A stretch of 64,000 nucleotides of DNA from Saccharomycopsis phalli. Taxonomy: Eukaryota > Ascomycota > Saccharomycetes > Ascoideales > Saccharomycopsidaceae. The stretch lies in the NCBI GenBank assembly GCA_020342235.1, contig CP073213.1:784501-848500 (forward strand), read 5' to 3'. Below, in pieces: positions 1-64,000 of the stretch (the first letter of the stretch is position 1; every line of letters starts with the position of its first letter). The notes under the pieces were generated by a model, which did no database searches, was not told the origin of the DNA, and was given only the letters and a program-made list of their open reading frames with translations. Both the position numbers and the translations under genes were made by a program.

Positions 1-1079
1 CCCTGGAACCCTGCCTGAAAAGTAGTTGGCTGTTGAAATCCAGTTGGTTGCTGCTGAAATCCAGTTGGTTGTTGCTGAAATCCAGTTTGTTGCTGCTGAA
101 ATCCAGTTTGTTGCTGCTGAAATCCAGTTGGGTTAATCTGGAGAAGACCACTGCTTGGCTTGTCAACCAACTCGCTAAATGCGTTGTTGGACTTTGGAGC
201 TGCTGGGTCAGGTACAGAAAAACTGATTTCGTCAACGTACCCCTCCACCTCGTTCTTGATCTTGTTTGGTAAAACCACTGGCAACTTGTCGCCATGAAGA
301 GCGACATTACATAAATGAAGTGCCAATACAAACTCAGGAAATAACAACTGGCCCGCTTTGGTGGTATCTGCCAATGCCCACACTTTGCTAAGGGTCTCTG
401 CGCCAAGATTGGACTTGAGCAAGATCTTGCGAGCGGCATCTGCGGAAATCGCCTTCTCACCATCGGGAACCGACTTGAGGAACAACTTCTCGTACTTCAG
501 TTGCTGCTCCAACGTCACAAACGACAACCGGATGTTTGGGAGCTTCAACTGGGTGTTCACCGGCTTGGCAGCAAATCCAGTAGGCTGAGCTACCAAAAAG
601 GTCTCGTTGTATGTCTGGAAACCGGTAGGTTGCGACACCAAAGGCTGGGTCTGTTGGAACGACGTCGACGGAATGGAAGCCCCAGTTTGCTGCGGTTGGA
701 AGCTGGTCTGGAACCCAGTCTGTTGGGCCTGAAACCCAGGTTGCGATCCGGTCTGAAATCCAGGTTGCGATCCGGCCTGAAATCCAGGTTGCGATCCGGC
801 CTGAAATCCAGGTTGTGATCCGGCCTGAAACCCAGTTTGCTGAGCCTGAAAGCCAGTTTGCTGAGCCTGAAAGCCAGCTGGAGCTCCAATCTGGAACCCA
901 GACTGGGCCCCAGTCTGAAATGTCTGTGCCCCAGGTTGGAAGCCAGTTTGCTGCGCCTGGAAGCCAGACTGAGGTTGGAACTGCTGGAATCCAGGAGGCT
1001 GCTGGTTCTGAAACTGGCCCTGCTGGAAACCGGAATTGCCGTACTGCTGGTATCCGTTATAGTTATTATACGGGTTCAT
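1..1079 (-). CDS. PAN1: Pan1-like endocytic scaffold, N-terminal part (runs off the window)
   Basis: Reading leftward from the ATG at 1079-1077, the frame stays open to the window edge, giving about 359 residues of a longer protein. It starts MNPYNNYNGYQQYG. Residues 1-175 are Q/G/F-rich with many repeats of the type GFQ-(A/T)-x-Q-Q/S. An EH (Eps15 homology) domain starts near residue 180 (LPNIRLSFVTLEQQ) and holds an EF-hand-like segment (WALADTTKAGQLLFPEF). A second block of TGFQQQQ-type repeats follows at the left edge. This order of Q-rich repeats, EH domain and further repeats is that of Pan1, which with End3 and Sla1 activates Arp2/3 actin assembly at endocytic sites. The second EH domain, coiled coil and acidic tail lie outside the window. 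It is divergent from COG5 with 112 bp between the starts. Confidence 0.85.
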   Translation of the reverse strand, partial: MNPYNNYNGYQQYGNSGFQQGQFQNQQPPGFQQFQPQSGFQAQQTGFQPGAQTFQTGAQSGFQIGAPAGFQAQQTGFQAQQTGFQAGSQPGFQAGSQPGFQAGSQPGFQTGSQPGFQAQQTGFQTSFQPQQTGASIPSTSFQQTQPLVSQPTGFQTYNETFLVAQPTGFAAKPVNTQLKLPNIRLSFVTLEQQLKYEKLFLKSVPDGEKAISADAARKILLKSNLGAETLSKVWALADTTKAGQLLFPEFVLALHLCNVALHGDKLPVVLPNKIKNEVEGYVDEISFSVPDPAAPKSNNAFSELVDKPSSGLLQINPTGFQQQQTGFQQQQTGFQQQPTGFQQQPTGFQQPTTFQAGFQ

Positions 1080-1191
1080 CAGTAAAAGTAGAAGTCTACA
1101 CGACCTCCTATTTTTCACAAGTGAGGGCCACCTGCAGGTAGGGTGACGCCACCAATAGGTATAGCCATGTCGAATCGGGACATTGGGCAAG

Positions 1192-2406
1192 ATGTTCAGC
1201 GATGTTGAAAAGTTCCAGGATGACGGGTTTGTTGCGGTGAAGCATGCAAATGAGCTACTTGTGGCGACAAACGACGTGTTCTCCGACCAATTGGACACGC
1301 TCGGCCTGGCCGAACTTGACCTCACCACCGCGATTAAGAAGATCAAGTTCAATATAAAAGAAGTCAACGACCGCATCCACCAGATCTCGTCCAACAACTA
1401 CGACTCCTTGATTGGCGAGTTCGAGGAGATTGACGTCTTCCAGCGCGATTTCACCCTCCTCCAAGGCACTTTGGTCCAGTTGACCCTGCAGGTCGACACC
1501 TTGGACCGTGGATTTATCGTCCACTACGAGTCCTCGAGAAAAATAATCCGCCGCCTTGAGAATATCCACCAGACATTTGGCCTCCTCAACGACTCTATTT
1601 TGTTCTTGGACTTGGTGCGGCGTCTCAACATCGCCTTCAAAAATCTAGATCCCCAGGACGTGGCCAAGTCCCTTCGCAAAGTCGGAGTCCCGTTTTACAT
1701 GCTCAGCCAGATTCTACACGGCAACTCATCGTTCCAGAAATTGAAGCTCGTAACCCATTTCAAAACCACATACAAGCCAGATAAGGTCGCCCAGGTTAAC
1801 AGCTTCTGCTTGGACTTGCTCAAGCAAGACACCTGCCAGCATTACCAGCCGATTTTCATTTCCTTGATGATATACAACAGCTCAGATCAATTGATCGACT
1901 TCTTTGGCCAGTTCTACAAATTCGAGCTACACTACTGCTTGAACTTGCTCAAGAAAACCTTGATCTCACCCAAAAACTTTGACACCACCATGAAACGCAT
2001 CAGTGGCCGGTCTGCAAAATTCATCCATATTACTGCCACGACCTCAAAGCTAAAGTTGATCAACTACGACGTCAACTACGAGGACCCGTTCAAGTCCTTG
2101 ATAGGCGACGACGAGAACAATCTCAGCATCTTCCTTCTCAAGAACATGAACGTCACCTTGCCCAGCTTATTTACCAGTTTCTACAAGGATCTTTCTGTAC
2201 AGTTTGAGGAGCTAATATCTAATACTCTACAAAAAGGCGGACCCGTTGCCAAGAACCTCAAGCTGAACTACTCCTTGGTATTGAACTCAATCACCGAACG
2301 CATCCTCGAAAACCACTCCGAATTGTATCCCGTAACCGACAAAAACATCGAGGTGGTCATGATGCAAAACAGTATACGCAAATTGGCAGGGCCAAAGAAT
2401 AAATAG
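1192..2406 (+). CDS. COG5: Conserved oligomeric Golgi complex subunit 5
   Basis: The protein has 404 residues, matching the short yeast Cog5 (about 400). The ATG at 1192 (MFSDVEKFQDDGF) is the first in frame; an in-frame TTG three codons upstream is not needed. The first 60 residues carry the typical Cog5 start, then a helical heptad-rich region (about 60-150, QLTLQVDTLDRGF, RKIIRRLENIHQTFGLL) and an all-helical C-terminal body. Cog5 belongs to lobe B of the COG tether, which captures retrograde vesicles at the Golgi. The call rests on overall pattern and length rather than a catalytic motif. It ends 13 bp before the convergent stop of the next gene. Confidence 0.75.
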   Translation: MFSDVEKFQDDGFVAVKHANELLVATNDVFSDQLDTLGLAELDLTTAIKKIKFNIKEVNDRIHQISSNNYDSLIGEFEEIDVFQRDFTLLQGTLVQLTLQVDTLDRGFIVHYESSRKIIRRLENIHQTFGLLNDSILFLDLVRRLNIAFKNLDPQDVAKSLRKVGVPFYMLSQILHGNSSFQKLKLVTHFKTTYKPDKVAQVNSFCLDLLKQDTCQHYQPIFISLMIYNSSDQLIDFFGQFYKFELHYCLNLLKKTLISPKNFDTTMKRISGRSAKFIHITATTSKLKLINYDVNYEDPFKSLIGDDENNLSIFLLKNMNVTLPSLFTSFYKDLSVQFEELISNTLQKGGPVAKNLKLNYSLVLNSITERILENHSELYPVTDKNIEVVMMQNSIRKLAGPKNK

Positions 2407-2419
2407 TGATTCACGACTT

Positions 2420-2947
2420 TTACTCCGTACGAAACTTCACCTCCTTTACTTCTTTCTTCTTGTTCTTCTTCCCACCACGCTTCTTTTTCTGGTGTATTCT
2501 CTTCAACTCCATCGACTCGATTTCCTTTGCCTGTTTCTTCCTCTGTGCGACATTCAACTTGGCTATTTTCCGATTCTTCCGGTTCTTCAACCCGGGCCGC
2601 TTCTTTTTGGTCTCGAGACTCTTGTTGTACTCGTCAATGTCAAGTGGCTTTTTGTTCCTCCACCGATTATCAGCAAATACATGATTAAAAATTTCCTCGT
2701 AACCAACAGCTGCCACTTTAAACTGATCCAACTGCTTTTCTGAATACTCAGCAACGTAGTATTCAATCGGTCTGGACTGGTCGATCTTAACAGGCTCGGG
2801 AATGGCAGTTGGCACGGGGAAATTAGGGTCTTCAGCAAAGAGAGAAAACTGCTCTTCATCGTTTTTCTCTTCTACCTGGTTGCCTTTGATTGTGGTGTCG
2901 ATGAACTCAAACTCCATTGGCGGGAGCACATATTCTGTGTCGCTCAT
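2420..2947 (-). CDS. Small basic-tailed protein of unknown function (DUF2011-like)
   Basis: From the ATG at 2947 (MSDTEYVLPPMEF) the protein has 175 residues; in-frame ATGs further upstream add only low-quality sequence. The N-terminal half is acidic with a block running FSLFAEDPNFPVP, then RPIEYYVAEYSEKQLDQF, then AVGYEEIF. The last 60 residues are very basic (KKKRPGLKNRKNRKIAKLN, KKKRGGKKNKKK), as in nucleolar or ribosome-assembly proteins. From memory the central block resembles the fungal DUF2011 family, whose function is not established. I do not recognise a named orthologue. Tail-to-tail with COG5. Confidence 0.6.
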   Translation of the reverse strand: MSDTEYVLPPMEFEFIDTTIKGNQVEEKNDEEQFSLFAEDPNFPVPTAIPEPVKIDQSRPIEYYVAEYSEKQLDQFKVAAVGYEEIFNHVFADNRWRNKKPLDIDEYNKSLETKKKRPGLKNRKNRKIAKLNVAQRKKQAKEIESMELKRIHQKKKRGGKKNKKKEVKEVKFRTE

Positions 2948-3428
2948 TGCTGAAGAATTTAGCATGAAAAATTTCAGCATTTGGATACCCTGGGTTCTTG
3001 GATGGACGCTGTAAATGAATGCCATTCAAAGAGGTTGGATACATGATATTAGAGAATTGGCTATATATTTGTATTAATTGTTTGGGCAATATTCGTGGGT
3101 AATACATCCCGGTCCAAAGGTCAAACGATAAGACTATGCAACGCCAGTGTAAAGAGTGTATATGAGATTTTTAAATCGGAAATTGTTTATATAGACTCTA
3201 TTCCAGCACTATCAAGTGTTGTGCATCAAGCACTATAGTACTAGCATCCGGTACTATGGTACTAAAGTGGTACAATCAAGTACTCTGCTATACCTACACA
3301 GCCCTGGTATAAATCAGCCCTGGTATAAATCAGCCCTGGTATAAATCAGCACCAATCAATTCTACAAGACCAAACTTCCTCAGATATCATATTCACAGAC
3401 CATTTATTCAGCCTCTCCGTGTATACTC
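2948..3428. other. Intergenic region upstream of the 2420-2947 gene
   Basis: No gene seen. It is AT-rich with many TACT/AGTA motifs (3195-3290) and contains the 16-bp triplication listed separately. It should hold the promoter of the gene to its left and the terminator of RBG1. Confidence 0.6.
3299..3346. repeat. 16-bp tandem repeat, 3 perfect copies
   Basis: The unit CAGCCCTGGTATAAAT occurs three times head to tail without a mismatch. Each copy contains TATAAA. It lies just downstream of the RBG1 stop. Confidence 0.95.
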
Positions 3429-4532
3429 CTACTTTGCAACAACAGATATAACGTCTTCATCTTCCACCTGATGGGTTAGGCCACACTTTTGCGGCGAGTG
3501 CTTGGCACTACACCCCCAAACCAATCCATACTTGAAGTTATTCTTCAAGTCCCGGTGCACCGAATTACACACCGTGGTGATTGTACTGTTGGCACGGATC
3601 ACCAATGGGTCATCAAAGTTTGGCAGCTCACCGCGCTTTTTCGTATACACCTTGATTAAATTCAAGTTATGCCAGATCTCCTCCACCACATCGCTGACAC
3701 CCAAATCCATCTCCACGCTCATACACACGGTGTATGGCTCACGTGCGATTCTGTCCACCTCTTCGAGACTCACGGCATCGATCTTGTTGTATGCATAAAC
3801 ACACTTGACATATCGGATGTGTTTATCATTGAGAACATCAATGAAATCATCCACGGTGGCATTCTCGTCCCGGATAAGCACCTCTGCGTTCAACAATTTA
3901 TAGTCGCGCAAGATCCCAGTGACAACCTTCTCACTCAAGTATTTTGGCGGCGCAGTACAACTGAATTTGACCCCGCCGGTTTTCTTTTCTTTAAAGTAGA
4001 TGTTAGGCCGCTCCTTGTTGAGTCTAATGCCCACTGCTTCGAGCTCTCTTTCCAAGCTCTCTCTTTGATCGGCTCCTTTGGTCGCATCGAGAATCATTAG
4101 CACCAAATCAGCAGTCTTTGCCGTTGCAACCACCTGCCGGCCTCTTCCACGTCCGTCGTTGGCCCCTTTTATAATCCCAGGAAGGTCCACGATTTGAATC
4201 TCGGCCCCTTGGTACTCCAACACCCCAGGAACGGAAGTAAGGGTCGTGAACGCATAGTGCGCAATCTCGGCCTTTGTCTTTGTCACCTTGCTTAAAAACG
4301 ACGACTTTCCCACTGAGGGAAACCCAATTAGCACCACTCTCGCGTCTCCACTTTTTGCGACCTCAAAGCCTTGGCCCTTTGAAGAAGACGATCCAGCAGC
4401 AGGCTCAAGCAACTCTCTTCTATATCGAGCAAGCTTACCTTTGAGTAATCCAAGATGGTACTCTGTGGCCTTGTTCTTTTGTGTTCTTGAGATCTCAAGC
4501 TCAATCTGCTCAATCTTCTCCACAATCCCCAT
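3429..4532 (-). CDS. RBG1: DRG-family ribosome-interacting GTPase Rbg1
   Basis: The protein has 367 residues, the family's usual length, and starts [20 protein letters not shown], the DRG N-terminus. GTPase motifs are in order: G1 GFPSVGKSS near residue 72, G3 DLPGIIKGA near 116, G4 NKID near 250, and a C-terminal TGS-like domain (about 290-365) with the ending [15 protein letters not shown] typical of DRG1. DRG1/Rbg1 pairs with Tma46 and binds translating ribosomes. It has one CTG codon (in GELPNF), at a position that varies among relatives. The alternative, Rbg2, is less likely from the N- and C-terminal signatures. Confidence 0.95.
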
Positions 4533-4701
4533 GTCTCTGTACTATAATATATACGGTCTTGAAAAAATAAATGTGATGCCATGTTGTCACGTGAATGTGA
4601 TCACGTGCAGGGGTTCTTGACATTACAGGATGTCTAATGCATGGCGCAGCAAGTCATATGTTCCCGAGTGAAATAATATCCGCTTTCTTTATCTTTTCAC
4701 C

Positions 4702-6141
<1,440 letters not shown>

Positions 6142-6264
6142 TACAAGGGTCTAATATACAGTATGTATTGATGTAGTAAGACATGATGGAGGGTTAAATC
6201 CAGAAGACGCAAATTTCTCAACTTAAAGGGGCATATCAAAACTCAAAGGGGACGTCAAAATTCA

Positions 6265-6440
6265 AGGCAGGAAGATCACCTCAGGTAGAAAGATCACCTC
6301 AGGTAGAAAGATCACCTCAGGTAGAAAGATCACCTCAGGTAGAAAGATCACCTCAGGTAGAAAGATCACCTCAGGTAGAAAGATCACCTCAGGTAGAAAG
6401 ATCACCTCAGGCAGGAAGATAACCTCAGGAAGATCACCTC
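6265..6440. repeat. 18-bp minisatellite between HUA1 and GOT1
   Basis: The unit AGGTAGAAAGATCACCTC is repeated nine times in phase from 6265 to 6426, with the end copies slightly diverged (AGGCAGGAAGAT...), followed by a 14-bp partial copy that runs into the GOT1 stop codon. It occupies most of the space between two convergent genes and will be part of the GOT1 3' UTR. Confidence 0.95.
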
Positions 6441-6896
6441 AAACTGGCAAAACATTCACATTGGCTATTCTATCTATAATCGGAGCCACAGCAGGATGAG
6501 ACAACAACGGACCAATCACCGGCAAGCTGCGCAAGAACGTCACAATGATACTGAGAAAGTCGCCAAACAACAAAAGAATGCCAAACAACTCAATGCCAAA
6601 CCCAATGAATGCGTGCTTGAGAAATATCATGAGAATGCCAATTCCAAAACAGACAGTTCCTCTGATCTTTGTCGGGCGAATAAAATACGCAATAGTCTTC
6701 TGTGGCCCAATCAATAGCGTTACACCAATGACAAAGAGAATGTTCCCAAGAGCCAATAGACCAGAGTCAAAAAACATCATGATCCCTAGTATGAAGAAGA
6801 TCACTCCAAAGGCAGTGAATGCCGCACCAAATTCTAATGTTAGACCCTTTTTCGTTTACTTTGTCACTTACTCTGCTGCTCACTAAGCCACAACAT
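6439..6896 (-). CDS. GOT1: Golgi transport protein Got1, one 38-nt intron
   Basis: Coding on the minus strand is exon 1 6896-6872 and exon 2 6833-6439, giving 139 residues, the family's length. Without splicing the conserved N-terminus is lost. Joining exon 1 (MLWLSEQQ + A) to exon 2 restores [20 protein letters not shown], matching the Got1 signature WLSE-x-QKIG-x-x-FTAFG. Four membrane segments follow (about 10-30, 33-53, 66-86, 90-110), with the GNILF motif after the first. Got1 acts in ER-Golgi and intra-Golgi vesicle fusion. The intron has GTAAGT, CTAAC and TAG. Its stop codon abuts the 18-bp minisatellite. Confidence 0.93.
6834..6871 (-). other. GOT1 intron, 38 nt
   Basis: It begins GTAAGT, has a branch site GTCTAAC and ends ATTAG, with only a few bases between branch site and acceptor. 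Removal restores the conserved Got1 N-terminus in frame. Confidence 0.92.
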
Positions 6897-7161
6897 GTTT
6901 AATCAGAACATTGAAGCTTTCCTTGAGTGAAAAAGAATATGATCACGTGATTAGGACGGGCGGATTATTGAGCTGGGTCTAGATTTTTGAATCGTATTTG
7001 ACTGAATTTATTCATGAAAATAATTGTCCGTGGCTCAATTCAATTCTCTTGTTTTGTCAATTCCTACTGAGATCTCAACAACTACATTGTGCGCACATCA
7101 CTTGACTTCCAGTGGCTTATAACCATCATATAGCTGGGTGAACGCGTCAGTCTTGGGATAA

Positions 7162-8535
7162 ATGACCACTTCGCAAAGTAGAAAAGCGTGTCACGCGCCC
7201 AAGAATTATGACAAGTGCAATGAATTCTTGTTGCCATACAAGGACAGAAACTACCACAAGCAGTTTTACAGATTGTATTCGAAACGGCTTCGTGATCTCC
7301 GACCGAGGGTGTTGCAAGCTGCAAAGGACAAGATCAAGGACGTAACTTACACTGACAAGGTGCTAGATATCAAGACGAACGAGCCCTGCTGGGTAGTAGG
7401 GCTAGTATATTGCGAGATGCAGTATAAACCCAATATTTTGGAAGATGTTGCGGTTGGTGCATATGGTACGGTTCCGGAGCCTAAGCCGTCGTACAGCGAC
7501 CCGGACAGCGACCTGATTCTGTTAGAGGATGAGTCAGGGCGCGTGCAGTTGAGTGGGGAACTCATTAGAAAGACAATGCTCGTGTCTGGAAGTGTCATTG
7601 GTGTGTTGGGAGTCGAGAAAGAGTCTGGTCTTTTTGACGTGCTTGACATTGTGTATCCATCTGTGGCACCGCAAAAGGAGCTAGTAGCTGGAAAGCGGGG
7701 GAAAGTGGCGTTTGTTTCGGGGCTCAATATCGATCCGCAGGACTACTCTGCAGTCAAGTTGGAGTTGCTCAGGGATTTTCTCTTGGGGCGACTTGGAGAA
7801 CAGGACCTTGTCCAGGGAATTTGCCGTTTGGTGATTGCCGGGGATTCTACGCGGATATTGGAGTACACACAGGAAAAAGGAGAGCAGAAGTTCTACGGCA
7901 CCAAAAGCAAGTCCAAGTACAATTCACAAGCCATGGGGATTCTAGACACACTAGTCAGCGAGCTACTTGTGTCGATTCCAGTTGACATAATGTCAGGTGC
8001 ATCTGATCCGGCGGAATCGATTTTCCCGCAGCAGCCGATCCATTCTACATTGTTTAAGAAGACAAAGACATACTTACAGCCCACTGAGCATGACAATGCT
8101 TTGTTCAGGGCCTTGACAAACCCTGTGTGGTTGCAGTACGATGGAGTACGGCTTCTAGGTACCAGCGGACAGAACATCAACGATGTGCTCAAGTACTTGG
8201 TTCCAAACTCCAGCCTCGAGTCGCAGGACTTTACCCAGAGTCAGGACATGAAGCTCCGCTTGGATATTGCCGAGGCAACCTTGAACTGGCAAAACATTGT
8301 CCCCTCGAGCCCTGATACGCTCTGGACGTATCCATTTCAGGACAGCGACCCGTTTACGCTCACTGAGACACCACATGTGTATTTCATCGGAAACCAGCCG
8401 CAGTTTGCGACAAGAGACTTGGAAATAGGTGGTGCGGAAGTGAAACTCGTGTTTTTGCCTCAGTTCAGTGTCACTGGTGAGATTGTATTGTTGGATCTCG
8501 AGAATTGTAGCTGTGAAACTATCAAGGTGGCTTGA
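7162..8535 (+). CDS. POL31: DNA polymerase delta small (B) subunit
   Basis: The protein has 457 residues; S. cerevisiae Pol31 has 487. Family blocks appear in order: YKDRNYHKQFYRLYSKRL near 25-45, NEPCWVVGLVYCEM near 73-86, LLEDESGRV near 120, VSGLNI near 188, the phosphoesterase-like block VDIMSGASDPAES followed by PQQPIH (about 275-295), and the C-terminal TLWTYPFQDSDPF with PHVYFIGNQPQF. Pol31 is the inactive-phosphoesterase B subunit that links the polymerase delta catalytic subunit and Pol32, and also serves polymerase zeta. Two adjacent CTG codons (7513, 7519) fall just before LEDESGR; the second aligns with Met in S. cerevisiae, so it favours Leu over Ser. Confidence 0.95.
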   Translation: MTTSQSRKACHAPKNYDKCNEFLLPYKDRNYHKQFYRLYSKRLRDLRPRVLQAAKDKIKDVTYTDKVLDIKTNEPCWVVGLVYCEMQYKPNILEDVAVGAYGTVPEPKPSYSDPDSDLILLEDESGRVQLSGELIRKTMLVSGSVIGVLGVEKESGLFDVLDIVYPSVAPQKELVAGKRGKVAFVSGLNIDPQDYSAVKLELLRDFLLGRLGEQDLVQGICRLVIAGDSTRILEYTQEKGEQKFYGTKSKSKYNSQAMGILDTLVSELLVSIPVDIMSGASDPAESIFPQQPIHSTLFKKTKTYLQPTEHDNALFRALTNPVWLQYDGVRLLGTSGQNINDVLKYLVPNSSLESQDFTQSQDMKLRLDIAEATLNWQNIVPSSPDTLWTYPFQDSDPFTLTETPHVYFIGNQPQFATRDLEIGGAEVKLVFLPQFSVTGEIVLLDLENCSCETIKVA

Positions 8536-8978
8536 GATATAAGTGAAAAATTTTCAGTAGGCGGTGCTACCGGAGCAAGGCGTCCGGTGAATATGACAGT
8601 AAAGTCTAGTACGTTGTAGCGAAGATCTATGGTGTTCTTTTTTTAGAAACGTCAACCGTTGTGTCAGATCACACGGCGTCTGCATTTGAAGTTGCCGGGA
8701 ATTGTGTACATCAAAAGTTATCTAATTGTTGTTTTGACAACTCCATCAATTGTATTTAATTCTTTTTTATTTTATTTGTTTTGTCTCATTTACTCAATGT
8801 TGCCACATTAACCATCGGTAGTGTTGTTTGAGTACAGCCGATCATTCCAATGAGTGGCCGTGCATGGCTACATGCATAGGGCTCAAGAAACAGTCTGCCG
8901 CATCCCAAAGATGTATATAATGCTGGGAAAAGTGAGGAATAGCATCAAAAAATCAAACAACTCTAATTAACAAACACT
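8536..8978. promoter_or_regulatory. Spacer and promoter of the secreted acidic protein gene
   Basis: No gene seen. A TATA-like element GTATATAATG lies near 8913-8922, about 57 bp before the ATG at 8979, and an A-rich stretch precedes the start. T-rich tracts occur around 8640 and 8760. Confidence 0.55.
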
Positions 8979-9782
8979 ATGAACACTTCTATTCTCATCG
9001 CTCTCATTGCTGCCTTGACTGTCCAAGCAGCTCCATTCTCAACTACCACCAACACACTCACCACCACTTTAGTTACTCCAAATGAGTGTGGAACAACATG
9101 CGGGACTAAAACCACTGCCACTGATGACGGTCCTACCAGCTTTCCTTACTATGGAGATGTGGGCTACGTTAACGCCTATGACTTCTCTAATGACGATGAT
9201 GCAAACATCGGCGTGTCTGATCTCTTGAACAAACAGAAGAGAGACGAGACCAAGCAAATGGTTGACGTTGGCACTCAGACTGATTCTGGTGAATCTGACG
9301 AAGCTCCAGATGCTAGTGATGACTGGACTGGAGGTGACGCTTCAACCTGGGATGCAACTGATGACACTACTGACTCTGTGGATGTTGGAAAGAGACAATT
9401 TTTCAGAAGACTGCTAGACGATGACACTGTCCCTTCAACCGACAACACTGATGCTTCATCCGACGATGTGCCTCCAGAGCCAGCATCTTTGAGTTTTGAC
9501 ATGTTCTCTGCTGACGGTAACTACACTGACTACGAAGACTCTGATTACATGGACTGGAATTCTGACAACGACTCCGATGATGCTCCAGCCCCAGCCACTG
9601 ATTTGAAAGAGACTATCCCAAAGAGTCAATTATCCAAGAGAGGTGATGATGAAAAGACTGACAAGACTGACAAGACTGACAAGACCGAAACCGACTACCC
9701 AACCTTTGAGGGAGACGAGTATGTTATTCCAGGTACCGATTCCGCTGAGGAAACCGACAAGGACTTTGCTGCGTGGGTTTAA
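8979..9782 (+). CDS. Secreted acidic protein with several Kex2-type sites
   Basis: The protein has 267 residues with a signal peptide (MNTSILIALIAALTVQA, probable cut before APFST). A Ser/Thr-rich stretch with three cysteine-containing motifs (NECGTTCGTK) follows. Dibasic sites lie at 87-88 (KQKR), 138-139 (VGKR), 143-144 (FFRR) and 220-221 (LSKR), which would yield several very acidic Asp/Ser/Thr-rich peptides. A short K-T-D repeat occurs near 226-236. No transmembrane segment or GPI signal is visible at the C-terminus (it ends DKDFAAWV). I do not recognise a family. The layout is that of Kex2-processed secreted proteins; a structural role or peptide release are both possible. Confidence 0.7.
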   Translation: MNTSILIALIAALTVQAAPFSTTTNTLTTTLVTPNECGTTCGTKTTATDDGPTSFPYYGDVGYVNAYDFSNDDDANIGVSDLLNKQKRDETKQMVDVGTQTDSGESDEAPDASDDWTGGDASTWDATDDTTDSVDVGKRQFFRRLLDDDTVPSTDNTDASSDDVPPEPASLSFDMFSADGNYTDYEDSDYMDWNSDNDSDDAPAPATDLKETIPKSQLSKRGDDEKTDKTDKTDKTETDYPTFEGDEYVIPGTDSAEETDKDFAAWV

Positions 9783-11109
9783 ACTACTTGCTAGGTAGAT
9801 CCTGTGACTTGTTGATCGAGTCTATCTTTTTTTAATATATTTTTGATTTTGATATTGTAGTGCTGATTAAAGCGTGTACAACAATAGCCACAATGCTTAC
9901 AAAGTTGGTTAGAAACTCGCAATAATCTATACTGCGTAGTGTGGCCATAGTTCATAATAAGTATTGGCATATTTTATTCTGCCTGGAGCCATAGTCCATG
10001 ATAAATATTATACCACTGTGGATCTGCATGGGGTGCCAAGCACTTGAAAATGTTCAATGCATGTACATAATTTAACTGTCAAAACAGTAATCCGTATGCC
10101 AAGCTGTTAAAAATTCACGGAGTCTTATTAGGATGGAGTGATTTTCAAGCATTTACTTTGAAACATTATCTGTATACAAAAGATTATTGTACTGGAACTC
10201 AATTGCAACAAGGAATCTTGGGAAGCTGGAAGTAGCTTACCATGGAATAGCTCCCAAGGAGCGTTTTTCTAAAAATAGCCTCATAAGACTGAAAAACACA
10301 TCCCGAGAAATGGCATGGACTTGTAACATGATTGACATTACGGAGGATTTAATTAGCAAACGGAAAGAAGAGCCACTTGTTGTATTGAGTTGATGAGATT
10401 ATCAGTGTTTACAAATTAGCACGAATTTGAAGCAGTCAAGCGATACTCTCACTGCCAAAAACAATAGGTAAACGTTGTACTCGAGTTAACAAGGCACATG
10501 CTTGTAAAACATGCTTTAAACTCTTGTGAGAAGCAAATCTTCATTCATGAAGATTCACTCTATCCTAAGGCTGCAGCCCGGTTTCCGTAACCAGTGCCGT
10601 AAAGACCCCGAAATTCAGGCCAATGTCTTGGGAAAACATATTCGTTCATTTGTGGTATAGGGCAGCCCAGTGGTACTCTATTTGAAAGAGTTGACCTTCA
10701 ACTAGAAACCACATTGAGCCTCAGCTTACTCAATCTAGCCAACCACGATTTTGAGAGCAACACATGGCCCAAAAAGTAATCAAATTTAATTATACGCTGA
10801 AATTTAGTCTGAAACCATATTACTCAACTCATTAACATTGGTAGCTCTACCTAGACTCTTTCTATATCACCCTGAAGAACAAGTCAAAAGTTTTTATACT
10901 CCTGCAAAAAGTTCTACTCCAAAACTCGGATTCACACTGCTATCACTAGTTATTATACGGTGGAATGTCAATCTCCATTGGTGGGACCTAGCTATAGACC
11001 ACAAATAAATAATAGTATTGTCATACACTGGCCGTGGATCTATTTCTGCGTGCGCATAGTCTTCTGGGAGTTGGGCACCTAAATTTTCATAAACTATACC
11101 GAGAGTACC
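9783..11109. other. Gene-free 1.3 kb spacer
   Basis: No convincing gene. The longest open frame (68 codons near 10187-10393) has no ATG start and no recognisable features. Two diverged copies of a motif around GCCATAGTTCATAATAAGTA and GCCATAGTCCATGATAAATA (about 9944-10010) suggest a local duplication. No tRNA B-box of the type GGTTCGAATCC was found. Confidence 0.55.
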
Positions 11110-11589
11110 ATGCTCAGAACCTTGATACGCCCAATAAATACGACAAGATATTTATTCAGTGCTGCGGCACAGCGGCCCCGTGTGAGAGGATTTGCCAGCG
11201 GCTCGATTCTCGCGCACGGACACGTTCACAAGCCGAAACCTGGGGAAGAGCTACATGTGACTTTTATAACAAAAGAAGGCGAGCAGTTCCAGTATGAAGT
11301 GGCAGAGGGCGATTCACTTTTGGACATTGCACAGGCCAACAATTTGGACATGGAGGGTGCCTGTGGAGGGTCTTGTGCCTGTTCGACTTGCCATGTGATT
11401 GTTGATCCGGAATTCTATGACAAGTTGGAGGAGCCGGATGACGACGAGAACGACATGTTGGACTTGGCGTTTGGGCTTACCGAGACGTCTCGGTTGGGGT
11501 GCCAGATTAAGATGAACAAGGACATTGACGGTATTCGGGTTGCCCTACCTGCAATGACACGGAACTTACAAGCCAAGGATTTCAAATAG
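11110..11589 (+). CDS. YAH1: Mitochondrial [2Fe-2S] ferredoxin (adrenodoxin type)
   Basis: The protein has 159 residues. The N-terminus (MLRTLIRPINTTRYLF) is Arg-rich without acidic residues, as in a matrix targeting signal. The ferredoxin domain runs from about residue 48 to 155. Iron ligands are Cys85, Cys91, Cys94 (EGACGGSCACSTC) and Cys131 (RLGCQ), the adrenodoxin spacing; the loop EEPDDDENDMLDLAF is the partner-binding acidic region. Yah1 passes electrons from Arh1 to the Isu1 scaffold in Fe-S cluster assembly and to heme A and coenzyme Q synthesis. Confidence 0.95.
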   Translation: MLRTLIRPINTTRYLFSAAAQRPRVRGFASGSILAHGHVHKPKPGEELHVTFITKEGEQFQYEVAEGDSLLDIAQANNLDMEGACGGSCACSTCHVIVDPEFYDKLEEPDDDENDMLDLAFGLTETSRLGCQIKMNKDIDGIRVALPAMTRNLQAKDFK

Positions 11590-11822
11590 GTGGAGACCAG
11601 ATTCAATTGACGTGTAAATATTGGTTTTGTAATTATACTGGATCAGTAGGTAGTGATGCAACTGGATTAAGAGGTAGTGATGCAACTGGGCGGGCTGTTG
11701 AATCGGAATAGACGTACATGCTGTTTTATATACCGCAAACCCCACGTAAATATCAATGTGCTTGCTGTGGGGCTAGGCATTTAAACGGGTTTATTAGGTT
11801 GGGCTTTTGTAGCCGAGTTTGG

Positions 11823-11907
11823 CATGTTATATAGGTTTGTCATGTTATACAGGTTTGTCATGTTATACAGGTTTGTCATGTTACATAGGTTTGTCATGTT
11901 ACATAGG
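11823..11907. repeat. 18-bp tandem repeat, about 4.7 copies
   Basis: The unit CATGTTATACAGGTTTGT repeats from 11823 with one or two changes per copy. It lies between the convergent YAH1 and MSM1 genes. Confidence 0.9.
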
Positions 11908-11951
11908 CTAGATCAATAGCTGAGATTGAGTACAACGATATATACAGTAGA

Positions 11952-12161
11952 CATTGCGCAATCCAGAAACACCAAGCTTCTGAATTTGGACGCTTCTTCA
12001 ACTTCTCCATTGGCGCATTGTCATTGCGCAATCCAGAAATACTAAGCTTCTGAATTTGGAAGCTTCTTCAACTTCTCCATTGACGCATTGCCATTGCGCA
12101 ATCCAGAAACACTAAGCTTCTGAATTCGGACGCTTCTTCAACTTCTCCATTGGCGCATTGC
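11952..12161. repeat. 70-bp direct repeat, 3 copies, built from the 3' end of MSM1
   Basis: Copies at 11952-12021, 12022-12091 and 12092-12161 differ at only a few positions. The copy at 12092-12161 contains the last 17 MSM1 codons and the stop at 12112; the other two repeat the same coding tail and stop downstream. A period of 70 does not preserve the reading frame, but the stop in the first copy read makes this harmless. Confidence 0.93.
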
Positions 12162-13780
12162 CATTGCGGTTCGCTCCTGCGCCGTAGAAAGTATCTGCCC
12201 CAAAGGTAGCATAGTCGATTGTGCGTCTGTTATGGGCAACATTGAGTCGGTCCAAAAAGGTTTCTGCCAATTCTGGCATGACAGGTTTCAACAAAATCGC
12301 ACTTACTCTAGCAGCCTCAGTAGATACATAAATGACGGCGTCCTGGGACTCTGGGTTGGATCCAAGAGCCCAAGGCTGCGCATGTTGGAAGAAGACATTT
12401 GCGGCGTTGATGGTCTGCCAAATGCGCTGGATGTAAGGGATTGTCTGGAACGATTCGATGCAAGGTGTGACGTCGGAGCGCATGGTATTGATACTGTTTA
12501 CCAAGGAGTGGTACTGGGAGTTGAGTGACTCATTTCCAGGTTTGTCTTCGGCCTGGTACACCACACCTCGCGAGTGGTTCTTTGCGGCTCGCTTGACGTT
12601 GAATTTCAAGCTACAGCAGCGCATAATGAGATTGCCAAACTTGCTCATGAGACTGGTTCGCGATACCATTAGCCGGTCCTCGCTAAAGTCGCTGTCGCCC
12701 TCGAGCACGGAATTCTCGCAGAGGTAAAACCGCAACGGGTCGGTTCCATAGTACTTTGCCATGGCAATTGGGTCGACGACATTACCAACGGACTTGCTCA
12801 TTTTCTTGCCCTGACAGAGCCAATGGCCGTGGACTGCAAGCTGTTGTGGGGGAGCAAGTCCAGCAGCCATGAGGAAAGCAGGCCAGTAGATGCCGTGGAA
12901 CCGCACGATATCCTTCCCTACGACATGGGTGGCGGGCCAGGGCCCGTTTTGCGCAGGGTATCCAGCACTGGTGATGTAGTTGACGAGGGCATCGAGCCAG
13001 ACGTAAATGGTCTGGGACGAGTCTCCTGGTACTGGGATGCCCCAGGAGAGGCGAGAGGAGGGTCTGGAGACGCTCAAGTCGTCGAGCTTGCCATTTGCAA
13101 GGAGCTCGTTTGTCAATTGCCGCTGTTTTTCGCGAGGCACGATGAAGTCGCGGTGGGACTCGAGGTGCTTGAGCAAGGGCTCGTAGAACTGCGAGAGCCG
13201 GAAGAAGTAGTTTTTCTCCTTTTGGTAAGTGACCTCGGAGCCTGTTTCCTTGGAGACCATCATTGTGCGTCCGTCATTGTCGACACGCTGCTCGATCTGG
13301 GTCTCTGGGTAAAACGTTTCGTCCGAGACAGAGTACCAGCCTGCGTGTTCGCCCTGGTAGATGTACCCCTTGTCGTTTAGCACGTTCCAGAAATGCTCGA
13401 CTGCGACTGCATGGTCGGCGTCGGTGGTGCGGATGAACCGATTGTACTTGATGTTCATCAATTGCGCCAAGTTCTGGAACGTCGGGGCCAAGCGGTCGAC
13501 AAACGGTTTCGGGCCGGTGTGTGCCTTTTCGGCTGCAGCCTGCACTTTCAAGCCATGTTCGTCTGTACCGGTTGTAAAAAACGAATGTCGGTGGTTGAGG
13601 GATTCCCAACGGTTGCGGACGTCGCAGAGGAGCATGGAGTACAAATGGCCGAGATGGGGTGCTGGAGGGTTAGTTTGCCGGGAGAAGAGCGAGCTACTTA
13701 CGGGCATTGACGTAGAAGATTGGTGTGGTGATGTAAAAGGGCTTGGACACCCGTTGGAATGCAGACGCGGTAGGTCTCAT
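12112..13780 (-). CDS. MSM1: Mitochondrial methionyl-tRNA synthetase, one 40-nt intron
   Basis: Coding on the minus strand is exon 1 13780-13702 and exon 2 13661-12112, giving 542 residues (S. cerevisiae 575). Exon 1 encodes MRPTASAFQRVSKP followed by FYITTPIFYVNA; the junction restores NAPPHLGHLYSM, the class I HIGH motif region, which the unspliced frame would miss. The KMSKS motif is exact (GKKMSKSVGN). The WYSVSDETFYPETQ and VVGKDIVRFHGIYWPAFL blocks are those of MetRS. The short Arg-containing leader fits mitochondrial import, and the protein lacks the cytosolic enzyme's N-terminal GST-like domain. Divergent from the 13923 ORF by 142 bp. Confidence 0.93.
13662..13701 (-). other. MSM1 intron, 40 nt
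   Basis: It begins GTAAGT, has the branch site AACTAAC and ends CCTCCAG. Splicing joins the conserved FYVNA and HLGH blocks in frame. Confidence 0.93.
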
Positions 13781-13922
13781 GGAAAGATGGAGTGGACAAA
13801 ATGTTTTTGCCAGCATGCATAAAGGGTGCAAAAGCCCGAGTCTGCGGTTTATCAATTGCAATGGATCCATTGGTGGGTAGAAAAGAGCTACAAATGAGGC
13901 AGAATATTAACGGTAGACACCA

Positions 13923-14405
13923 ATGAAAAGCAACATGCCACCAAGCATCACGCCGCGGAGCATCAGCAACGGTATCCGAGTCCCGTACTACCTGTACAAG
14001 GACAAGTCGCCCAAGTACAGTCCTGGGATCGTGCACAACGACCTGGTGAGCCTCGGGCAGTTCAATCCGCGGACGGCACAGAACATGTCACACACAGAGA
14101 AGGTCAACAGCTGGATCAGCAAGATGCCCATCTACCAGAGCCCCAACAGCGACACGTGGGTGTGCGACTGCTACCCTGCGACGCTGGACGAGTTCTATGA
14201 CGACATTGCCATGTCGCCGAGCCCCTCGATGGACGAGATCAGCGAGATCCAGGCGCGGCGCGTGACCCTGCTCAATGTGCAGCTCTACCAGATGGATCCG
14301 CTCGAGGAGACAATCACCCCCGAGCTGCAACAGGCAGCGAGCCTGTTTTTGCAGAGCTTTGACGAGTGTCCTACAAAGAAGCGAAAAGCAAGAAGCAATA
14401 AATAA
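13923..14405 (+). CDS. Small protein of unknown function, CTG-rich codon use
   Basis: An ATG-started frame of 160 residues that I do not recognise. Visible features: VPYYLYKDKSPKY near the start, WISKMPIYQSPNSDTWVCDCYP in the middle with two close cysteines, an acidic MDEISEIQ stretch and a basic nuclear-signal-like end (KKRKARSNK). It has six CTG codons in 160, whereas neighbouring genes have zero or one in 300-400, and it is GC-rich in third positions. It ends 17 bp before the convergent PCT1 stop. The compact fit between divergent MSM1 and convergent PCT1 supports a real gene, but no family evidence does. Confidence 0.55.
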   Translation: MKSNMPPSITPRSISNGIRVPYYLYKDKSPKYSPGIVHNDLVSLGQFNPRTAQNMSHTEKVNSWISKMPIYQSPNSDTWVCDCYPATLDEFYDDIAMSPSPSMDEISEIQARRVTLLNVQLYQMDPLEETITPELQQAASLFLQSFDECPTKKRKARSNK

Positions 14406-14422
14406 AATCCTTACAACTGTAG

Positions 14423-15532
14423 CTACACCCGCTGCCGCTTACGCGGATTCCCGTTGTCGCTCTTGTCCGAGTCCAGTGAGTCGTCGATCTCGCCCTTGAA
14501 CATCCAGTTCTTGAAGCTACCGAGAATCGTGGCCGACTGGCCGTCGCCAGTGTACTTCAACGCGAAATCCGATGCGGGCGACATTGGCTCCAACGACGGC
14601 GAAGGGCTGCGCGAAAACCGCAACGCCAAGTTGTCCAATGATGGCGTGGAGTTGATCTTCCGCAACGCGCTCGAGCGCGACCGGAGGTACTCGCGAACCT
14701 CATAGTACAAGTCCTTGGACGCGTTGTTGAGATTGGTGTTGGCCTTCTTCCAGTAGTCCCGGAACTCGCCAATGTGCTTCTTCAAGTCGAGCTCGTTCTT
14801 CTTGAGCCACGACACGTTCAAGTCCTTGCGCGACGCGCCCCGGGCAAAGTTCCGCAAAAGGTACTTGTCGTAGTCCCGGATGATCTTCGTGATAATGTCC
14901 GACGTGCTGATGCCCTCGGTGCGCTGGGTCACGAGAAACTTCCCGGCCCGCTTGATTGGCGCATACACGTCGTCAGAGTCCGCCGACGCGTATGGAATGT
15001 CGTCGTGCGCCACGAAATCAATCGCGTGCTCCTCCAAAAACTCCGGCGTCACCGCCCACGGAGCATTCGGAATCACCTCGTCCACCCACTTGCAATGCGC
15101 AAGGGTCTCGCACCGCTGCGTGTCGGTCAACACGGTAAGCCCCTTGTACTTCCAGGTAACCTTGTCGGCAGGAACACCAACAATCAACGTCACGTTTGGA
15201 AATATCTGCTTGCACTGCCGCAATTGGTTCATGTGGCCCAAGTGGAACAAGTCGTAGATCCCGTCACAATACACCCGGAAAGTCTGCTCCAAGTCCTCTG
15301 GCAACTCCAACCTGTACCCGCGCGGACGGTACTTCCGGTACGCCTCCGGAACCCCCTCGTCAAGAAGCGCTTCCTGCTTCTGGCTCTCCTCCGCAAGTTT
15401 TTCCTCCTGCTGCCTCTGCTGCTTCTGCTGCAAGTCGTCCGCCTCCACCGCCAGATGCGTCCGTTTGCGGCTTCCAGAGTCGCTCGGTTGGGTCGACAAT
15501 ACTTTCTTCTGCTTGGCCTTTTTCTCAGCCAT
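14423..15532 (-). CDS. PCT1: Choline-phosphate cytidylyltransferase
   Basis: The start is taken at 15532 (MAEKKAKQKKVLS), giving 369 residues; an upstream in-frame extension is not family-like. The catalytic domain (about 100-235) has RVYCDGIYDLFHLGHMNQL with the HxGH nucleotide-binding motif, the VDEVIPNAPWAV block, and RTEGISTSDIITKIIRDYD. A basic amphipathic region follows (about 240-300), the membrane-binding segment that activates the enzyme. It makes CDP-choline in the Kennedy pathway to phosphatidylcholine. OPI3, of the parallel methylation route, lies 29 kb away. No CTG codon was found in the gene. Confidence 0.95.
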   Translation of the reverse strand: MAEKKAKQKKVLSTQPSDSGSRKRTHLAVEADDLQQKQQRQQEEKLAEESQKQEALLDEGVPEAYRKYRPRGYRLELPEDLEQTFRVYCDGIYDLFHLGHMNQLRQCKQIFPNVTLIVGVPADKVTWKYKGLTVLTDTQRCETLAHCKWVDEVIPNAPWAVTPEFLEEHAIDFVAHDDIPYASADSDDVYAPIKRAGKFLVTQRTEGISTSDIITKIIRDYDKYLLRNFARGASRKDLNVSWLKKNELDLKKHIGEFRDYWKKANTNLNNASKDLYYEVREYLRSRSSALRKINSTPSLDNLALRFSRSPSPSLEPMSPASDFALKYTGDGQSATILGSFKNWMFKGEIDDSLDSDKSDNGNPRKRQRV

Positions 15533-15908
15533 TGGTTTCGTGGAGTAGTTCTTTGTTGGGATATCTAGAAAAACGCACCACGAAAAGTCATGTGACGGGA
15601 CGTAACCATCAACATGTGCCCACACTCAAGCCATGCCATGGCAATGCAAATAATTAATGCAAATAATTAATGCCAAAATACAATGCCAAAATACAATGCC
15701 AAATACAATGCCAAAATACAATGCCAAATATAATGCCAAATACAATGCCAAATATAATGCCAAATATAATGCCAAATATAATGCTAAAATTATAATCAAT
15801 GCTATCATACATTATTCTATCAACCCAAAGAACCGGATTTAATACACAATTCTAACTTACACAATACCTACACTCACCTCTTGTACACGATTCCCATTAC
15901 AAACTCCC
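15533..15908. repeat. AATGCCAAATAC-type tandem repeat in the PCT1 to channel-gene spacer
   Basis: From about 15647 to 15790 a 12-13 bp unit AATGCCAAA(A)TAC or AATGCCAAATAT repeats about a dozen times with small length changes. The spacer serves as shared upstream region for two divergent genes. No gene seen. Confidence 0.85.
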
Positions 15909-18326
15909 ATGTACACATTCACCATCTCCGTCGGCGACTTTCTAGACCTCTTCAAGCTCAAAACAAACCCTGAATACATAAACTCGTCCTTTGCTTCCTT
16001 TTTATCCTCATTCATCGTCTCGCTAATCTTACTAGCCTGTCAAATCGCACTATTTTCATGCTTGCGCACCAAACTATGGGATATATACCAGCCTCGCTGC
16101 CACCATGTGCCTGACAACAAAAGACTAGCCGAACCACCAAGCGACTTCCTCTCATGGATAGACCCAATAGTCAACACAAACATATCAGACTACATTGCAA
16201 TATCTGGCTTGGACAGCTACTACTTGCTCCGGTTTCTACGAATCCAGATCGTCATCTTCTCCGCAATTGGAATTATAAATGTCCCAGTGCTAACTTGCGT
16301 CAATCTATTCGGTGGCCATCAGTCCAAAGGCTTGGACAGACTCTCGTGGGGGAATATTGCCTCTTCAAATTACAAGCTATACACCTTCCACTTGGTCCTA
16401 GCAATTCTCACAATTATATGGATCCACATTGTAATTGTTTACGAAGTAAAGCAGTTCGTCAAGGTCAGGCACAACTACTTGTCAAACTCCAGTACTGCCA
16501 GATCCGTCATCATAATTGAAAACATCGCCAGCACAAACGTGCTACAGAACCCTTTGATATCCAGCTTACGCCAGTTGCCTTACGGCATTAAGAATATATG
16601 GGCAATCCCAGACTTTGCTAAAATCAGCAAACTAACAAATGAAAACTCAAGGCTACTTGCGCAAATTGAAAAACACAAGCTAAAGAGTCTCTTGGAAAGC
16701 TGGAGCCAACGACGAAAGTCGGAAATGGCAAAACGGCCATTGATTACTGATAGTGCCATTCCAGTCACCGCAACACTATCAGAATCTGCAGTAGAAGAAG
16801 AGAAAACCTCATGGTGGATTACTTTCTGTGAATCCCGGTTGGCACCAAAGGTTGATTTCGATAGCTTGATTGATAAATACCTTGAAAACATCAAACTCAT
16901 TGAATCCGAAAAGCGTACATTTGCTAGCATTGTGCCCCAACACAACAAGCTGTTTATAGAATTCAATTCTAAACTAAGCTCATATATAACGCGCCAGATT
17001 TTACTAGGAGCTAATACTGGCACTTATACGTGCAAAGTGACAGAGGCAAACCCCAAGGATATTATCTGGAGCAACATAAACCTCAACAATTCCTGGTTAA
17101 AGAACATACGATACGTTGTTGCCAATTTCTTGAACATCTTTCTCATACTGTTTTGGATCGTGCCCATGGTGATCATTGGGCTCTTTTCCAACTTATCCTT
17201 CTACAAAACTCCTTCTCCGTTCTTGTCATGGGTAAACAACTCCCCAATTTATATTAGAAACATACTCTCTGGCGCATTTCCAGCATTGAGCCTCAGCTTA
17301 ATCACCGACTTGGTGCCCACCTTCTTTCGGCATTTTTCAGTGCTCAAGGGCAAGCTCTCAGGCGCAGAAGTCGAAATGGATATCCAGAATTGGTGTTTCA
17401 TCTTCTACTTCACGCATACATTTCTTATTGTTACCGTATCCTCTAGCATAACCATGATCCTAGAAAACATGATCAATAACCCCACCTCACTCCCGATACT
17501 CCTAGCTACCAATCTACCAAGGTCATCTAATTTTTTCTTCTCCTATACACTAATACATGGTCTGGGTTACTTTGGCGGGAACTTGCTACAGGCTCGCAAA
17601 TTATTGATAAAACTCCTCAATGAGAAATTCCGATACACCACTCCACGGATGAAGTACCACAATATTACCAGCCTCATCCCCATGAAATGGGGCTCTATCT
17701 TCCCCATGTATGCCACATTGAGTTCGATATGCATCATCTTCTCTATAATTGCACCACTCATCCTTGTGTTTGCATCCATTGCCTTCCTCATGATCTTATT
17801 TTCTTACAAGTACACTTTGAAGTACTGTTACACCTATGACAACCAGTCAGAGACATTTGGCCGGTTCTATCCCACGGCACTCAAGCATCTTCACTATGGA
17901 ATATACTGCTTGGAATTGTCTCTCATTGGGTTGTTTCTTCTTGTGACTAACGAGAACGGAGAAATCGTGTGCTTGAAGCACGGGTTGGTCATGACATTGC
18001 TCTTTTTTAGTAGTGTTTCCATTCACATCTACATTTCTCAATACGAGTCGCTCTTTAATTTTCTCCCTTTAGAGTATGGCTGGTTGCCCACTGAATCAGA
18101 AAAGGACAGCAATTACGCAGGGTTTGAACACCCAAGCCTCAGCTCTAACGAGACTTTTATTTGGATTCCAAAAGACAAGTATGGCAACTACAAGAAGGAG
18201 TTGGAATACTTCATGTCCAAGGGACTCACGGCCACATGTGATCACAGCATCATCAATGACAGCGGAAAAGTACTAATAAACGGATACCCAAGTCCATCTA
18301 CCAAAGAAAATGATGAGACGCTCTAG
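15909..18326 (+). CDS. CSC1/RSN1/PHM7-type (OSCA/TMEM63, DUF221) membrane channel
   Basis: The protein has 805 residues. Membrane segment 1 is near 30-50 (FASFLSSFIVSLILLACQIALF), followed by a loop with WDIYQPRCHHVPDNKR, segments near 110-135 and 160-185, then a long cytosolic region (about 190-390) in which ENIAS and NPKDIIWSNI mark the family's domain. A core of about seven segments follows (400-700) with the conserved FFRHFSVLKG-like, QNWCFIFYFTHTFLIV and IPMKWGSIFPMYA blocks. Members are osmosensitive, calcium-permeable channels or lipid scramblase-like proteins in plasma membrane or vacuole. Which yeast paralogue it matches cannot be settled by eye. It ends 15 bp before the convergent MMM1 stop. 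Confidence 0.85.
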   Translation: MYTFTISVGDFLDLFKLKTNPEYINSSFASFLSSFIVSLILLACQIALFSCLRTKLWDIYQPRCHHVPDNKRLAEPPSDFLSWIDPIVNTNISDYIAISGLDSYYLLRFLRIQIVIFSAIGIINVPVLTCVNLFGGHQSKGLDRLSWGNIASSNYKLYTFHLVLAILTIIWIHIVIVYEVKQFVKVRHNYLSNSSTARSVIIIENIASTNVLQNPLISSLRQLPYGIKNIWAIPDFAKISKLTNENSRLLAQIEKHKLKSLLESWSQRRKSEMAKRPLITDSAIPVTATLSESAVEEEKTSWWITFCESRLAPKVDFDSLIDKYLENIKLIESEKRTFASIVPQHNKLFIEFNSKLSSYITRQILLGANTGTYTCKVTEANPKDIIWSNINLNNSWLKNIRYVVANFLNIFLILFWIVPMVIIGLFSNLSFYKTPSPFLSWVNNSPIYIRNILSGAFPALSLSLITDLVPTFFRHFSVLKGKLSGAEVEMDIQNWCFIFYFTHTFLIVTVSSSITMILENMINNPTSLPILLATNLPRSSNFFFSYTLIHGLGYFGGNLLQARKLLIKLLNEKFRYTTPRMKYHNITSLIPMKWGSIFPMYATLSSICIIFSIIAPLILVFASIAFLMILFSYKYTLKYCYTYDNQSETFGRFYPTALKHLHYGIYCLELSLIGLFLLVTNENGEIVCLKHGLVMTLLFFSSVSIHIYISQYESLFNFLPLEYGWLPTESEKDSNYAGFEHPSLSSNETFIWIPKDKYGNYKKELEYFMSKGLTATCDHSIINDSGKVLINGYPSPSTKENDETL

Positions 18327-18341
18327 AATTGTCTTGTAACA

Positions 18342-19460
18342 TCAAATTTCCTCTCTGGTGTTTTTCTTTCTAGGCCACATGTTTGGAAGAGGAATCAACT
18401 GGAACCGAGGCTCCACGCACCTCTCCACAAACCAGTTCTGCAACTGGTTTTCAATCAAATAGGAAATCCGTGGTACGTTTTCAAGTTTCGAGCGTGCTCC
18501 AATTAACGATTCCGTCTTAAATTCCAAGCGATAGTCCGAACTGAATCCAAGTCTGAGTACACCCCCCAAGCGTGTCAGTGAGTCTGATGGCTGGGTATCA
18601 AGGGACATGGTTAAGCAGCCTGAAAACCGTACTATGGACACGGATAATTTTATAGGCAATGCAGCGGTCAAGAGTTTGGGCTTGTTGATTAAGATTTTGG
18701 TCTCGATAGCCAAAGTGAGCGTATCAGCCAAGTCGACATCGATCTTGGCCTCCAACTTCCCCGGTTGTCGTTTTACGATTCGACAGTTGCTGAAAATTGG
18801 GAAGTCATTGCCGATGTTAATTTCCTTGATGTTGATGTTGTCGAGCCAATCCGGGATGGCGTTTTTCTCCCCAACAAGGTATTCGTTTAACGAGTCGATC
18901 ATGTTGTTTTCGTATAATGCCTCTGCACGGAACTGGGTGATGATTTGGGCAACAAGCACATTGAACCAGTCCAACGACTCTGTTTGGTGGGTTGCAACAT
19001 CATAGTAGGTTTTTTCTAAGATTGTGTTGATGAATGCTTCTCTGTCGTCCTCGACTGAGTCTGAGCTGCTGGAGTTATTCTGCGTTCCAGATCCCTTTAT
19101 TGAGATTCCGTTGCCGTTGATGACGGTTTCCTTGGTGATGAGCTTGCCCTGAGCTTTTGTCGAGACGGGCTTTTTCACAGACTCGGAAAAGACAAAGAAC
19201 TTGATGAAGATGACGACACAGAAAATGACAGAGAATTGGCCTAGGATAAATCCCTTTGTGAAGCTCAAGACCGTGTTGCTCTTGTTGAGGTTTGCGTTCA
19301 ATGACAAGTGATTTTCCAAGTATTCATCCAAGGCTCGGTGGTCCAATATGATTCCCGTGGGACTGGGGTAATGAGGCAACGTGTTGGATGCGGTGAAGGT
19401 GTCGGAAGATACTGGGGTGAAGATGTCGCTGGCTTGACGTAGGGAGTTGATTTCAGCCAT
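18342..19460 (-). CDS. MMM1: ERMES complex subunit Mmm1
   Basis: The protein has 372 residues. A short lumenal N-terminus is followed by one membrane anchor near 70-92 (FTKGFILGQFSVIFCVVIFIKF), with FTKGF-LGQ-S being the Mmm1 signature, then a Ser/Asn-rich linker and an SMP lipid-transfer domain (about 155-365; SLDWFNVLVAQIITQFR, IDVDLADTLTLAIETK, LPIKLSVSIVRFSG, SYLIENQLQNW). Mmm1 is the ER anchor of the ER-mitochondria encounter structure and works with Mdm10, Mdm12 and Mdm34 in phospholipid exchange. No CTG codon seen. Confidence 0.95.
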   Translation of the reverse strand: MAEINSLRQASDIFTPVSSDTFTASNTLPHYPSPTGIILDHRALDEYLENHLSLNANLNKSNTVLSFTKGFILGQFSVIFCVVIFIKFFVFSESVKKPVSTKAQGKLITKETVINGNGISIKGSGTQNNSSSSDSVEDDREAFINTILEKTYYDVATHQTESLDWFNVLVAQIITQFRAEALYENNMIDSLNEYLVGEKNAIPDWLDNINIKEINIGNDFPIFSNCRIVKRQPGKLEAKIDVDLADTLTLAIETKILINKPKLLTAALPIKLSVSIVRFSGCLTMSLDTQPSDSLTRLGGVLRLGFSSDYRLEFKTESLIGARSKLENVPRISYLIENQLQNWFVERCVEPRFQLIPLPNMWPRKKNTREEI

Positions 19461-20387
19461 TGGAGGAATAGTTTGTACCGGGGTGGGTTGAAGCTGTAAA
19501 ATATGACGATGTTGATTTCTATTATAGCTGGTGTCTTTTGCGATGTTGCTAGTGCTTGGTGTTGTGTAATATTTTTACTAGATGCGTGGTTCCATAGATT
19601 GAGTTTTCATGTGGATGAATTTCACTAGTAGAAATTTTGCAAGGGAAATTATGCAATGGAAATTTTGTAATGGATTTTGTAATGGATTTTGTAATGGAAA
19701 TTCTGCAATGAAAAATCTGATATCTTGACATTATTTTTGCATCTGCTTATTTTCTCTTTGGTATATATTTCTGGCAAGCGTCTGGCTTGTCATGAGCCTG
19801 TAGAGCGTAATTCACAACTTGGACATCATGGGTAGCGATTTAGTACCAGGAATCGGTTAAAGATTGACAGTGGCATGGTTTAGCTATACAATTTACATTG
19901 TTGCGGAGCGGGTCTATCTTTGTAGATTTTGGCTGTGATAATTTCACCAGGCTAGTAGTTTCCAGGGGTGTATTTCATGAGACATCAAGTTATAGTGCCG
20001 TGGATCTGGACTGATGCACACTGATATGCCATGTAGAATTGCCAGGAACTGCTACGTAAAGCAACTACAATGGCACTACATTCGCTGGGAGTGTAAGTGT
20101 CGGTAGTTTATTGTTGGAGCGAAAGAGTGCTAGAAGAATACGGCATCAGAAGATAACATTGCTAGAAGGCTGGAACATTGCTAGATGTTGCTAGATATCA
20201 CTGACATTACTAGAATATTACCGAATATCACCGACATCACTAGAACATTGCTGAACATCACTAACATCACTAGAATATTACTGAACATCACTGACATCAT
20301 TAGAACATTGCTGAACATCACTAACATCACTAGAATATTACTGAACATTGCCAAACATTGCCGGAAAACATGGCTAGAAGAATCACC
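19461..20387. other. 0.93 kb spacer with two repeat arrays
   Basis: No gene seen. At about 19625-19720 a unit like GGATTTTGTAAT repeats. A larger array near the right end is listed separately. Confidence 0.6.
20178..20352. repeat. 30/60-bp higher-order tandem repeat
   Basis: A 30-bp unit of the form ACTAGAAYATTRCTGAAYAT + CACTRACATC alternates between two variants, so the period is best at 60 bp. It ends about 35 bp before the stop of the secreted-type gene at 20388. Confidence 0.88.
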
Positions 20388-20825
20388 CTATATGGGCTTG
20401 CCTGCAGATCGGAGCGGTGCGGCGGCCGGAACTGGGGCCGCCTGTACCTGAACGGGAGTCGCTGGGACGGAGCCAGGGGCCGCCTGTACCTGGGCAGGAG
20501 CGCCAGGGGCACCTGCCTGGCCCTGTCCCTGGGCCGTCTGCCAGTTCTGGTCCGGCTGGCTGGTGGTCTCAACAGCGGCCGGTGCTGCGGCCGGACTGGG
20601 CGCCCGACTGGCCTTCCACTGGGCGTACATTGAGTACGCACTACTGGCGCCCATGAGAAGCGTAGTGGCCAAGTTTCCGACACCAACGGCACCATCCATT
20701 ATTGCACCTCGTCTGGATATTGTCGTTGGGCGGTCGTCATCACGGTGATAGTGGAGCGGAACTGGTTGAGTGTTGATGAGGGTAGCTGAGACTAAAGTGA
20801 CGAGCACTACAGTCGCACTTTTCAT
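20388..20825 (-). CDS. Small secreted-type protein with dibasic site and Gly/Ala membrane segment (set member 1)
   Basis: From the ATG at 20825 (MKSATVVLVTLVSATLINTQ) the protein has 145 residues: signal peptide 1-19, a propeptide-like His/Asp/Arg stretch ending at a dibasic SRR (about 38-40), a small-residue hydrophobic segment (AVGVGNLATTLLMGASSAYSM), a basic turn, and a Pro/Ala/Gln-rich tail with APAQVQAAPG-like repeats. A TATATAAT element lies about 30 bp before the ATG. No family recognised. It is tandem with the next gene on the same strand and shares its layout with genes at 24757, 25939 and 27009. Confidence 0.65.
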   Translation of the reverse strand: MKSATVVLVTLVSATLINTQPVPLHYHRDDDRPTTISRRGAIMDGAVGVGNLATTLLMGASSAYSMYAQWKASRAPSPAAAPAAVETTSQPDQNWQTAQGQGQAGAPGAPAQVQAAPGSVPATPVQVQAAPVPAAAPLRSAGKPI

Positions 20826-20998
20826 TATCTTGGCCAAAGTGCGGGTCCAGCCAGATTATATAAGGGCCTTCCAAGGCACTGGTATGCATGACAGGGTGTG
20901 GCACGGCGATACTACAGAAGGCATTCCTGGTATTATACATTAACTTCTATCGCGAAAAACAGCACCAGAAGCGGACGGGCACGTGCGCTCAAGGTGAA

Positions 20999-21535
20999 TT
21001 ACTGCCACACAGTCGAAAAGGTGCTTGGTGTAGCAACGAAGGTAAGCCCAGAGGCTTGGTGGGCAATCGTCAAAGTCTGGTTCGACGCCTCGGAATGAGT
21101 CGCCTCGCCAAGACTGGTAATCATCGATCCCCGACTGACTAGAAAATGGTGCTGCAGACCCGTGGCCAGCGGGGATTTGTGTGGACAGTCGGTGTGGTTT
21201 AGTACGGACCAATTCTCGGGCGTCTTGGCACCATCTGTAGGAGCCATCACCACCAAGGTCAGCTTTTCTATAATTGTAGTGGATGGTCGGGCAGTAACAG
21301 TGGTGGTCTGGAGCTTGGACTCAGTGACTATCACGGGCTCGGGTTTCTCGCCAAAGATTTGTTTACTCAACAAGTACGACGAGTACATCATGATTCCTGA
21401 TCCAAGGTATCCTATCATGCTGTCGGAATTGAGAGCACGCTTCAGCTTATCTTCTTCCTCCGTCCTCTCGTCTGGATCCAAGGCAAAAATCACCGACAGT
21501 AGCACCAAGAAATAAATGAAATTCTGGCCAAGCAT
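20999..21535 (-). CDS. Small secreted-type protein with dibasic site and membrane segment (set member 2)
   Basis: The second in-frame ATG (21535, MLGQNFIYFLVLLSVIFA) is preferred because a TATATA element sits at 21572-21578, only 13 bp from the first ATG but about 37 bp from this one. The protein has 178 residues: signal peptide, acidic propeptide ending KLKR (about 32-33), a Gly/Ser/Tyr hydrophobic segment (MIGYLGSGIMMYSSYLLSK), then VTESKLQTTTVTARPSTT and a Ser/Thr-rich tail with NWS, NHT and NQT sequons. No family recognised. The dibasic site, hydrophobic segment and TVT motif repeat in genes at 25939 and 27009. Confidence 0.65.
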   Translation of the reverse strand: MLGQNFIYFLVLLSVIFALDPDERTEEEDKLKRALNSDSMIGYLGSGIMMYSSYLLSKQIFGEKPEPVIVTESKLQTTTVTARPSTTIIEKLTLVVMAPTDGAKTPENWSVLNHTDCPHKSPLATGLQHHFLVSRGSMITSLGEATHSEASNQTLTIAHQASGLTFVATPSTFSTVWQ

Positions 21536-21993
21536 TAATGAATAGCAGTAATTGCACATACAAATGCCAGCCTATATACTCTGACACAATCCATAAACGG
21601 CGCGGCCGCTAGCATCCACCTAGCTGAAAAATTCCTCACTCGCGCCACACGATCCGATACTTCATGTCACAGAGTGGCTGACAATATGTATGCGAATATT
21701 CAAGGGTCACAACCGAATATTGAGTGGTCCAGACCATTTATTCACATGGCCTTGGACACAATCCGGTCCCTCCGGTTTCCTACGCCCCACTGCCCTCATC
21801 CTTCACCGGCTCATTTACAATTTACCCTTGACTTTATTCCATCGTACCCGTTTATTCCATCCATCAGAATTATAGCATGGCAGATCTTTTTTTTTTTCCC
21901 GCAAAGTTCCCCTGATTCATGGAAAGATCAAAAGTATGCTCATGCATGCTTGGTTTTCTTGATTTATTCTGTCCGTGTCTTTTCCGTCACTAA
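21536..21993. other. Divergent spacer upstream of YPP1
   Basis: No gene seen. It contains a NotI/NheI-like GC patch (GCGGCCGCTAGC near 21602) unusual for the AT-rich spacers, and a T-tract near 21887. Short frames here lack family features. Confidence 0.5.
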
Positions 21994-24570
21994 ATGGACA
22001 GTGATTTACATCTCCTATTGCTTCTGTATTATGGCGGCTGTTTCACGTCTTATGCGACTAACTACTATTTGTCGTCCCGATTAATTAATGACAGCCAGTT
22101 GTTCCAGATCCTCGCCATCGATGATAGCTTGACTTCCAGCTTGGAAACAAAGATGATCACTCCGTTAGACAGCCAGCTGTCTGACCACAGCAAGGTATCA
22201 GAGCTCCTTGCAAAATTAATCAAATTGTCCCCCACGCTGGCCCATGAGTTGGTCAGCTACAATTTACTTCATGGTCATATCCTGTACTTGCTCAATGACA
22301 ACACAACCGCTCTTGAATACCTTGGTCGGATAGAGGTGAACGACCTAAAACGTTCCAGTGACTCTGAAGCAGAAAGTGACATCTTGGAAAACTATTACCA
22401 GTACTGCTACATCAAGAAAATCGTTCTCCAGACATTGATATCCAAGGACTTGGACCAATACCACGAGTTTCTCAATAAGCATCTAGCGGGATCGCCAATT
22501 CTCTCCAACATCATTGCAAAAAAATGGTTAACCATCTTTGTCAACTCATATTTCAAGGCATTGTACCGCAAGTCGCCCATCACCTTTGAGTCGCTCCAAA
22601 AAAACATTGACAAAAACCCTAGAGTGTTGATTCTTTTGAGCAATTACTTTTACAACAACTTCTACAAATACCTTGACCCGCAGTTCAAGCCAGATTTCCA
22701 ACGGTACTTCTCCGAATACATCAAGTCGGAGTTTTACAATAGCAACTTAAAGTTTCCAAGGGCCAGTGAAAATAATTACATATTGGAATCTTTCATCTCC
22801 GATGTTGTCACCTCGGCCAAGGCAGTTCATTCATCACGCCAGTTGTTTGACTACAAAAAATTGCAGCAGTTGCTTGACTTTTCCTTAGAGAAGACATACC
22901 ACTCCATAAAAATCTTCAACAGCCTTCTTCATGTCAAAATCTGGAACCACACTCTGCACACTGACGTTACTGAGGTCATTGCTATTTATGAGAGCTTTAA
23001 AAACTTTTACAATTTAAATCTAGTCAAGGCACACAAAAAAAGCGAAAAGCTTCTCGATGAAGACCTCTTGAGTTTGATTGACACTCTCAGTGTGTTCCTA
23101 AGCTTCATTCTTAAACATCCAAGCGGAAAATCGGCTCGCTTTGATAAGTTGATTGCCGTGGTTAAAATTGATTTGGCAGAGGCATTGACCCAGGTGGAAA
23201 ACTTGACCAATATCGACATCCACGAGATCTCAAACATCACTACAAAGTTGGATTCGGACAAGCACCTAAATATGATTTTATCTGAGGGCTACTACCAGTT
23301 GATCAACATTCACTTGTATCAGTTGAAGACCGACCCAATATTCTTTGAACAGTTTCTCGACTCTCTGGAGTTGAAGGCGAGCTTCCTCAACCAATTTTTC
23401 AAGTGTTTGTTGTTGAACGACTTTAATAATTTAAACTACTATCTCCAGTTTATCGTTGTGGTGCTCAAGTTTTATGAGTTTGCCGACCACAACAAGATCA
23501 TCATTTATATAATCCAGCATGTGATTGCCAAAGACCCACAATATTGGCAATTTCTCAACTTAGTGGCCATTCTTGCAAACAGTGACTACAACATTGAATC
23601 AACTGGCAACAAGTCCTTTGGCTTGGCATTACTTGACAACTCCGTGAATCTCATGCATATATTTGTCCAGGACAACTTGAAGATGTTTGGGTCAAACTCA
23701 GAGAAGATGCAGAAGTTGAAGCTGGACTTGATTGAATTGAAAATCACCCAGTTGACGATAATCTCTGAGAAGTTGGGGGCTAGTCAGGGTCTCGAGAAGT
23801 TGCCTGAATTGTTTGAGTTAATGCAACTGGTGTTGACACAGGAAATGGAACTTGTCAAGACCAACGGTAATGGGGAGCAGAGGGATAAATCACGTTTCTC
23901 CAAGCAAAAGAAGACGGTCACGCCCCAGATCAACCACCAATCTGAGGGGAACAAGTTCACCAATCATATTCTCCAAAAGGTGTGGATCTTTGTCGCGGAT
24001 ATTTACTTGGCCGCACAGCTCTACAAGGAGTCTGAAGATGCTATCATTGAGGCCGAGAAAGCTAATGGCACTAACGAGTTAACCTGTCAGCAGTTTGCGA
24101 AATTGCTCATCCTGACCGTGGACGAGAAGGACGGGTCCAAGAAGTTGGCGATTTATAACGAGCTGCAAAAGTCTCTTGACTACTCAAACGCGAAAAGCAG
24201 TGTAAATTTTAGTGGCATCATCACCATGAGTGAATTGGTTTTGAGCGAAGAGGGAAGAATCCGTGATTTTCCATCTGAAGCCGTCAACGATATTGATTAC
24301 CACGAAGAAGAGCTGCATGTGATGGCTGGCGCTCTGATGTTTCTCAACGACGACGACAAGTTCTTGGCGTTATTGCGGGTGAAAGGGTTGATTGAAAATA
24401 ATTTGGTGCACAACTATGACTACTTTAACAACGCCAAGGTATGGGAGAACTTGAGTAAGTTGTATGAGGCATTGGGTGACGATGACAACTATGAAAAAGC
24501 GTTGGAACGCGCAATCGACATTCAGGAATCCATGTTGGTGAGAAGCTTAGAGTTTCTTGTGGACATTTAA
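21994..24570 (+). CDS. YPP1: Ypp1-like cargo-transport / Stt4 PI4-kinase complex subunit
   Basis: The protein has 858 residues; S. cerevisiae Ypp1 has 817. It is nearly all helical and Leu/Lys/Asn-rich, with TPR-like helix pairs, most clearly at the C-terminus (WENLSKLYEALGDDDNYEKALERAIDIQES, split here only for reading as WENLSKLYEALGDD and NYEKALERAIDIQES). Internal markers include HEEELHVMAGALMFLNDDD and VWIFVADIYLAAQLYKESEDA, typical of the TTC7/Ypp1 family. Ypp1 with Efr3 anchors Stt4 at the plasma membrane for PI4P synthesis. The first 25 residues are weakly conserved in type, so the true start could differ; I found no convincing intron upstream. Confidence 0.75.
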   Translation: MDSDLHLLLLLYYGGCFTSYATNYYLSSRLINDSQLFQILAIDDSLTSSLETKMITPLDSQLSDHSKVSELLAKLIKLSPTLAHELVSYNLLHGHILYLLNDNTTALEYLGRIEVNDLKRSSDSEAESDILENYYQYCYIKKIVLQTLISKDLDQYHEFLNKHLAGSPILSNIIAKKWLTIFVNSYFKALYRKSPITFESLQKNIDKNPRVLILLSNYFYNNFYKYLDPQFKPDFQRYFSEYIKSEFYNSNLKFPRASENNYILESFISDVVTSAKAVHSSRQLFDYKKLQQLLDFSLEKTYHSIKIFNSLLHVKIWNHTLHTDVTEVIAIYESFKNFYNLNLVKAHKKSEKLLDEDLLSLIDTLSVFLSFILKHPSGKSARFDKLIAVVKIDLAEALTQVENLTNIDIHEISNITTKLDSDKHLNMILSEGYYQLINIHLYQLKTDPIFFEQFLDSLELKASFLNQFFKCLLLNDFNNLNYYLQFIVVVLKFYEFADHNKIIIYIIQHVIAKDPQYWQFLNLVAILANSDYNIESTGNKSFGLALLDNSVNLMHIFVQDNLKMFGSNSEKMQKLKLDLIELKITQLTIISEKLGASQGLEKLPELFELMQLVLTQEMELVKTNGNGEQRDKSRFSKQKKTVTPQINHQSEGNKFTNHILQKVWIFVADIYLAAQLYKESEDAIIEAEKANGTNELTCQQFAKLLILTVDEKDGSKKLAIYNELQKSLDYSNAKSSVNFSGIITMSELVLSEEGRIRDFPSEAVNDIDYHEEELHVMAGALMFLNDDDKFLALLRVKGLIENNLVHNYDYFNNAKVWENLSKLYEALGDDDNYEKALERAIDIQESMLVRSLEFLVDI

Positions 24571-24756
24571 TATATAATTAATACACAGTAGTTGTGTTCT
24601 GTAACTTTTGCATATCTAGTTGGCATGCTGCGCCGTCAATCCCCACTAAGATGTGCGGCCTGTAGTAGAGTGAGAATTTAATTATGACAGTCTGAGTGCC
24701 GTACAGAAAAAAAAATGTAATAAATAGCCTCTGAACGGACCTTTTCAGGGCCCAGG

Positions 24757-25044
24757 ATGTTTTTTAACAGTTCCACTAAGATCTGTTTGGTGGTTTGGGG
24801 GTTGTGTTCCTGGGTTTCGGTTGCAGTTGTACCCCTCAAACCATTGATCTCTGATAAAATAGACAGCGACGTGACTACTGGAGCAAAGTATGTAATGTAT
24901 GGTTTTGCGGGCCTTGGTTTGTACCAAGTAGGGAAGGGAATCGATGCTTTGAATCCGCCTGTGACAGTGATAGTAACGTCTACTGCCTCTGTCAGCAGTA
25001 GCACATCTGGAGTGACTATTGTAGCACCGTCAAAGGCCTCTTAG
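24757..25044 (+). CDS. Small secreted-type protein with Gly membrane segment (set member 3)
   Basis: The protein has 95 residues. An N-terminal hydrophobic segment (MFFNSSTKICLVVWGLCSWVSVA) resembles a signal peptide; a short polar stretch follows without an exact KR site (ISDKIDSD), then YVMYGFAGLGLYQVGKG, and a tail with VTVIVTSTASVSSSTSG. The Gly-rich hydrophobic segment followed by a beta-type T-V-T tail matches the genes at 25939 and 27009. No family recognised. It lacks the dibasic site that the other four have. Confidence 0.5.
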   Translation: MFFNSSTKICLVVWGLCSWVSVAVVPLKPLISDKIDSDVTTGAKYVMYGFAGLGLYQVGKGIDALNPPVTVIVTSTASVSSSTSGVTIVAPSKAS

Positions 25045-25938
25045 TGGATACAGGTTAATACTATGAACTGTTGTATGTATATAGTAATTTATTGAAATAT
25101 GGAACTCAGAAGGTTATTCTACAACATGCCAAGGCGGCTTGCTTCTGATTTATACATGAGGAAATTTATTGAATGGTAAATAGTAAGGTAATAATAATTT
25201 CATTTTCTATTTGGCAGTATTGAACGGCAGAATATGGTGTATTATGTGGTGGACAGTGCCGTTTAAAGCACACAGTGTAGTTGAGGAGGTGCTTATTCGG
25301 TTAAAAGGAATATATTCTTGAAAGAGCTTAGGATACTTTGAGTTCTGGAAAGTAGAGATTGTTTGTGATGGTAAAAGAAGTAATTTCACATTTTTCACGC
25401 TTTGGATCTTTGTTGCCAACGTGTTTCGTCTGGGAAGCTAGATCCACTGAGTAATCGCGAAATCAAGCAGTTGACTGTCTTGGGGCTACATGTCCTCTGG
25501 TAAAGGAGCTTGGCATTGTCCTTGTGAACATTGAAAAGTCTTGTTATGATCGGTAATGATGTATAATCTAATTTATTTCTCATTCATTGAAGTATGCATC
25601 TATGAGAGACCTGTGCCCTCCGGCTCTATATTAAGGTACACTGGCATAATACTACGGCTCTATCGTACGATATATTTATAAGTGGACAAAAAAACTTCAT
25701 TTAGCTGGAGTTACCATGGAACGTTACCAATTCCCATACGGAACAGTTATTTATAGAAGGCCCGCCCTGCATTATGGTCGATTGACCCTTCAGGTACGGC
25801 ACAATTGATCCACGTTTGTTGCTTCAACATTCCTATGGTAAGTTAGTACATGGCACGGAAGTGTTTCTCTCCTCTATATAAACTGGACTTATTTACACTT
25901 GTAAGCATCATCACAAACATCAACTTTTCACACTTACA
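25045..25938. other. 0.9 kb spacer upstream of the 25939 gene
   Basis: No gene seen; the short frames present lack ATG starts or family features. A TATATAAA element at about 25875-25882 lies some 60 bp before the ATG at 25939. Confidence 0.55.
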
Positions 25939-26274
25939 ATGCAATTCAATCCAGCCATCTTAATCTTGACTCTCGGTGCCCACTTGGCCTTCGCTGAAGA
26001 CACTGAAGACATTAAAAACGAAAAGAGAGCATTTGCCGGAGCCGGTGGCCGTGCTGCTGCTGCTGGTATTGGGCTTGCTGGTGCTGGACTTGCTGGTTTT
26101 GCTGCCTACGGAATGGGTAAAATCGCATATGACATTGGTCACAAGGACGGAGCCAAGGATGAGAGCCAGCAAAACTCCAGATTGGTATCAAGTGTCAATG
26201 CAATTGTCTCTACCATGGCCCCAGTGGCTACTGTAGTGGTTACCACCACTGTTCAACCAACCCTGTCGGTGTAA
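25939..26274 (+). CDS. Small secreted-type protein with KR site and Gly/Ala segment (set member 4)
   Basis: The protein has 111 residues: signal peptide MQFNPAILILTLGAHLAFA, an acidic propeptide (EDTEDIKNE) ending at KR (29-30), a glycine-zipper-like segment (AAAAGIGLAGAGLAGFAAYG), a charged spacer (YDIGHKDGAKDESQQNSR) and a tail with TVVVTTTVQPTLSV. Small residues at every third to fourth position in the hydrophobic segment suit helix-helix packing in a membrane. No family recognised. This is the clearest example of the shared layout. Confidence 0.7.
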   Translation: MQFNPAILILTLGAHLAFAEDTEDIKNEKRAFAGAGGRAAAAGIGLAGAGLAGFAAYGMGKIAYDIGHKDGAKDESQQNSRLVSSVNAIVSTMAPVATVVVTTTVQPTLSV

Positions 26275-27008
26275 TGGTTATTCTAGTTTTCAATTTTACA
26301 TTCTTCATTTCGCATTTTATGGATTATTAGATTCAATTTATGTCTATTCACACAACTGTAGCTATATATGTATCCATGTGTCACATAAGAGAGCCATACC
26401 CCAGTAGTGAAGCCGAATCTCAAAAGATCTGCACACATAGCATCTGGCTATTGGAGAACTGATGACTACGTAAATCTACATTCCTCCTGCAACTGAGCTC
26501 TTTTTAGGATATGTGCAAGAGGCATCCTTTTTGATCCTCTTGATATGATGTGTGCCTGCCTTGTAGTCATTTTATCACTAATGCTCTGAGCGAAAAATGT
26601 TGCAGATGCTCATGTTCTATTCATTGTAGGTTGAGTATTATGTTGAGTTTTATATTGAACTTTGTAATATCGAGCTTTATAATATCGAGCTTTATAATAT
26701 CCAGCTTTATAATATCCAGCTTTATAATATCCAGCTTTATAATATCCAGCTTTATAATATCCAGCTTTATAATATCCAGCTTTATAATATCCAGCTTTAT
26801 AATATCCAGCTTTATAATATCGAGCTCTATAATATTATAATATATCCCACCTTGTTCTTATCTTACCCCACCTACTCGTCATATTCCGCTTGACTCCTAA
26901 TTTGTTCTCTTTATCAGTGGTAAATGGCACAGGCTGATGCATGGCAATGCAGATAACTCACGGCAACACTGGCTATATAACACTCGTCCTTTCCTGGACT
27001 CCCAAAAT
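26275..27008. other. Spacer with a 15-bp minisatellite
   Basis: No gene seen apart from the repeat, which creates a spurious open frame (FIISS repeats). A TATATAA element at about 26973-26979 precedes the ATG at 27009 by about 30 bp. Confidence 0.6.
26671..26835. repeat. 15-bp minisatellite, 11 copies
   Basis: The unit CCAGCTTTATAATAT is repeated 11 times in exact register; the first two and last copies read CGAGC instead of CCAGC. The eight inner copies are identical, which suggests recent expansion. Confidence 0.96.
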
Positions 27009-27419
27009 ATGAATCCCTATTCTATAATACAAGTCTACTTTCTCATCGCCGTCGCCTCCTCTCTAATTCTTAGTGAGCCCAATATCGAAAAGAGAGAGCC
27101 CGAGGGCCCCGACTCTCCAGCCAAGGCTGCTGTCCAAATTGCTGCTGCGGGACTTGGATTTCTAGGATTATTTGCTGGGGCTAGTTTAATTGCCAACCAT
27201 GTACGGAACAACCGAGCATCAAGTGCAGTACTACAGTCATCACTTTCGTCGGCCAATTCAGTGATTGCAAGCTACTCGAGCTTTGAAGCGACATATGTGA
27301 GACCTACAGTGACCGTAACTATCACCAGCAGCAACGACAGCAGCTTGCAAACTGTCGTTGGAAAAGAAGTCACAACCAACTCTCAGACTGTGTTTATAGC
27401 CCAGCTGACAATAGTATAA
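27009..27419 (+). CDS. Small secreted-type protein with KR site and membrane segment (set member 5)
   Basis: From the ATG at 27009 (MNPYSIIQVYFLIAVASSLIL) the protein has 136 residues; an in-frame ATG upstream (26937) would put the TATA box inside the coding region. Signal peptide, then EPNIEKR with a KR site (about 27-28), an Ala/Gly hydrophobic segment (AAVQIAAAGLGFLGLFAGAS), a polar Ser/Asn-rich stretch, and a tail with VRPTVTVTITSSND. The layout matches the gene at 25939. No family recognised. It lies 82 bp upstream of CDC33 on the same strand. Confidence 0.68.
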   Translation: MNPYSIIQVYFLIAVASSLILSEPNIEKREPEGPDSPAKAAVQIAAAGLGFLGLFAGASLIANHVRNNRASSAVLQSSLSSANSVIASYSSFEATYVRPTVTVTITSSNDSSLQTVVGKEVTTNSQTVFIAQLTIV

Positions 27420-27500
27420 AACCATTCAACTTCCACCATGTAGGCCGGGTTACCCCGCGGCGATTTGTAAAAAACTTCCACCAAGTAGTTTTCTTACACA

Positions 27501-28133
27501 ATGACCGAGGAAGTAACCAAGCAAGTCCAAGAGTTGACCGTAGAGGATAAGGAGGCCGCTGGATCGGGGACCATCTTGACCACTAAAGAATTGACTCACT
27601 ACCATAAGTTGAACGGAAGATGGACCTTGTGGTACACCAAGCCAGCGGTAGATAAGAGCGAGTCATGGGCGGATTTGCTCAAGTCGGTGGTGTCGTTTAC
27701 TACTGTTGAGGAATTTTGGGGAATCTACAACGCGATTCCAAGCGCCAGCGAATTGCCAATCAAGTCGGACTACCATTTGTTCCGTGACGACATTCGTCCT
27801 GAATGGGAAGACACTGCCAACGCCAAGGGAGGCAAGTGGGCGCACCAGTTCAAGGACAAGAAGCGTGTTGACATCAACGACATTTGGTTGCGAGCGTTGC
27901 TCTCTGCTATTGGGGAGACCATTGAGGAGGATGAGGACGAGGTCAATGGGATTGTCTTGAATGTAAGAAAGGCGTTTTACCGTGTCGGGTTGTGGACAAA
28001 GACTTGCAACAAGCAGTCTTTGGAGCCGGTTGGCCACAAGTTCAAGCGAGTCTTGAAGCTCACTGACCTTGACAAGTTGGAGTTCACCTCTCACGAGAGT
28101 GACACCAAGAGCACCAAGCCATTTATAGTTTAG
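27501..28133 (+). CDS. CDC33: Translation initiation factor eIF4E
   Basis: The protein has 210 residues, near the yeast length of 213. Cap-binding tryptophans are in place: HKLNGRWTLWYTKP, VEEFWGIYNAIP, RPEWEDTANAKGGKW and IWLRALLSAIGE. The eIF4G-binding face (VEEFW) is intact. eIF4E binds the m7G cap and recruits eIF4G. One copy is seen here. Codon use is typical of a highly expressed gene, with TTG for nearly all leucines. Confidence 0.97.
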   Translation: MTEEVTKQVQELTVEDKEAAGSGTILTTKELTHYHKLNGRWTLWYTKPAVDKSESWADLLKSVVSFTTVEEFWGIYNAIPSASELPIKSDYHLFRDDIRPEWEDTANAKGGKWAHQFKDKKRVDINDIWLRALLSAIGETIEEDEDEVNGIVLNVRKAFYRVGLWTKTCNKQSLEPVGHKFKRVLKLTDLDKLEFTSHESDTKSTKPFIV

Positions 28134-28319
28134 GCGAGTTTGCTATTTATGTTAAATTAATGTAGAATTATGATGCAGATGTAGCCTGTTTAACGTTGAT
28201 TTTCCATGGTTGCTGGTTTCTTCTACAAACACACACTTTCCGTTTTCCCAGGGCTGCATTGGTGGTGCATGTCTTCACCCTACAAAAATTCCAGTCCTTG
28301 AAATAATTTTGTACATGGA

Positions 28320-31300
28320 ATGATACGTCTTCAGCGACTCCAGGCGCAGCTCAACGGTATTAATGAGCTTATCCACTCAAGTCTTTTGATGGGCTACTAC
28401 ACGCGGCTTGTCCACTTTATTTCCCAGAGGCCTCAGCTAGCCATACTTTTGCCAGGGTGCCTAGTGTTTGTCCTAGCATACCCCGCGCTATTTACGCTAT
28501 ATACCACGCCGGATCTCGTTTCAACGTCGCCAATGACCGGATTCAAGCACATTAGTGTGCTTCCAGCGGAAAGTACCCCGGATTTTGCCCTCAAACAGCT
28601 CTCGTTCCGGCGAGCGAAAGGGGTTCTTACCCACGACTTTTTATCGAGCTGCTTGGATGTCCAGACACAAATACTCCACGGAATCAACAGCTCGGACTAC
28701 GCCTTGCTCTCGGTTTTGAACTTCTGGAACAACTCCGCGGAAATCTTGGCAAACGACCACTGTCTTTTGCGCACAATCCAGCAGAACATCAAGGACCGGT
28801 TGCAGCCCGCTTCGGACGCCTCGCAGCTTCTAGGCGGGGTCACCCGTCTCAATGGTGCCGTCAGTGGCGCCAGCTCGCTTACCGTGTCGATATTTCTCCG
28901 CTCCGACTCGGTATTGGCATCCGAATGGGACACCCGCTTACAGGCCGCCGACTTGGTGCTGCCGAACCGCACCCAGAAAAACTTCCAGGTGGTTCTCACC
29001 TGGATGTCGGCCAGCGAGTACATGGTATTGCTCTGTGTGAAGCTCGTGACGATAACGTACTTTGCGATTTCGTTGCTCAATGTCCATGGTCTCCGGTCCA
29101 AGGTCGGCCTTTTGTTTGCGTTTGCCGTGGAAATGTCGCTTTCGCTCTTGGCCTCGGTCACCGTGTCATTCTACATGTTCCAGCGACTTGATTTTCTCCA
29201 GGTGCCCATCCAGATTTTGATGTTTGCTGTCACAGTGGTTGGTGTTGAAAACATGTTCCGCATACTTTCTGCGGTGTCCAAGTCCAAGGAGCAGCTTCGG
29301 CTGCCGCAGAAATTTGCTCGGGCCGTGGGAAGACCTTGTCTTGTATCGTCGGCGGTGATTCTTGTCAATCTCATATTCCTAGCTGCAGTGGTGCCGTTTG
29401 TGCCGCACTCGACGCGCCAGTTCTGCGCATTTGCCGCGATAGCGTTGGCCATTGACCATTTTCTCCACTTGACGTATTTTATTGCGGTTGTGTCGATTGA
29501 TTTGCGGCGCCAGCACAGTTTTGCCAACCCGATCATCAGGACCACCGAATCGGGGTCGTACATCTTCTCCACGATCCTTGGACTCAACAGCAGCTCGAAG
29601 CCGACCAGCTCGTGGTTCAGGCACATTCTTGCACAGGTCATTTTGAAAATCAAGCTTCCATTCACATCGTCGTTGACCGGAGCCCTAATTATGATTTCCG
29701 TGATTGTGCCGCTCAATGTCAGCTGGATCAACGTCAGGTGGCTGCCAAAGACCGAGGGGTCCCTTGACAGAAAGTCACTAGGCATTATCATTGGGCGACT
29801 AGTGAGTTTGGGACAGTTTCCCGGAATCAGGCGCGACTCCAATTCTGTCAGGCTACAAGTAGCAGTGGACGAGCCAGTGTATCCTGGGGCAGACTCCACG
29901 ACCACGTACCAGTTTGACATGTACTACATCTTGGAGTTTTTCGCGTGTCTTGCGTTTGTTGTCGCCACATCACTTATGGTGTTAAAATATTACTCGCAGC
30001 AACTCTCACATGAAGACCCGGTCGACGGTCCGGACGATGTGCTTGAGGACCGACAGAGTTTCAGCAGCATTGATCTTGTCCATGGGCACAGTCTAGATGT
30101 GGTGAAGGTCAACACTGACAAAGGCTCGCCGTACATTGTGTCGATTGGCATGGACCACAATGTATGTATGTGGACGCCCTCGGCGAAGCCGTTGAAGAAG
30201 CCGTTGGTGCTTCCCATTGACCGCTACGACTGGCCGATTGTGCACTCGGTGACGTCGCCTGGCGGAAAATACGCCGCGCTCTTTTCGAAACGAGGACATG
30301 TCAAGTGTTGGTCACGGGACAGCGAGCAGTGGATGTGGACGGTTGAAGTGGCAGCCGCCAAGAATTCTGTGCCGTTGGAGTCGTTGTTCCGGCAAAAGAC
30401 CGCCGAGAGAGGAAAGCCGGTGGACGACAGCGTGGCCACAGAGTTGGTGTTTGTCTATGGGTCAGGGGAGATCTTCAGCCTTTCGCTTGCCAGTGGCACG
30501 CTAGAGGAGACGGCGATTTCCCGAGAGCCATTAAACAGTGCCAACTTTCTCGAATCGCCGCGGGTGAACGACCGGCTTGTGTGTTCGACCAAGCTGGGCC
30601 AGCTAATTGTGGCGACGGCAGTGAACAACAAGTGGCGGGCACGCACGATGTTCATCCAGGAGGAACGCTACAACCGGGGCAAGAGTCTCATGACACCGTT
30701 GGCGATGAAAAACACCCACAACAACCGTCGGGGCTCGGTGAACTCGATGACCAACGTGCTCATCCCGCAGAACATCCCGCCGCACGAGTTTGCCAACTCT
30801 GCCGTGGTCACAGTGCAGTTTGTCGGCATGATTCTCCGCACCTACGGAGTGGTGGCCGAGTTGCTTGATGTGCAGACCGGCACGTTGGTGAAACGGTTCC
30901 ACATTGGCCAGTTCCAGAAGGACACTCTCCAGGTGTTCCACGACCAGCCGACGCACTGCCGGTTCTGCGGCTGTGCCACCATCTCCTCGTTTTCCATCGC
31001 CTATACCGAGTTGGACTCGAGCACTCTCATCATGCACACGTTTTCGATCGACAACCGCGCGAAAAACAACATCTGTCTCCGGGTGGAACGTGATCCACGC
31101 GAAACCCGGTGTCTTGGCTTCGACTCGGTGGCCGAACACCAACACTGGTTGGCCAACGTTGAGGTCTGGAACTTGACCGACTTGAACATGGTCATTGGCG
31201 TGAAACGCAGGGACCCCGAGGAGTCGGGCCTCCGGTTCCGGGGGAAGCGCAGCACCCACATCTCCGACTTGTGGGAGGGATTCACCATGAACAGCAAGGG

Positions 31301-31526
31301 ACGGGTGACGTACCACGAGATACCCAACGGCGAGGACGAGGGGCTTCTTGTGAAACGGCTCCGGGGCAACGCGCGGTACGGCCACAAGTCGATTGTCGTG
31401 TCGTTTGGCAACATCATGAAGGTGCTTTTCTTGGGTAACGACAACTTGATTTTGGACGTCGAGGAGGACGTGGCCAAGCGCAGCGGGTTGTCGTTTGTCA
31501 ATCGCCGCCGGGGACGCAGGGCCTAG
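28320..31526 (+). CDS. SCP1: Scap-like sterol-sensing protein (SREBP cleavage-activating type)
   Basis: The protein has 1068 residues, close to S. pombe Scp1 (about 1085). A first membrane segment lies near 40-61 (LAILLPGCLVFVLAYPALF), then a lumenal loop with NDHC and glycosylation-type sites, a sterol-sensing domain of five segments (about 235-410; EYMVLLCVKLVTITYFAISL, VGLLFAFAVEMSLSLLASV, ILMFAVTVVGVENMFRIL), two further segments near 455-475 and 545-565, and a C-terminal WD-repeat half from about 595 (GHSLDVVKVN, IVSIGMDHNVCMWTPS, GHVKCWSRDSEQWMW). Fungal Scap escorts the SREBP factor from ER to Golgi when sterol or oxygen is low. SREBP itself is not in the window. NCR1/Patched-type proteins lack the WD half. 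Confidence 0.85.
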   Translation: MIRLQRLQAQLNGINELIHSSLLMGYYTRLVHFISQRPQLAILLPGCLVFVLAYPALFTLYTTPDLVSTSPMTGFKHISVLPAESTPDFALKQLSFRRAKGVLTHDFLSSCLDVQTQILHGINSSDYALLSVLNFWNNSAEILANDHCLLRTIQQNIKDRLQPASDASQLLGGVTRLNGAVSGASSLTVSIFLRSDSVLASEWDTRLQAADLVLPNRTQKNFQVVLTWMSASEYMVLLCVKLVTITYFAISLLNVHGLRSKVGLLFAFAVEMSLSLLASVTVSFYMFQRLDFLQVPIQILMFAVTVVGVENMFRILSAVSKSKEQLRLPQKFARAVGRPCLVSSAVILVNLIFLAAVVPFVPHSTRQFCAFAAIALAIDHFLHLTYFIAVVSIDLRRQHSFANPIIRTTESGSYIFSTILGLNSSSKPTSSWFRHILAQVILKIKLPFTSSLTGALIMISVIVPLNVSWINVRWLPKTEGSLDRKSLGIIIGRLVSLGQFPGIRRDSNSVRLQVAVDEPVYPGADSTTTYQFDMYYILEFFACLAFVVATSLMVLKYYSQQLSHEDPVDGPDDVLEDRQSFSSIDLVHGHSLDVVKVNTDKGSPYIVSIGMDHNVCMWTPSAKPLKKPLVLPIDRYDWPIVHSVTSPGGKYAALFSKRGHVKCWSRDSEQWMWTVEVAAAKNSVPLESLFRQKTAERGKPVDDSVATELVFVYGSGEIFSLSLASGTLEETAISREPLNSANFLESPRVNDRLVCSTKLGQLIVATAVNNKWRARTMFIQEERYNRGKSLMTPLAMKNTHNNRRGSVNSMTNVLIPQNIPPHEFANSAVVTVQFVGMILRTYGVVAELLDVQTGTLVKRFHIGQFQKDTLQVFHDQPTHCRFCGCATISSFSIAYTELDSSTLIMHTFSIDNRAKNNICLRVERDPRETRCLGFDSVAEHQHWLANVEVWNLTDLNMVIGVKRRDPEESGLRFRGKRSTHISDLWEGFTMNSKGRVTYHEIPNGEDEGLLVKRLRGNARYGHKSIVVSFGNIMKVLFLGNDNLILDVEEDVAKRSGLSFVNRRRGRRA

Positions 31527-31565
31527 ACTACATGTACTTTTATTTTATATTGTTGTATACATATC

Positions 31566-33186
<1,621 letters not shown>

Positions 33187-34563
33187 CTACAACTTCAGAT
33201 CCTGGCCCTGCGCCAAGACAAACTTCACTTTATCCTCTAGTCCCTTTTTACCACCGTACCAAATAACCTTCCGCAACGCCTCTACTTTGCTCTTGACATC
33301 CCGCCCAGACGCATTCACAACCTCCTCATACTTTGGAAGCCCAAATACATTAAACACATAGTCGCTCGAGTCCTCCACGAGGGCAAAATTGCCCTTGAAC
33401 CTGTGAATATGGCCAAACGCCTCAATTGGCTGGAAACACACCTCGTCAACGTACTTGTCCAGGATATCGTGAATGTCGGAAAATAACCACGCCGGGTCGT
33501 TGGTCTTGTCAACCAACTTCTTGAACACGCCCTCCTGCAAGTCCGTTTGCGTCGCCTTGATGTTCATGTTCTTGCACAAGTTCAACTCGTCCTCGAGCGC
33601 CTGGTAGTTGTCAGCCTTGCTGGCAGACTGGAGGATCCGATACGAAAGTTTCACCGACAACAACGAACGGTCGCGGAACTTTTTCAAAGTCTCCCGCGCA
33701 AACGGATCGTCCAAGGACTCGAGGTAGTCAAACACCTCCTCGATGGTCGACGAGTAGTGGAACATGTCGTAAATGGTCTTCAACTGGCCGTTCGTGTACC
33801 GAAACTTGTAGTCTGGAGGCGCTGCCTCGCTAAACTGGTTAATCACTTCATTCACCTTCAAGAACCACGCGTCGCTGGCGTCACTCACGCCTCGCACATC
33901 AAACCCCACCCACTCGTTGGATGCCTTTACCAACGCATCCTCCAAGTCGGCCAACCGGCTGCTGGGGACAAAATGCGTGCCTGTGCCGGCCAACAAGTTG
34001 TCGTAGCCCAACAATATATCGCCGGTGAGGCAGATGTACCAGCCAAGGTACCTGTCCATGCGGGTGAAGAACCATGTGGCGCCCACGTCGGGGAAGAAGC
34101 CAATTGCCATTTCGGGCATGGTCAACTTCGTCGCCTCGGTGACGACACGAAAGGGGGTGTGGATGGAAAGCCCCACGCCGCCACCCATGGTGATGCCGTT
34201 CATGAGGGAGACGACTGGTTTTTTCAACTTGCCATAAAAGTAGTTGAGGGAGTACTCCTGGCGAAGCATCAGGATGGAGATGTCAGGGTGTCCCGCGAAG
34301 TTGAATTTGGCTAGTGCGACGACATCGCCGCCGGCACAGAATGCCTTGGGAATGCTTGACTTTTGGATGACCAAGTTGGACTCGGGACATTTGGCGTTGG
34401 AGGTGTAGAAATGGAACAACTTCTCAATGATGGAGATTGACAAGGAGTTGAGTTTCTTGGGCCGGTTCAAGATAACCTTGTGGGCGGTGCCGCAGTCCTC
34501 GAAGATGACGTCGGAGTCGTCAAACACGTACTGCCAGTCCTCTTTTGTAGATTGGTACTTCAT
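33187..34563 (-). CDS. EHD3: 3-hydroxyisobutyryl-CoA hydrolase (mitochondrial Ehd3 type)
   Basis: From the ATG at 34563 (MKYQSTKEDWQYVF) the protein has 458 residues. An in-frame ATG at 34611 would add 16 residues, but that stretch contains a TATAAAA box, so it may be promoter. Crotonase-fold blocks: VILNRPKKLNSLS, KAFCAGGDVVALAK (oxyanion loop), LMNGITMGGGVGLSIHTPFRV, MPEMAIGFFPDVGATWF with the catalytic Glu and Asp. The C-terminal region (RSLLSVKLSYRIL) is typical of HIBCH. It acts in valine breakdown and has been called a mitochondrial small-ribosome protein. The MKYQ start has little targeting character, so the start is uncertain. Confidence 0.88.
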   Translation of the reverse strand: MKYQSTKEDWQYVFDDSDVIFEDCGTAHKVILNRPKKLNSLSISIIEKLFHFYTSNAKCPESNLVIQKSSIPKAFCAGGDVVALAKFNFAGHPDISILMLRQEYSLNYFYGKLKKPVVSLMNGITMGGGVGLSIHTPFRVVTEATKLTMPEMAIGFFPDVGATWFFTRMDRYLGWYICLTGDILLGYDNLLAGTGTHFVPSSRLADLEDALVKASNEWVGFDVRGVSDASDAWFLKVNEVINQFSEAAPPDYKFRYTNGQLKTIYDMFHYSSTIEEVFDYLESLDDPFARETLKKFRDRSLLSVKLSYRILQSASKADNYQALEDELNLCKNMNIKATQTDLQEGVFKKLVDKTNDPAWLFSDIHDILDKYVDEVCFQPIEAFGHIHRFKGNFALVEDSSDYVFNVFGLPKYEEVVNASGRDVKSKVEALRKVIWYGGKKGLEDKVKFVLAQGQDLKL

Positions 34564-34730
34564 GGTGGGTAAAATCGGTGCGGGCTTGCTGCTTTTATAC
34601 CTCGCATGCAAAGTCTGCCATTATGCATGTACTCCGCATTTGGCAACTACAAGTCGATAATTACTATTATAATTACACACTCAGTCAGTCAACAACTTCC
34701 ATATGGTTAAAAAAAAAGCAAATTACAAGC

Positions 34731-36638
34731 CTAGGCAGACGCCTCTGCAGCTGGCTCTCCCTCTCCAGCAGTCGAATTCTTGTACTCTTCGTAAGCAGCA
34801 TACGCATCAGCAAATCGGGTCTTGAAGATCTCCTCGTCATCCAACATTTGCAAAATCTCCTGGTTGTCCAAGTCCAAGATCATCCCGGTGATCTTGCCAG
34901 CAGACTCCTGGTCAAGGTTCAACTTCGGGTTCGACAACACCTTTGGATACAACTCCTCGCCAAGCAATCGCTTTTGCTGCTCGACTGGGTAGTTTGGCAA
35001 AATCGCAGCCAACTGGGCAACATTCGAAACTGGAGCATCGCCTTGTGGTCCACGTGGACGCTGGTTACGGTTGTTTTGGAAGAAACGGTTGTTTGGTGCC
35101 CCGCCCCGGACGTTTTGCCCTTGAGGACCGACAAACGGTGGAACCCCGTACATTGGCACTGGCTGTCCGTTTGGACCCTGGTTTCCCCATTGGCCCTGTG
35201 GTGGTGGGCCTGGACGTGGCATACCCTGTTGCATCAACATCTGAGGGTTCACTGGACCTCCACGTGGCGGAGCAAAGTTTGGCTGGCCAGCCTGGCCATA
35301 GAACATTGGGTGCATGAACTGGTTTGGAACCCCGTGGGCGGCCTGCTGCTGCAAGCGCATTTGGTTGCGGGCCTCAATCTGCTGCACCAACTGCGCGCGT
35401 CGGACGTCCTTCCGCTGGGCCAATGCCACGTAGAGCGGCTTTCCGGCCACCATACGCTGGTTCATCTCGGAGACGGCCTTGGTGGCCTCGTCTGGCGTCG
35501 AGAAGCAGACAAACCCAAAGCCCTTGGACTGGCCGCTCTCGTCGGTCATGACCTTGGCAGACGTGATGTTTCCAAAGGAAATAAACTCCTCCTTCAACTT
35601 CTCGTCGTCAATCGAGTCGTCCAAGTTCTTCACAAAGAGATTGACCCCTTGGTACTTGGTGATCTTCTCCAACCGTGCTGCCTCGTGCTGCTTCTTCAAC
35701 TCCTCCATACGCTCACGCTTCTTCTGCGCACGGCCCACATACAACTTCTTGCCCTTGAACTCCACGTCGTTCAACTTCTCCACAGCCTCAGCCGCATCCT
35801 CGTGATTCTCGTAGTTGACAAACCCAAATCCCTTGGACTTGCCCTCGAAATCCTTCTCAATCACCGCAGAGGTCACCTCACCATACTTGCCAAAAAACTC
35901 CTTGAGCTCCTCGTCAGTAACCTCCGCATCGACGTTCTTCACGTAGATGTTGGTGAAGTTCGACTTCAACTCCTCCAACTTGGACATCCGGTCCTTCTTG
36001 GAGATGTGCGGCGCAACATACACCGCCCGGTCGTTGAGCAACATCCCATTGACAGCCTCAACCGCATTCTTGGCAGCCTCGTCGGTCTCGTAGTGCACAA
36101 ACCCAAACCCCCGGCTCACGCCAAAGTCGTCGGTGGCAACTTTACACGACAAGATCTTGCCAAACGCAGAAAAGGTGTCGTGCAACAACTTGTTGTCAAT
36201 GTCCGGGTGCAAGTTCTTGATGAAAATGTTCCCGTTGCCCGACCGACGCGACGAAGGGTCTCTCTGCGACCACATGATCCGGCACGGTCTCCCCTTGATT
36301 GGACTGTAGTTCAACTGCTCCAATGCCTTCTCACCGTCAGCCTGAACACTGAAGTTCACATATGCATATCCCAATGATCGCTTGGTGATCGCATCACGGC
36401 ACACTCGGATCGACGACACCTGGCCAATTGGTGAGAAAATCTCAAACAACAACGCCTCGTTCACCGATGGATCCAACTCGCCAACGTACAATGAAGCAGA
36501 AGGCTCACTGGATGCAGAACTCTCCTCCTCTCCTGCTGGCTTCTCCTCAGTGCTAACCGTCTCCTTAGCAGCACCCTCCTCCTTTTGGTCAATAGACAAC
36601 TTGTCCATGAGCTTGGAAGTCTCTTCAACACTAGCCAT
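34731..36638 (-). CDS. PAB1: Poly(A)-binding protein
   Basis: The protein has 635 residues. Four RRM domains are seen at about 50-128 ([17 protein letters not shown]), 138-216 ([17 protein letters not shown]), 231-308 ([17 protein letters not shown]) and 334-412 ([17 protein letters not shown]), each with an RNP1 of the type [11 protein letters not shown] Pro/Gln/Gly-rich linker follows, then the MLLE (PABC) domain near 540-620 ([21 protein letters not shown]). The N-terminus has the acidic Ser/Glu-rich leader of yeast Pab1. It coats mRNA poly(A) tails and binds eIF4G. No CTG codon seen. An A14 run directly precedes the ATG on the coding strand. Confidence 0.98.
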
Positions 36639-36990
36639 TTTTTTTTTTTTTTGGGATTTTTTCTAAAAGTTTAAGGAAATTTTTTTTTTTTGGGGTTTTT
36701 GTCGAACTCGAAAATGTATTATACAAAGCAAAAAAAAAGGGGGCAAGGGCGACTTTTTTTTTGGGGTTTTTTTGTACTTTTTAAAAGATTTTCGATACTT
36801 AAATATCCAGTCAAAGGAAACTCGGTATTTAGAAGTTCTTGGTTTTTTTAGGAGCTAAGTTGAAAAAAAAATTTTCGAATGGGTTGATCTCCGGGGCTCA
36901 TAACAAATGAAAAATCCACGGGCTCGCAATTGCTGGGACCTGTGGGCAGCGTCACCGGGTAACTACAATGCTGTGTGGAGCCAATATGTA
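36639..36990 (-). promoter_or_regulatory. PAB1 leader with several oligo(A) tracts
   Basis: On the coding strand there are A runs of 14 directly before the ATG, 6 at about 36659-36664, 11 at 36680-36690, 9 near 36730, 9 near 36755 and 9 near 36864, mostly separated by short C-rich pieces. Oligo(A) in PABP mRNA leaders is a known autoregulatory site in animals and is a reasonable inference here. The far end also holds the eIF3h 3' region. Confidence 0.6.
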
Positions 36991-38055
36991 TTAATTACTC
37001 AAGCCATTCTTAATGGCAAATGCCTTCACCAACTCACCAACCCCCTTCAATTCTAGGTCATTACAAAATCCGTCTATGCTGGCACTGATGAGCAAGTTCT
37101 CGTATCTGCTCGGCTCGGCGGGTAGCTTGAACTGCGACTTCCAGCCATTTTCCACGTCAATCTCCTTCTCGCCGTTTTTGATCTTGGCAATGTTCTCGGT
37201 CTTTGCGTTTTGCTTCCACAGTTGCACCTTGGCCAATTCCCGCGAGTATTGTCTCTGGTAGTAGTTGAAGTTGTTCAAGTCGTAGTTGTAGTCGTCTATC
37301 GAGTCGACCAACTTGTTGATGACTCCGTCCGTGCAGTTGAATCCGGTCAACTTCAACGAGTCAACGTTCGACAAGAGCTTTGACTGCTGCTCGTCCGTCA
37401 GCTCGAGCAAGTTGTTTGTGTCCAAGTCGTTGAGGATGTTCTGCGAGACCTTCAGCCGGAGATCCAACAAAAAGAGCGACACAAGGTGGGAGTTGTGGAT
37501 CTGCACTGGGAGCTCCACCAAGATGCTCTTGTAGTCCAAGTTGTTCTCCTCCAACGTCTGCCGGGTGAACTTGGTCGAGTTGCCGTTCTTGACAAAGCTC
37601 TGGATAAACTGTTCGCTGAGCCGGAACGCCTTTAACGACAAGATCCCGTTCTGTAGCTTCGACGCATCGTGCACAAGCAATATACTGTTCTCGTAGCTGT
37701 TCAATTGCGCGTACAACAAGGAATCAATGACCTGATGCGAGAAGAAGTTGGCAGAGCATGTGCTCTGGTACCATCCGACAAACTGCGAGGCGTACCCTGT
37801 GACCTTCAACTGGCTGATGAGGTCCTTGACGTATTTCTGGTTTGACTTCAATTTGAACGACAACGCTTCGTTCGACTCGCCGCTGCTTGGGAAGGAGAAT
37901 GCGTGGGACACGCTCACGACCTTGTCGGAGGTGTCGAGCCCCAAAAGCGGTCCGCTCACCGACCCAGAAGAGTTCTGGGACGCGTGCTTGATTATTCGCA
38001 AGACAATACTGCTCTCGATCTCGACGATATTGGCAGATGGTTTCGAAAACGACAT
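36991..38055 (-). CDS. Translation initiation factor eIF3 subunit h (MPN domain)
   Basis: From the ATG at 38055 ([21 protein letters not shown]) the protein has 354 residues, as in eIF3h of other fungi. The N-terminal MPN domain (about 8-150) starts [17 protein letters not shown], continues [22 protein letters not shown], and has [21 protein letters not shown]. It lacks the full JAMM metalloprotease set, as expected for eIF3h. The C-terminal half has long helices ([23 protein letters not shown]). S. cerevisiae has no eIF3h, so a retained copy indicates a fuller eIF3. It is head-to-head with KRS1, with 110 bp between starts that include a long T-tract. Confidence 0.85.
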
Positions 38056-38165
38056 GGTCAATGAGGGTGGTTGCCGTAAAATTTTTCCTAGGGCCAAAGG
38101 GCCGGGTAAGCAGCGCCTGGCTTTTTTTTTTTTTCACTTGCTCAAACCGTCTGCAAAGCTTATAC

Positions 38166-39908
38166 ATGTCGGTGGAAAAAGCTACTGAAGAAGTGCAGAA
38201 ATTGCACCTTGACGACGTCACTGGGGAGCGAGTCTCCAAGTCCGAGTTGAAGAAACGGCAAAAGGCCCGGGCTGTTGAGGCCAAAAAGGCTGCCAAGGCC
38301 AAGGCCAATCCGCCCGTGGCCAAGCCCAAGAAGGAGTCCTTGAAGGACATTACGCCAAACCAGTTCCATGAGTTGCGGTCGCGGGAGATTGACGAGTTGC
38401 GCACCAGCAAGTCGCCAAACCCATACCCACACAAGTTCCAAAACACCATTGGCGTCAAGGAGTTTGTGAATAAGTGGTCGCACTTGCAGCGGGGCGAGGT
38501 CAAGGACGACGTGGAAATATGTCTTTCGGGGCGGATCATGACGAAGCGTGAGGCCGGAAAGAGCTTGCGGTTCTATGTGTTGCAGGGAGAAGGCATCCAG
38601 ATCCAGGTAATGGCGCAGTTGGCCGACTGTCTGGGCGACTACTTGGCCATGAACGACATCCTCAGAAGAGGTGACATCATCGGGGTCAAGGGCTATCCAG
38701 GCAGAACCCAGCCAAAGAAGGGTGGCGAGGGCGAATTGTCGGTGTTTGCGCGCGACATCACCTTGTTGTCGCCATGTTTGCACATGTTGCCAGCCGAGCA
38801 TTTTGGGTTCAAGGACCAGGAGTCCCGCTACAGAAAACGGTACTTGGACTTGATCATGAACAAAAACGTCCGCGACAAGTTCTTGGTGCGCTCCAAGATC
38901 ATCACCTACCTCCGTGACTTTTTGAACGCACGCGAGTTCATCGAGGTCGAGACCCCGATCTTGAACGTAATTGCTGGCGGAGCCACCGCCAAGCCGTTTA
39001 CAACACACCACAACGACTTGAACATGGAGATGTACCTTCGAATTGCTCCGGAATTGTTCTTGAAGGAGCTTGTTGTTGGTGGCTTGGACCGGGTCTACGA
39101 AATCGGAAGACAATTTAGAAACGAGGGTATCGACATGACCCACAACCCAGAGTTTTCCACCTGTGAGTTCTACCAAGCATACGCAGACGTCTATGACTTG
39201 ATGGACATGACCGAATTGTTGTTCTCGGAAATGGTAAAGTCCATCACCGGCGACTACGTAATCACGTACCATGCGGACGGGCCTGAGAGCGAGCCAATGA
39301 AGCTTGACTTTAGCAGACCATGGAAGCGGGTTGACATGATCGAGGGCTTGGAGAAGCTCTTCAACGTCAAGTTCCCTCCAGGAGACCAGTTGCACACCGA
39401 AGAGGCCGGAAAGTTCCTCAAGGACGTTCTTGCCAAGAACAAGCTCGAATGTTCGCCTCCATTAACCAACGCCAGAATGTTGGACAAGTTGGTGGGTGAG
39501 CTTGAGGACAAGTGCATCAACCCAACATTTATCTTTGGGCACCCACAGATGATGTCGCCATTGGCAAAGTACCACCGTTCGATTCCTGGCTTGTGTGAGC
39601 GATTCGAGGTGTTTGTGGGTACCAAGGAGATTGTCAATGCATACACCGAGTTGAACGATCCGTTTGACCAAAAGGCCAGATTTGAGGAGCAGGCCAAACA
39701 AAAGGCTCAGGGTGACGACGAGGCTCAGTTGGTCGACGAGACCTTTATCAATGCTTTGGAGTACGGTTTGCCGCCAACCGGAGGCTGGGGCTGTGGTATT
39801 GACCGGATTGCCATGTTCTTGACCAACAGCAACACCATCAGAGAAGTGTTGTTATTTCCTACTTTGAAGCCAGAGGAGAAGAAGCAAGAGGAGAAGAAGA
39901 GCGAGTAG
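38166..39908 (+). CDS. KRS1: Cytosolic lysyl-tRNA synthetase
   Basis: The start is at 38166 ([17 protein letters not shown]), giving 580 residues (S. cerevisiae 591). A basic Lys/Ala-rich helix (about 20-60) precedes the OB-fold anticodon-binding domain (about 110-220). Class II motifs: motif 1 [19 protein letters not shown], motif 2 [19 protein letters not shown], motif 3 [18 protein letters not shown]. The C-terminus is a Lys/Glu-rich tail. The basic N-terminal helix and lack of an import signal indicate the cytosolic enzyme. Confidence 0.97.
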
Positions 39909-40859
39909 TGGTCAAATAGAGGGCTTAGTGTTAATATATTTTAGTTCTACGTGGTGTAGCAATGATTGGGTGTAGTGACATGTGTCTGTTTTTACATTGG
40001 ATGAAATAATTAATCGTCCATGCAACAATGGATGGATTGGGTGGTGCAATACAGTATTTGGTGCTCTATTCATTTCTTTGTAGACCAATGACTTGAGCTA
40101 CCTGACAACTTCTGGTGAGACTCAAGTCCATTACATGACTATAATAATAATAGTATTTATTTTTGTATTTAGCTATATTGTCTCCGGCATTATGGTCATT
40201 TGACAAATATATTTGCATGACTAGGTAAGCAGTGACAGTCTAGCTAAATAATCATTTGCCAACTACAGACTAAACCTATAGCATCAATATATTAGACATG
40301 GACTATAGAATGAAATTATAAATTTACAATAACTAGGCTGACACTATGGTTGGCTTAATCGACAATGTGTATGCTCTCGGTAGTGTTTGGAAATGGGCAA
40401 GCATTTCTCAATCAACTAGACAATTTGGCTACTATTGAAATTATCCACGCCAATTGTGACTCGTTACAACTCGTTACAGTAATATCATGAGCGATATACA
40501 ATGTTGTAGTTATGCATTGACAAATGTTGGCCAGTATTTGCATTGCCTAGATCATGAAATAATAAAACTACGATATACTCAAATGAATCAACTGCAATAA
40601 ACTCACAATGATCAACTGTAATATACTTACAAAATCAACTGCAATATACTCACAAATCAACTGCGATATACTCACAAATCAACTGCAATATACTCACAAA
40701 TCAACTGCAATATACTCACTGATCAAATCAAAACCCAGCCGGAATTATAAGCACAATAACCCCGTCGGTATACATCGCATTGGAAAACAACTCCCAACCT
40801 TTCTGCTATAATCTACCCGTGATAATACATTGCATATTGTACATTATTACATGCTCAAA
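39909..40859. other. 0.95 kb spacer downstream of KRS1 and TRM7
   Basis: A convergent spacer, unusually long for this window. No gene seen. Its right third holds a 22-bp minisatellite, listed separately. Confidence 0.6.
40570..40720. repeat. 22-bp minisatellite
   Basis: Four near-perfect copies of AATCAACTGCAATATACTCA + CA run from 40633 to 40720, with one or two diverged copies to the left. Confidence 0.92.
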
Positions 40860-41768
40860 CTACACCTTCTGCCTCAACTCACCCCTACGCTTCATTTCAA
40901 TTGCCTTTTTATATGGCGGAGCAGTAGGCGCCTGCACGGGCTCCAAACTCAACTGGCCAAACTGCTCGACAGAATAAGTGGCATCGGAGTCGTAGCTGGA
41001 CAAGTCACCACAGGCAATAAAGGGAGAAATATCGCGCGGCTCGTTTGGCAAGAAGTTCACCAACTGGTTTCCAAGCACGTGCTTCCCGATGCCCGAGTTC
41101 TCGAAAAACTCCTCTGTCGATTGGTTCAACTTGAGCTCGGGTTTCCAGTTTGGTGTCGGACAGTAGCCACGACACACAATGAAGGCTTCTAACGACGTGC
41201 CTCTGGAGGCCCGAGGCTTGGCACATATCACCTCCTTAAAAAGGTACCCCAACTGGCTGTACATGAGATCGATATCTCTTCCACGAAAGATCTTAGCGAC
41301 AAACGATCCCCCGGGCCGTAGAAGGCACGTGGTTAGCTGCAATGCCGACAAAATCAACTGCGCCTGTATATACTCGTCCAAATCATGCAACCCAGTCACG
41401 TCAGGCGCCCCGTCACTACATATAAAATCCGCAGGCTCGCCGCCAAAGATATCGAGGATCTTGGTGAGTGTTTTTGGATGCGTGATGTCGGCCTGCAACG
41501 TCGTGACTCCTGGAATCGGCGACATTGGCTGCAAGTCTACTGCAACGATCTTGGCGTTATCATGGTCGCCATTTTCATAAATTTCGCGGCTCAACACCTG
41601 CGACCAAGAGCCTGGAGCGGCACAGAGGTCGACGACCCGGCTGATGCCCTTGAAAAGATGGAACTGCTCGTTCAATTGAAGAAGCTTGAACGCCGACCGC
41701 GCCCTCCAGCCTTCCTCCTTTGCCTTTCGGTAGTACAAGTCCCGTTTGTCCTTGCTGCTCTTTCCCAT
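40860..41768 (-). CDS. TRM7: tRNA anticodon-loop 2'-O-methyltransferase Trm7
   Basis: The start at 41768 ([23 protein letters not shown], shown in part) gives 302 residues, near the usual 310. The RrmJ/FtsJ fold is clear: [17 protein letters not shown]-binding [49 protein letters not shown], and [17 protein letters not shown] with the catalytic Lys set K-D-K-E ([22 protein letters not shown]). Trm7 with Trm732 or Trm734 modifies positions 32 and 34, for example in tRNA-Phe. Head-to-head with RSM10, 114 bp between starts. Confidence 0.96.
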
Positions 41769-41882
41769 GGCGGTTTCCCACTGGTAAATTTTCAGCCATG
41801 CCTTGGGCCGGGTACTCGGCCGATGCTCATGTCCGGGTAGGCGTGCGTGTATGAAAATTTCTGGCAGTTGCAGAGCGACAAA

Positions 41883-42539
41883 ATGCTTCGACAAGTGCGG
41901 TTGTTCAGCACCGGTTCCGGGTTGCTAAACAAGGCTCTCAAGTACGATCCGAAGGTCTTTTCGCAGACTGACAAGGGTAGGGTTTTCCCCTTGGGAGTTG
42001 AGGCGATATACCACGAGCCGCTACGGCATGAAATCAAGCACCACGACTTGGTGGCCGAGATCCATTTGCGCTCGTATGGGATTGACAACTTGGACTTTTT
42101 CATAAATTTCGCGATGCGTGCCGCGTACTACTTGGGCATTCCTTTGAAAGGAGTCGCCTCCTTGCCCACAAAGATGGAGAAATGGACGGTTATCCAGGCG
42201 CCATTTATCTTTGCCAAGCTGAAGGAGAACTTTGAGAGACGCACCCACAAGCGGCTTATAAAAGCATACGACGCAAACCCAGAGGTCGTGGATATGTGGA
42301 TCTCGTTGCTACACAAGCACTCAATGCCTGGGATTGGAATCAAGACCAATGTGTTTGCTAGAGAGGGATTGGACGCCTTGAAGGAGTTGGACGACGTAAC
42401 ATTGGACGTGGACAAGAACATACCGTACTTGAAAAACGCCGGAGAGAACACCGACTTGGTTGCTGAGCGTGTGAAGGAGTTGTTAAACGACCCTGTATTC
42501 AAGGAGCACTTGGGCCAGCCCCAGAAGGTGGAGAAGTAA
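41883..42539 (+). CDS. RSM10: Mitochondrial small-subunit ribosomal protein uS10 (Rsm10)
   Basis: The start at 41883 ([21 protein letters not shown], first 20 residues give a basic presequence) gives 218 residues. The S10 domain spans about 60-165: [57 protein letters not shown]-type block, and the region after THKRLIK. It is part of the mitochondrial 37S subunit. An upstream in-frame ATG at 41847 would spoil the presequence. Confidence 0.92.
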
Positions 42540-42698
42540 CTACTGTAAATAGGAATGAACATGAACGTAATAACTAGTCAATTGAGTATTTGTGAGGTAG
42601 ACTTTGAGGTCTGTTATTTTACCACAACATGGATTGCCAATCTTGGATTTCCCTATGGATTCCCCATGGGTTCCCCATGTATTTCAACTGTGTATTCT

Positions 42699-43270
42699 CT
42701 AACCATACATGTCGTCAAATTCCTCTTCGTCATCGCTCGGAAGCTCAATTTCCTTCTTTGCCATTACGTCTTTCCGGCACATTGGACAGGTCGAATTCAC
42801 CTGGAGCCAAGGCCGAATACAGTCCATGTCATATCTATGTCCGCAATTCAAGCGCACCACCAATGGATGCGGGTCGCTAAAGTACTCGTTTGTGCAAATC
42901 GGGCACGAGTCGTCTTGTTTCAACGACTTTTTGTCAACTCTGTCCAAGGAATCTATAAATTCTTCAGGCACGCCTTTTGTCTTGCTGGGATCTGCGGCAA
43001 TGGACTGAAGAGCCTCGAGCAACTCCTCGGAAAGAGCCTCTGTGTTTGCCGAGGTCAAGATGTTTATTAGTGCGTCAAAACGGCTGTTGGATGAGTTGGC
43101 CGAGTGGGTCTGTGAGTAGAAATCCTGTAGGATATCATCGATGTTGTCTGATGTTAGAAAAAATCGACAATGAGGATGGAAAATGTGCAAATTATAATAA
43201 TCAAGGCAGTGATGGTATCCAATTTCCGTTGGTTGTTCCTTTACTCACTTTCAGAAGCCCCGTTGGACAT
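42699..43270 (-). CDS. Small RING-finger protein, one 101-nt intron
   Basis: Coding on the minus strand is exon 1 43270-43249 (MSNGASE + A) and exon 2 43147-42699, giving 156 residues. The RING domain is near the C-terminus: SCPICTNEYFSDPHP, LNCGHRYDMDC and STCPMCRKD. It follows the C3H2C3 spacing except that the sixth ligand position is Asp (H-R-Y-D), as in some RING-H2 proteins. The tail is acidic (SDDEEEFDDMYG). A RING of this type suggests a ubiquitin ligase, but I do not know a named yeast orthologue. Only 63 bp separate its start from the PCC1 start. Confidence 0.8.
43148..43248 (-). other. Intron of the RING-finger gene, 101 nt
   Basis: It begins GTGAGT and ends TTTCTAACATCAG, with branch site and acceptor nearly touching, exactly as in GOT1. 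It joins a 22-nt first exon to the body of the gene. Confidence 0.85.
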
Positions 43271-43333
43271 GGTGGCAATTGTATGTATGCAGAGTGTGAG
43301 ATTAATTTTTCCAATGTACTAGTTGCAACAGTT

Positions 43334-43801
43334 ATGTTGGATTACAAGTTGTAAGTAGTGTGATGTCATTGAGATAGCATAGATGTCAGTGAGATATTAC
43401 GGATATCATTGAGATATTATGGATATCATTGAGATATTACAAATATCATGGATACCATTATAAAATACCATTATGAAATATCATGGATATCATTCATTCA
43501 TATCTCGTCCTACGTCTTGCCATTTCCCATTCCCGTATCCAATTCCGACCCATCAAGTACTAATGACAGAAAATTAACCGTCCTATTCCAGTCGGAAAGA
43601 CAGGCCGCCATTAGTTTAAACAGCCTTCTGACGGACAGCGTGCTCAAGGAGCACGAAATCACCATTGACTACAGCCAGATTGAAAAGAGTCTTGTAGTGC
43701 AGTTTGCTGCTGTTAGCGATAGGGTACTACGGACCAGCGTAAACAGCCTCATTGACTCGCTCAAGAGCATTGTGGAGACGTTTGAGGTGTTTGACAATTA
43801 G
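43334..43801 (+). CDS. PCC1: EKC/KEOPS complex subunit Pcc1, one 219-nt intron
   Basis: Exon 1 is 43334-43350 (17 nt) and exon 2 43570-43801, giving 82 residues (S. cerevisiae 88). The spliced start MLDYKLKLTVLFQSERQA lines up with the S. cerevisiae segment LDHTLELKIPFETERQA, and the rest (VVQFAAVSDRVLRTSVNSLI, IDSLKSIVETFEVF) matches the family end to end. KEOPS makes the t6A37 modification of ANN-decoding tRNAs. Pcc1 is also intron-bearing in S. cerevisiae. The unspliced frame would start with an unrelated repeat-derived N-terminus. Confidence 0.88.
43351..43569 (+). other. PCC1 intron, 219 nt, containing a 20-bp repeat
   Basis: It begins GTAAGT, has branch site TACTAAT and ends GACAG. About 43366-43495 is a degenerate array of a 20-bp unit, GAGATATTACGGATATCATT, so the intron's length is mostly minisatellite. 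Confidence 0.83.
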
Positions 43802-43931
43802 CCTAATATACATGGATGCACTTTTGTAGGCTTGGCTTGCCCGGATTTTTCACATGCACTGGTGCCATCATGTCTTGTTGGGGACTGGATAGTGCACTTT
43901 TCACCCAAATTATTTTACCTTCCTTCTGAAA

Positions 43932-44611
43932 ATGTCCGAGAAACTTGTCCAGGTCGTGGAAAACACAAAGACTACGTTGCAATTGTTGGTCAACGATATC
44001 CAATTCGCCGAGCCTAGCTACATTTGTATGTCTTCTCCTTAGCCTCTACATTACTAACCGCAGTTGCCCTCGCGTTCATTGCCTTCAACCCGATTTTCTG
44101 GAACATTGTCGCTCGGTTGGAGTACAAGACCCATTTTCTCACCAAGATCGCGGGGTCTCCCAAGGCTGGATGCTACTTTTTGGCGTTTACCATCTTTTCC
44201 TTGGGCATCGCACGAGACCTTGTCTATGAACGTGCACTCAAGTTGCAGCCTACGTCGGCATTGCTTGCCCAGAATGAGATTCTCACCAACTACGTGAGCG
44301 TGGCGCTTTTTCTCATTGGAAACGTCTTGGTTTTGTCGTCCATGTGGGCCCTTGGAGTCACAGGCACCTACCTTGGAGACTACTTTGGCATCTTGATGGA
44401 CGACCGGGTCACTGGGTTCCCGTTCAATGTCACTGATAATCCAATGTACGAGGGGTCGACGCTCAGTTTCTTGGGCGTTGCTTTGTGGTATAGCAAGCCT
44501 GCTGGGCTCTTTGCTGCGGGTTTTGTCTACGTCATGTACTCGATTGCCTTGACCTTTGAGGAGCCGTTTACTGCTTATATCTATGCGAACCGGCAAAAGA
44601 AGGAGAAATAA
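43932..44611 (+). CDS. OPI3: Phospholipid N-methyltransferase Opi3, one 38-nt intron
   Basis: Exon 1 is 43932-44025 and exon 2 44064-44611, giving 213 residues (S. cerevisiae 206). The join restores EPSYIFALAFIAFNPIFWNI, with the family block FNPxFWNIVAR. Four membrane segments follow, plus the SAM-binding YLGDYFGILMDDRVTGFPFN and DNPMYEGSTLSFLG, and the C-terminal EEPFTAYIYANR. Opi3 carries out the last two methylations from phosphatidylethanolamine to phosphatidylcholine in the ER. The intron is GTATGT, TACTAAC, CGCAG. Confidence 0.95.
44026..44063 (+). other. OPI3 intron, 38 nt
   Basis: It begins GTATGT, has a perfect TACTAAC branch site and ends CGCAG four bases later. Splicing restores the conserved FNPIFWNI region in frame with exon 1. 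Confidence 0.95.
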
Positions 44612-44778
44612 ATATTATAGAGTACAGATTGTGTATAGGTAGAATGATTAAAAGTACTCCATAGGAAGTGTAGTGGGCATGAGTGCCGTAGTGTCTTGAT
44701 TCAGGGTGGGCAATGACATTACGAGTTTTACAGAGGCAGGACCTTGTTTTGTATTCTAAATCATCAGTGTAGGATTGG

Positions 44779-44885
44779 TTGTCGTTTCGCTCGTTTCCGT
44801 TGTCGTTTCACTTGTTCGCTCATTCAGTTTCACTCGTTCGCTCGTCGTTTCGCTCGTCGTTTCACCCGTCGTTTCACTCGTCAGG
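44779..44885. repeat. Pyrimidine-rich CGTTTC(G/A)CTCGT repeat
   Basis: Units of about 12 bp, CGTTTCGCTCGT or CGTTTCACTCGT, repeat with small length variation in the convergent spacer between OPI3 and the 44905 gene. Confidence 0.85.
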
Positions 44886-44904
44886 CTGCTCATTATACAT
44901 CGCC

Positions 44905-45711
44905 TTATCCAGCCCTGACCTCGGCCCAGGAATCAGACATCCAGTTGCCAGTCGAAGACCGCGAATACACACTCTGCCGGTCAGCCTCCCAAAACAAGTC
45001 GCTGCCATAGTCAGGCTCACGGTACAATTTATGGTTAATGAGATACGTCGAGAGAAGAAACTGGCGAATCACAGGGTTGGACGCAAACCCCGACTTGTTT
45101 TCAAACGTATAGGTCCCGTCGTTCTTCAAGTACGCCGCAAACTCGCGGCTGGTCTTCTTCACCTTGGACACGTCCTTCTCCGATAATCCCCGGAGAAGGC
45201 AGTCGCCGTAGAAACGCTTGCACTTAATCACCGGCAACTGCTTCACGGAGCTCGAATAGAAGTGACTGTGGTCGTCGATCCCCCACGACTCTGCGACCTC
45301 ATTGGAACTGGCAGCATGTACAAGCGAGTCGCGCTGCTTTTCCTGCAACAAGCTGGACATCTGGTTCTGCTGCCACGCGTTGATTTTCTGCTTCAATGAC
45401 ACCTCAAACTCGCCCTGGCCGTTGTGGTTCGGCAACTGCAAACGGAGATCCGAGTCGTTGCGCAAAATCCCCACCAAGGACTCGTCCTCCAGCAACACAT
45501 CGGCCAGCGGCACCGACTTGATCGGCCGGCTGGGCGACGAGAGCACATTGTTCTGGCTGGATGACGATAGAACGTCCTCATCGGTCGAGGGATCAAACAA
45601 CACCCATTCTGCTGCTTGGAGGTTGTACGACGAGGCATGGTGAGACTCCGGCTGGTGCTGGAGCGGCTGCTGGTGGTGCTCCGCGACGCTTTGTAACAAG
45701 TGGAGATCCAT
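44905..45711 (-). CDS. Conserved-looking protein of unknown function
   Basis: From the ATG at 45711 (MDLHLLQSVAEHHQQPLQHQ) the protein has 268 residues; upstream in-frame extension is unlikely. The N-terminus is His/Gln-rich. A block AEWVLFDPSTDEDVLSSSS and PLADVLLEDESLVGILRND resembles a short linear-motif region. The C-terminal 90 residues look folded and basic to aromatic: KCKRFYGDCLLRGLSEKDVSK, EFAAYLKNDGTYTFENKSG and LLSTYLINHKLY. I cannot assign a family. It is divergent from MOG1. Confidence 0.65.
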   Translation of the reverse strand: MDLHLLQSVAEHHQQPLQHQPESHHASSYNLQAAEWVLFDPSTDEDVLSSSSQNNVLSSPSRPIKSVPLADVLLEDESLVGILRNDSDLRLQLPNHNGQGEFEVSLKQKINAWQQNQMSSLLQEKQRDSLVHAASSNEVAESWGIDDHSHFYSSSVKQLPVIKCKRFYGDCLLRGLSEKDVSKVKKTSREFAAYLKNDGTYTFENKSGFASNPVIRQFLLSTYLINHKLYREPDYGSDLFWEADRQSVYSRSSTGNWMSDSWAEVRAG

Positions 45712-45978
45712 GGTGTACAAGAAAAGTTTGGAGTTGCAAATGTTTGCCCTGATAACACTTATCATAGCGTCATCGGCACGTGACCCGCGGTGATACACAC
45801 TTGGTCTTGGTACTAAAAAAGGCATATAATACACGTTGTTGTTCTACAGGTTATCCTTGTAATTTGCTCGCAGCAATTTGGCCCTTTCATTTCGTCATGG
45901 CTCATTGCTTTGACTCGCCACAGTGACTTGCTGCTGTACTAGCCCATGGTCATTGACTCATTTCTTTTTCACGCAACC

Positions 45979-46536
45979 ATGGACAAATTCCAGAACCAGG
46001 ACTTGTATGGCGGGGCAATTGTCGCCCGAATCCCCACTGGGCTCGTTGACGCGTCCAATATCCGCCAGATTGAAGACACCGAAGAGGTTTTCTACAATTA
46101 CCACGGCGACGTGTTGAACAGAAACGACATGCTCGTGTTTGATTTGCTCGAACGGGTGGCTTCCGAAGACGGGTTTGCGGCTCTCGACGAGCACATGGCC
46201 GAATTGGCCCGGTTCAGCGACTCGAAAAACGACCGTGTCGTCAGCAAGGAGAAGATATCCGTGGGAAACCGCGAGGCATACATCCTAGTAAGCGTGGGCG
46301 AAGCCACCAACAACAATCGACAGACACTGGTTTGTGGCACGGTGATGGGGTTGCTCAGATACAAGGAGCACAGCACGGATATTTTGGTGACGGTGTTTAC
46401 CACGGTTCCTGGAGCTTCCGTGGAAGAGACTCTCCAGAATCGTGCTGCGATTGACGCACAGTTGGCCAAGCCCAAGGCAGTAGTGCAGGTTGCAGTTGAG
46501 ACCTTGAAGTTGGTGGACGAAAGCTTGTTTGGCTGA
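45979..46536 (+). CDS. MOG1: Ran-binding nuclear import factor Mog1
   Basis: The start at 45979 (MDKFQNQDLYGGAIVARIP) gives 185 residues; S. cerevisiae Mog1 has 218. The Mog1 signature is at the start: LYGGAI followed by DASNIRQIEDTEEVF. The middle has the VFDLLERV and KNDRVVSKE blocks. Mog1 binds Gsp1/Ran and stimulates GTP release. An in-frame ATG at 45946 would add 11 residues of low likelihood. Confidence 0.88.
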   Translation: MDKFQNQDLYGGAIVARIPTGLVDASNIRQIEDTEEVFYNYHGDVLNRNDMLVFDLLERVASEDGFAALDEHMAELARFSDSKNDRVVSKEKISVGNREAYILVSVGEATNNNRQTLVCGTVMGLLRYKEHSTDILVTVFTTVPGASVEETLQNRAAIDAQLAKPKAVVQVAVETLKLVDESLFG

Positions 46537-47342
46537 TTGCATATAGTATAATGATATGTTTATTTACTTCTGTAGCTATGGTAGACTCCCTTGGAGGGTG
46601 TGACTGATATTTCACCGTCTAAAAAAAAACCAAGGACGGCGCCGTTAATTTTGGAGTCGAGAGAAAACCCTTACAATGGGGATGAGAGCTTTTGACTTGA
46701 TCTTTAAGCTGTTGAAGAGACATGACTCAGAAGAATCTGTAGAGTAACTGCATATAGTTTGCAGTGTTAATACGACAATCCGGAAATAGCGGGGAGGTTA
46801 CAGGCGATCATGAAGTATGTATTAATGGATTTTCAATGTATAGCAGTCAAACGATCAAATCAAGGTTAAATACTAGTTGTCGTTATACCGTAGTCTTGCT
46901 TTGGCCGTGGTTTCAGCCTTTTAGTTGCCAGTTGGCGAGTGTTTTGTCATGGTGTATCATAGTTATGCCTCTCATGCTTTAGTTTATCAGTTGAGTTTGT
47001 CATGGTTTATCATTGCCATTATTTAGTTGATTGGTTCATATTTAGTTTGTAATTTAGTCCAATTAGTATGTTTAGTTTTTCGTGATTTAGTCCGGTTAGT
47101 CCTTAATTTTCTCACTAATCCTTGATATTCAGTCGATAGTCCTTAATTCTCATTAATCATTTATATTCAGTCGATAGTCCTTAATTCTCATTAATCCTTG
47201 ATATTCAGTCGATAGTCCTTAATTCTCATTAATCCTTGATATTCAGTCCATAGTCCTAAATTCTCATTAATCCTTGATATTTAGTCGACAGTCCTTATTT
47301 CTCATTAATCCTCGATATACTCAAATTAGTCCATCATTACCA
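46537..47342. other. Gene-poor spacer, left part
   Basis: No gene seen. The right part is a diffuse TTAGT-rich region (46980-47120) running into a 38-bp minisatellite listed separately. Confidence 0.6.
47127..47316. repeat. 38-bp minisatellite, 5 copies
   Basis: Five head-to-tail copies begin at 47127, 47165, 47203, 47241 and 47279. The unit starts ATTCAGTCGATAGTCCTTAA and ends CTCATTAATCCTTGAT; copies 4 and 5 are more diverged. Confidence 0.94.
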
Positions 47343-47531
47343 TTACAATCTTACTGCTTGTATACTAGGCAGTGGCTCAGACTTAACAACAGTCGAAGTA
47401 ATCGCCGAAGGAACGTCCAACGTCGGAAACGACTTTTGGGTCTGGAAAACAGTCTGAAGCGTCGATGGTTTGGCCGGGGTGAGCACATATGCACCTGCCA
47501 AGGGCAAGAGCAAAATTGTCTGGAGAAGCAT
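47343..47531 (-). CDS. Very small secreted-type ORF
   Basis: The frame has 62 residues starting with an ATG: MLLQTILLLPLAGAYVLTPA gives a good signal peptide, and a Ser/Thr/Pro-rich tail follows (PSAITSTVVKSEPLPS). There is no dibasic site or second hydrophobic segment. A TATATAAAT element lies about 25-30 bp before the ATG, the arrangement seen at the secreted-type genes of 20-27 kb. Its existence as a gene is plausible, not proven. Confidence 0.4.
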   Translation of the reverse strand: MLLQTILLLPLAGAYVLTPAKPSTLQTVFQTQKSFPTLDVPSAITSTVVKSEPLPSIQAVRL

Positions 47532-49127
47532 TGCTCAGATTAATTGCAAATCGCCCATTTATATAGTGCTACGCTGTCACACGCGCACCAGGCTGTGTCT
47601 TGAAGGTATTAAACTCCTTCCTTGCGCTGAAACATGCTACTGGCTGCAGAGCAGCACCACGCATACAGGGTGGACCCATATACTACAAACGGATATCCAA
47701 TAGCGCGATTGGCGTGGGGATCACAGGATTTGCAATACCCCAGAAAGTAGATCAGCAGCCACTAGTGCCACGCTAGTGTGTAGCAGACTTGCCAGCAAAC
47801 ACCCATCTACGTAGCAACAGTGATTTCAGCCGGAGTCTCTATAGGGGTCGTAAATGTGCGGTAGTGCAGCATCGCTTCCACGTTACATGGCAAAATGTAT
47901 TGTGAGACATTTATGCCTTGACGAAATCCTTGATCCTTGTATACGATACCGATATTGACCGTTATTGTCTAGACAGCCTAACCACATTTGGCGGAGCGCA
48001 ATTTTTGGTTCTCGGAACCCCACGCCCACTAGTTGAGCTGCTCTTGTCATGGACACTCTATGCTTTCAATGTGTCACTTTTAAATGTCGTTTCGTTGCGG
48101 TTTCCAGTTATTTCTGCATCCTGGCTGGTTCCAGCCGTCTATCCACCGTCTAGTAATCTGTCGATTCTGTTGAACAGTCCCGACGAAACAATCCATAAAA
48201 CTCATTCGCGCGTTGGCTCTAATAATTAATCTACATACACCTACATGGTATTCACACATGGTGGGTGAATCTGATTCATACATCCGTCAAATTCATTTAC
48301 AAATTGATTTTCAAACATATTGTCAAACATTTTATCAAACATATTATCAAACCTATTTTCAAACCTATTTCAAGCCCATGTCAAACCCATTTCAAGCCCA
48401 CTTCTGACCCATTTCAAGCCCACTTCTGACCCATTTTCAACTCATTTGCCACTCCTCAGTTTCGTCACTCCTCCATTTTGTCACCCTGCCATTTTCACTC
48501 AAACCCCAACACCGCCACCTACAACTTTGCTTCCCCTCACGACCTTCAATCACATATTACTACTCACCAGCCTTAGTCGGGCTTCCTATAACAGATCCAT
48601 GTGAAATTTCAACTCTCCCTCTGTATTCTCATACTCCCCATACCGTGTAGCAACCTGTCTACGATAGGTCACACCACTCAGAGTACATACGTTAGACGCA
48701 CTAGTCATTGCTCAGTACATGTTATAATACTGACGTAATAGCCAGACCTTGGTAAACGACTTATATGGCTGAAACTCATACATGTACGGAAGTTGACGTT
48801 CAACTCTTACAGCCAGCATGGAAATGCCAAGTAGATTTTCTCTTGGCTCAATCATTCAGTTCCAAACAATGCATGGTTATATATTTCCTGTATAGTATAG
48901 TCACAGCCCTGAAGTCTGTTGCCATAAATACCATTAAAAGTCCTTTGCAATACCGTTAAAAGTACATTCCCATACAACTAAAAGTACACTCCAATACCAT
49001 TAAAGATCCATTCCAATACCATCACAACCTAAATTGCCTACAACCATATCCCAGGTAGATCTACGGTAATCAAACACAATACATAAGTCAACACCGTACA
49101 TTAAACAATCTAAACCTGTGCCTCGAC
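47532..49127. other. Gene-poor 1.6 kb spacer
   Basis: No convincing gene; one open frame (47918-48229) lacks an ATG start. At about 48298-48435 there are degenerate repeats of the types ATTATCAAACAT and ATTTCAAGCCCA. At about 48920-49020 a TACCATTAAAAGTCCATTCC-like unit of about 24 bp repeats four times. Confidence 0.55.
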
Positions 49128-49823
49128 TCAACGCTTTGGTGCAGCCAGGAAAGCCTTTTTCGCTGCTTCAAGCAGACCAACACGCTCCAACCAAGCATTC
49201 AACAACGGAAACTGTGGAATCTCCTCATCCAAGGCCCAATTGTACAAGGCGACCCACGGATAAGTGGCAATGTCAACAATCGAAAGGTGGTCGCCCACCA
49301 AGTACCCAGTCCCGGTTTTCTCCAACTTTGCTTCCAACACCCCGTACAACCGCTTGGTCTCATCGGAGTACCGCTTGATCGCATACGGAATTTTCTCCTT
49401 GGCGTACCGTCTGAAGTGATGGGCCTGTCCTTGCATAGGCCCCACACCAGCCATTTGGAAGAAGAGCCACTCCATCTGGTCATAATAATGCTTGTCGCCC
49501 GGTGCATACGAGTACTTTCGCTCCTTGTCGTACTTGTCGGTCAAATAAAGAAGAATTGCCCCGCTTTCGCTCACGTTGGTGATATTTCCGTTCTCATCGA
49601 CATCGGATATGGTTGGGATTCTTCCGTTTAAATTCAACTTGAGGAACCATGGCTCCTTCTGGACGTTGGTGCCAATGTCTATGCGCGTAAAGTGGTACTT
49701 CACCTTGAGCAAATCAAGCAAAAAGGTGATTTTGATGCCGTTAGGGGTCCCCAAGCTATACAACTTGAGGTACGGTGCCTCGTACTTTGGGCCAAGGGTG
49801 TCACCTTCGTCGACTAAAACCAT
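49128..49823 (-). CDS. Glutathione S-transferase (Ure2p/YfcG-like)
   Basis: The protein has 231 residues. The thioredoxin-like N-terminal domain starts at LKLYSLGTPNGIKITFLLDLL, with the TPNG motif of the nu/Ure2-like class rather than a catalytic Tyr, then LNLNGRIPTISDVDENG and ESGAILLYLTDKYD (glutathione-binding E-S). The helical C-terminal domain has WLFFQMAGVGPMQGQAHHF, a class signature, and LSIVDIATYPWV with the N-capping SIVD motif. It is likely cytosolic and active in glutathione conjugation or disulfide reduction. It lacks the prion Asn-rich domain of Ure2. Confidence 0.9.
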   Translation of the reverse strand: MVLVDEGDTLGPKYEAPYLKLYSLGTPNGIKITFLLDLLKVKYHFTRIDIGTNVQKEPWFLKLNLNGRIPTISDVDENGNITNVSESGAILLYLTDKYDKERKYSYAPGDKHYYDQMEWLFFQMAGVGPMQGQAHHFRRYAKEKIPYAIKRYSDETKRLYGVLEAKLEKTGTGYLVGDHLSIVDIATYPWVALYNWALDEEIPQFPLLNAWLERVGLLEAAKKAFLAAPKR

Positions 49824-50056
49824 TTCAATAAATTATTGCACAAGAAAAAAAATCTCAATTTATAAAAGAGTGCACTTGTTTGCTGAATCTGAGCAAGCAT
49901 CCAGGAATTTATATACATGCATTTAGGACAGATGACATTACTAAGCAGGTAATATATCACCCTTTCGAGGTATGGGTGTTTAGTAGCGGGAATTGCAATT
50001 GGTAATCATCCCCGAATGTTGTCGTAACTCCGGACAAGTATCACACACTGTGGCGC

Positions 50057-51067
50057 ATGTTCCCAGCTGTATGCACCCTTTTGGATCTGGATTCAATTTT
50101 CCACCCCATGGCTTTGATTGACCCTGCTGAAAAGTTGACCTTGGAGCCAAAGTCTGGGTTTGTGTTCAAGACCCGGCTATTGGCGCCTACCAGCACACCT
50201 CCAAGGGCAGTAAACACCAAAGTATTTGTCAATGTGTGTTGTAATCCCCGAGTTCCCTTGCCTCAGCATCACCATGAGACGTTCCAGCCCGAGGTTGTGT
50301 ACCCGTTGATTATGAATAATCAGTGGGAGATTCCGATAATTGTGTCGGGCGAGCGAACTGACAAGGACAACAAGGGCGTGTTGTCGTTGGTGTATGACTG
50401 TTTTATCAATGACAAGTGCTTGACGTGGGTGGTGCAGCATCTGGATTTGAAGCAGATTTTGGTGGAGTGGTGTATAGAGAGCATAGAGATGCGACACGGG
50501 GTGCATATGGACCATGACAAGGTGAAGTATCCCAAATTGAGTTACAAGGGAGAGTATGTGAGTATGGACGTTTTGAAGGACGATTTGAAGGGTGTGCTCC
50601 GGCAGAGGCAGGATTTGGAGAAGTACGTTAGTAGTAATGAGCATGTGCTCATGACTGTAGATGACGAGGAGCCGGAGATTTCTCTATTTTCGGCACCAAA
50701 GAAGGTTTTGATTGAGGAAATTGAACCACAAGAGAGAAAAGGGATGGAGAGGGCCAAGGCAAAGGAAACAGAAACAGAAACGACAAAAAAGGTGACTGAA
50801 ATGGCCCCAGTGGAACCTCTTGGCAAGCCATTGTCATTTGAATTAAACTTCAAAAGCCTTCAGGACCCAATGTACCAGTTGGTAATCACTGTCAAAACAC
50901 CCCCACCAGCATTGTTGCAGTACCTGGAAACCAAGCATTCGCTATTACTCACCATGCCAAACGGCCCCATTGAGGTGCCCTTGCCGGGCTATTTAACCTC
51001 TTCAGTGAAGTTTGAGAGTTTCTACGTGCAGAGCATTACAACGTTACATGTATTTGTCACTAAGTGA
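50057..51067 (+). CDS. PIH1: R2TP complex subunit Pih1
   Basis: The protein has 336 residues (S. cerevisiae 344). The PIH domain lies about 25-185: SGFVFKTRLLA, TKVFVNVCCNPRVPLP, WEIPIIVSGERTDKDNKG, VYDCFINDKCL and KYPKLSYKGEYVSMDVL. A Glu/Lys-rich linker follows, and a CS-like C-terminal domain (about 258-336) ends LHVFVTK. Pih1 links Tah1, Rvb1 and Rvb2 in the Hsp90 cochaperone that assembles snoRNPs and PI3K-like kinases. A second ATG at 50108 (MALIDPAEK) may be the true start. Its last 8 bases overlap the end of the convergent transporter gene. Confidence 0.9.
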   Translation: MFPAVCTLLDLDSIFHPMALIDPAEKLTLEPKSGFVFKTRLLAPTSTPPRAVNTKVFVNVCCNPRVPLPQHHHETFQPEVVYPLIMNNQWEIPIIVSGERTDKDNKGVLSLVYDCFINDKCLTWVVQHLDLKQILVEWCIESIEMRHGVHMDHDKVKYPKLSYKGEYVSMDVLKDDLKGVLRQRQDLEKYVSSNEHVLMTVDDEEPEISLFSAPKKVLIEEIEPQERKGMERAKAKETETETTKKVTEMAPVEPLGKPLSFELNFKSLQDPMYQLVITVKTPPPALLQYLETKHSLLLTMPNGPIEVPLPGYLTSSVKFESFYVQSITTLHVFVTK

Positions 51068-53057
51068 GCCAGCTGCGCATGGTGTCCCAGGAAGTGTAGA
51101 ACATCATAAAGAAGCCAAACACGGTGATTGCGACATTCAAGTAGCACGAAGCCGGGTTGTTTAGGAGGCGATTTCGACCCGGGGTGTCTGGCTCATTGAG
51201 AAAGGACTGGATGTGGAGCATGGGTGGATAAATGTATATAAGCGGTATGCAAGCAAAGCTGCCAATGATGGCGACAAACTTGTCCAAGTCGCTGTTGCCG
51301 ACCCAGGATATCAAGGAGGTTGCGACGACGAGCAAGATTCTGAATATATTTTTCTTCCACTTGATCTTCAAGCTGTACTTTCCCGAGCGATGTGCGCCAA
51401 AGATGCCGTGCTCCAAGATCTTGATTGCCGGGAAAAGCTGGAGCGGCGTAGAGAGAAGAATCGCCAATGCGTAGAGAAGCTGGATGGCGTTGACGGCGTA
51501 CGAGTCCTGCGGGAAGTTGTTCAAAATGACGGTTTGCACCTCGGCACCATAGGCCAAGTAGCACACTGCGCCGATGGACACAAACACCACGGTGATTCCC
51601 ACCATGACGCCTCCAAGGCAGGAGGCAAACTTTTGGGGCTGTGCCATTGACTCCTGGATCGGAATCAAGAGGCCTATACCCTCGTAGGTGAACACTGCGG
51701 TGCCAATGAACACGGTCCAGTCGCTTGGATTGAAGAGCTCGACATGTTTGATGCCGTGGAGCACGATTTCCGAGACGCTCTTGTGGTAAATGTAGACGAT
51801 GCCGAGGAGGATGAAGAAGTCGGCGACAAGAGCTGTGCCCGAGAGCTTTGCAATCTCACGGGTCAATGAGAGCGGGACAAAAATGGCAAGCTGGGCGAAT
51901 ATGAGCACGGGAATCGAGACGTTGCTATTGGAAACGGCGACGAGAACCGATCTGAGGTTCTGGGCGACAAAGACAATGTATGCGGATGCGAAACCGATCT
52001 GCGACAACACAATGGACGCCAAGATCAGCACGCGCATCTTGCGGCCAAAGTAGTGCTGGCCAATGTCGCCAAAACTGTTGATTTGCGACTTGACCCGCAC
52101 GTCAATGAGGAGCAAGAAGCACCAGTACGAGAGCACCAGGAAGAACGTCAAGGTGCACACGCAGAAGAAAAGTCCTCCGTTGAGGAACCCCTTGGGCAAG
52201 AAGAGGATCCCGGTGCCGATGAAGGCCTTCAAGAGAAGAAGTACTGCCTTGGTCGTCGTCACACGGGCCTCGGGCTTGTGTCGCAGCCGCACCAACGGCT
52301 GCTGTTCGTCATCTTCGTCCTCTTCATCCAGGAACTCCTCACCGGCAAAATGCCCGTACAAGGTCAAAAACTCAATAAAGTTCTGGGTGAAAAACGTCGG
52401 CGTGTCGCCATGCTGCGCCCGTTTCTGGGCAATGAAGCTGCGCCGGAACCCGCCCGGGACTAGAATCTCGTTGATGTTCAAGTCCGGTTCCGCCAAGTTG
52501 CGCGTCGCACCGTAGCTGGACATTGAGTCGGCCCGGGAAACCGACGTAAACGATTTTGAGCGGCGCGGGGTCCGCGAGTGGTCCCGTTTCCAGTTGTAGA
52601 TCTCGCGAGTAACATCGCCGCCTAGCAACTGCAACGAGTCAAACTCGTCGGAGACGGCACTATCGGCATACGAGTTGTTCGCCTCGGACTCGTCGTCGGT
52701 GACCAAGTGCCGCGCCACAATGTCGAGCGTCGAGGCGTCGGGGTTCCCGGCATCGACCCGGATTGTACCTGGATTGCTGCCGATGCTCTTGGGCATATTG
52801 CTGCCCACGCTCTCGAGTCCGGCAGATGGCCGTCGGGTCTTGAGGCTCTGCGACAACATCGACTCGCGCTGTGGGATCGCGGTCGAATTTATTGGGATGG
52901 AGGCCGTGGGGTTGTCGAATCCGCCCTTGACCGTGACCATGCTGTGGCTGCCATCGTTCGACACCAACTTGGCAGGAGAGTTGTAGTGTGGCTTGTTGTG
53001 GTGGCTCGCACTGGAGTTGTGCTCCAGCTCGGGCTCCGTGAGTTTGATCTTGGACAT
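51060..53057 (-). CDS. Vacuolar amino-acid exporter of the AVT3/AVT4 type
   Basis: From the ATG at 53057 (MSKIKLTEPELEHNSS) the protein has 665 residues. A long hydrophilic N-terminus (1-265) has Ser/Arg-rich phospho-type sites (HSRTPRRSKSFTS) and an acidic DEEDEDDEQQ patch. About eleven membrane segments follow, starting KAVLLLLKAFIGTGILFLPKG, the SLC36/AVT3-type signature, with VFTYEGIGLLIPIQESM and SQIGFASAYIVFVAQN. Avt3 and Avt4 export neutral and basic amino acids from the vacuole. The two paralogues cannot be separated by eye. It overlaps PIH1 tail-to-tail by 8 bp. Confidence 0.9.
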   Translation of the reverse strand: MSKIKLTEPELEHNSSASHHNKPHYNSPAKLVSNDGSHSMVTVKGGFDNPTASIPINSTAIPQRESMLSQSLKTRRPSAGLESVGSNMPKSIGSNPGTIRVDAGNPDASTLDIVARHLVTDDESEANNSYADSAVSDEFDSLQLLGGDVTREIYNWKRDHSRTPRRSKSFTSVSRADSMSSYGATRNLAEPDLNINEILVPGGFRRSFIAQKRAQHGDTPTFFTQNFIEFLTLYGHFAGEEFLDEEDEDDEQQPLVRLRHKPEARVTTTKAVLLLLKAFIGTGILFLPKGFLNGGLFFCVCTLTFFLVLSYWCFLLLIDVRVKSQINSFGDIGQHYFGRKMRVLILASIVLSQIGFASAYIVFVAQNLRSVLVAVSNSNVSIPVLIFAQLAIFVPLSLTREIAKLSGTALVADFFILLGIVYIYHKSVSEIVLHGIKHVELFNPSDWTVFIGTAVFTYEGIGLLIPIQESMAQPQKFASCLGGVMVGITVVFVSIGAVCYLAYGAEVQTVILNNFPQDSYAVNAIQLLYALAILLSTPLQLFPAIKILEHGIFGAHRSGKYSLKIKWKKNIFRILLVVATSLISWVGNSDLDKFVAIIGSFACIPLIYIYPPMLHIQSFLNEPDTPGRNRLLNNPASCYLNVAITVFGFFMMFYTSWDTMRSWLT

Positions 53058-53199
53058 GGTGGGTGCCAAGGGCTGGGGGTATATTTTTTTTTTGCCAAAG
53101 GGCTATTTTCACAGTGGGTACTTTTTTCCGATGACTAGGACATTTTTTTCGCAATGGCTATTTTTCGCTGCATGAGCCTGGGAAATTTTTTGACCACTC

Positions 53200-54279
53200 A
53201 TGTCAGGACGGACCAAAAAGTTTATTGACAAAAACAAGGCCCAGAGCTTTGCTGTGGTGTACCGGTCCCATGAGGACTCAAAGTACTACGACGAGAGTGC
53301 CGGCGACCATGTCTTGGTGCCGATCGACAAGAAGAGCGGCCGGGCAAAGGCCGAAAAGCACCTGGAGAAGCATCCCCGCCAGATGCGTGGCAACGAGGGC
53401 GAGGCAGCCTTATATGGGATCACGTACGACGACTCCAAGTACGACTACATGCAGCATTTGCGGACAATCGGAGACGGCGACGGAGTGTTTATCGCCAAGC
53501 AGGACGACAAGCCCAAGGACAAAATCACCTTCTTTGCAGACACCAAGAAGGTCAACTACCAGGACATGCAGAACATCCAGGACGACATCAAGGGATTCCA
53601 GCCGGACATGGATCCTCGGTTGCGTGAAGTTCTCGAGGCGTTGGAGGACGAAGAGTACGTCGAGGACGGCCAGGAAGACTTGTTTGACGACTTGCTCAAG
53701 TCGGGCGAGAAAAGCGAGGCCGAGGAGGAGGTCGACGAGTGGGACTTGGACAACTTCGATGCGGGGTACCACACCGACGAGTTTGAACGGGACGGCGACC
53801 AGGGGTGGGAGGCCGATTTCCGCAAGTTCCAGCACTTGAACAAAAACGTGCAAAACGAGTGGGACTCGGACGACGAGTTTGAGAACGAGGCCGACGAAGT
53901 TGCCGAGTTGCCTGAAATCAGCAAGAAGGTCAACAAGACCAAGCAGCGGAAGAAAAAAGGGGCCATGACTGATACCTCGTCGTTCTCCATGAGCTCGTCG
54001 GCATTGTTCCGCACCGAGGGTTTGACGTTGTTGGACGATCGGTTCGAGAAGATGCAGTTGAACTACGAGGACGAGGACGAGGACGAGTACAAGGAGTTTG
54101 ACATGGGTGTGCAGCGGCAGGATTTCAACAGTATGTTGGACGATTTCTTGGACAACTACGAGTTGGAGAAGGGGGGGCGCAAGTTGGTGAAGAAGGATGA
54201 TTCCCGGAGAAAGATCCAGCAGGCTGCTGATCTGGTGAGCCGAGGGAAGTCGGCTGCCCGGAGACGGGCCAAGAAATAG
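53200..54279 (+). CDS. LTV1: 40S ribosome biogenesis and export factor Ltv1
   Basis: The protein has 359 residues. The N-terminal block KKFIDKNKAQSFAVVYRSHED is the Ltv1 signature, followed by YDYMQHLRTIGD. The middle is strongly acidic (EVLEALEDEEYVEDGQEDLF, EEEVDEWDLDNFDAGYH), and the C-terminal part has EDEDEYKEFDMGVQRQDFNS, then LDDFLDNYELE and a basic end. Ltv1 rides on pre-40S particles, helps place uS3 and eS10, and leaves after Hrr25 phosphorylation. Divergent from the transporter gene by 142 bp, which holds T-tracts. Confidence 0.95.
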   Translation: MSGRTKKFIDKNKAQSFAVVYRSHEDSKYYDESAGDHVLVPIDKKSGRAKAEKHLEKHPRQMRGNEGEAALYGITYDDSKYDYMQHLRTIGDGDGVFIAKQDDKPKDKITFFADTKKVNYQDMQNIQDDIKGFQPDMDPRLREVLEALEDEEYVEDGQEDLFDDLLKSGEKSEAEEEVDEWDLDNFDAGYHTDEFERDGDQGWEADFRKFQHLNKNVQNEWDSDDEFENEADEVAELPEISKKVNKTKQRKKKGAMTDTSSFSMSSSALFRTEGLTLLDDRFEKMQLNYEDEDEDEYKEFDMGVQRQDFNSMLDDFLDNYELEKGGRKLVKKDDSRRKIQQAADLVSRGKSAARRRAKK

Positions 54280-55096
54280 TTGATTTATCTTGATGTTTAC
54301 AGTGAATGTGTAGAGTGGAGTGGGAGTGGGGGTGGGAGAGTGATGAGAGTAACGTAGATTAATGTAGAGTGATTTGTAGAGTAATTTGTAGAGCAATGTA
54401 GAGCAATGTGTTAATGTGTGGTTTGGTATATAATTTAATAAATCCGCACTAGTGATGTAAATTTCTCCTCGTATGGTAGCCCGTCGCATCAAGTACTATT
54501 TCAAGAGTAATATACTAGACTGCTCATTTATCATTTTCCAGTCAGTTTGAGTAATTGTTTTCAACATTTCCTTTGTCAAACTTGCTAATTATCAAATGAA
54601 AGATTGTAGCATCAAATGTGACAAGGTAATGATAGCACCATCTATATAATATAATGTGAATATATAAAATTCCCATTATCTGTAAATGTATAAAATTCCC
54701 ATTTATTTGTAAATTTTCACTCAAAGGGCATTACAATTAAGCACCAAATGAGGGCTGACAAAGGGTTTGCAACAGCAATGCCACCTCAGAATGTTCAGAG
54801 TGAAAATATATTTGTCAAATGTCCGCAATTCCAGAGACAATAGTTAAATAAAAGAATAAATATTATCAGCAAAATTCAACTATATACATCACTTTTTCAA
54901 AACTATTAAATCAATTTCATAAAGACCACCAAACCACACACCATGGAATAAATAATAATTCTCAAACCCAATTATAACCCTACAAACGATATTTATACAA
55001 TATTCAACGCAAATACCAACTCCGACGGAGGCATAGATTGGCGCCGGTTTGTAGCCCCGAGGATATAGATTGGCAACTTTGGCGAGGAATAAAGCC
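54280..55096. other. 0.8 kb spacer upstream of KOG1
   Basis: No gene seen. It is AT-rich, with short GTAGAG repeats downstream of LTV1 (54310-54410) and a TATAAAATTCCCATT duplication (54664-54702). Short frames here start with TTG only or overlap KOG1. Confidence 0.55.
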
Positions 55097-58000
55097 ATGA
55101 CTATCAATGAGAGTGCACCAGAACTCAGTCGTCCTGAGATAAAGCCGCTCAACAATCAGACGCGGCACGGGTTTGGAGACTCGTATGACAATTATCAGGA
55201 GCAGCTCAAACACTTTTACTTGTACTACTATGGGAAGAAGTTTCAGGACAACTTCACTCCGATTAGCGACGAGGAGAAGCGGCTCAAAGGCCGGTACTTT
55301 GACTTTTCGCCCGACTGGAAGAATTCGCGGAACAAGGTTGTCACGACGTACGGCGGGATATTCATTTGCCTCAATACGACTGTCGATCCACCAGATAGCA
55401 AAAAGGGCAAGCCATGCTCGGTATCCGAGGGCTGGATCAACCCATATGATATTCCAGACCACATCAAAGCAGCACATGCCGTCACCGAAAACGTGGTGAA
55501 GCAGTATCGAGCAATTGCCATGAAGGCCTCGTTCAAGGGGTTCCCAGATGCCGTGGTGGACGACATGAAGAAGGCCCTCATCACGTGGCGACGGTCGAAC
55601 AAGGAGAACAACACCACCAGCCGGTTCCTCTTCCACTACAACGGGCACGGGGTTCCGAATCCGACCACGAGCGGCGAGTTCTGGGTGTTTAATCGGCAGT
55701 ACTCGCAGTACATTCCCGTGCCGATTAGCGAGCTCCAACAGTGGATCGGTGCGCCGTGTGTGTTAATTTATGACTGCAACAAGGCAGGGAACTTGGTCAA
55801 CAGCTTCAAGCACTGCACCCAGATGAAAATTGACCATTACATAGAGCTCCAGGAGAAGCTCAAGCAGCAGGCTGCAGAGGAAGCCCGAAATGGCTACGGA
55901 TACAACCAGACCCGGGCCGATAACATCAAGGCCAATATGGCGTTCAACCCGACGCAGTTTCTCGAGTGCTACCAGTTTGCTGCGTGCTCGTCGGACGAAT
56001 TGCTTCCCTCGCAGCCAGATCTCCCCGCAGACTTGTTCACCTGCTGCATGACCACGCCGCTTGAGATCTCGGTCAAGTTCTTTCTTCTCAGGAACCCGCT
56101 CACGCGCCAGTACTATGAGAAGTTGTTTGAAAAGGATCTCTTCACCGTCCCACCTGGAGGCGACTACAAGCTGCGGGACCACAAGTTGCCCGACTTTGAT
56201 GTGAGCTACTTCAAGAAGTCGCACGGCGAGAAGAAGGACCAGATGGCGGACTTGTCGTACATCTACACATCGGTCACCGACACAATTGCATACACATCGG
56301 TCCCCCGCAATTTGTTCCGGCGCTGCTTCAGGCAGGACGTCACGTGCCTGTCGTTGTTCCGCAACTTCCTTCTCGCACAGCGAATCATGCGGTACTACAA
56401 CTGCAACCCAATGTCCGACCCAGTGTTGCCGGACTGCCATGACCACGAGCTCTGGAACCACTGGGACTTGGCAATTGAGCACTTTCTCACGTCCTTGATG
56501 CAGCTCAAGAACCTCGATCCGCACAACTCGCTCTCGCACGCGCTCCAGGAGTCGCCACGGTACATCTTTTCCAACTTCTTTGACACCTCGCTCGACCACT
56601 TGAAGAACTGGATCCAGTACGGCCACTTCACCATGGTGCCTCCGCCACAGTTGACCATGATCCTCCAGCTCTTGCTCACGCCAAAATACCGTGCCCGTGC
56701 GCTCAAGATGTTGGCCTTCTTTGTCGACTTGGGTCCCTGGGCAGTTTCGCTAGCTCTCAACGCAGGGGTGTTCCCCTATGTGGTGAAGCTCTTGCAGTCG
56801 CCTGTGATCCAGTTGAAGCCAATGTTGACGTTTGTCTGGGCGAAATTGCTTGCGTGCGACTACAAGAACATGCAGTACGACTTGTGTGCCTCTTCTGGGG
56901 GCTGCTACCGGTACTTTTACTACATGATTCTCCCAGAAAAAGAGGTGCTCAGCCAGACCCAGGAGCGGCACAAGAACGCGTATTTCGAGAGCATTGACAA
57001 GCAGGCAAAGGAGCAAAAGAAGCTCGAGCGGAAAATCGGCCGGCCAGCGTTGTCGATCTTCACCAGCGGGGTTCGCGACGACGATGAAGATGAGTCGGAT
57101 GCCGACATCGAGCCAGAGTACAAAGGCGACGAGGAGGACTTCGAGGCCAAGCCACACCGGCTTATTGACTACGATAACGGCGTGGGACTCACGTACCATC
57201 ATTTGACCGTGTCCTTGGTGGTTCTCACGCTTTTTGTCAAGGATTGTGCGTCCGCCCGCGAGAAGTTGCTCGACTTGGACTTGTACACGCGGGTCATTGG
57301 CTTGATTGAGCGGGCAAAGAACACCCATCCGGGGCTCCAATTGTGGGGCGCATTGTTCCTCTCTCAGGCATGGTGCGGCTACAGCCAGGCAAAGTACTTG
57401 GCGTTCAAAAGCGATCTTTTACCAAGACTCGTGATGGTGTTCCGCGACAAGGACAGCATTGCAGACTTACGGGCCGCGATTGTGTATGCCTTCACCACAT
57501 TTCTCACTCCGCCGTCGGCAGGAAAGATCACCGAAGAACTCGAGTCCTTGGAAATCTCGCTTGCCGAAGTAGTCATGGACAACGTGTACGACGCGTCTCC
57601 AGCAGTGCGCAAGGAGATTGTGGTGTTTCTTCTGGTGTTCATCCACAAGTTCATGCCGTTTTTCCAGCTAGCTGCCTTCTCAGCGATCCAAGAGGAGATC
57701 GTCACCATCGAAGCCAACGAGGAGTTGCTCGAGTTCCGGCGCACAAACCCCATATACGGAACCGTGTACTCTTGCTGCTGGCGCGCATTGCTAGTGTTTA
57801 GCACCGATCCTTATGACGAGGTCCAGCAAATGGCCGACGAGGTTGTGCTCCATGTGGTTAGCTCCTTGGCCGACCATCCGGACTTGAAGGATCCTTTTGA
57901 GTACTGCTACAAGTACTTGATCAAGAAGATCATCAAGGACCCTGCGCCAGCACCAGGGTCGCGCCGTGCGGTTTCAGCGTATCCGGCTAGACGCGACAGC

Positions 58001-59482
58001 GACGCAGACGACACGGTGCTGATCAACAGCACCAAGTCCTTTTCCAAAGTCGATGGATTGTCCACGCGCTCAGTGTTGAGCTTCCTCAAGGCAGCTGCTG
58101 GGTATTCCGAGGAACAACCCCGTGCAAAGCGGCACAACAGCTTTTCGGGCACAAACTTCAAGTCTGCGGGAAACGTCCGCTTGCTTGACGTCGAGAGCTT
58201 TGGCTCACTCCCACACCCTCTCCCGTCGCGATTTTCCCCGGTTGACTTGGACTCGGCCCAGTGCTCGATCCCATTGAAGTCAAAACTCTTGGAGTTTTTC
58301 ACCGAGTATTACCAGTACCCACTTCTCTCAGCATGGCCAGAGAACGATCCCCTCATTGACGAGCATGACTTCAAGTTTGGCCGCTGGAGAAAGGCCCGCA
58401 ACGACGCGATCATCACAATCTCCCAGGCCGAAAAGGAGTTGGCCCTCGAGGGCGAATGGTCAGTGCCAATAAACTCCATAAACGTCGGAACCCCGACCCG
58501 CACGTTTGAGTTCACACAGTTTGATAGTTTCCTAGTGACCACAGACAACCGCGACGTGGTCAAGGTGTACGATTATGAGAAAAACAGTCTCTTGGCACAG
58601 TTCTCTAACAACAACCCGGCAGGCAGCAAGATCAGCCAGTTGCAGTTCATGAATGAGGATGACCGCCCGATATTGCTTGTGGGCTGTAATGACGGCTCCG
58701 TGCGATTGTACCGAGACTTTCATGATCTTGGCCGATGCCGGTTGGTCACGTCATGGCAGACGCTCAACAACGTTATTGGCATCAAGGACGGCGCAAACTT
58801 CACGTTCGAGTGGCAACAGGCCCGCGGGGATTTGCTTGCGACCGGCAATACCAAAACCATTGATATCTGGAACGCGTACAAGGAGCGCTGCTATCAGCTG
58901 ATTGCCAAGCGAAACCCCTATGCCATCATCTCATTGACCTGCGACCAATTGGACGGCAACATCTTTGCTGCTGGATTTTCCAACGGAGATATCCGCGTGT
59001 ACGACAAGCGGTGCAAGCCAAAGGAAGAGATGATCAAGGAGTGGCGGGGGACTGACAAGCTGAATCCAAAGGTCCGCACGTCCATTAACAACATACACAT
59101 GCAGCGAGGCGGCTACAGAGAGTTGGTGAGCTCCTCAAACAACGGGTTGGTGCAGTTGTGGGATATCCGCCAGTCCAGTCCAGTCGACTCGTTCCAGACA
59201 GGCGGCATCCTTAAATGTATGCGTGTCCACGAACACGCTCCGGTGTTTGCTACTGGAAGCAGTCTGATGAAGGTCTGGAGTACCTCGGGGTACTTGGTGT
59301 CAGACTTTTACAACGACTCGCGGAATTTCTCAACGCTGTCGGGCTACTTCCGCACCAATTACTTGAACGGGGGCACGCACACCATGAACAACGTGGTGAA
59401 TTTGGCGTTGCATCCTCACAAGATGGTGCTTGCCGCTACGTCGGCAGGCGACTCCTACATCAATATTTACCGTGCTGGGTGA
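55097..59482 (+). CDS. KOG1: TORC1 subunit Kog1 (Raptor)
   Basis: The start at 55097 (MTINESAPELSRPEIK) gives 1461 residues; S. cerevisiae Kog1 has 1557. The RNC (caspase-like) domain covers about 30-400: KTVATYGGIF-type block, SRFLFHYNGHGVPNPTTSGE, WIGAPCVLIYDCNKAGNLV and FAACSSDELLP. The FRQD...SLFRNFLLAQRIMRYYNC block and HEAT-like repeats follow (about 450-960), with an acidic insert, then a C-terminal WD-repeat propeller from about 1130. Kog1 presents substrates to Tor1/2 and is essential for nutrient signalling. Its few CTG codons fall at polar or small positions in relatives, for example 56348 where Raptor has Ala. Confidence 0.97.
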   Translation: MTINESAPELSRPEIKPLNNQTRHGFGDSYDNYQEQLKHFYLYYYGKKFQDNFTPISDEEKRLKGRYFDFSPDWKNSRNKVVTTYGGIFICLNTTVDPPDSKKGKPCSVSEGWINPYDIPDHIKAAHAVTENVVKQYRAIAMKASFKGFPDAVVDDMKKALITWRRSNKENNTTSRFLFHYNGHGVPNPTTSGEFWVFNRQYSQYIPVPISELQQWIGAPCVLIYDCNKAGNLVNSFKHCTQMKIDHYIELQEKLKQQAAEEARNGYGYNQTRADNIKANMAFNPTQFLECYQFAACSSDELLPSQPDLPADLFTCCMTTPLEISVKFFLLRNPLTRQYYEKLFEKDLFTVPPGGDYKLRDHKLPDFDVSYFKKSHGEKKDQMADLSYIYTSVTDTIAYTSVPRNLFRRCFRQDVTCLSLFRNFLLAQRIMRYYNCNPMSDPVLPDCHDHELWNHWDLAIEHFLTSLMQLKNLDPHNSLSHALQESPRYIFSNFFDTSLDHLKNWIQYGHFTMVPPPQLTMILQLLLTPKYRARALKMLAFFVDLGPWAVSLALNAGVFPYVVKLLQSPVIQLKPMLTFVWAKLLACDYKNMQYDLCASSGGCYRYFYYMILPEKEVLSQTQERHKNAYFESIDKQAKEQKKLERKIGRPALSIFTSGVRDDDEDESDADIEPEYKGDEEDFEAKPHRLIDYDNGVGLTYHHLTVSLVVLTLFVKDCASAREKLLDLDLYTRVIGLIERAKNTHPGLQLWGALFLSQAWCGYSQAKYLAFKSDLLPRLVMVFRDKDSIADLRAAIVYAFTTFLTPPSAGKITEELESLEISLAEVVMDNVYDASPAVRKEIVVFLLVFIHKFMPFFQLAAFSAIQEEIVTIEANEELLEFRRTNPIYGTVYSCCWRALLVFSTDPYDEVQQMADEVVLHVVSSLADHPDLKDPFEYCYKYLIKKIIKDPAPAPGSRRAVSAYPARRDSDADDTVLINSTKSFSKVDGLSTRSVLSFLKAAAGYSEEQPRAKRHNSFSGTNFKSAGNVRLLDVESFGSLPHPLPSRFSPVDLDSAQCSIPLKSKLLEFFTEYYQYPLLSAWPENDPLIDEHDFKFGRWRKARNDAIITISQAEKELALEGEWSVPINSINVGTPTRTFEFTQFDSFLVTTDNRDVVKVYDYEKNSLLAQFSNNNPAGSKISQLQFMNEDDRPILLVGCNDGSVRLYRDFHDLGRCRLVTSWQTLNNVIGIKDGANFTFEWQQARGDLLATGNTKTIDIWNAYKERCYQLIAKRNPYAIISLTCDQLDGNIFAAGFSNGDIRVYDKRCKPKEEMIKEWRGTDKLNPKVRTSINNIHMQRGGYRELVSSSNNGLVQLWDIRQSSPVDSFQTGGILKCMRVHEHAPVFATGSSLMKVWSTSGYLVSDFYNDSRNFSTLSGYFRTNYLNGGTHTMNNVVNLALHPHKMVLAATSAGDSYINIYRAG

Positions 59483-62119
<2,637 letters not shown>

Positions 62120-62739
62120 CGTATCTAATCCAAGTGGAATATAAGTCATTGAATGTATGTGTGTAGAAGAGTGATGGGAAACAAGTGGTTCTATGCAGCG
62201 TGGTGTCATTTTGAAATTTCGTGGTATATAAAAAGTGGGTGGTTATCGCACAATAATTTGCTGCTAGATACTAGATCATTGATTAAAGGACAAATACAAA
62301 TGATGGTTTAACTTATCACGTTGCTTCAATGTGACTGTAGCCCTCTGCTTTTCACAGCACGCCAAGAGATGGAGTGTTGTGCTGATGGTTAAATCACGTT
62401 GCTCAGCCTAAAGAATGAGTAGAAATTAATGAAAATCAGGTGAATTAATAAAATACTGATGATAAAATACTGATGATAAAATACTGATGATAAAATACTG
62501 ATGATAAAATACTGATGATAAAATACTGATGATAAAATACTGATTATAAAATACTGATGATAAAATACTGATGATAAAATACTGTTGATAAAATACTGTT
62601 AATCCTGCTAATAATCCTGTTAATAAAATCAGTTAAATCAGGCATCAATGCAAATCGACCTACTACATGGCTAGATCAAACGGCCCATTGTACGGGTAAC
62701 GTGGTACTCAAATGCGCACTTTTCCAGTCTGGCATAGCG
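62120..62739. other. 0.6 kb spacer upstream of YND1
   Basis: No gene seen; the middle is a 14-bp minisatellite listed separately. Confidence 0.6.
62446..62600. repeat. 14-bp minisatellite, about 11 copies
   Basis: The unit ATAAAATACTGATG repeats in register about eleven times, with the last two copies reading CTGTTG. It lies 140 bp upstream of the YND1 start. Confidence 0.95.
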
Positions 62740-64000
62740 ATGGGTGTTTCAAAACGAGGCTCCAAAGGACCGGTCCACAACAAGAAGGACGTTCCGTATG
62801 ACTACATCATCATAATCGACAGCGGATCCAAGGGATCTCGTGCATACGTTTATAATTGGTTGAGTGCCCAATATCTTGTGGACCACGATATACCCGTGCG
62901 CTCCAAGCCGCAATTGGTGAAGCGGATTGACGACGACAGCGACGATGAAGATGACGAAAGTTACACCAGCAACGAACGCTTGGCAAGCATCTTCACCCGT
63001 CCGAAGTGGAGCAAGAAGATCCACCCTGGTATTTCGCTGTTCAAGAGCAATCCCAGTCACGTTGGCGAAGAACACATCCGGAAGCTCTTGCTGGCAACGG
63101 CAAAAGTAGTTCCAAAGGAGCAGCAGTACCGCACCCCCATCTTCCTCCACGCCACCGCGGGAATGCGTCTCTTGAAGCCCTCCGAGCAGTTCCAGATCCT
63201 CGAAAATACCTGCAAGTACATCAAGCAACACTCGGACTACTACTTGCCAGACTGTCTGTCGCACGTCAACGTCATCAATGGCGACGTCGAGGGCTTGTAC
63301 GGCTGGATTGCCTTGAACTACTTGCTCGGGTCTTACGATAACCCGGCCAGCCATGACCATGGCAAGAACCACCATACCTATGGGCTCTTGGACATGGGGG
63401 GTGCGTCGACGCAGATTGCGTTCCAGCCGAATGAGACCGAGACAATCAAGCACTCGAATGGATTGTACAAGGTGCAGTTGGCGTCGTTTGGCCAGGGCAA
63501 GGCCGATTTATCGTACGATGTGTTCTCGTCGTCGTTCTTGGGATACGGCATGTACCAGTCTCACGACAAGTACCTTGCGGCATTGATTGGGGACAAGTCT
63601 CCTGAGAAGAATTTGGTCGTCCAGGACCCTTGCTTGCCCAGCGGATTGACGCGGATCGAGAAAAACGAGCTCCTCAACGATAATATTGAGTTCACAGTCG
63701 AAGGCTCGGGAGACTTTACCGGCTGCATGAACAAACTCTACCCGCTTCTCGTGGGCTCCCAAAACACAATGTGTGACTCGCAGAGTGCCCAGGACGTGTC
63801 TCGGTGCTTGTTGTCCGATACAATTCCCAAGTTGGACTTTGACATTGACCGGTTTATTGGTGTCAGTGGGTATTGGGACTCCATTGGGAACTTGCTTAAT
63901 CTAGAAGACAACCATGTCAGCAGCAAAAAGTACAGCAACGCGTACAAGTACGACTCGTTCTACAACAAGACTGCTGAGATTTGTGAGACAAAGTGGCTGG
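62740..64000 (+). CDS. YND1: Golgi apyrase Ynd1, N-terminal part (runs off the window)
   Basis: The frame from the ATG at 62740 (MGVSKRGSKGPVHNKKD) is open to the window edge, giving 420 residues. Apyrase conserved regions: ACR1 YIIIIDSGSKGSRAYVYNW, ACR2 FLHATAGMRLL, ACR3 NGDVEGLYGWIALNYLLG, ACR4 GLLDMGGASTQIAFQ. An Asp-rich insert follows ACR1. It hydrolyses GDP/UDP and other nucleotides in the Golgi lumen to support glycosylation. No N-terminal signal anchor is seen, which fits Ynd1 (C-terminal anchor, beyond the edge) rather than Gda1. A CTG at 63256 (C-x-S-H) follows the conserved Cys. Confidence 0.93.
   Translation, partial: MGVSKRGSKGPVHNKKDVPYDYIIIIDSGSKGSRAYVYNWLSAQYLVDHDIPVRSKPQLVKRIDDDSDDEDDESYTSNERLASIFTRPKWSKKIHPGISLFKSNPSHVGEEHIRKLLLATAKVVPKEQQYRTPIFLHATAGMRLLKPSEQFQILENTCKYIKQHSDYYLPDCLSHVNVINGDVEGLYGWIALNYLLGSYDNPASHDHGKNHHTYGLLDMGGASTQIAFQPNETETIKHSNGLYKVQLASFGQGKADLSYDVFSSSFLGYGMYQSHDKYLAALIGDKSPEKNLVVQDPCLPSGLTRIEKNELLNDNIEFTVEGSGDFTGCMNKLYPLLVGSQNTMCDSQSAQDVSRCLLSDTIPKLDFDIDRFIGVSGYWDSIGNLLNLEDNHVSSKKYSNAYKYDSFYNKTAEICETKWL

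Follow-up and report, generated by a model that had tools for sequence, protein, structure and literature searches.

A tight cluster of five small secretory-type genes, two of them homologous by sequence, in the yeast Saccharomycopsis phalli

The window, a stretch of 64,000 nucleotides of contig CP073213.1 of Saccharomycopsis phalli (GCA_020342235.1, positions 784,501 to 848,500, forward strand), contains five small ORFs with ATG starts (g1 to g5), which were found where the original prediction had placed them. That prediction described the set as dispersed. In fact, the five genes are tightly packed within 7 kb, and they are flanked by the conserved genes MMM1 and eIF4E. The genes and their parts are as follows.

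20388..20825, minus strand: g1 (145 aa), with a signal-type start, then RR, a hydrophobic stretch of small residues, and a tail rich in Pro/Ala/Gln
20709..20714, minus strand: RR of g1, its sole dibasic site (aa 38-39)
20628..20693, minus strand: second hydrophobic stretch of g1 (aa 45-66)
20999..21535, minus strand: g2 (178 aa when read from the likelier ATG), with a signal-type start and an acidic pro-part ahead of KR, then a hydrophobic stretch and a Ser/Thr tail
21437..21442, minus strand: KR of g2 (aa 32-33 of the 178-aa form)
21365..21421, minus strand: second hydrophobic stretch of g2
24757..25044, plus strand: g3 (95 aa), which lacks a dibasic site and has a signal-type start, a hydrophobic stretch, and a Ser/Thr tail
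24883..24933, plus strand: second hydrophobic stretch of g3
25939..26274, plus strand: g4 (111 aa), with a signal-type start and an acidic pro-part ahead of KR, then a hydrophobic stretch rich in Ala/Gly, and TVVVTTTV in the tail
26023..26028, plus strand: KR of g4 (aa 29-30)
26053..26115, plus strand: Ala/Gly-rich hydrophobic stretch of g4 (aa 39-59)
27009..27419, plus strand: g5 (136 aa), a sequence homologue of g4, with a signal-type start and a pro-part ahead of KR, then a hydrophobic stretch of small residues and a Ser/Thr tail
27090..27095, plus strand: KR of g5 (aa 28-29)
27126..27194, plus strand: second hydrophobic stretch of g5 (aa 40-62)

Translation of g2 from its first ATG would give 186 aa (20999-21559), whereas the form starting at the second ATG (178 aa) ends at 21535. 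The claim that all five products are shorter than 180 residues is therefore correct for four genes, and for g2 when the second ATG is used. The host yeast probably reads CTG as serine (CUG-Ser kind), and this reading alters five residues in g2 (first-ATG form), one in g4, and one in g5. The codon usage of g1 to g5 ranged from the 4th to the 80th percentile of a PABP/eIF4E-like score. Because real and overlapping ORFs could not be told apart by codon bias, which is uninformative as a coding test, codon measures lend no independent support to the expression and coding of the five genes.

A signal-type N-terminus (simple hydrophobicity rule) and a small-residue-rich second hydrophobic stretch followed by a tail were observed in all five genes, the hydrophobic segment having been predicted for each of them. 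Exactly one KR/RR site is present in four genes (at aa 38 in g1, 32 in g2, 29 in g4, and 28 in g5) and none in g3, just as had been proposed; no second dibasic site (KR, RR, KK, or RK) occurs in any of them. The predicted Ser/Thr tail was seen in the others but not in g1, in which the tail is rich in Pro/Ala/Gln and Ser/Thr make up 12% of the second half. In order to define the layout, a signal-type start, a second hydrophobic stretch, and a tail were required, with limits that were fixed after g1 to g5 had been seen. Outside the long ORFs, 264 kb of the chromosome contained 16 small ORFs with a signal-type start; seven of them showed the second hydrophobic stretch and tail, and g1 to g5 were five of those seven. 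When the small-residue limit was added, g1 to g5 alone were retained in the 264 kb plus 50 kb. An earlier, looser form of the test retained three of the five genes among 20 ORFs outside long ORFs.

Pairwise comparisons agreed with the low mutual similarity noted originally. The local alignment of g4 and g5 scored 55, compared with 29.9 (sd 5.1) for shuffled sequences, and was colinear from EKR through the tail; none of 300 shuffles matched this score. In addition, the two proteins retrieved each other at E 0.069 and 0.076 in a search of the 264 kb plus seven loci. Judged from these alignments, g4 and g5 are homologues along their length, and they are the sole pair that was significant after correction for ten pairs. 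Neither the g2-g4 pair (p 0.007) nor the g3-g4 pair (p 0.03, tail only) withstood this correction, and the remaining seven of the ten pairs gave p 0.087-0.97. A profile of g4 and g5 did not have g2 among the matches listed (to E 4.8), and no duplication was visible among the five genes at the DNA level. The kinship of g4 and g5 fits the fast-evolving family that had been suggested; judged by the searches described below, its dispersed form fails, and a local family stands. On the other hand, the fact that only one pair survived the ten comparisons, together with the p values of g1 against each other member (0.12-0.97), is consistent with a mixed assembly, in which duplication produced the pair g4 and g5, and g1, g2, and g3 are young or orphan genes, not related to one another, that have general secretory features in common.

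The upstream regions bear on this alternative. The following promoter elements were found.

20845..20862, minus strand: g1 promoter element, TATATAATCTGGCTGGAC, TATA 37 bp from the ATG
21567..21578, minus strand: g2 promoter element, TATATAGGCTGG
25875..25888, plus strand: g4 promoter element, TATATAAACTGGAC
26974..26999, plus strand: g5 promoter element, TATATA-N14-CTGGAC

As originally stated, a TATA box lies near the ATG in four genes: TATAWA was present 25-65 bp upstream of the ATG in four of five genes, compared with 16 of 116 long ORFs (binomial 0.0016). The distances were 37 bp in g1, 43 bp in g2 (second ATG), 62-64 bp in g4, and 35 bp in g5, and no TATA was found within 150 bp of g3. 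The sequence TATATANNCTGG is common to the promoters of g1, g2, and g4. Furthermore, the 264 kb contained three sites with TATATA-N0-20-CTGGAC, one upstream of each of g1, g4, and g5 at a distance of 35-64 bp from the ATG. Genome-wide, 35 distinct sites were found in 14.1 Mb, three of them at this locus, which corresponds to a Poisson probability of 7e-7 for a pattern that was derived from these very promoters. The pattern was not enriched in the genome (39 matches versus 58 for the reversed control), and no new member was seen by eye beside the other 32 sites. Outside the TATA element the promoters of g1 to g5 did not align, and no other common upstream word was convincing after correction (979-1340 words tested per length). 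The sharing of one element by g1, g2, and g4 and of the other by g1, g4, and g5, the clustering of the whole layout in one place, and a C-terminal motif common to g2, g3, and g5 all speak against a mixed assembly, which we consider unlikely.

The tails carry two kinds of short motif, both of which were picked after g1 to g5 had been seen.

24961..24978, plus strand: g3 Ile/Val/Thr run, VTVIVT
26230..26253, plus strand: g4 Ile/Val/Thr run, TVVVTTTV
27306..27326, plus strand: g5 Ile/Val/Thr run, TVTVTIT
21029..21043, minus strand: g2 C-terminal motif, TFVAT
25015..25029, plus strand: g3 C-terminal motif, TIVAP
27387..27404, plus strand: g5 C-terminal motif, TVFIAQ

The Ile/Val/Thr runs of g3, g4, and g5 bear out the beta-type motif that had been predicted in three genes; g1 and g2 contain no Ile/Val/Thr 6-mer. 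The C-terminal motif (T-hydrophobic-V/I-A) was found in none of the 116 long ORFs, and a looser form of it in three. It was also noticed by eye in a GH81 glucanase, in which FKR follows the signal peptide. g1 has neither an Ile/Val/Thr run nor the C-terminal motif nor significant similarity to g2 to g5, an observation that counts against the explanation favored below.

The position of the tail relative to the membrane was considered on the basis of these motifs and of the hydrophobic stretch. FXYD and Pmp1-type proteins are small regulators of membrane proteins. The products of g1 to g5 might similarly be small type I membrane proteins: once the signal and the pro-part had been removed, the latter by Kex2, the stretch would cross the plasma membrane, with the basic residues and tail in the cytosol, and the protein would regulate a larger membrane protein. 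Basic residues directly after the stretch in all five genes (by eye) are consistent with this idea. By a rough estimate of membrane insertion energy, g5 (0.78) is near a spanning helix and g4 (2.07) is borderline, whereas g1 (3.8), g2 (4.1), and g3 (4.7) score worse than the signal peptides (1.1-2.5). The membrane segment of the original prediction is thus doubtful, g5 alone coming near a spanning helix. Furthermore, the Ile/Val/Thr 6-mer was confined to three of the 116 long ORFs (264 kb), each of which by eye had a signal-type start, in keeping with an extracellular tail. A type I membrane protein seems rather unlikely. The basic residues behind the stretch nevertheless suit a tail on the cytosolic face of the membrane, which runs counter to a surface location.

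Searches for relatives were in line with the original remark that no named family was known for these genes. Pfam gave sub-threshold matches alone (E 0.16 for g3 and 0.17 for g2), and PDB sequence searches gave no match up to E 10 with a profile of g5, g4, and g2, and none up to E 1 with g3; pyruvate carboxylase, a PDB match of g1 at E 0.48-0.75, was judged to be due to chance. No work on such a family was found in the literature, as judged by titles and the openings of abstracts. The many paralogues that had been predicted did not appear: whole-genome single-protein searches, which strongly diverged copies could escape, yielded no convincing paralogue elsewhere, any more than the 32 other promoter-element sites had. 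Apart from self-matches, they returned one low-complexity match each for two genes, namely, for g5, a poly-Ser run on C6 (E 6.3) and, for g1, a C1 stretch with two stops that matches the Pro/Ala/Gln tail (E 0.08). With local profiles (264 kb plus seven loci), no further match among those listed was better than E 0.18, and the match at that value, at window-relative 94507, was unlike a secreted-type ORF. The Candida MTL carries a PAP-OBP-PIK arrangement, which was looked for because a poly(A) polymerase gene is present at 60431-62119 of the window. No PAP-OBP-PIK neighbors were recognized from ORF N-termini inspected by eye on the right side, to window-relative 97 kb, and nothing was seen in favor of the mating-type function that had been suggested.

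Several known classes of secreted protein were compared with g1 to g5. PIR wall proteins possess a signal peptide, a Kex2-type site, the PIR repeat Q-I/V-x-D-G-Q, and a Cys-rich tail. The products of g1 to g5 resemble them in the signal peptide, the Kex2-type site, and the proposed wall location, but the PIR repeat, the only form in which internal repeats were looked for, was found in none of the five, and the Cys-rich tail is absent. The Cys counts of g1 to g5 are 0, 1, 2, 0, and 0 (the two of g3 at aa 10 and 17), so that the proteins are also not Cys-rich in the manner of hydrophobins. By a simple rule, a GPI-like C-terminal end was not found: the best 12-mer of the last 25 aa had a mean hydropathy of 1.0-1.2 in four genes and 1.92 in g4, in which it takes in the Val/Thr run. 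Because a GPI-like end, a PIR repeat, and a Cys-rich part are all absent, g1 to g5 lack the usual wall-anchoring devices, a point against the explanation favored below.

In candidalysin, a hydrophobic stretch is followed by basic residues. Similarly, four of the five genes (not g3) show a Kex2-type site before a hydrophobic stretch and then basic residues. In Ece1, several sites yield eight peptides (PMC7329392), whereas g1 to g5 have at most one site and the stretch would not be released on its C side. The precursors could encode secreted membrane-active peptides, like Ece1/candidalysin or a killer peptide, whose Kex2-freed hydrophobic N-terminus and basic residues would disturb the membranes of competitors or mating partners. 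The order of a mostly acidic pro-part, KR/RR, hydrophobic stretch, and basic residues in four of five genes and the strong sequence differences among members are compatible with such peptides. Because there is a single dibasic site, however, the stretch would in those four remain attached to a tail some 50-120 residues long. In addition, no immunity-type partner was noticed, and we regard this possibility as quite improbable. According to PMC6339444, cleavage of a KEP at KR/RR or KK must yield four fragments or more, with no fewer than three similar motifs. g1 to g5 share with them a signal-type start, a KR/RR site (not in g3), and a small precursor, but with 0 or 1 dibasic site per gene they fall outside this class; since dibasic sites number at most one, there is no repeated core peptide between sites. 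On the features examined, g1 to g5 thus belong neither to the KEPs nor to the Ece1 or PIR types. According to PMC6023273, Ile, Val, and Thr abound in the amyloid cores of the Als and Flo adhesins, and dibasic motifs occur in 15 of the adhesins catalogued. Compared with the adhesins as presented there, g1 to g5 are similar in the signal-type start, the dibasic motif (4/5), the Ile/Val/Thr run (3/5), and the Ser/Thr-rich tail (except g1), and different in that they are only 95-178 aa long and have no GPI-like end, Cys-rich domain, or Pfam domain.

We favor, with a probability of roughly 0.4, the explanation that g1 to g5 form a cluster at one locus and encode small secretory precursors, at least partly one family that originated by local duplication followed by rapid divergence, their products being self-associating proteins of the surface or wall. 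The signal peptide would lead to entry into the secretory pathway, and in four of the five Kex2 would cut away a pro-part that is short and mostly acidic. After processing, the protein, about 80-145 residues long in those four, would bear the hydrophobic patch of small residues close to the N-terminus thus created, and its tail would remain extracellular. The Ile/Val/Thr run in three tails is of the kind by which fungal wall adhesins cluster, and the products would reside in the wall or on the cell surface, where they may associate with themselves and thereby alter surface hydrophobicity or cell-cell contact. Of this picture, the ORFs, their layout and clustering, the kinship of g4 and g5, the common promoter element, and the company of signal-type starts in which the Ile/Val/Thr run occurs were observed, whereas duplication, expression, cleavage, location, and self-association are inferred. 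A further reading, which we hold to be very improbable, is that of an unnamed fast-evolving family in which Kex2 bares a hydrophobic N-terminus of small residues, similar to a fusion peptide, on a small self-assembling surface protein, with co-expression from a single locus through the common TATATA-CTGGAC core promoter and a role in cell-cell contact or strain recognition.

Small fast-diverging secreted proteins are easily overlooked by homology searches. If the surface-assembly explanation is true, the surface or wall proteins known from such yeasts would be joined by a very small one that has neither a GPI-like end nor PIR repeats. The location of the cluster between MMM1 and eIF4E provides a syntenic handle by which selection and turnover can be read in sister species.

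The five small ORFs g1 to g5, all of which were found in the sequence as the original prediction had it, lie on contig C2 (genome 14.15 Mb, 8 contigs), within a 64-kb window whose gene content is yeast-like. Their surroundings are as follows (window coordinates).

18342-19460, MMM1
20388-20825, minus strand, g1
20999-21535, minus strand, g2 (second ATG the likelier start)
21994-24570, 858-aa protein with sub-threshold TPR matches, between g2 and g3
24757-25044, plus strand, g3
25939-26274, plus strand, g4
27009-27419, plus strand, g5
27501-28133, eIF4E
28320-31526, sterol-sensing-domain protein of the SCAP type

COG5, DAHP synthase, a class II tRNA synthetase, a Raptor-type protein, poly(A) polymerase and others are located further away. 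Tandem-repeat arrays with 15-bp and 30-bp units adjoin the cluster genes at 26640-26840 and 20159-20370, and these two arrays could have favored local duplication.

A layout rule was applied to C2:684501-948500 (264 kb) and to five 10-kb pieces of C1, C3, and C5. The rule consisted of an uncharged hydrophobic 9-mer near the N-terminus, a length of 80 to 200, a second hydrophobic 17-mer within residues 29 to 91, a tail of at least 20, and at most 30% overlap with any ORF of at least 250 aa. In the 264 kb, the signal part was passed by 16 small ORFs and the full layout by seven, five of which were g1 to g5, all inside 7 kb. Of the remaining two, one had a dibasic site but was poor in small residues and internally repetitive, and the second lacked a dibasic site. 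The remaining 50 kb contained two ORFs with the signal part and one with the full layout, the latter lacking a dibasic site. When the small-residue share also had to reach 0.35, g1 to g5 alone were kept in the 264 kb and 50 kb. An earlier, looser version gave 20 ORFs outside long ORFs, including g1, g4, and g5 and missing g2 and g3; because the final rule was devised after this version and after sight of g1 to g5, the precision with which it picks them out is in part built in. Such after-the-fact design affects the clustering less, and the chance of all five falling within 7.03 kb of the 314 kb scanned was approximately 2.5e-7, with one gene taken as placed. The small secretory-type ORFs g1 to g5 share one layout and form a tight and genuine cluster; the layout was for the most part predicted correctly, and the description of the set as dispersed was wrong.

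Kinship was examined in ten pairs by local alignment without the first 18 residues, compared with 300 shuffles. The g4-g5 alignment, which extends from the EKR site across the Ala/Gly stretch as far as the Val/Thr run, scored 55 versus 29.9 (sd 5.1) for the shuffles and was reached in none of 300. The scores of g2-g4 and g3-g4 were 40 versus 26.8 (sd 4.2; p 0.007, one of ten pairs) and 42 versus 27.3 (sd 5.3; p 0.03, confined to 21 tail residues), respectively. The other seven pairs gave p values of 0.087 to 0.97, and the lowest value for g1 was not below 0.12. Since ten pairs were compared, only g4-g5 survives. In searches of all frames of the 264 kb and seven other loci, the best match of g4 beyond itself was g5 (E 0.069), and g4 was the second-best match of g5 (E 0.076) after a poly-Ser stretch on C6 (E 0.0059). 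With a g4+g5 profile, g2 was absent among the matches listed, down to E 4.8, in the same sequences. At the sequence level, these comparisons demonstrate the kinship of g4 and g5 and suggest that g2 may be kin to them.

In whole-genome searches with each of the five, taken up to E 10, three queries matched themselves alone, and g5 and g1 each gave one extra, low-complexity match. The many paralogues expected were thus not obtained by this search, in which only the top candidates from a loose initial pass are scored, so that very diverged copies could escape. Two of the five whole-genome protein searches used translation table 11; the other three, as well as the layout and kinship analyses, used table 12.

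g1 to g5 are, at least partly, one local family, and their products would most likely be surface or wall proteins. The overall reading of a local family of secreted surface/wall proteins is tentative, with a probability of about 0.4, which is slightly lowered by the fact that only one of the ten pairs stays significant. The same observation speaks for a mixed assembly, in which g4 and g5 are a duplicated pair and g1 to g3 are unrelated; we consider this rather unlikely. The value of the cluster is modest, chiefly as a locus quickly decidable by comparative genomics.

TATAWA was present 25-65 bp upstream of the ATG in four of the five genes (g2 from its second ATG) versus 16 of 116 long ORFs (binomial 0.0016), confirming the TATA boxes predicted for four genes. 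The 264 kb contained three TATATA-N0-20-CTGGAC sites, directly upstream of g1, g4, and g5, and four TATATANNCTGG sites (0.1 expected from a first-order chain), three of which precede g1, g2, and g4. Genome-wide, TATATA-N0-20-CTGGAC gave 39 rows, which reduce to 35 distinct sites once nested rows are merged, and is not enriched overall because its reversed control gave 58 rows. Three of the 35 sites fall within ca. 6.7 kb (Poisson 7e-7, for a pattern derived from these same promoters). The regions downstream of all 35 sites, three in the cluster and 32 elsewhere, were viewed for ORFs of at least 30 or at least 50 codons whose ATG lay no more than 160 or 120 bp away. The layout of g1 to g5 was found at none of the 32. 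A signal-type ORF was recognized by eye at two, a GH81 glucanase gene on C1 and an ORF on C3 without a Pfam match over its first 151 aa; at two more (loci L042 and L055), a hydrophobic N-terminal stretch was judged not to be a signal peptide. TATATANNCTGG had 46 sites genome-wide versus 40 in the control, and the downstream part was viewed for nine of the 46. Alignment and shared-word comparison found no likeness of the cluster promoters outside the TATA region.

The GH81 gene (1071-3500 of locus L066, running past the locus end) has TATATAGCTGGAC 33 bp upstream of its ATG and encodes FKR right after the signal peptide; it has promoter style and a T-I-F-V-A motif in common with the cluster. 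On the minus strand of locus L057, a signal-type ORF with TATATAACGCCTGGAC 35 bp upstream of its ATG had no Pfam match over its first 151 aa and looks, by eye, like a subtilase pro-part. Four TATATAGACTGG matches at 79-bp spacing at C2:181880-182128 (genome coordinates) are probably a tandem repeat.

A 6-mer solely of V, I, and T, with at least two T and at least two V/I, occurred in g3, g4, and g5, in agreement with the T-V-T type motif predicted for three genes. Among the 116 long ORFs (63,123 aa), it occurred in three, and each of these begins, by eye, with a signal-type stretch. The C-terminal motif T-[IVF]1-2-[VI]-A-[TPQS], chosen after the alignment was read and one of four patterns tried, was present in g2, g3, and g5 and was recognized by eye in the GH81 protein; none of the 116 long ORFs had it, and one looser form occurred in three of them. 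Passages of a work on adhesins describe amyloid cores as short stretches of 5-7 residues with a high content of Ile, Val, and Thr in the Als and Flo adhesins, state that sequence-based amyloid predictors over-predict, and raise as a question the role of dibasic motifs in fifteen catalogued adhesins (PMC6023273). Mainly because of the company of the Ile/Val/Thr run and this adhesin context, the tail was placed outside the cell.

A rough insertion estimate gave 0.8 (g5), 2.1 (g4), 3.8 (g1), 4.1 (g2), and 4.7 (g3) for the second stretch and 1.1-2.5 for the signal peptides. On these scores, a spanning helix would be plausible in g5, borderline in g4, and unlikely in g1, g2, and g3, whereas the basic residues behind the second stretch point the opposite way.

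KEPs require several fragments with repeats (PMC6339444), Ece1 yields eight peptides, and KEPs are few in Saccharomycetes and mostly annotated as mating factor (PMC7329392). In contrast to KEPs and to the Ece1 precursor, g1 to g5 each have at most one dibasic site. Simple rules detected no PIR repeat, GPI-like end, or Cys-rich part in g1 to g5; Pfam gave nothing below E 0.16, and PDB sequences gave no convincing match.

CTG probably encodes Ser in this yeast, judging from five of the ten CTG codons of the poly(A) polymerase and Raptor genes compared by eye with solved structures. In poly(A) polymerase, codon 297 is opposite Ser and 205 opposite Asn; in Raptor, 846 is opposite Ser in both chains shown, 418 is opposite Ala, and 359 is within a poorly conserved part. 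The SCAP-type gene at 28320-31526, present in a yeast with probable CTG = Ser, had a sterol-sensing domain (E 1.6e-22) and weak SCAP_N and beta-propeller matches in Pfam. SCAP has been lost in most Saccharomycotina. A secreted-type ORF of 267 aa, without a Pfam match up to E 0.001, is located at 8979-9782 of the window.
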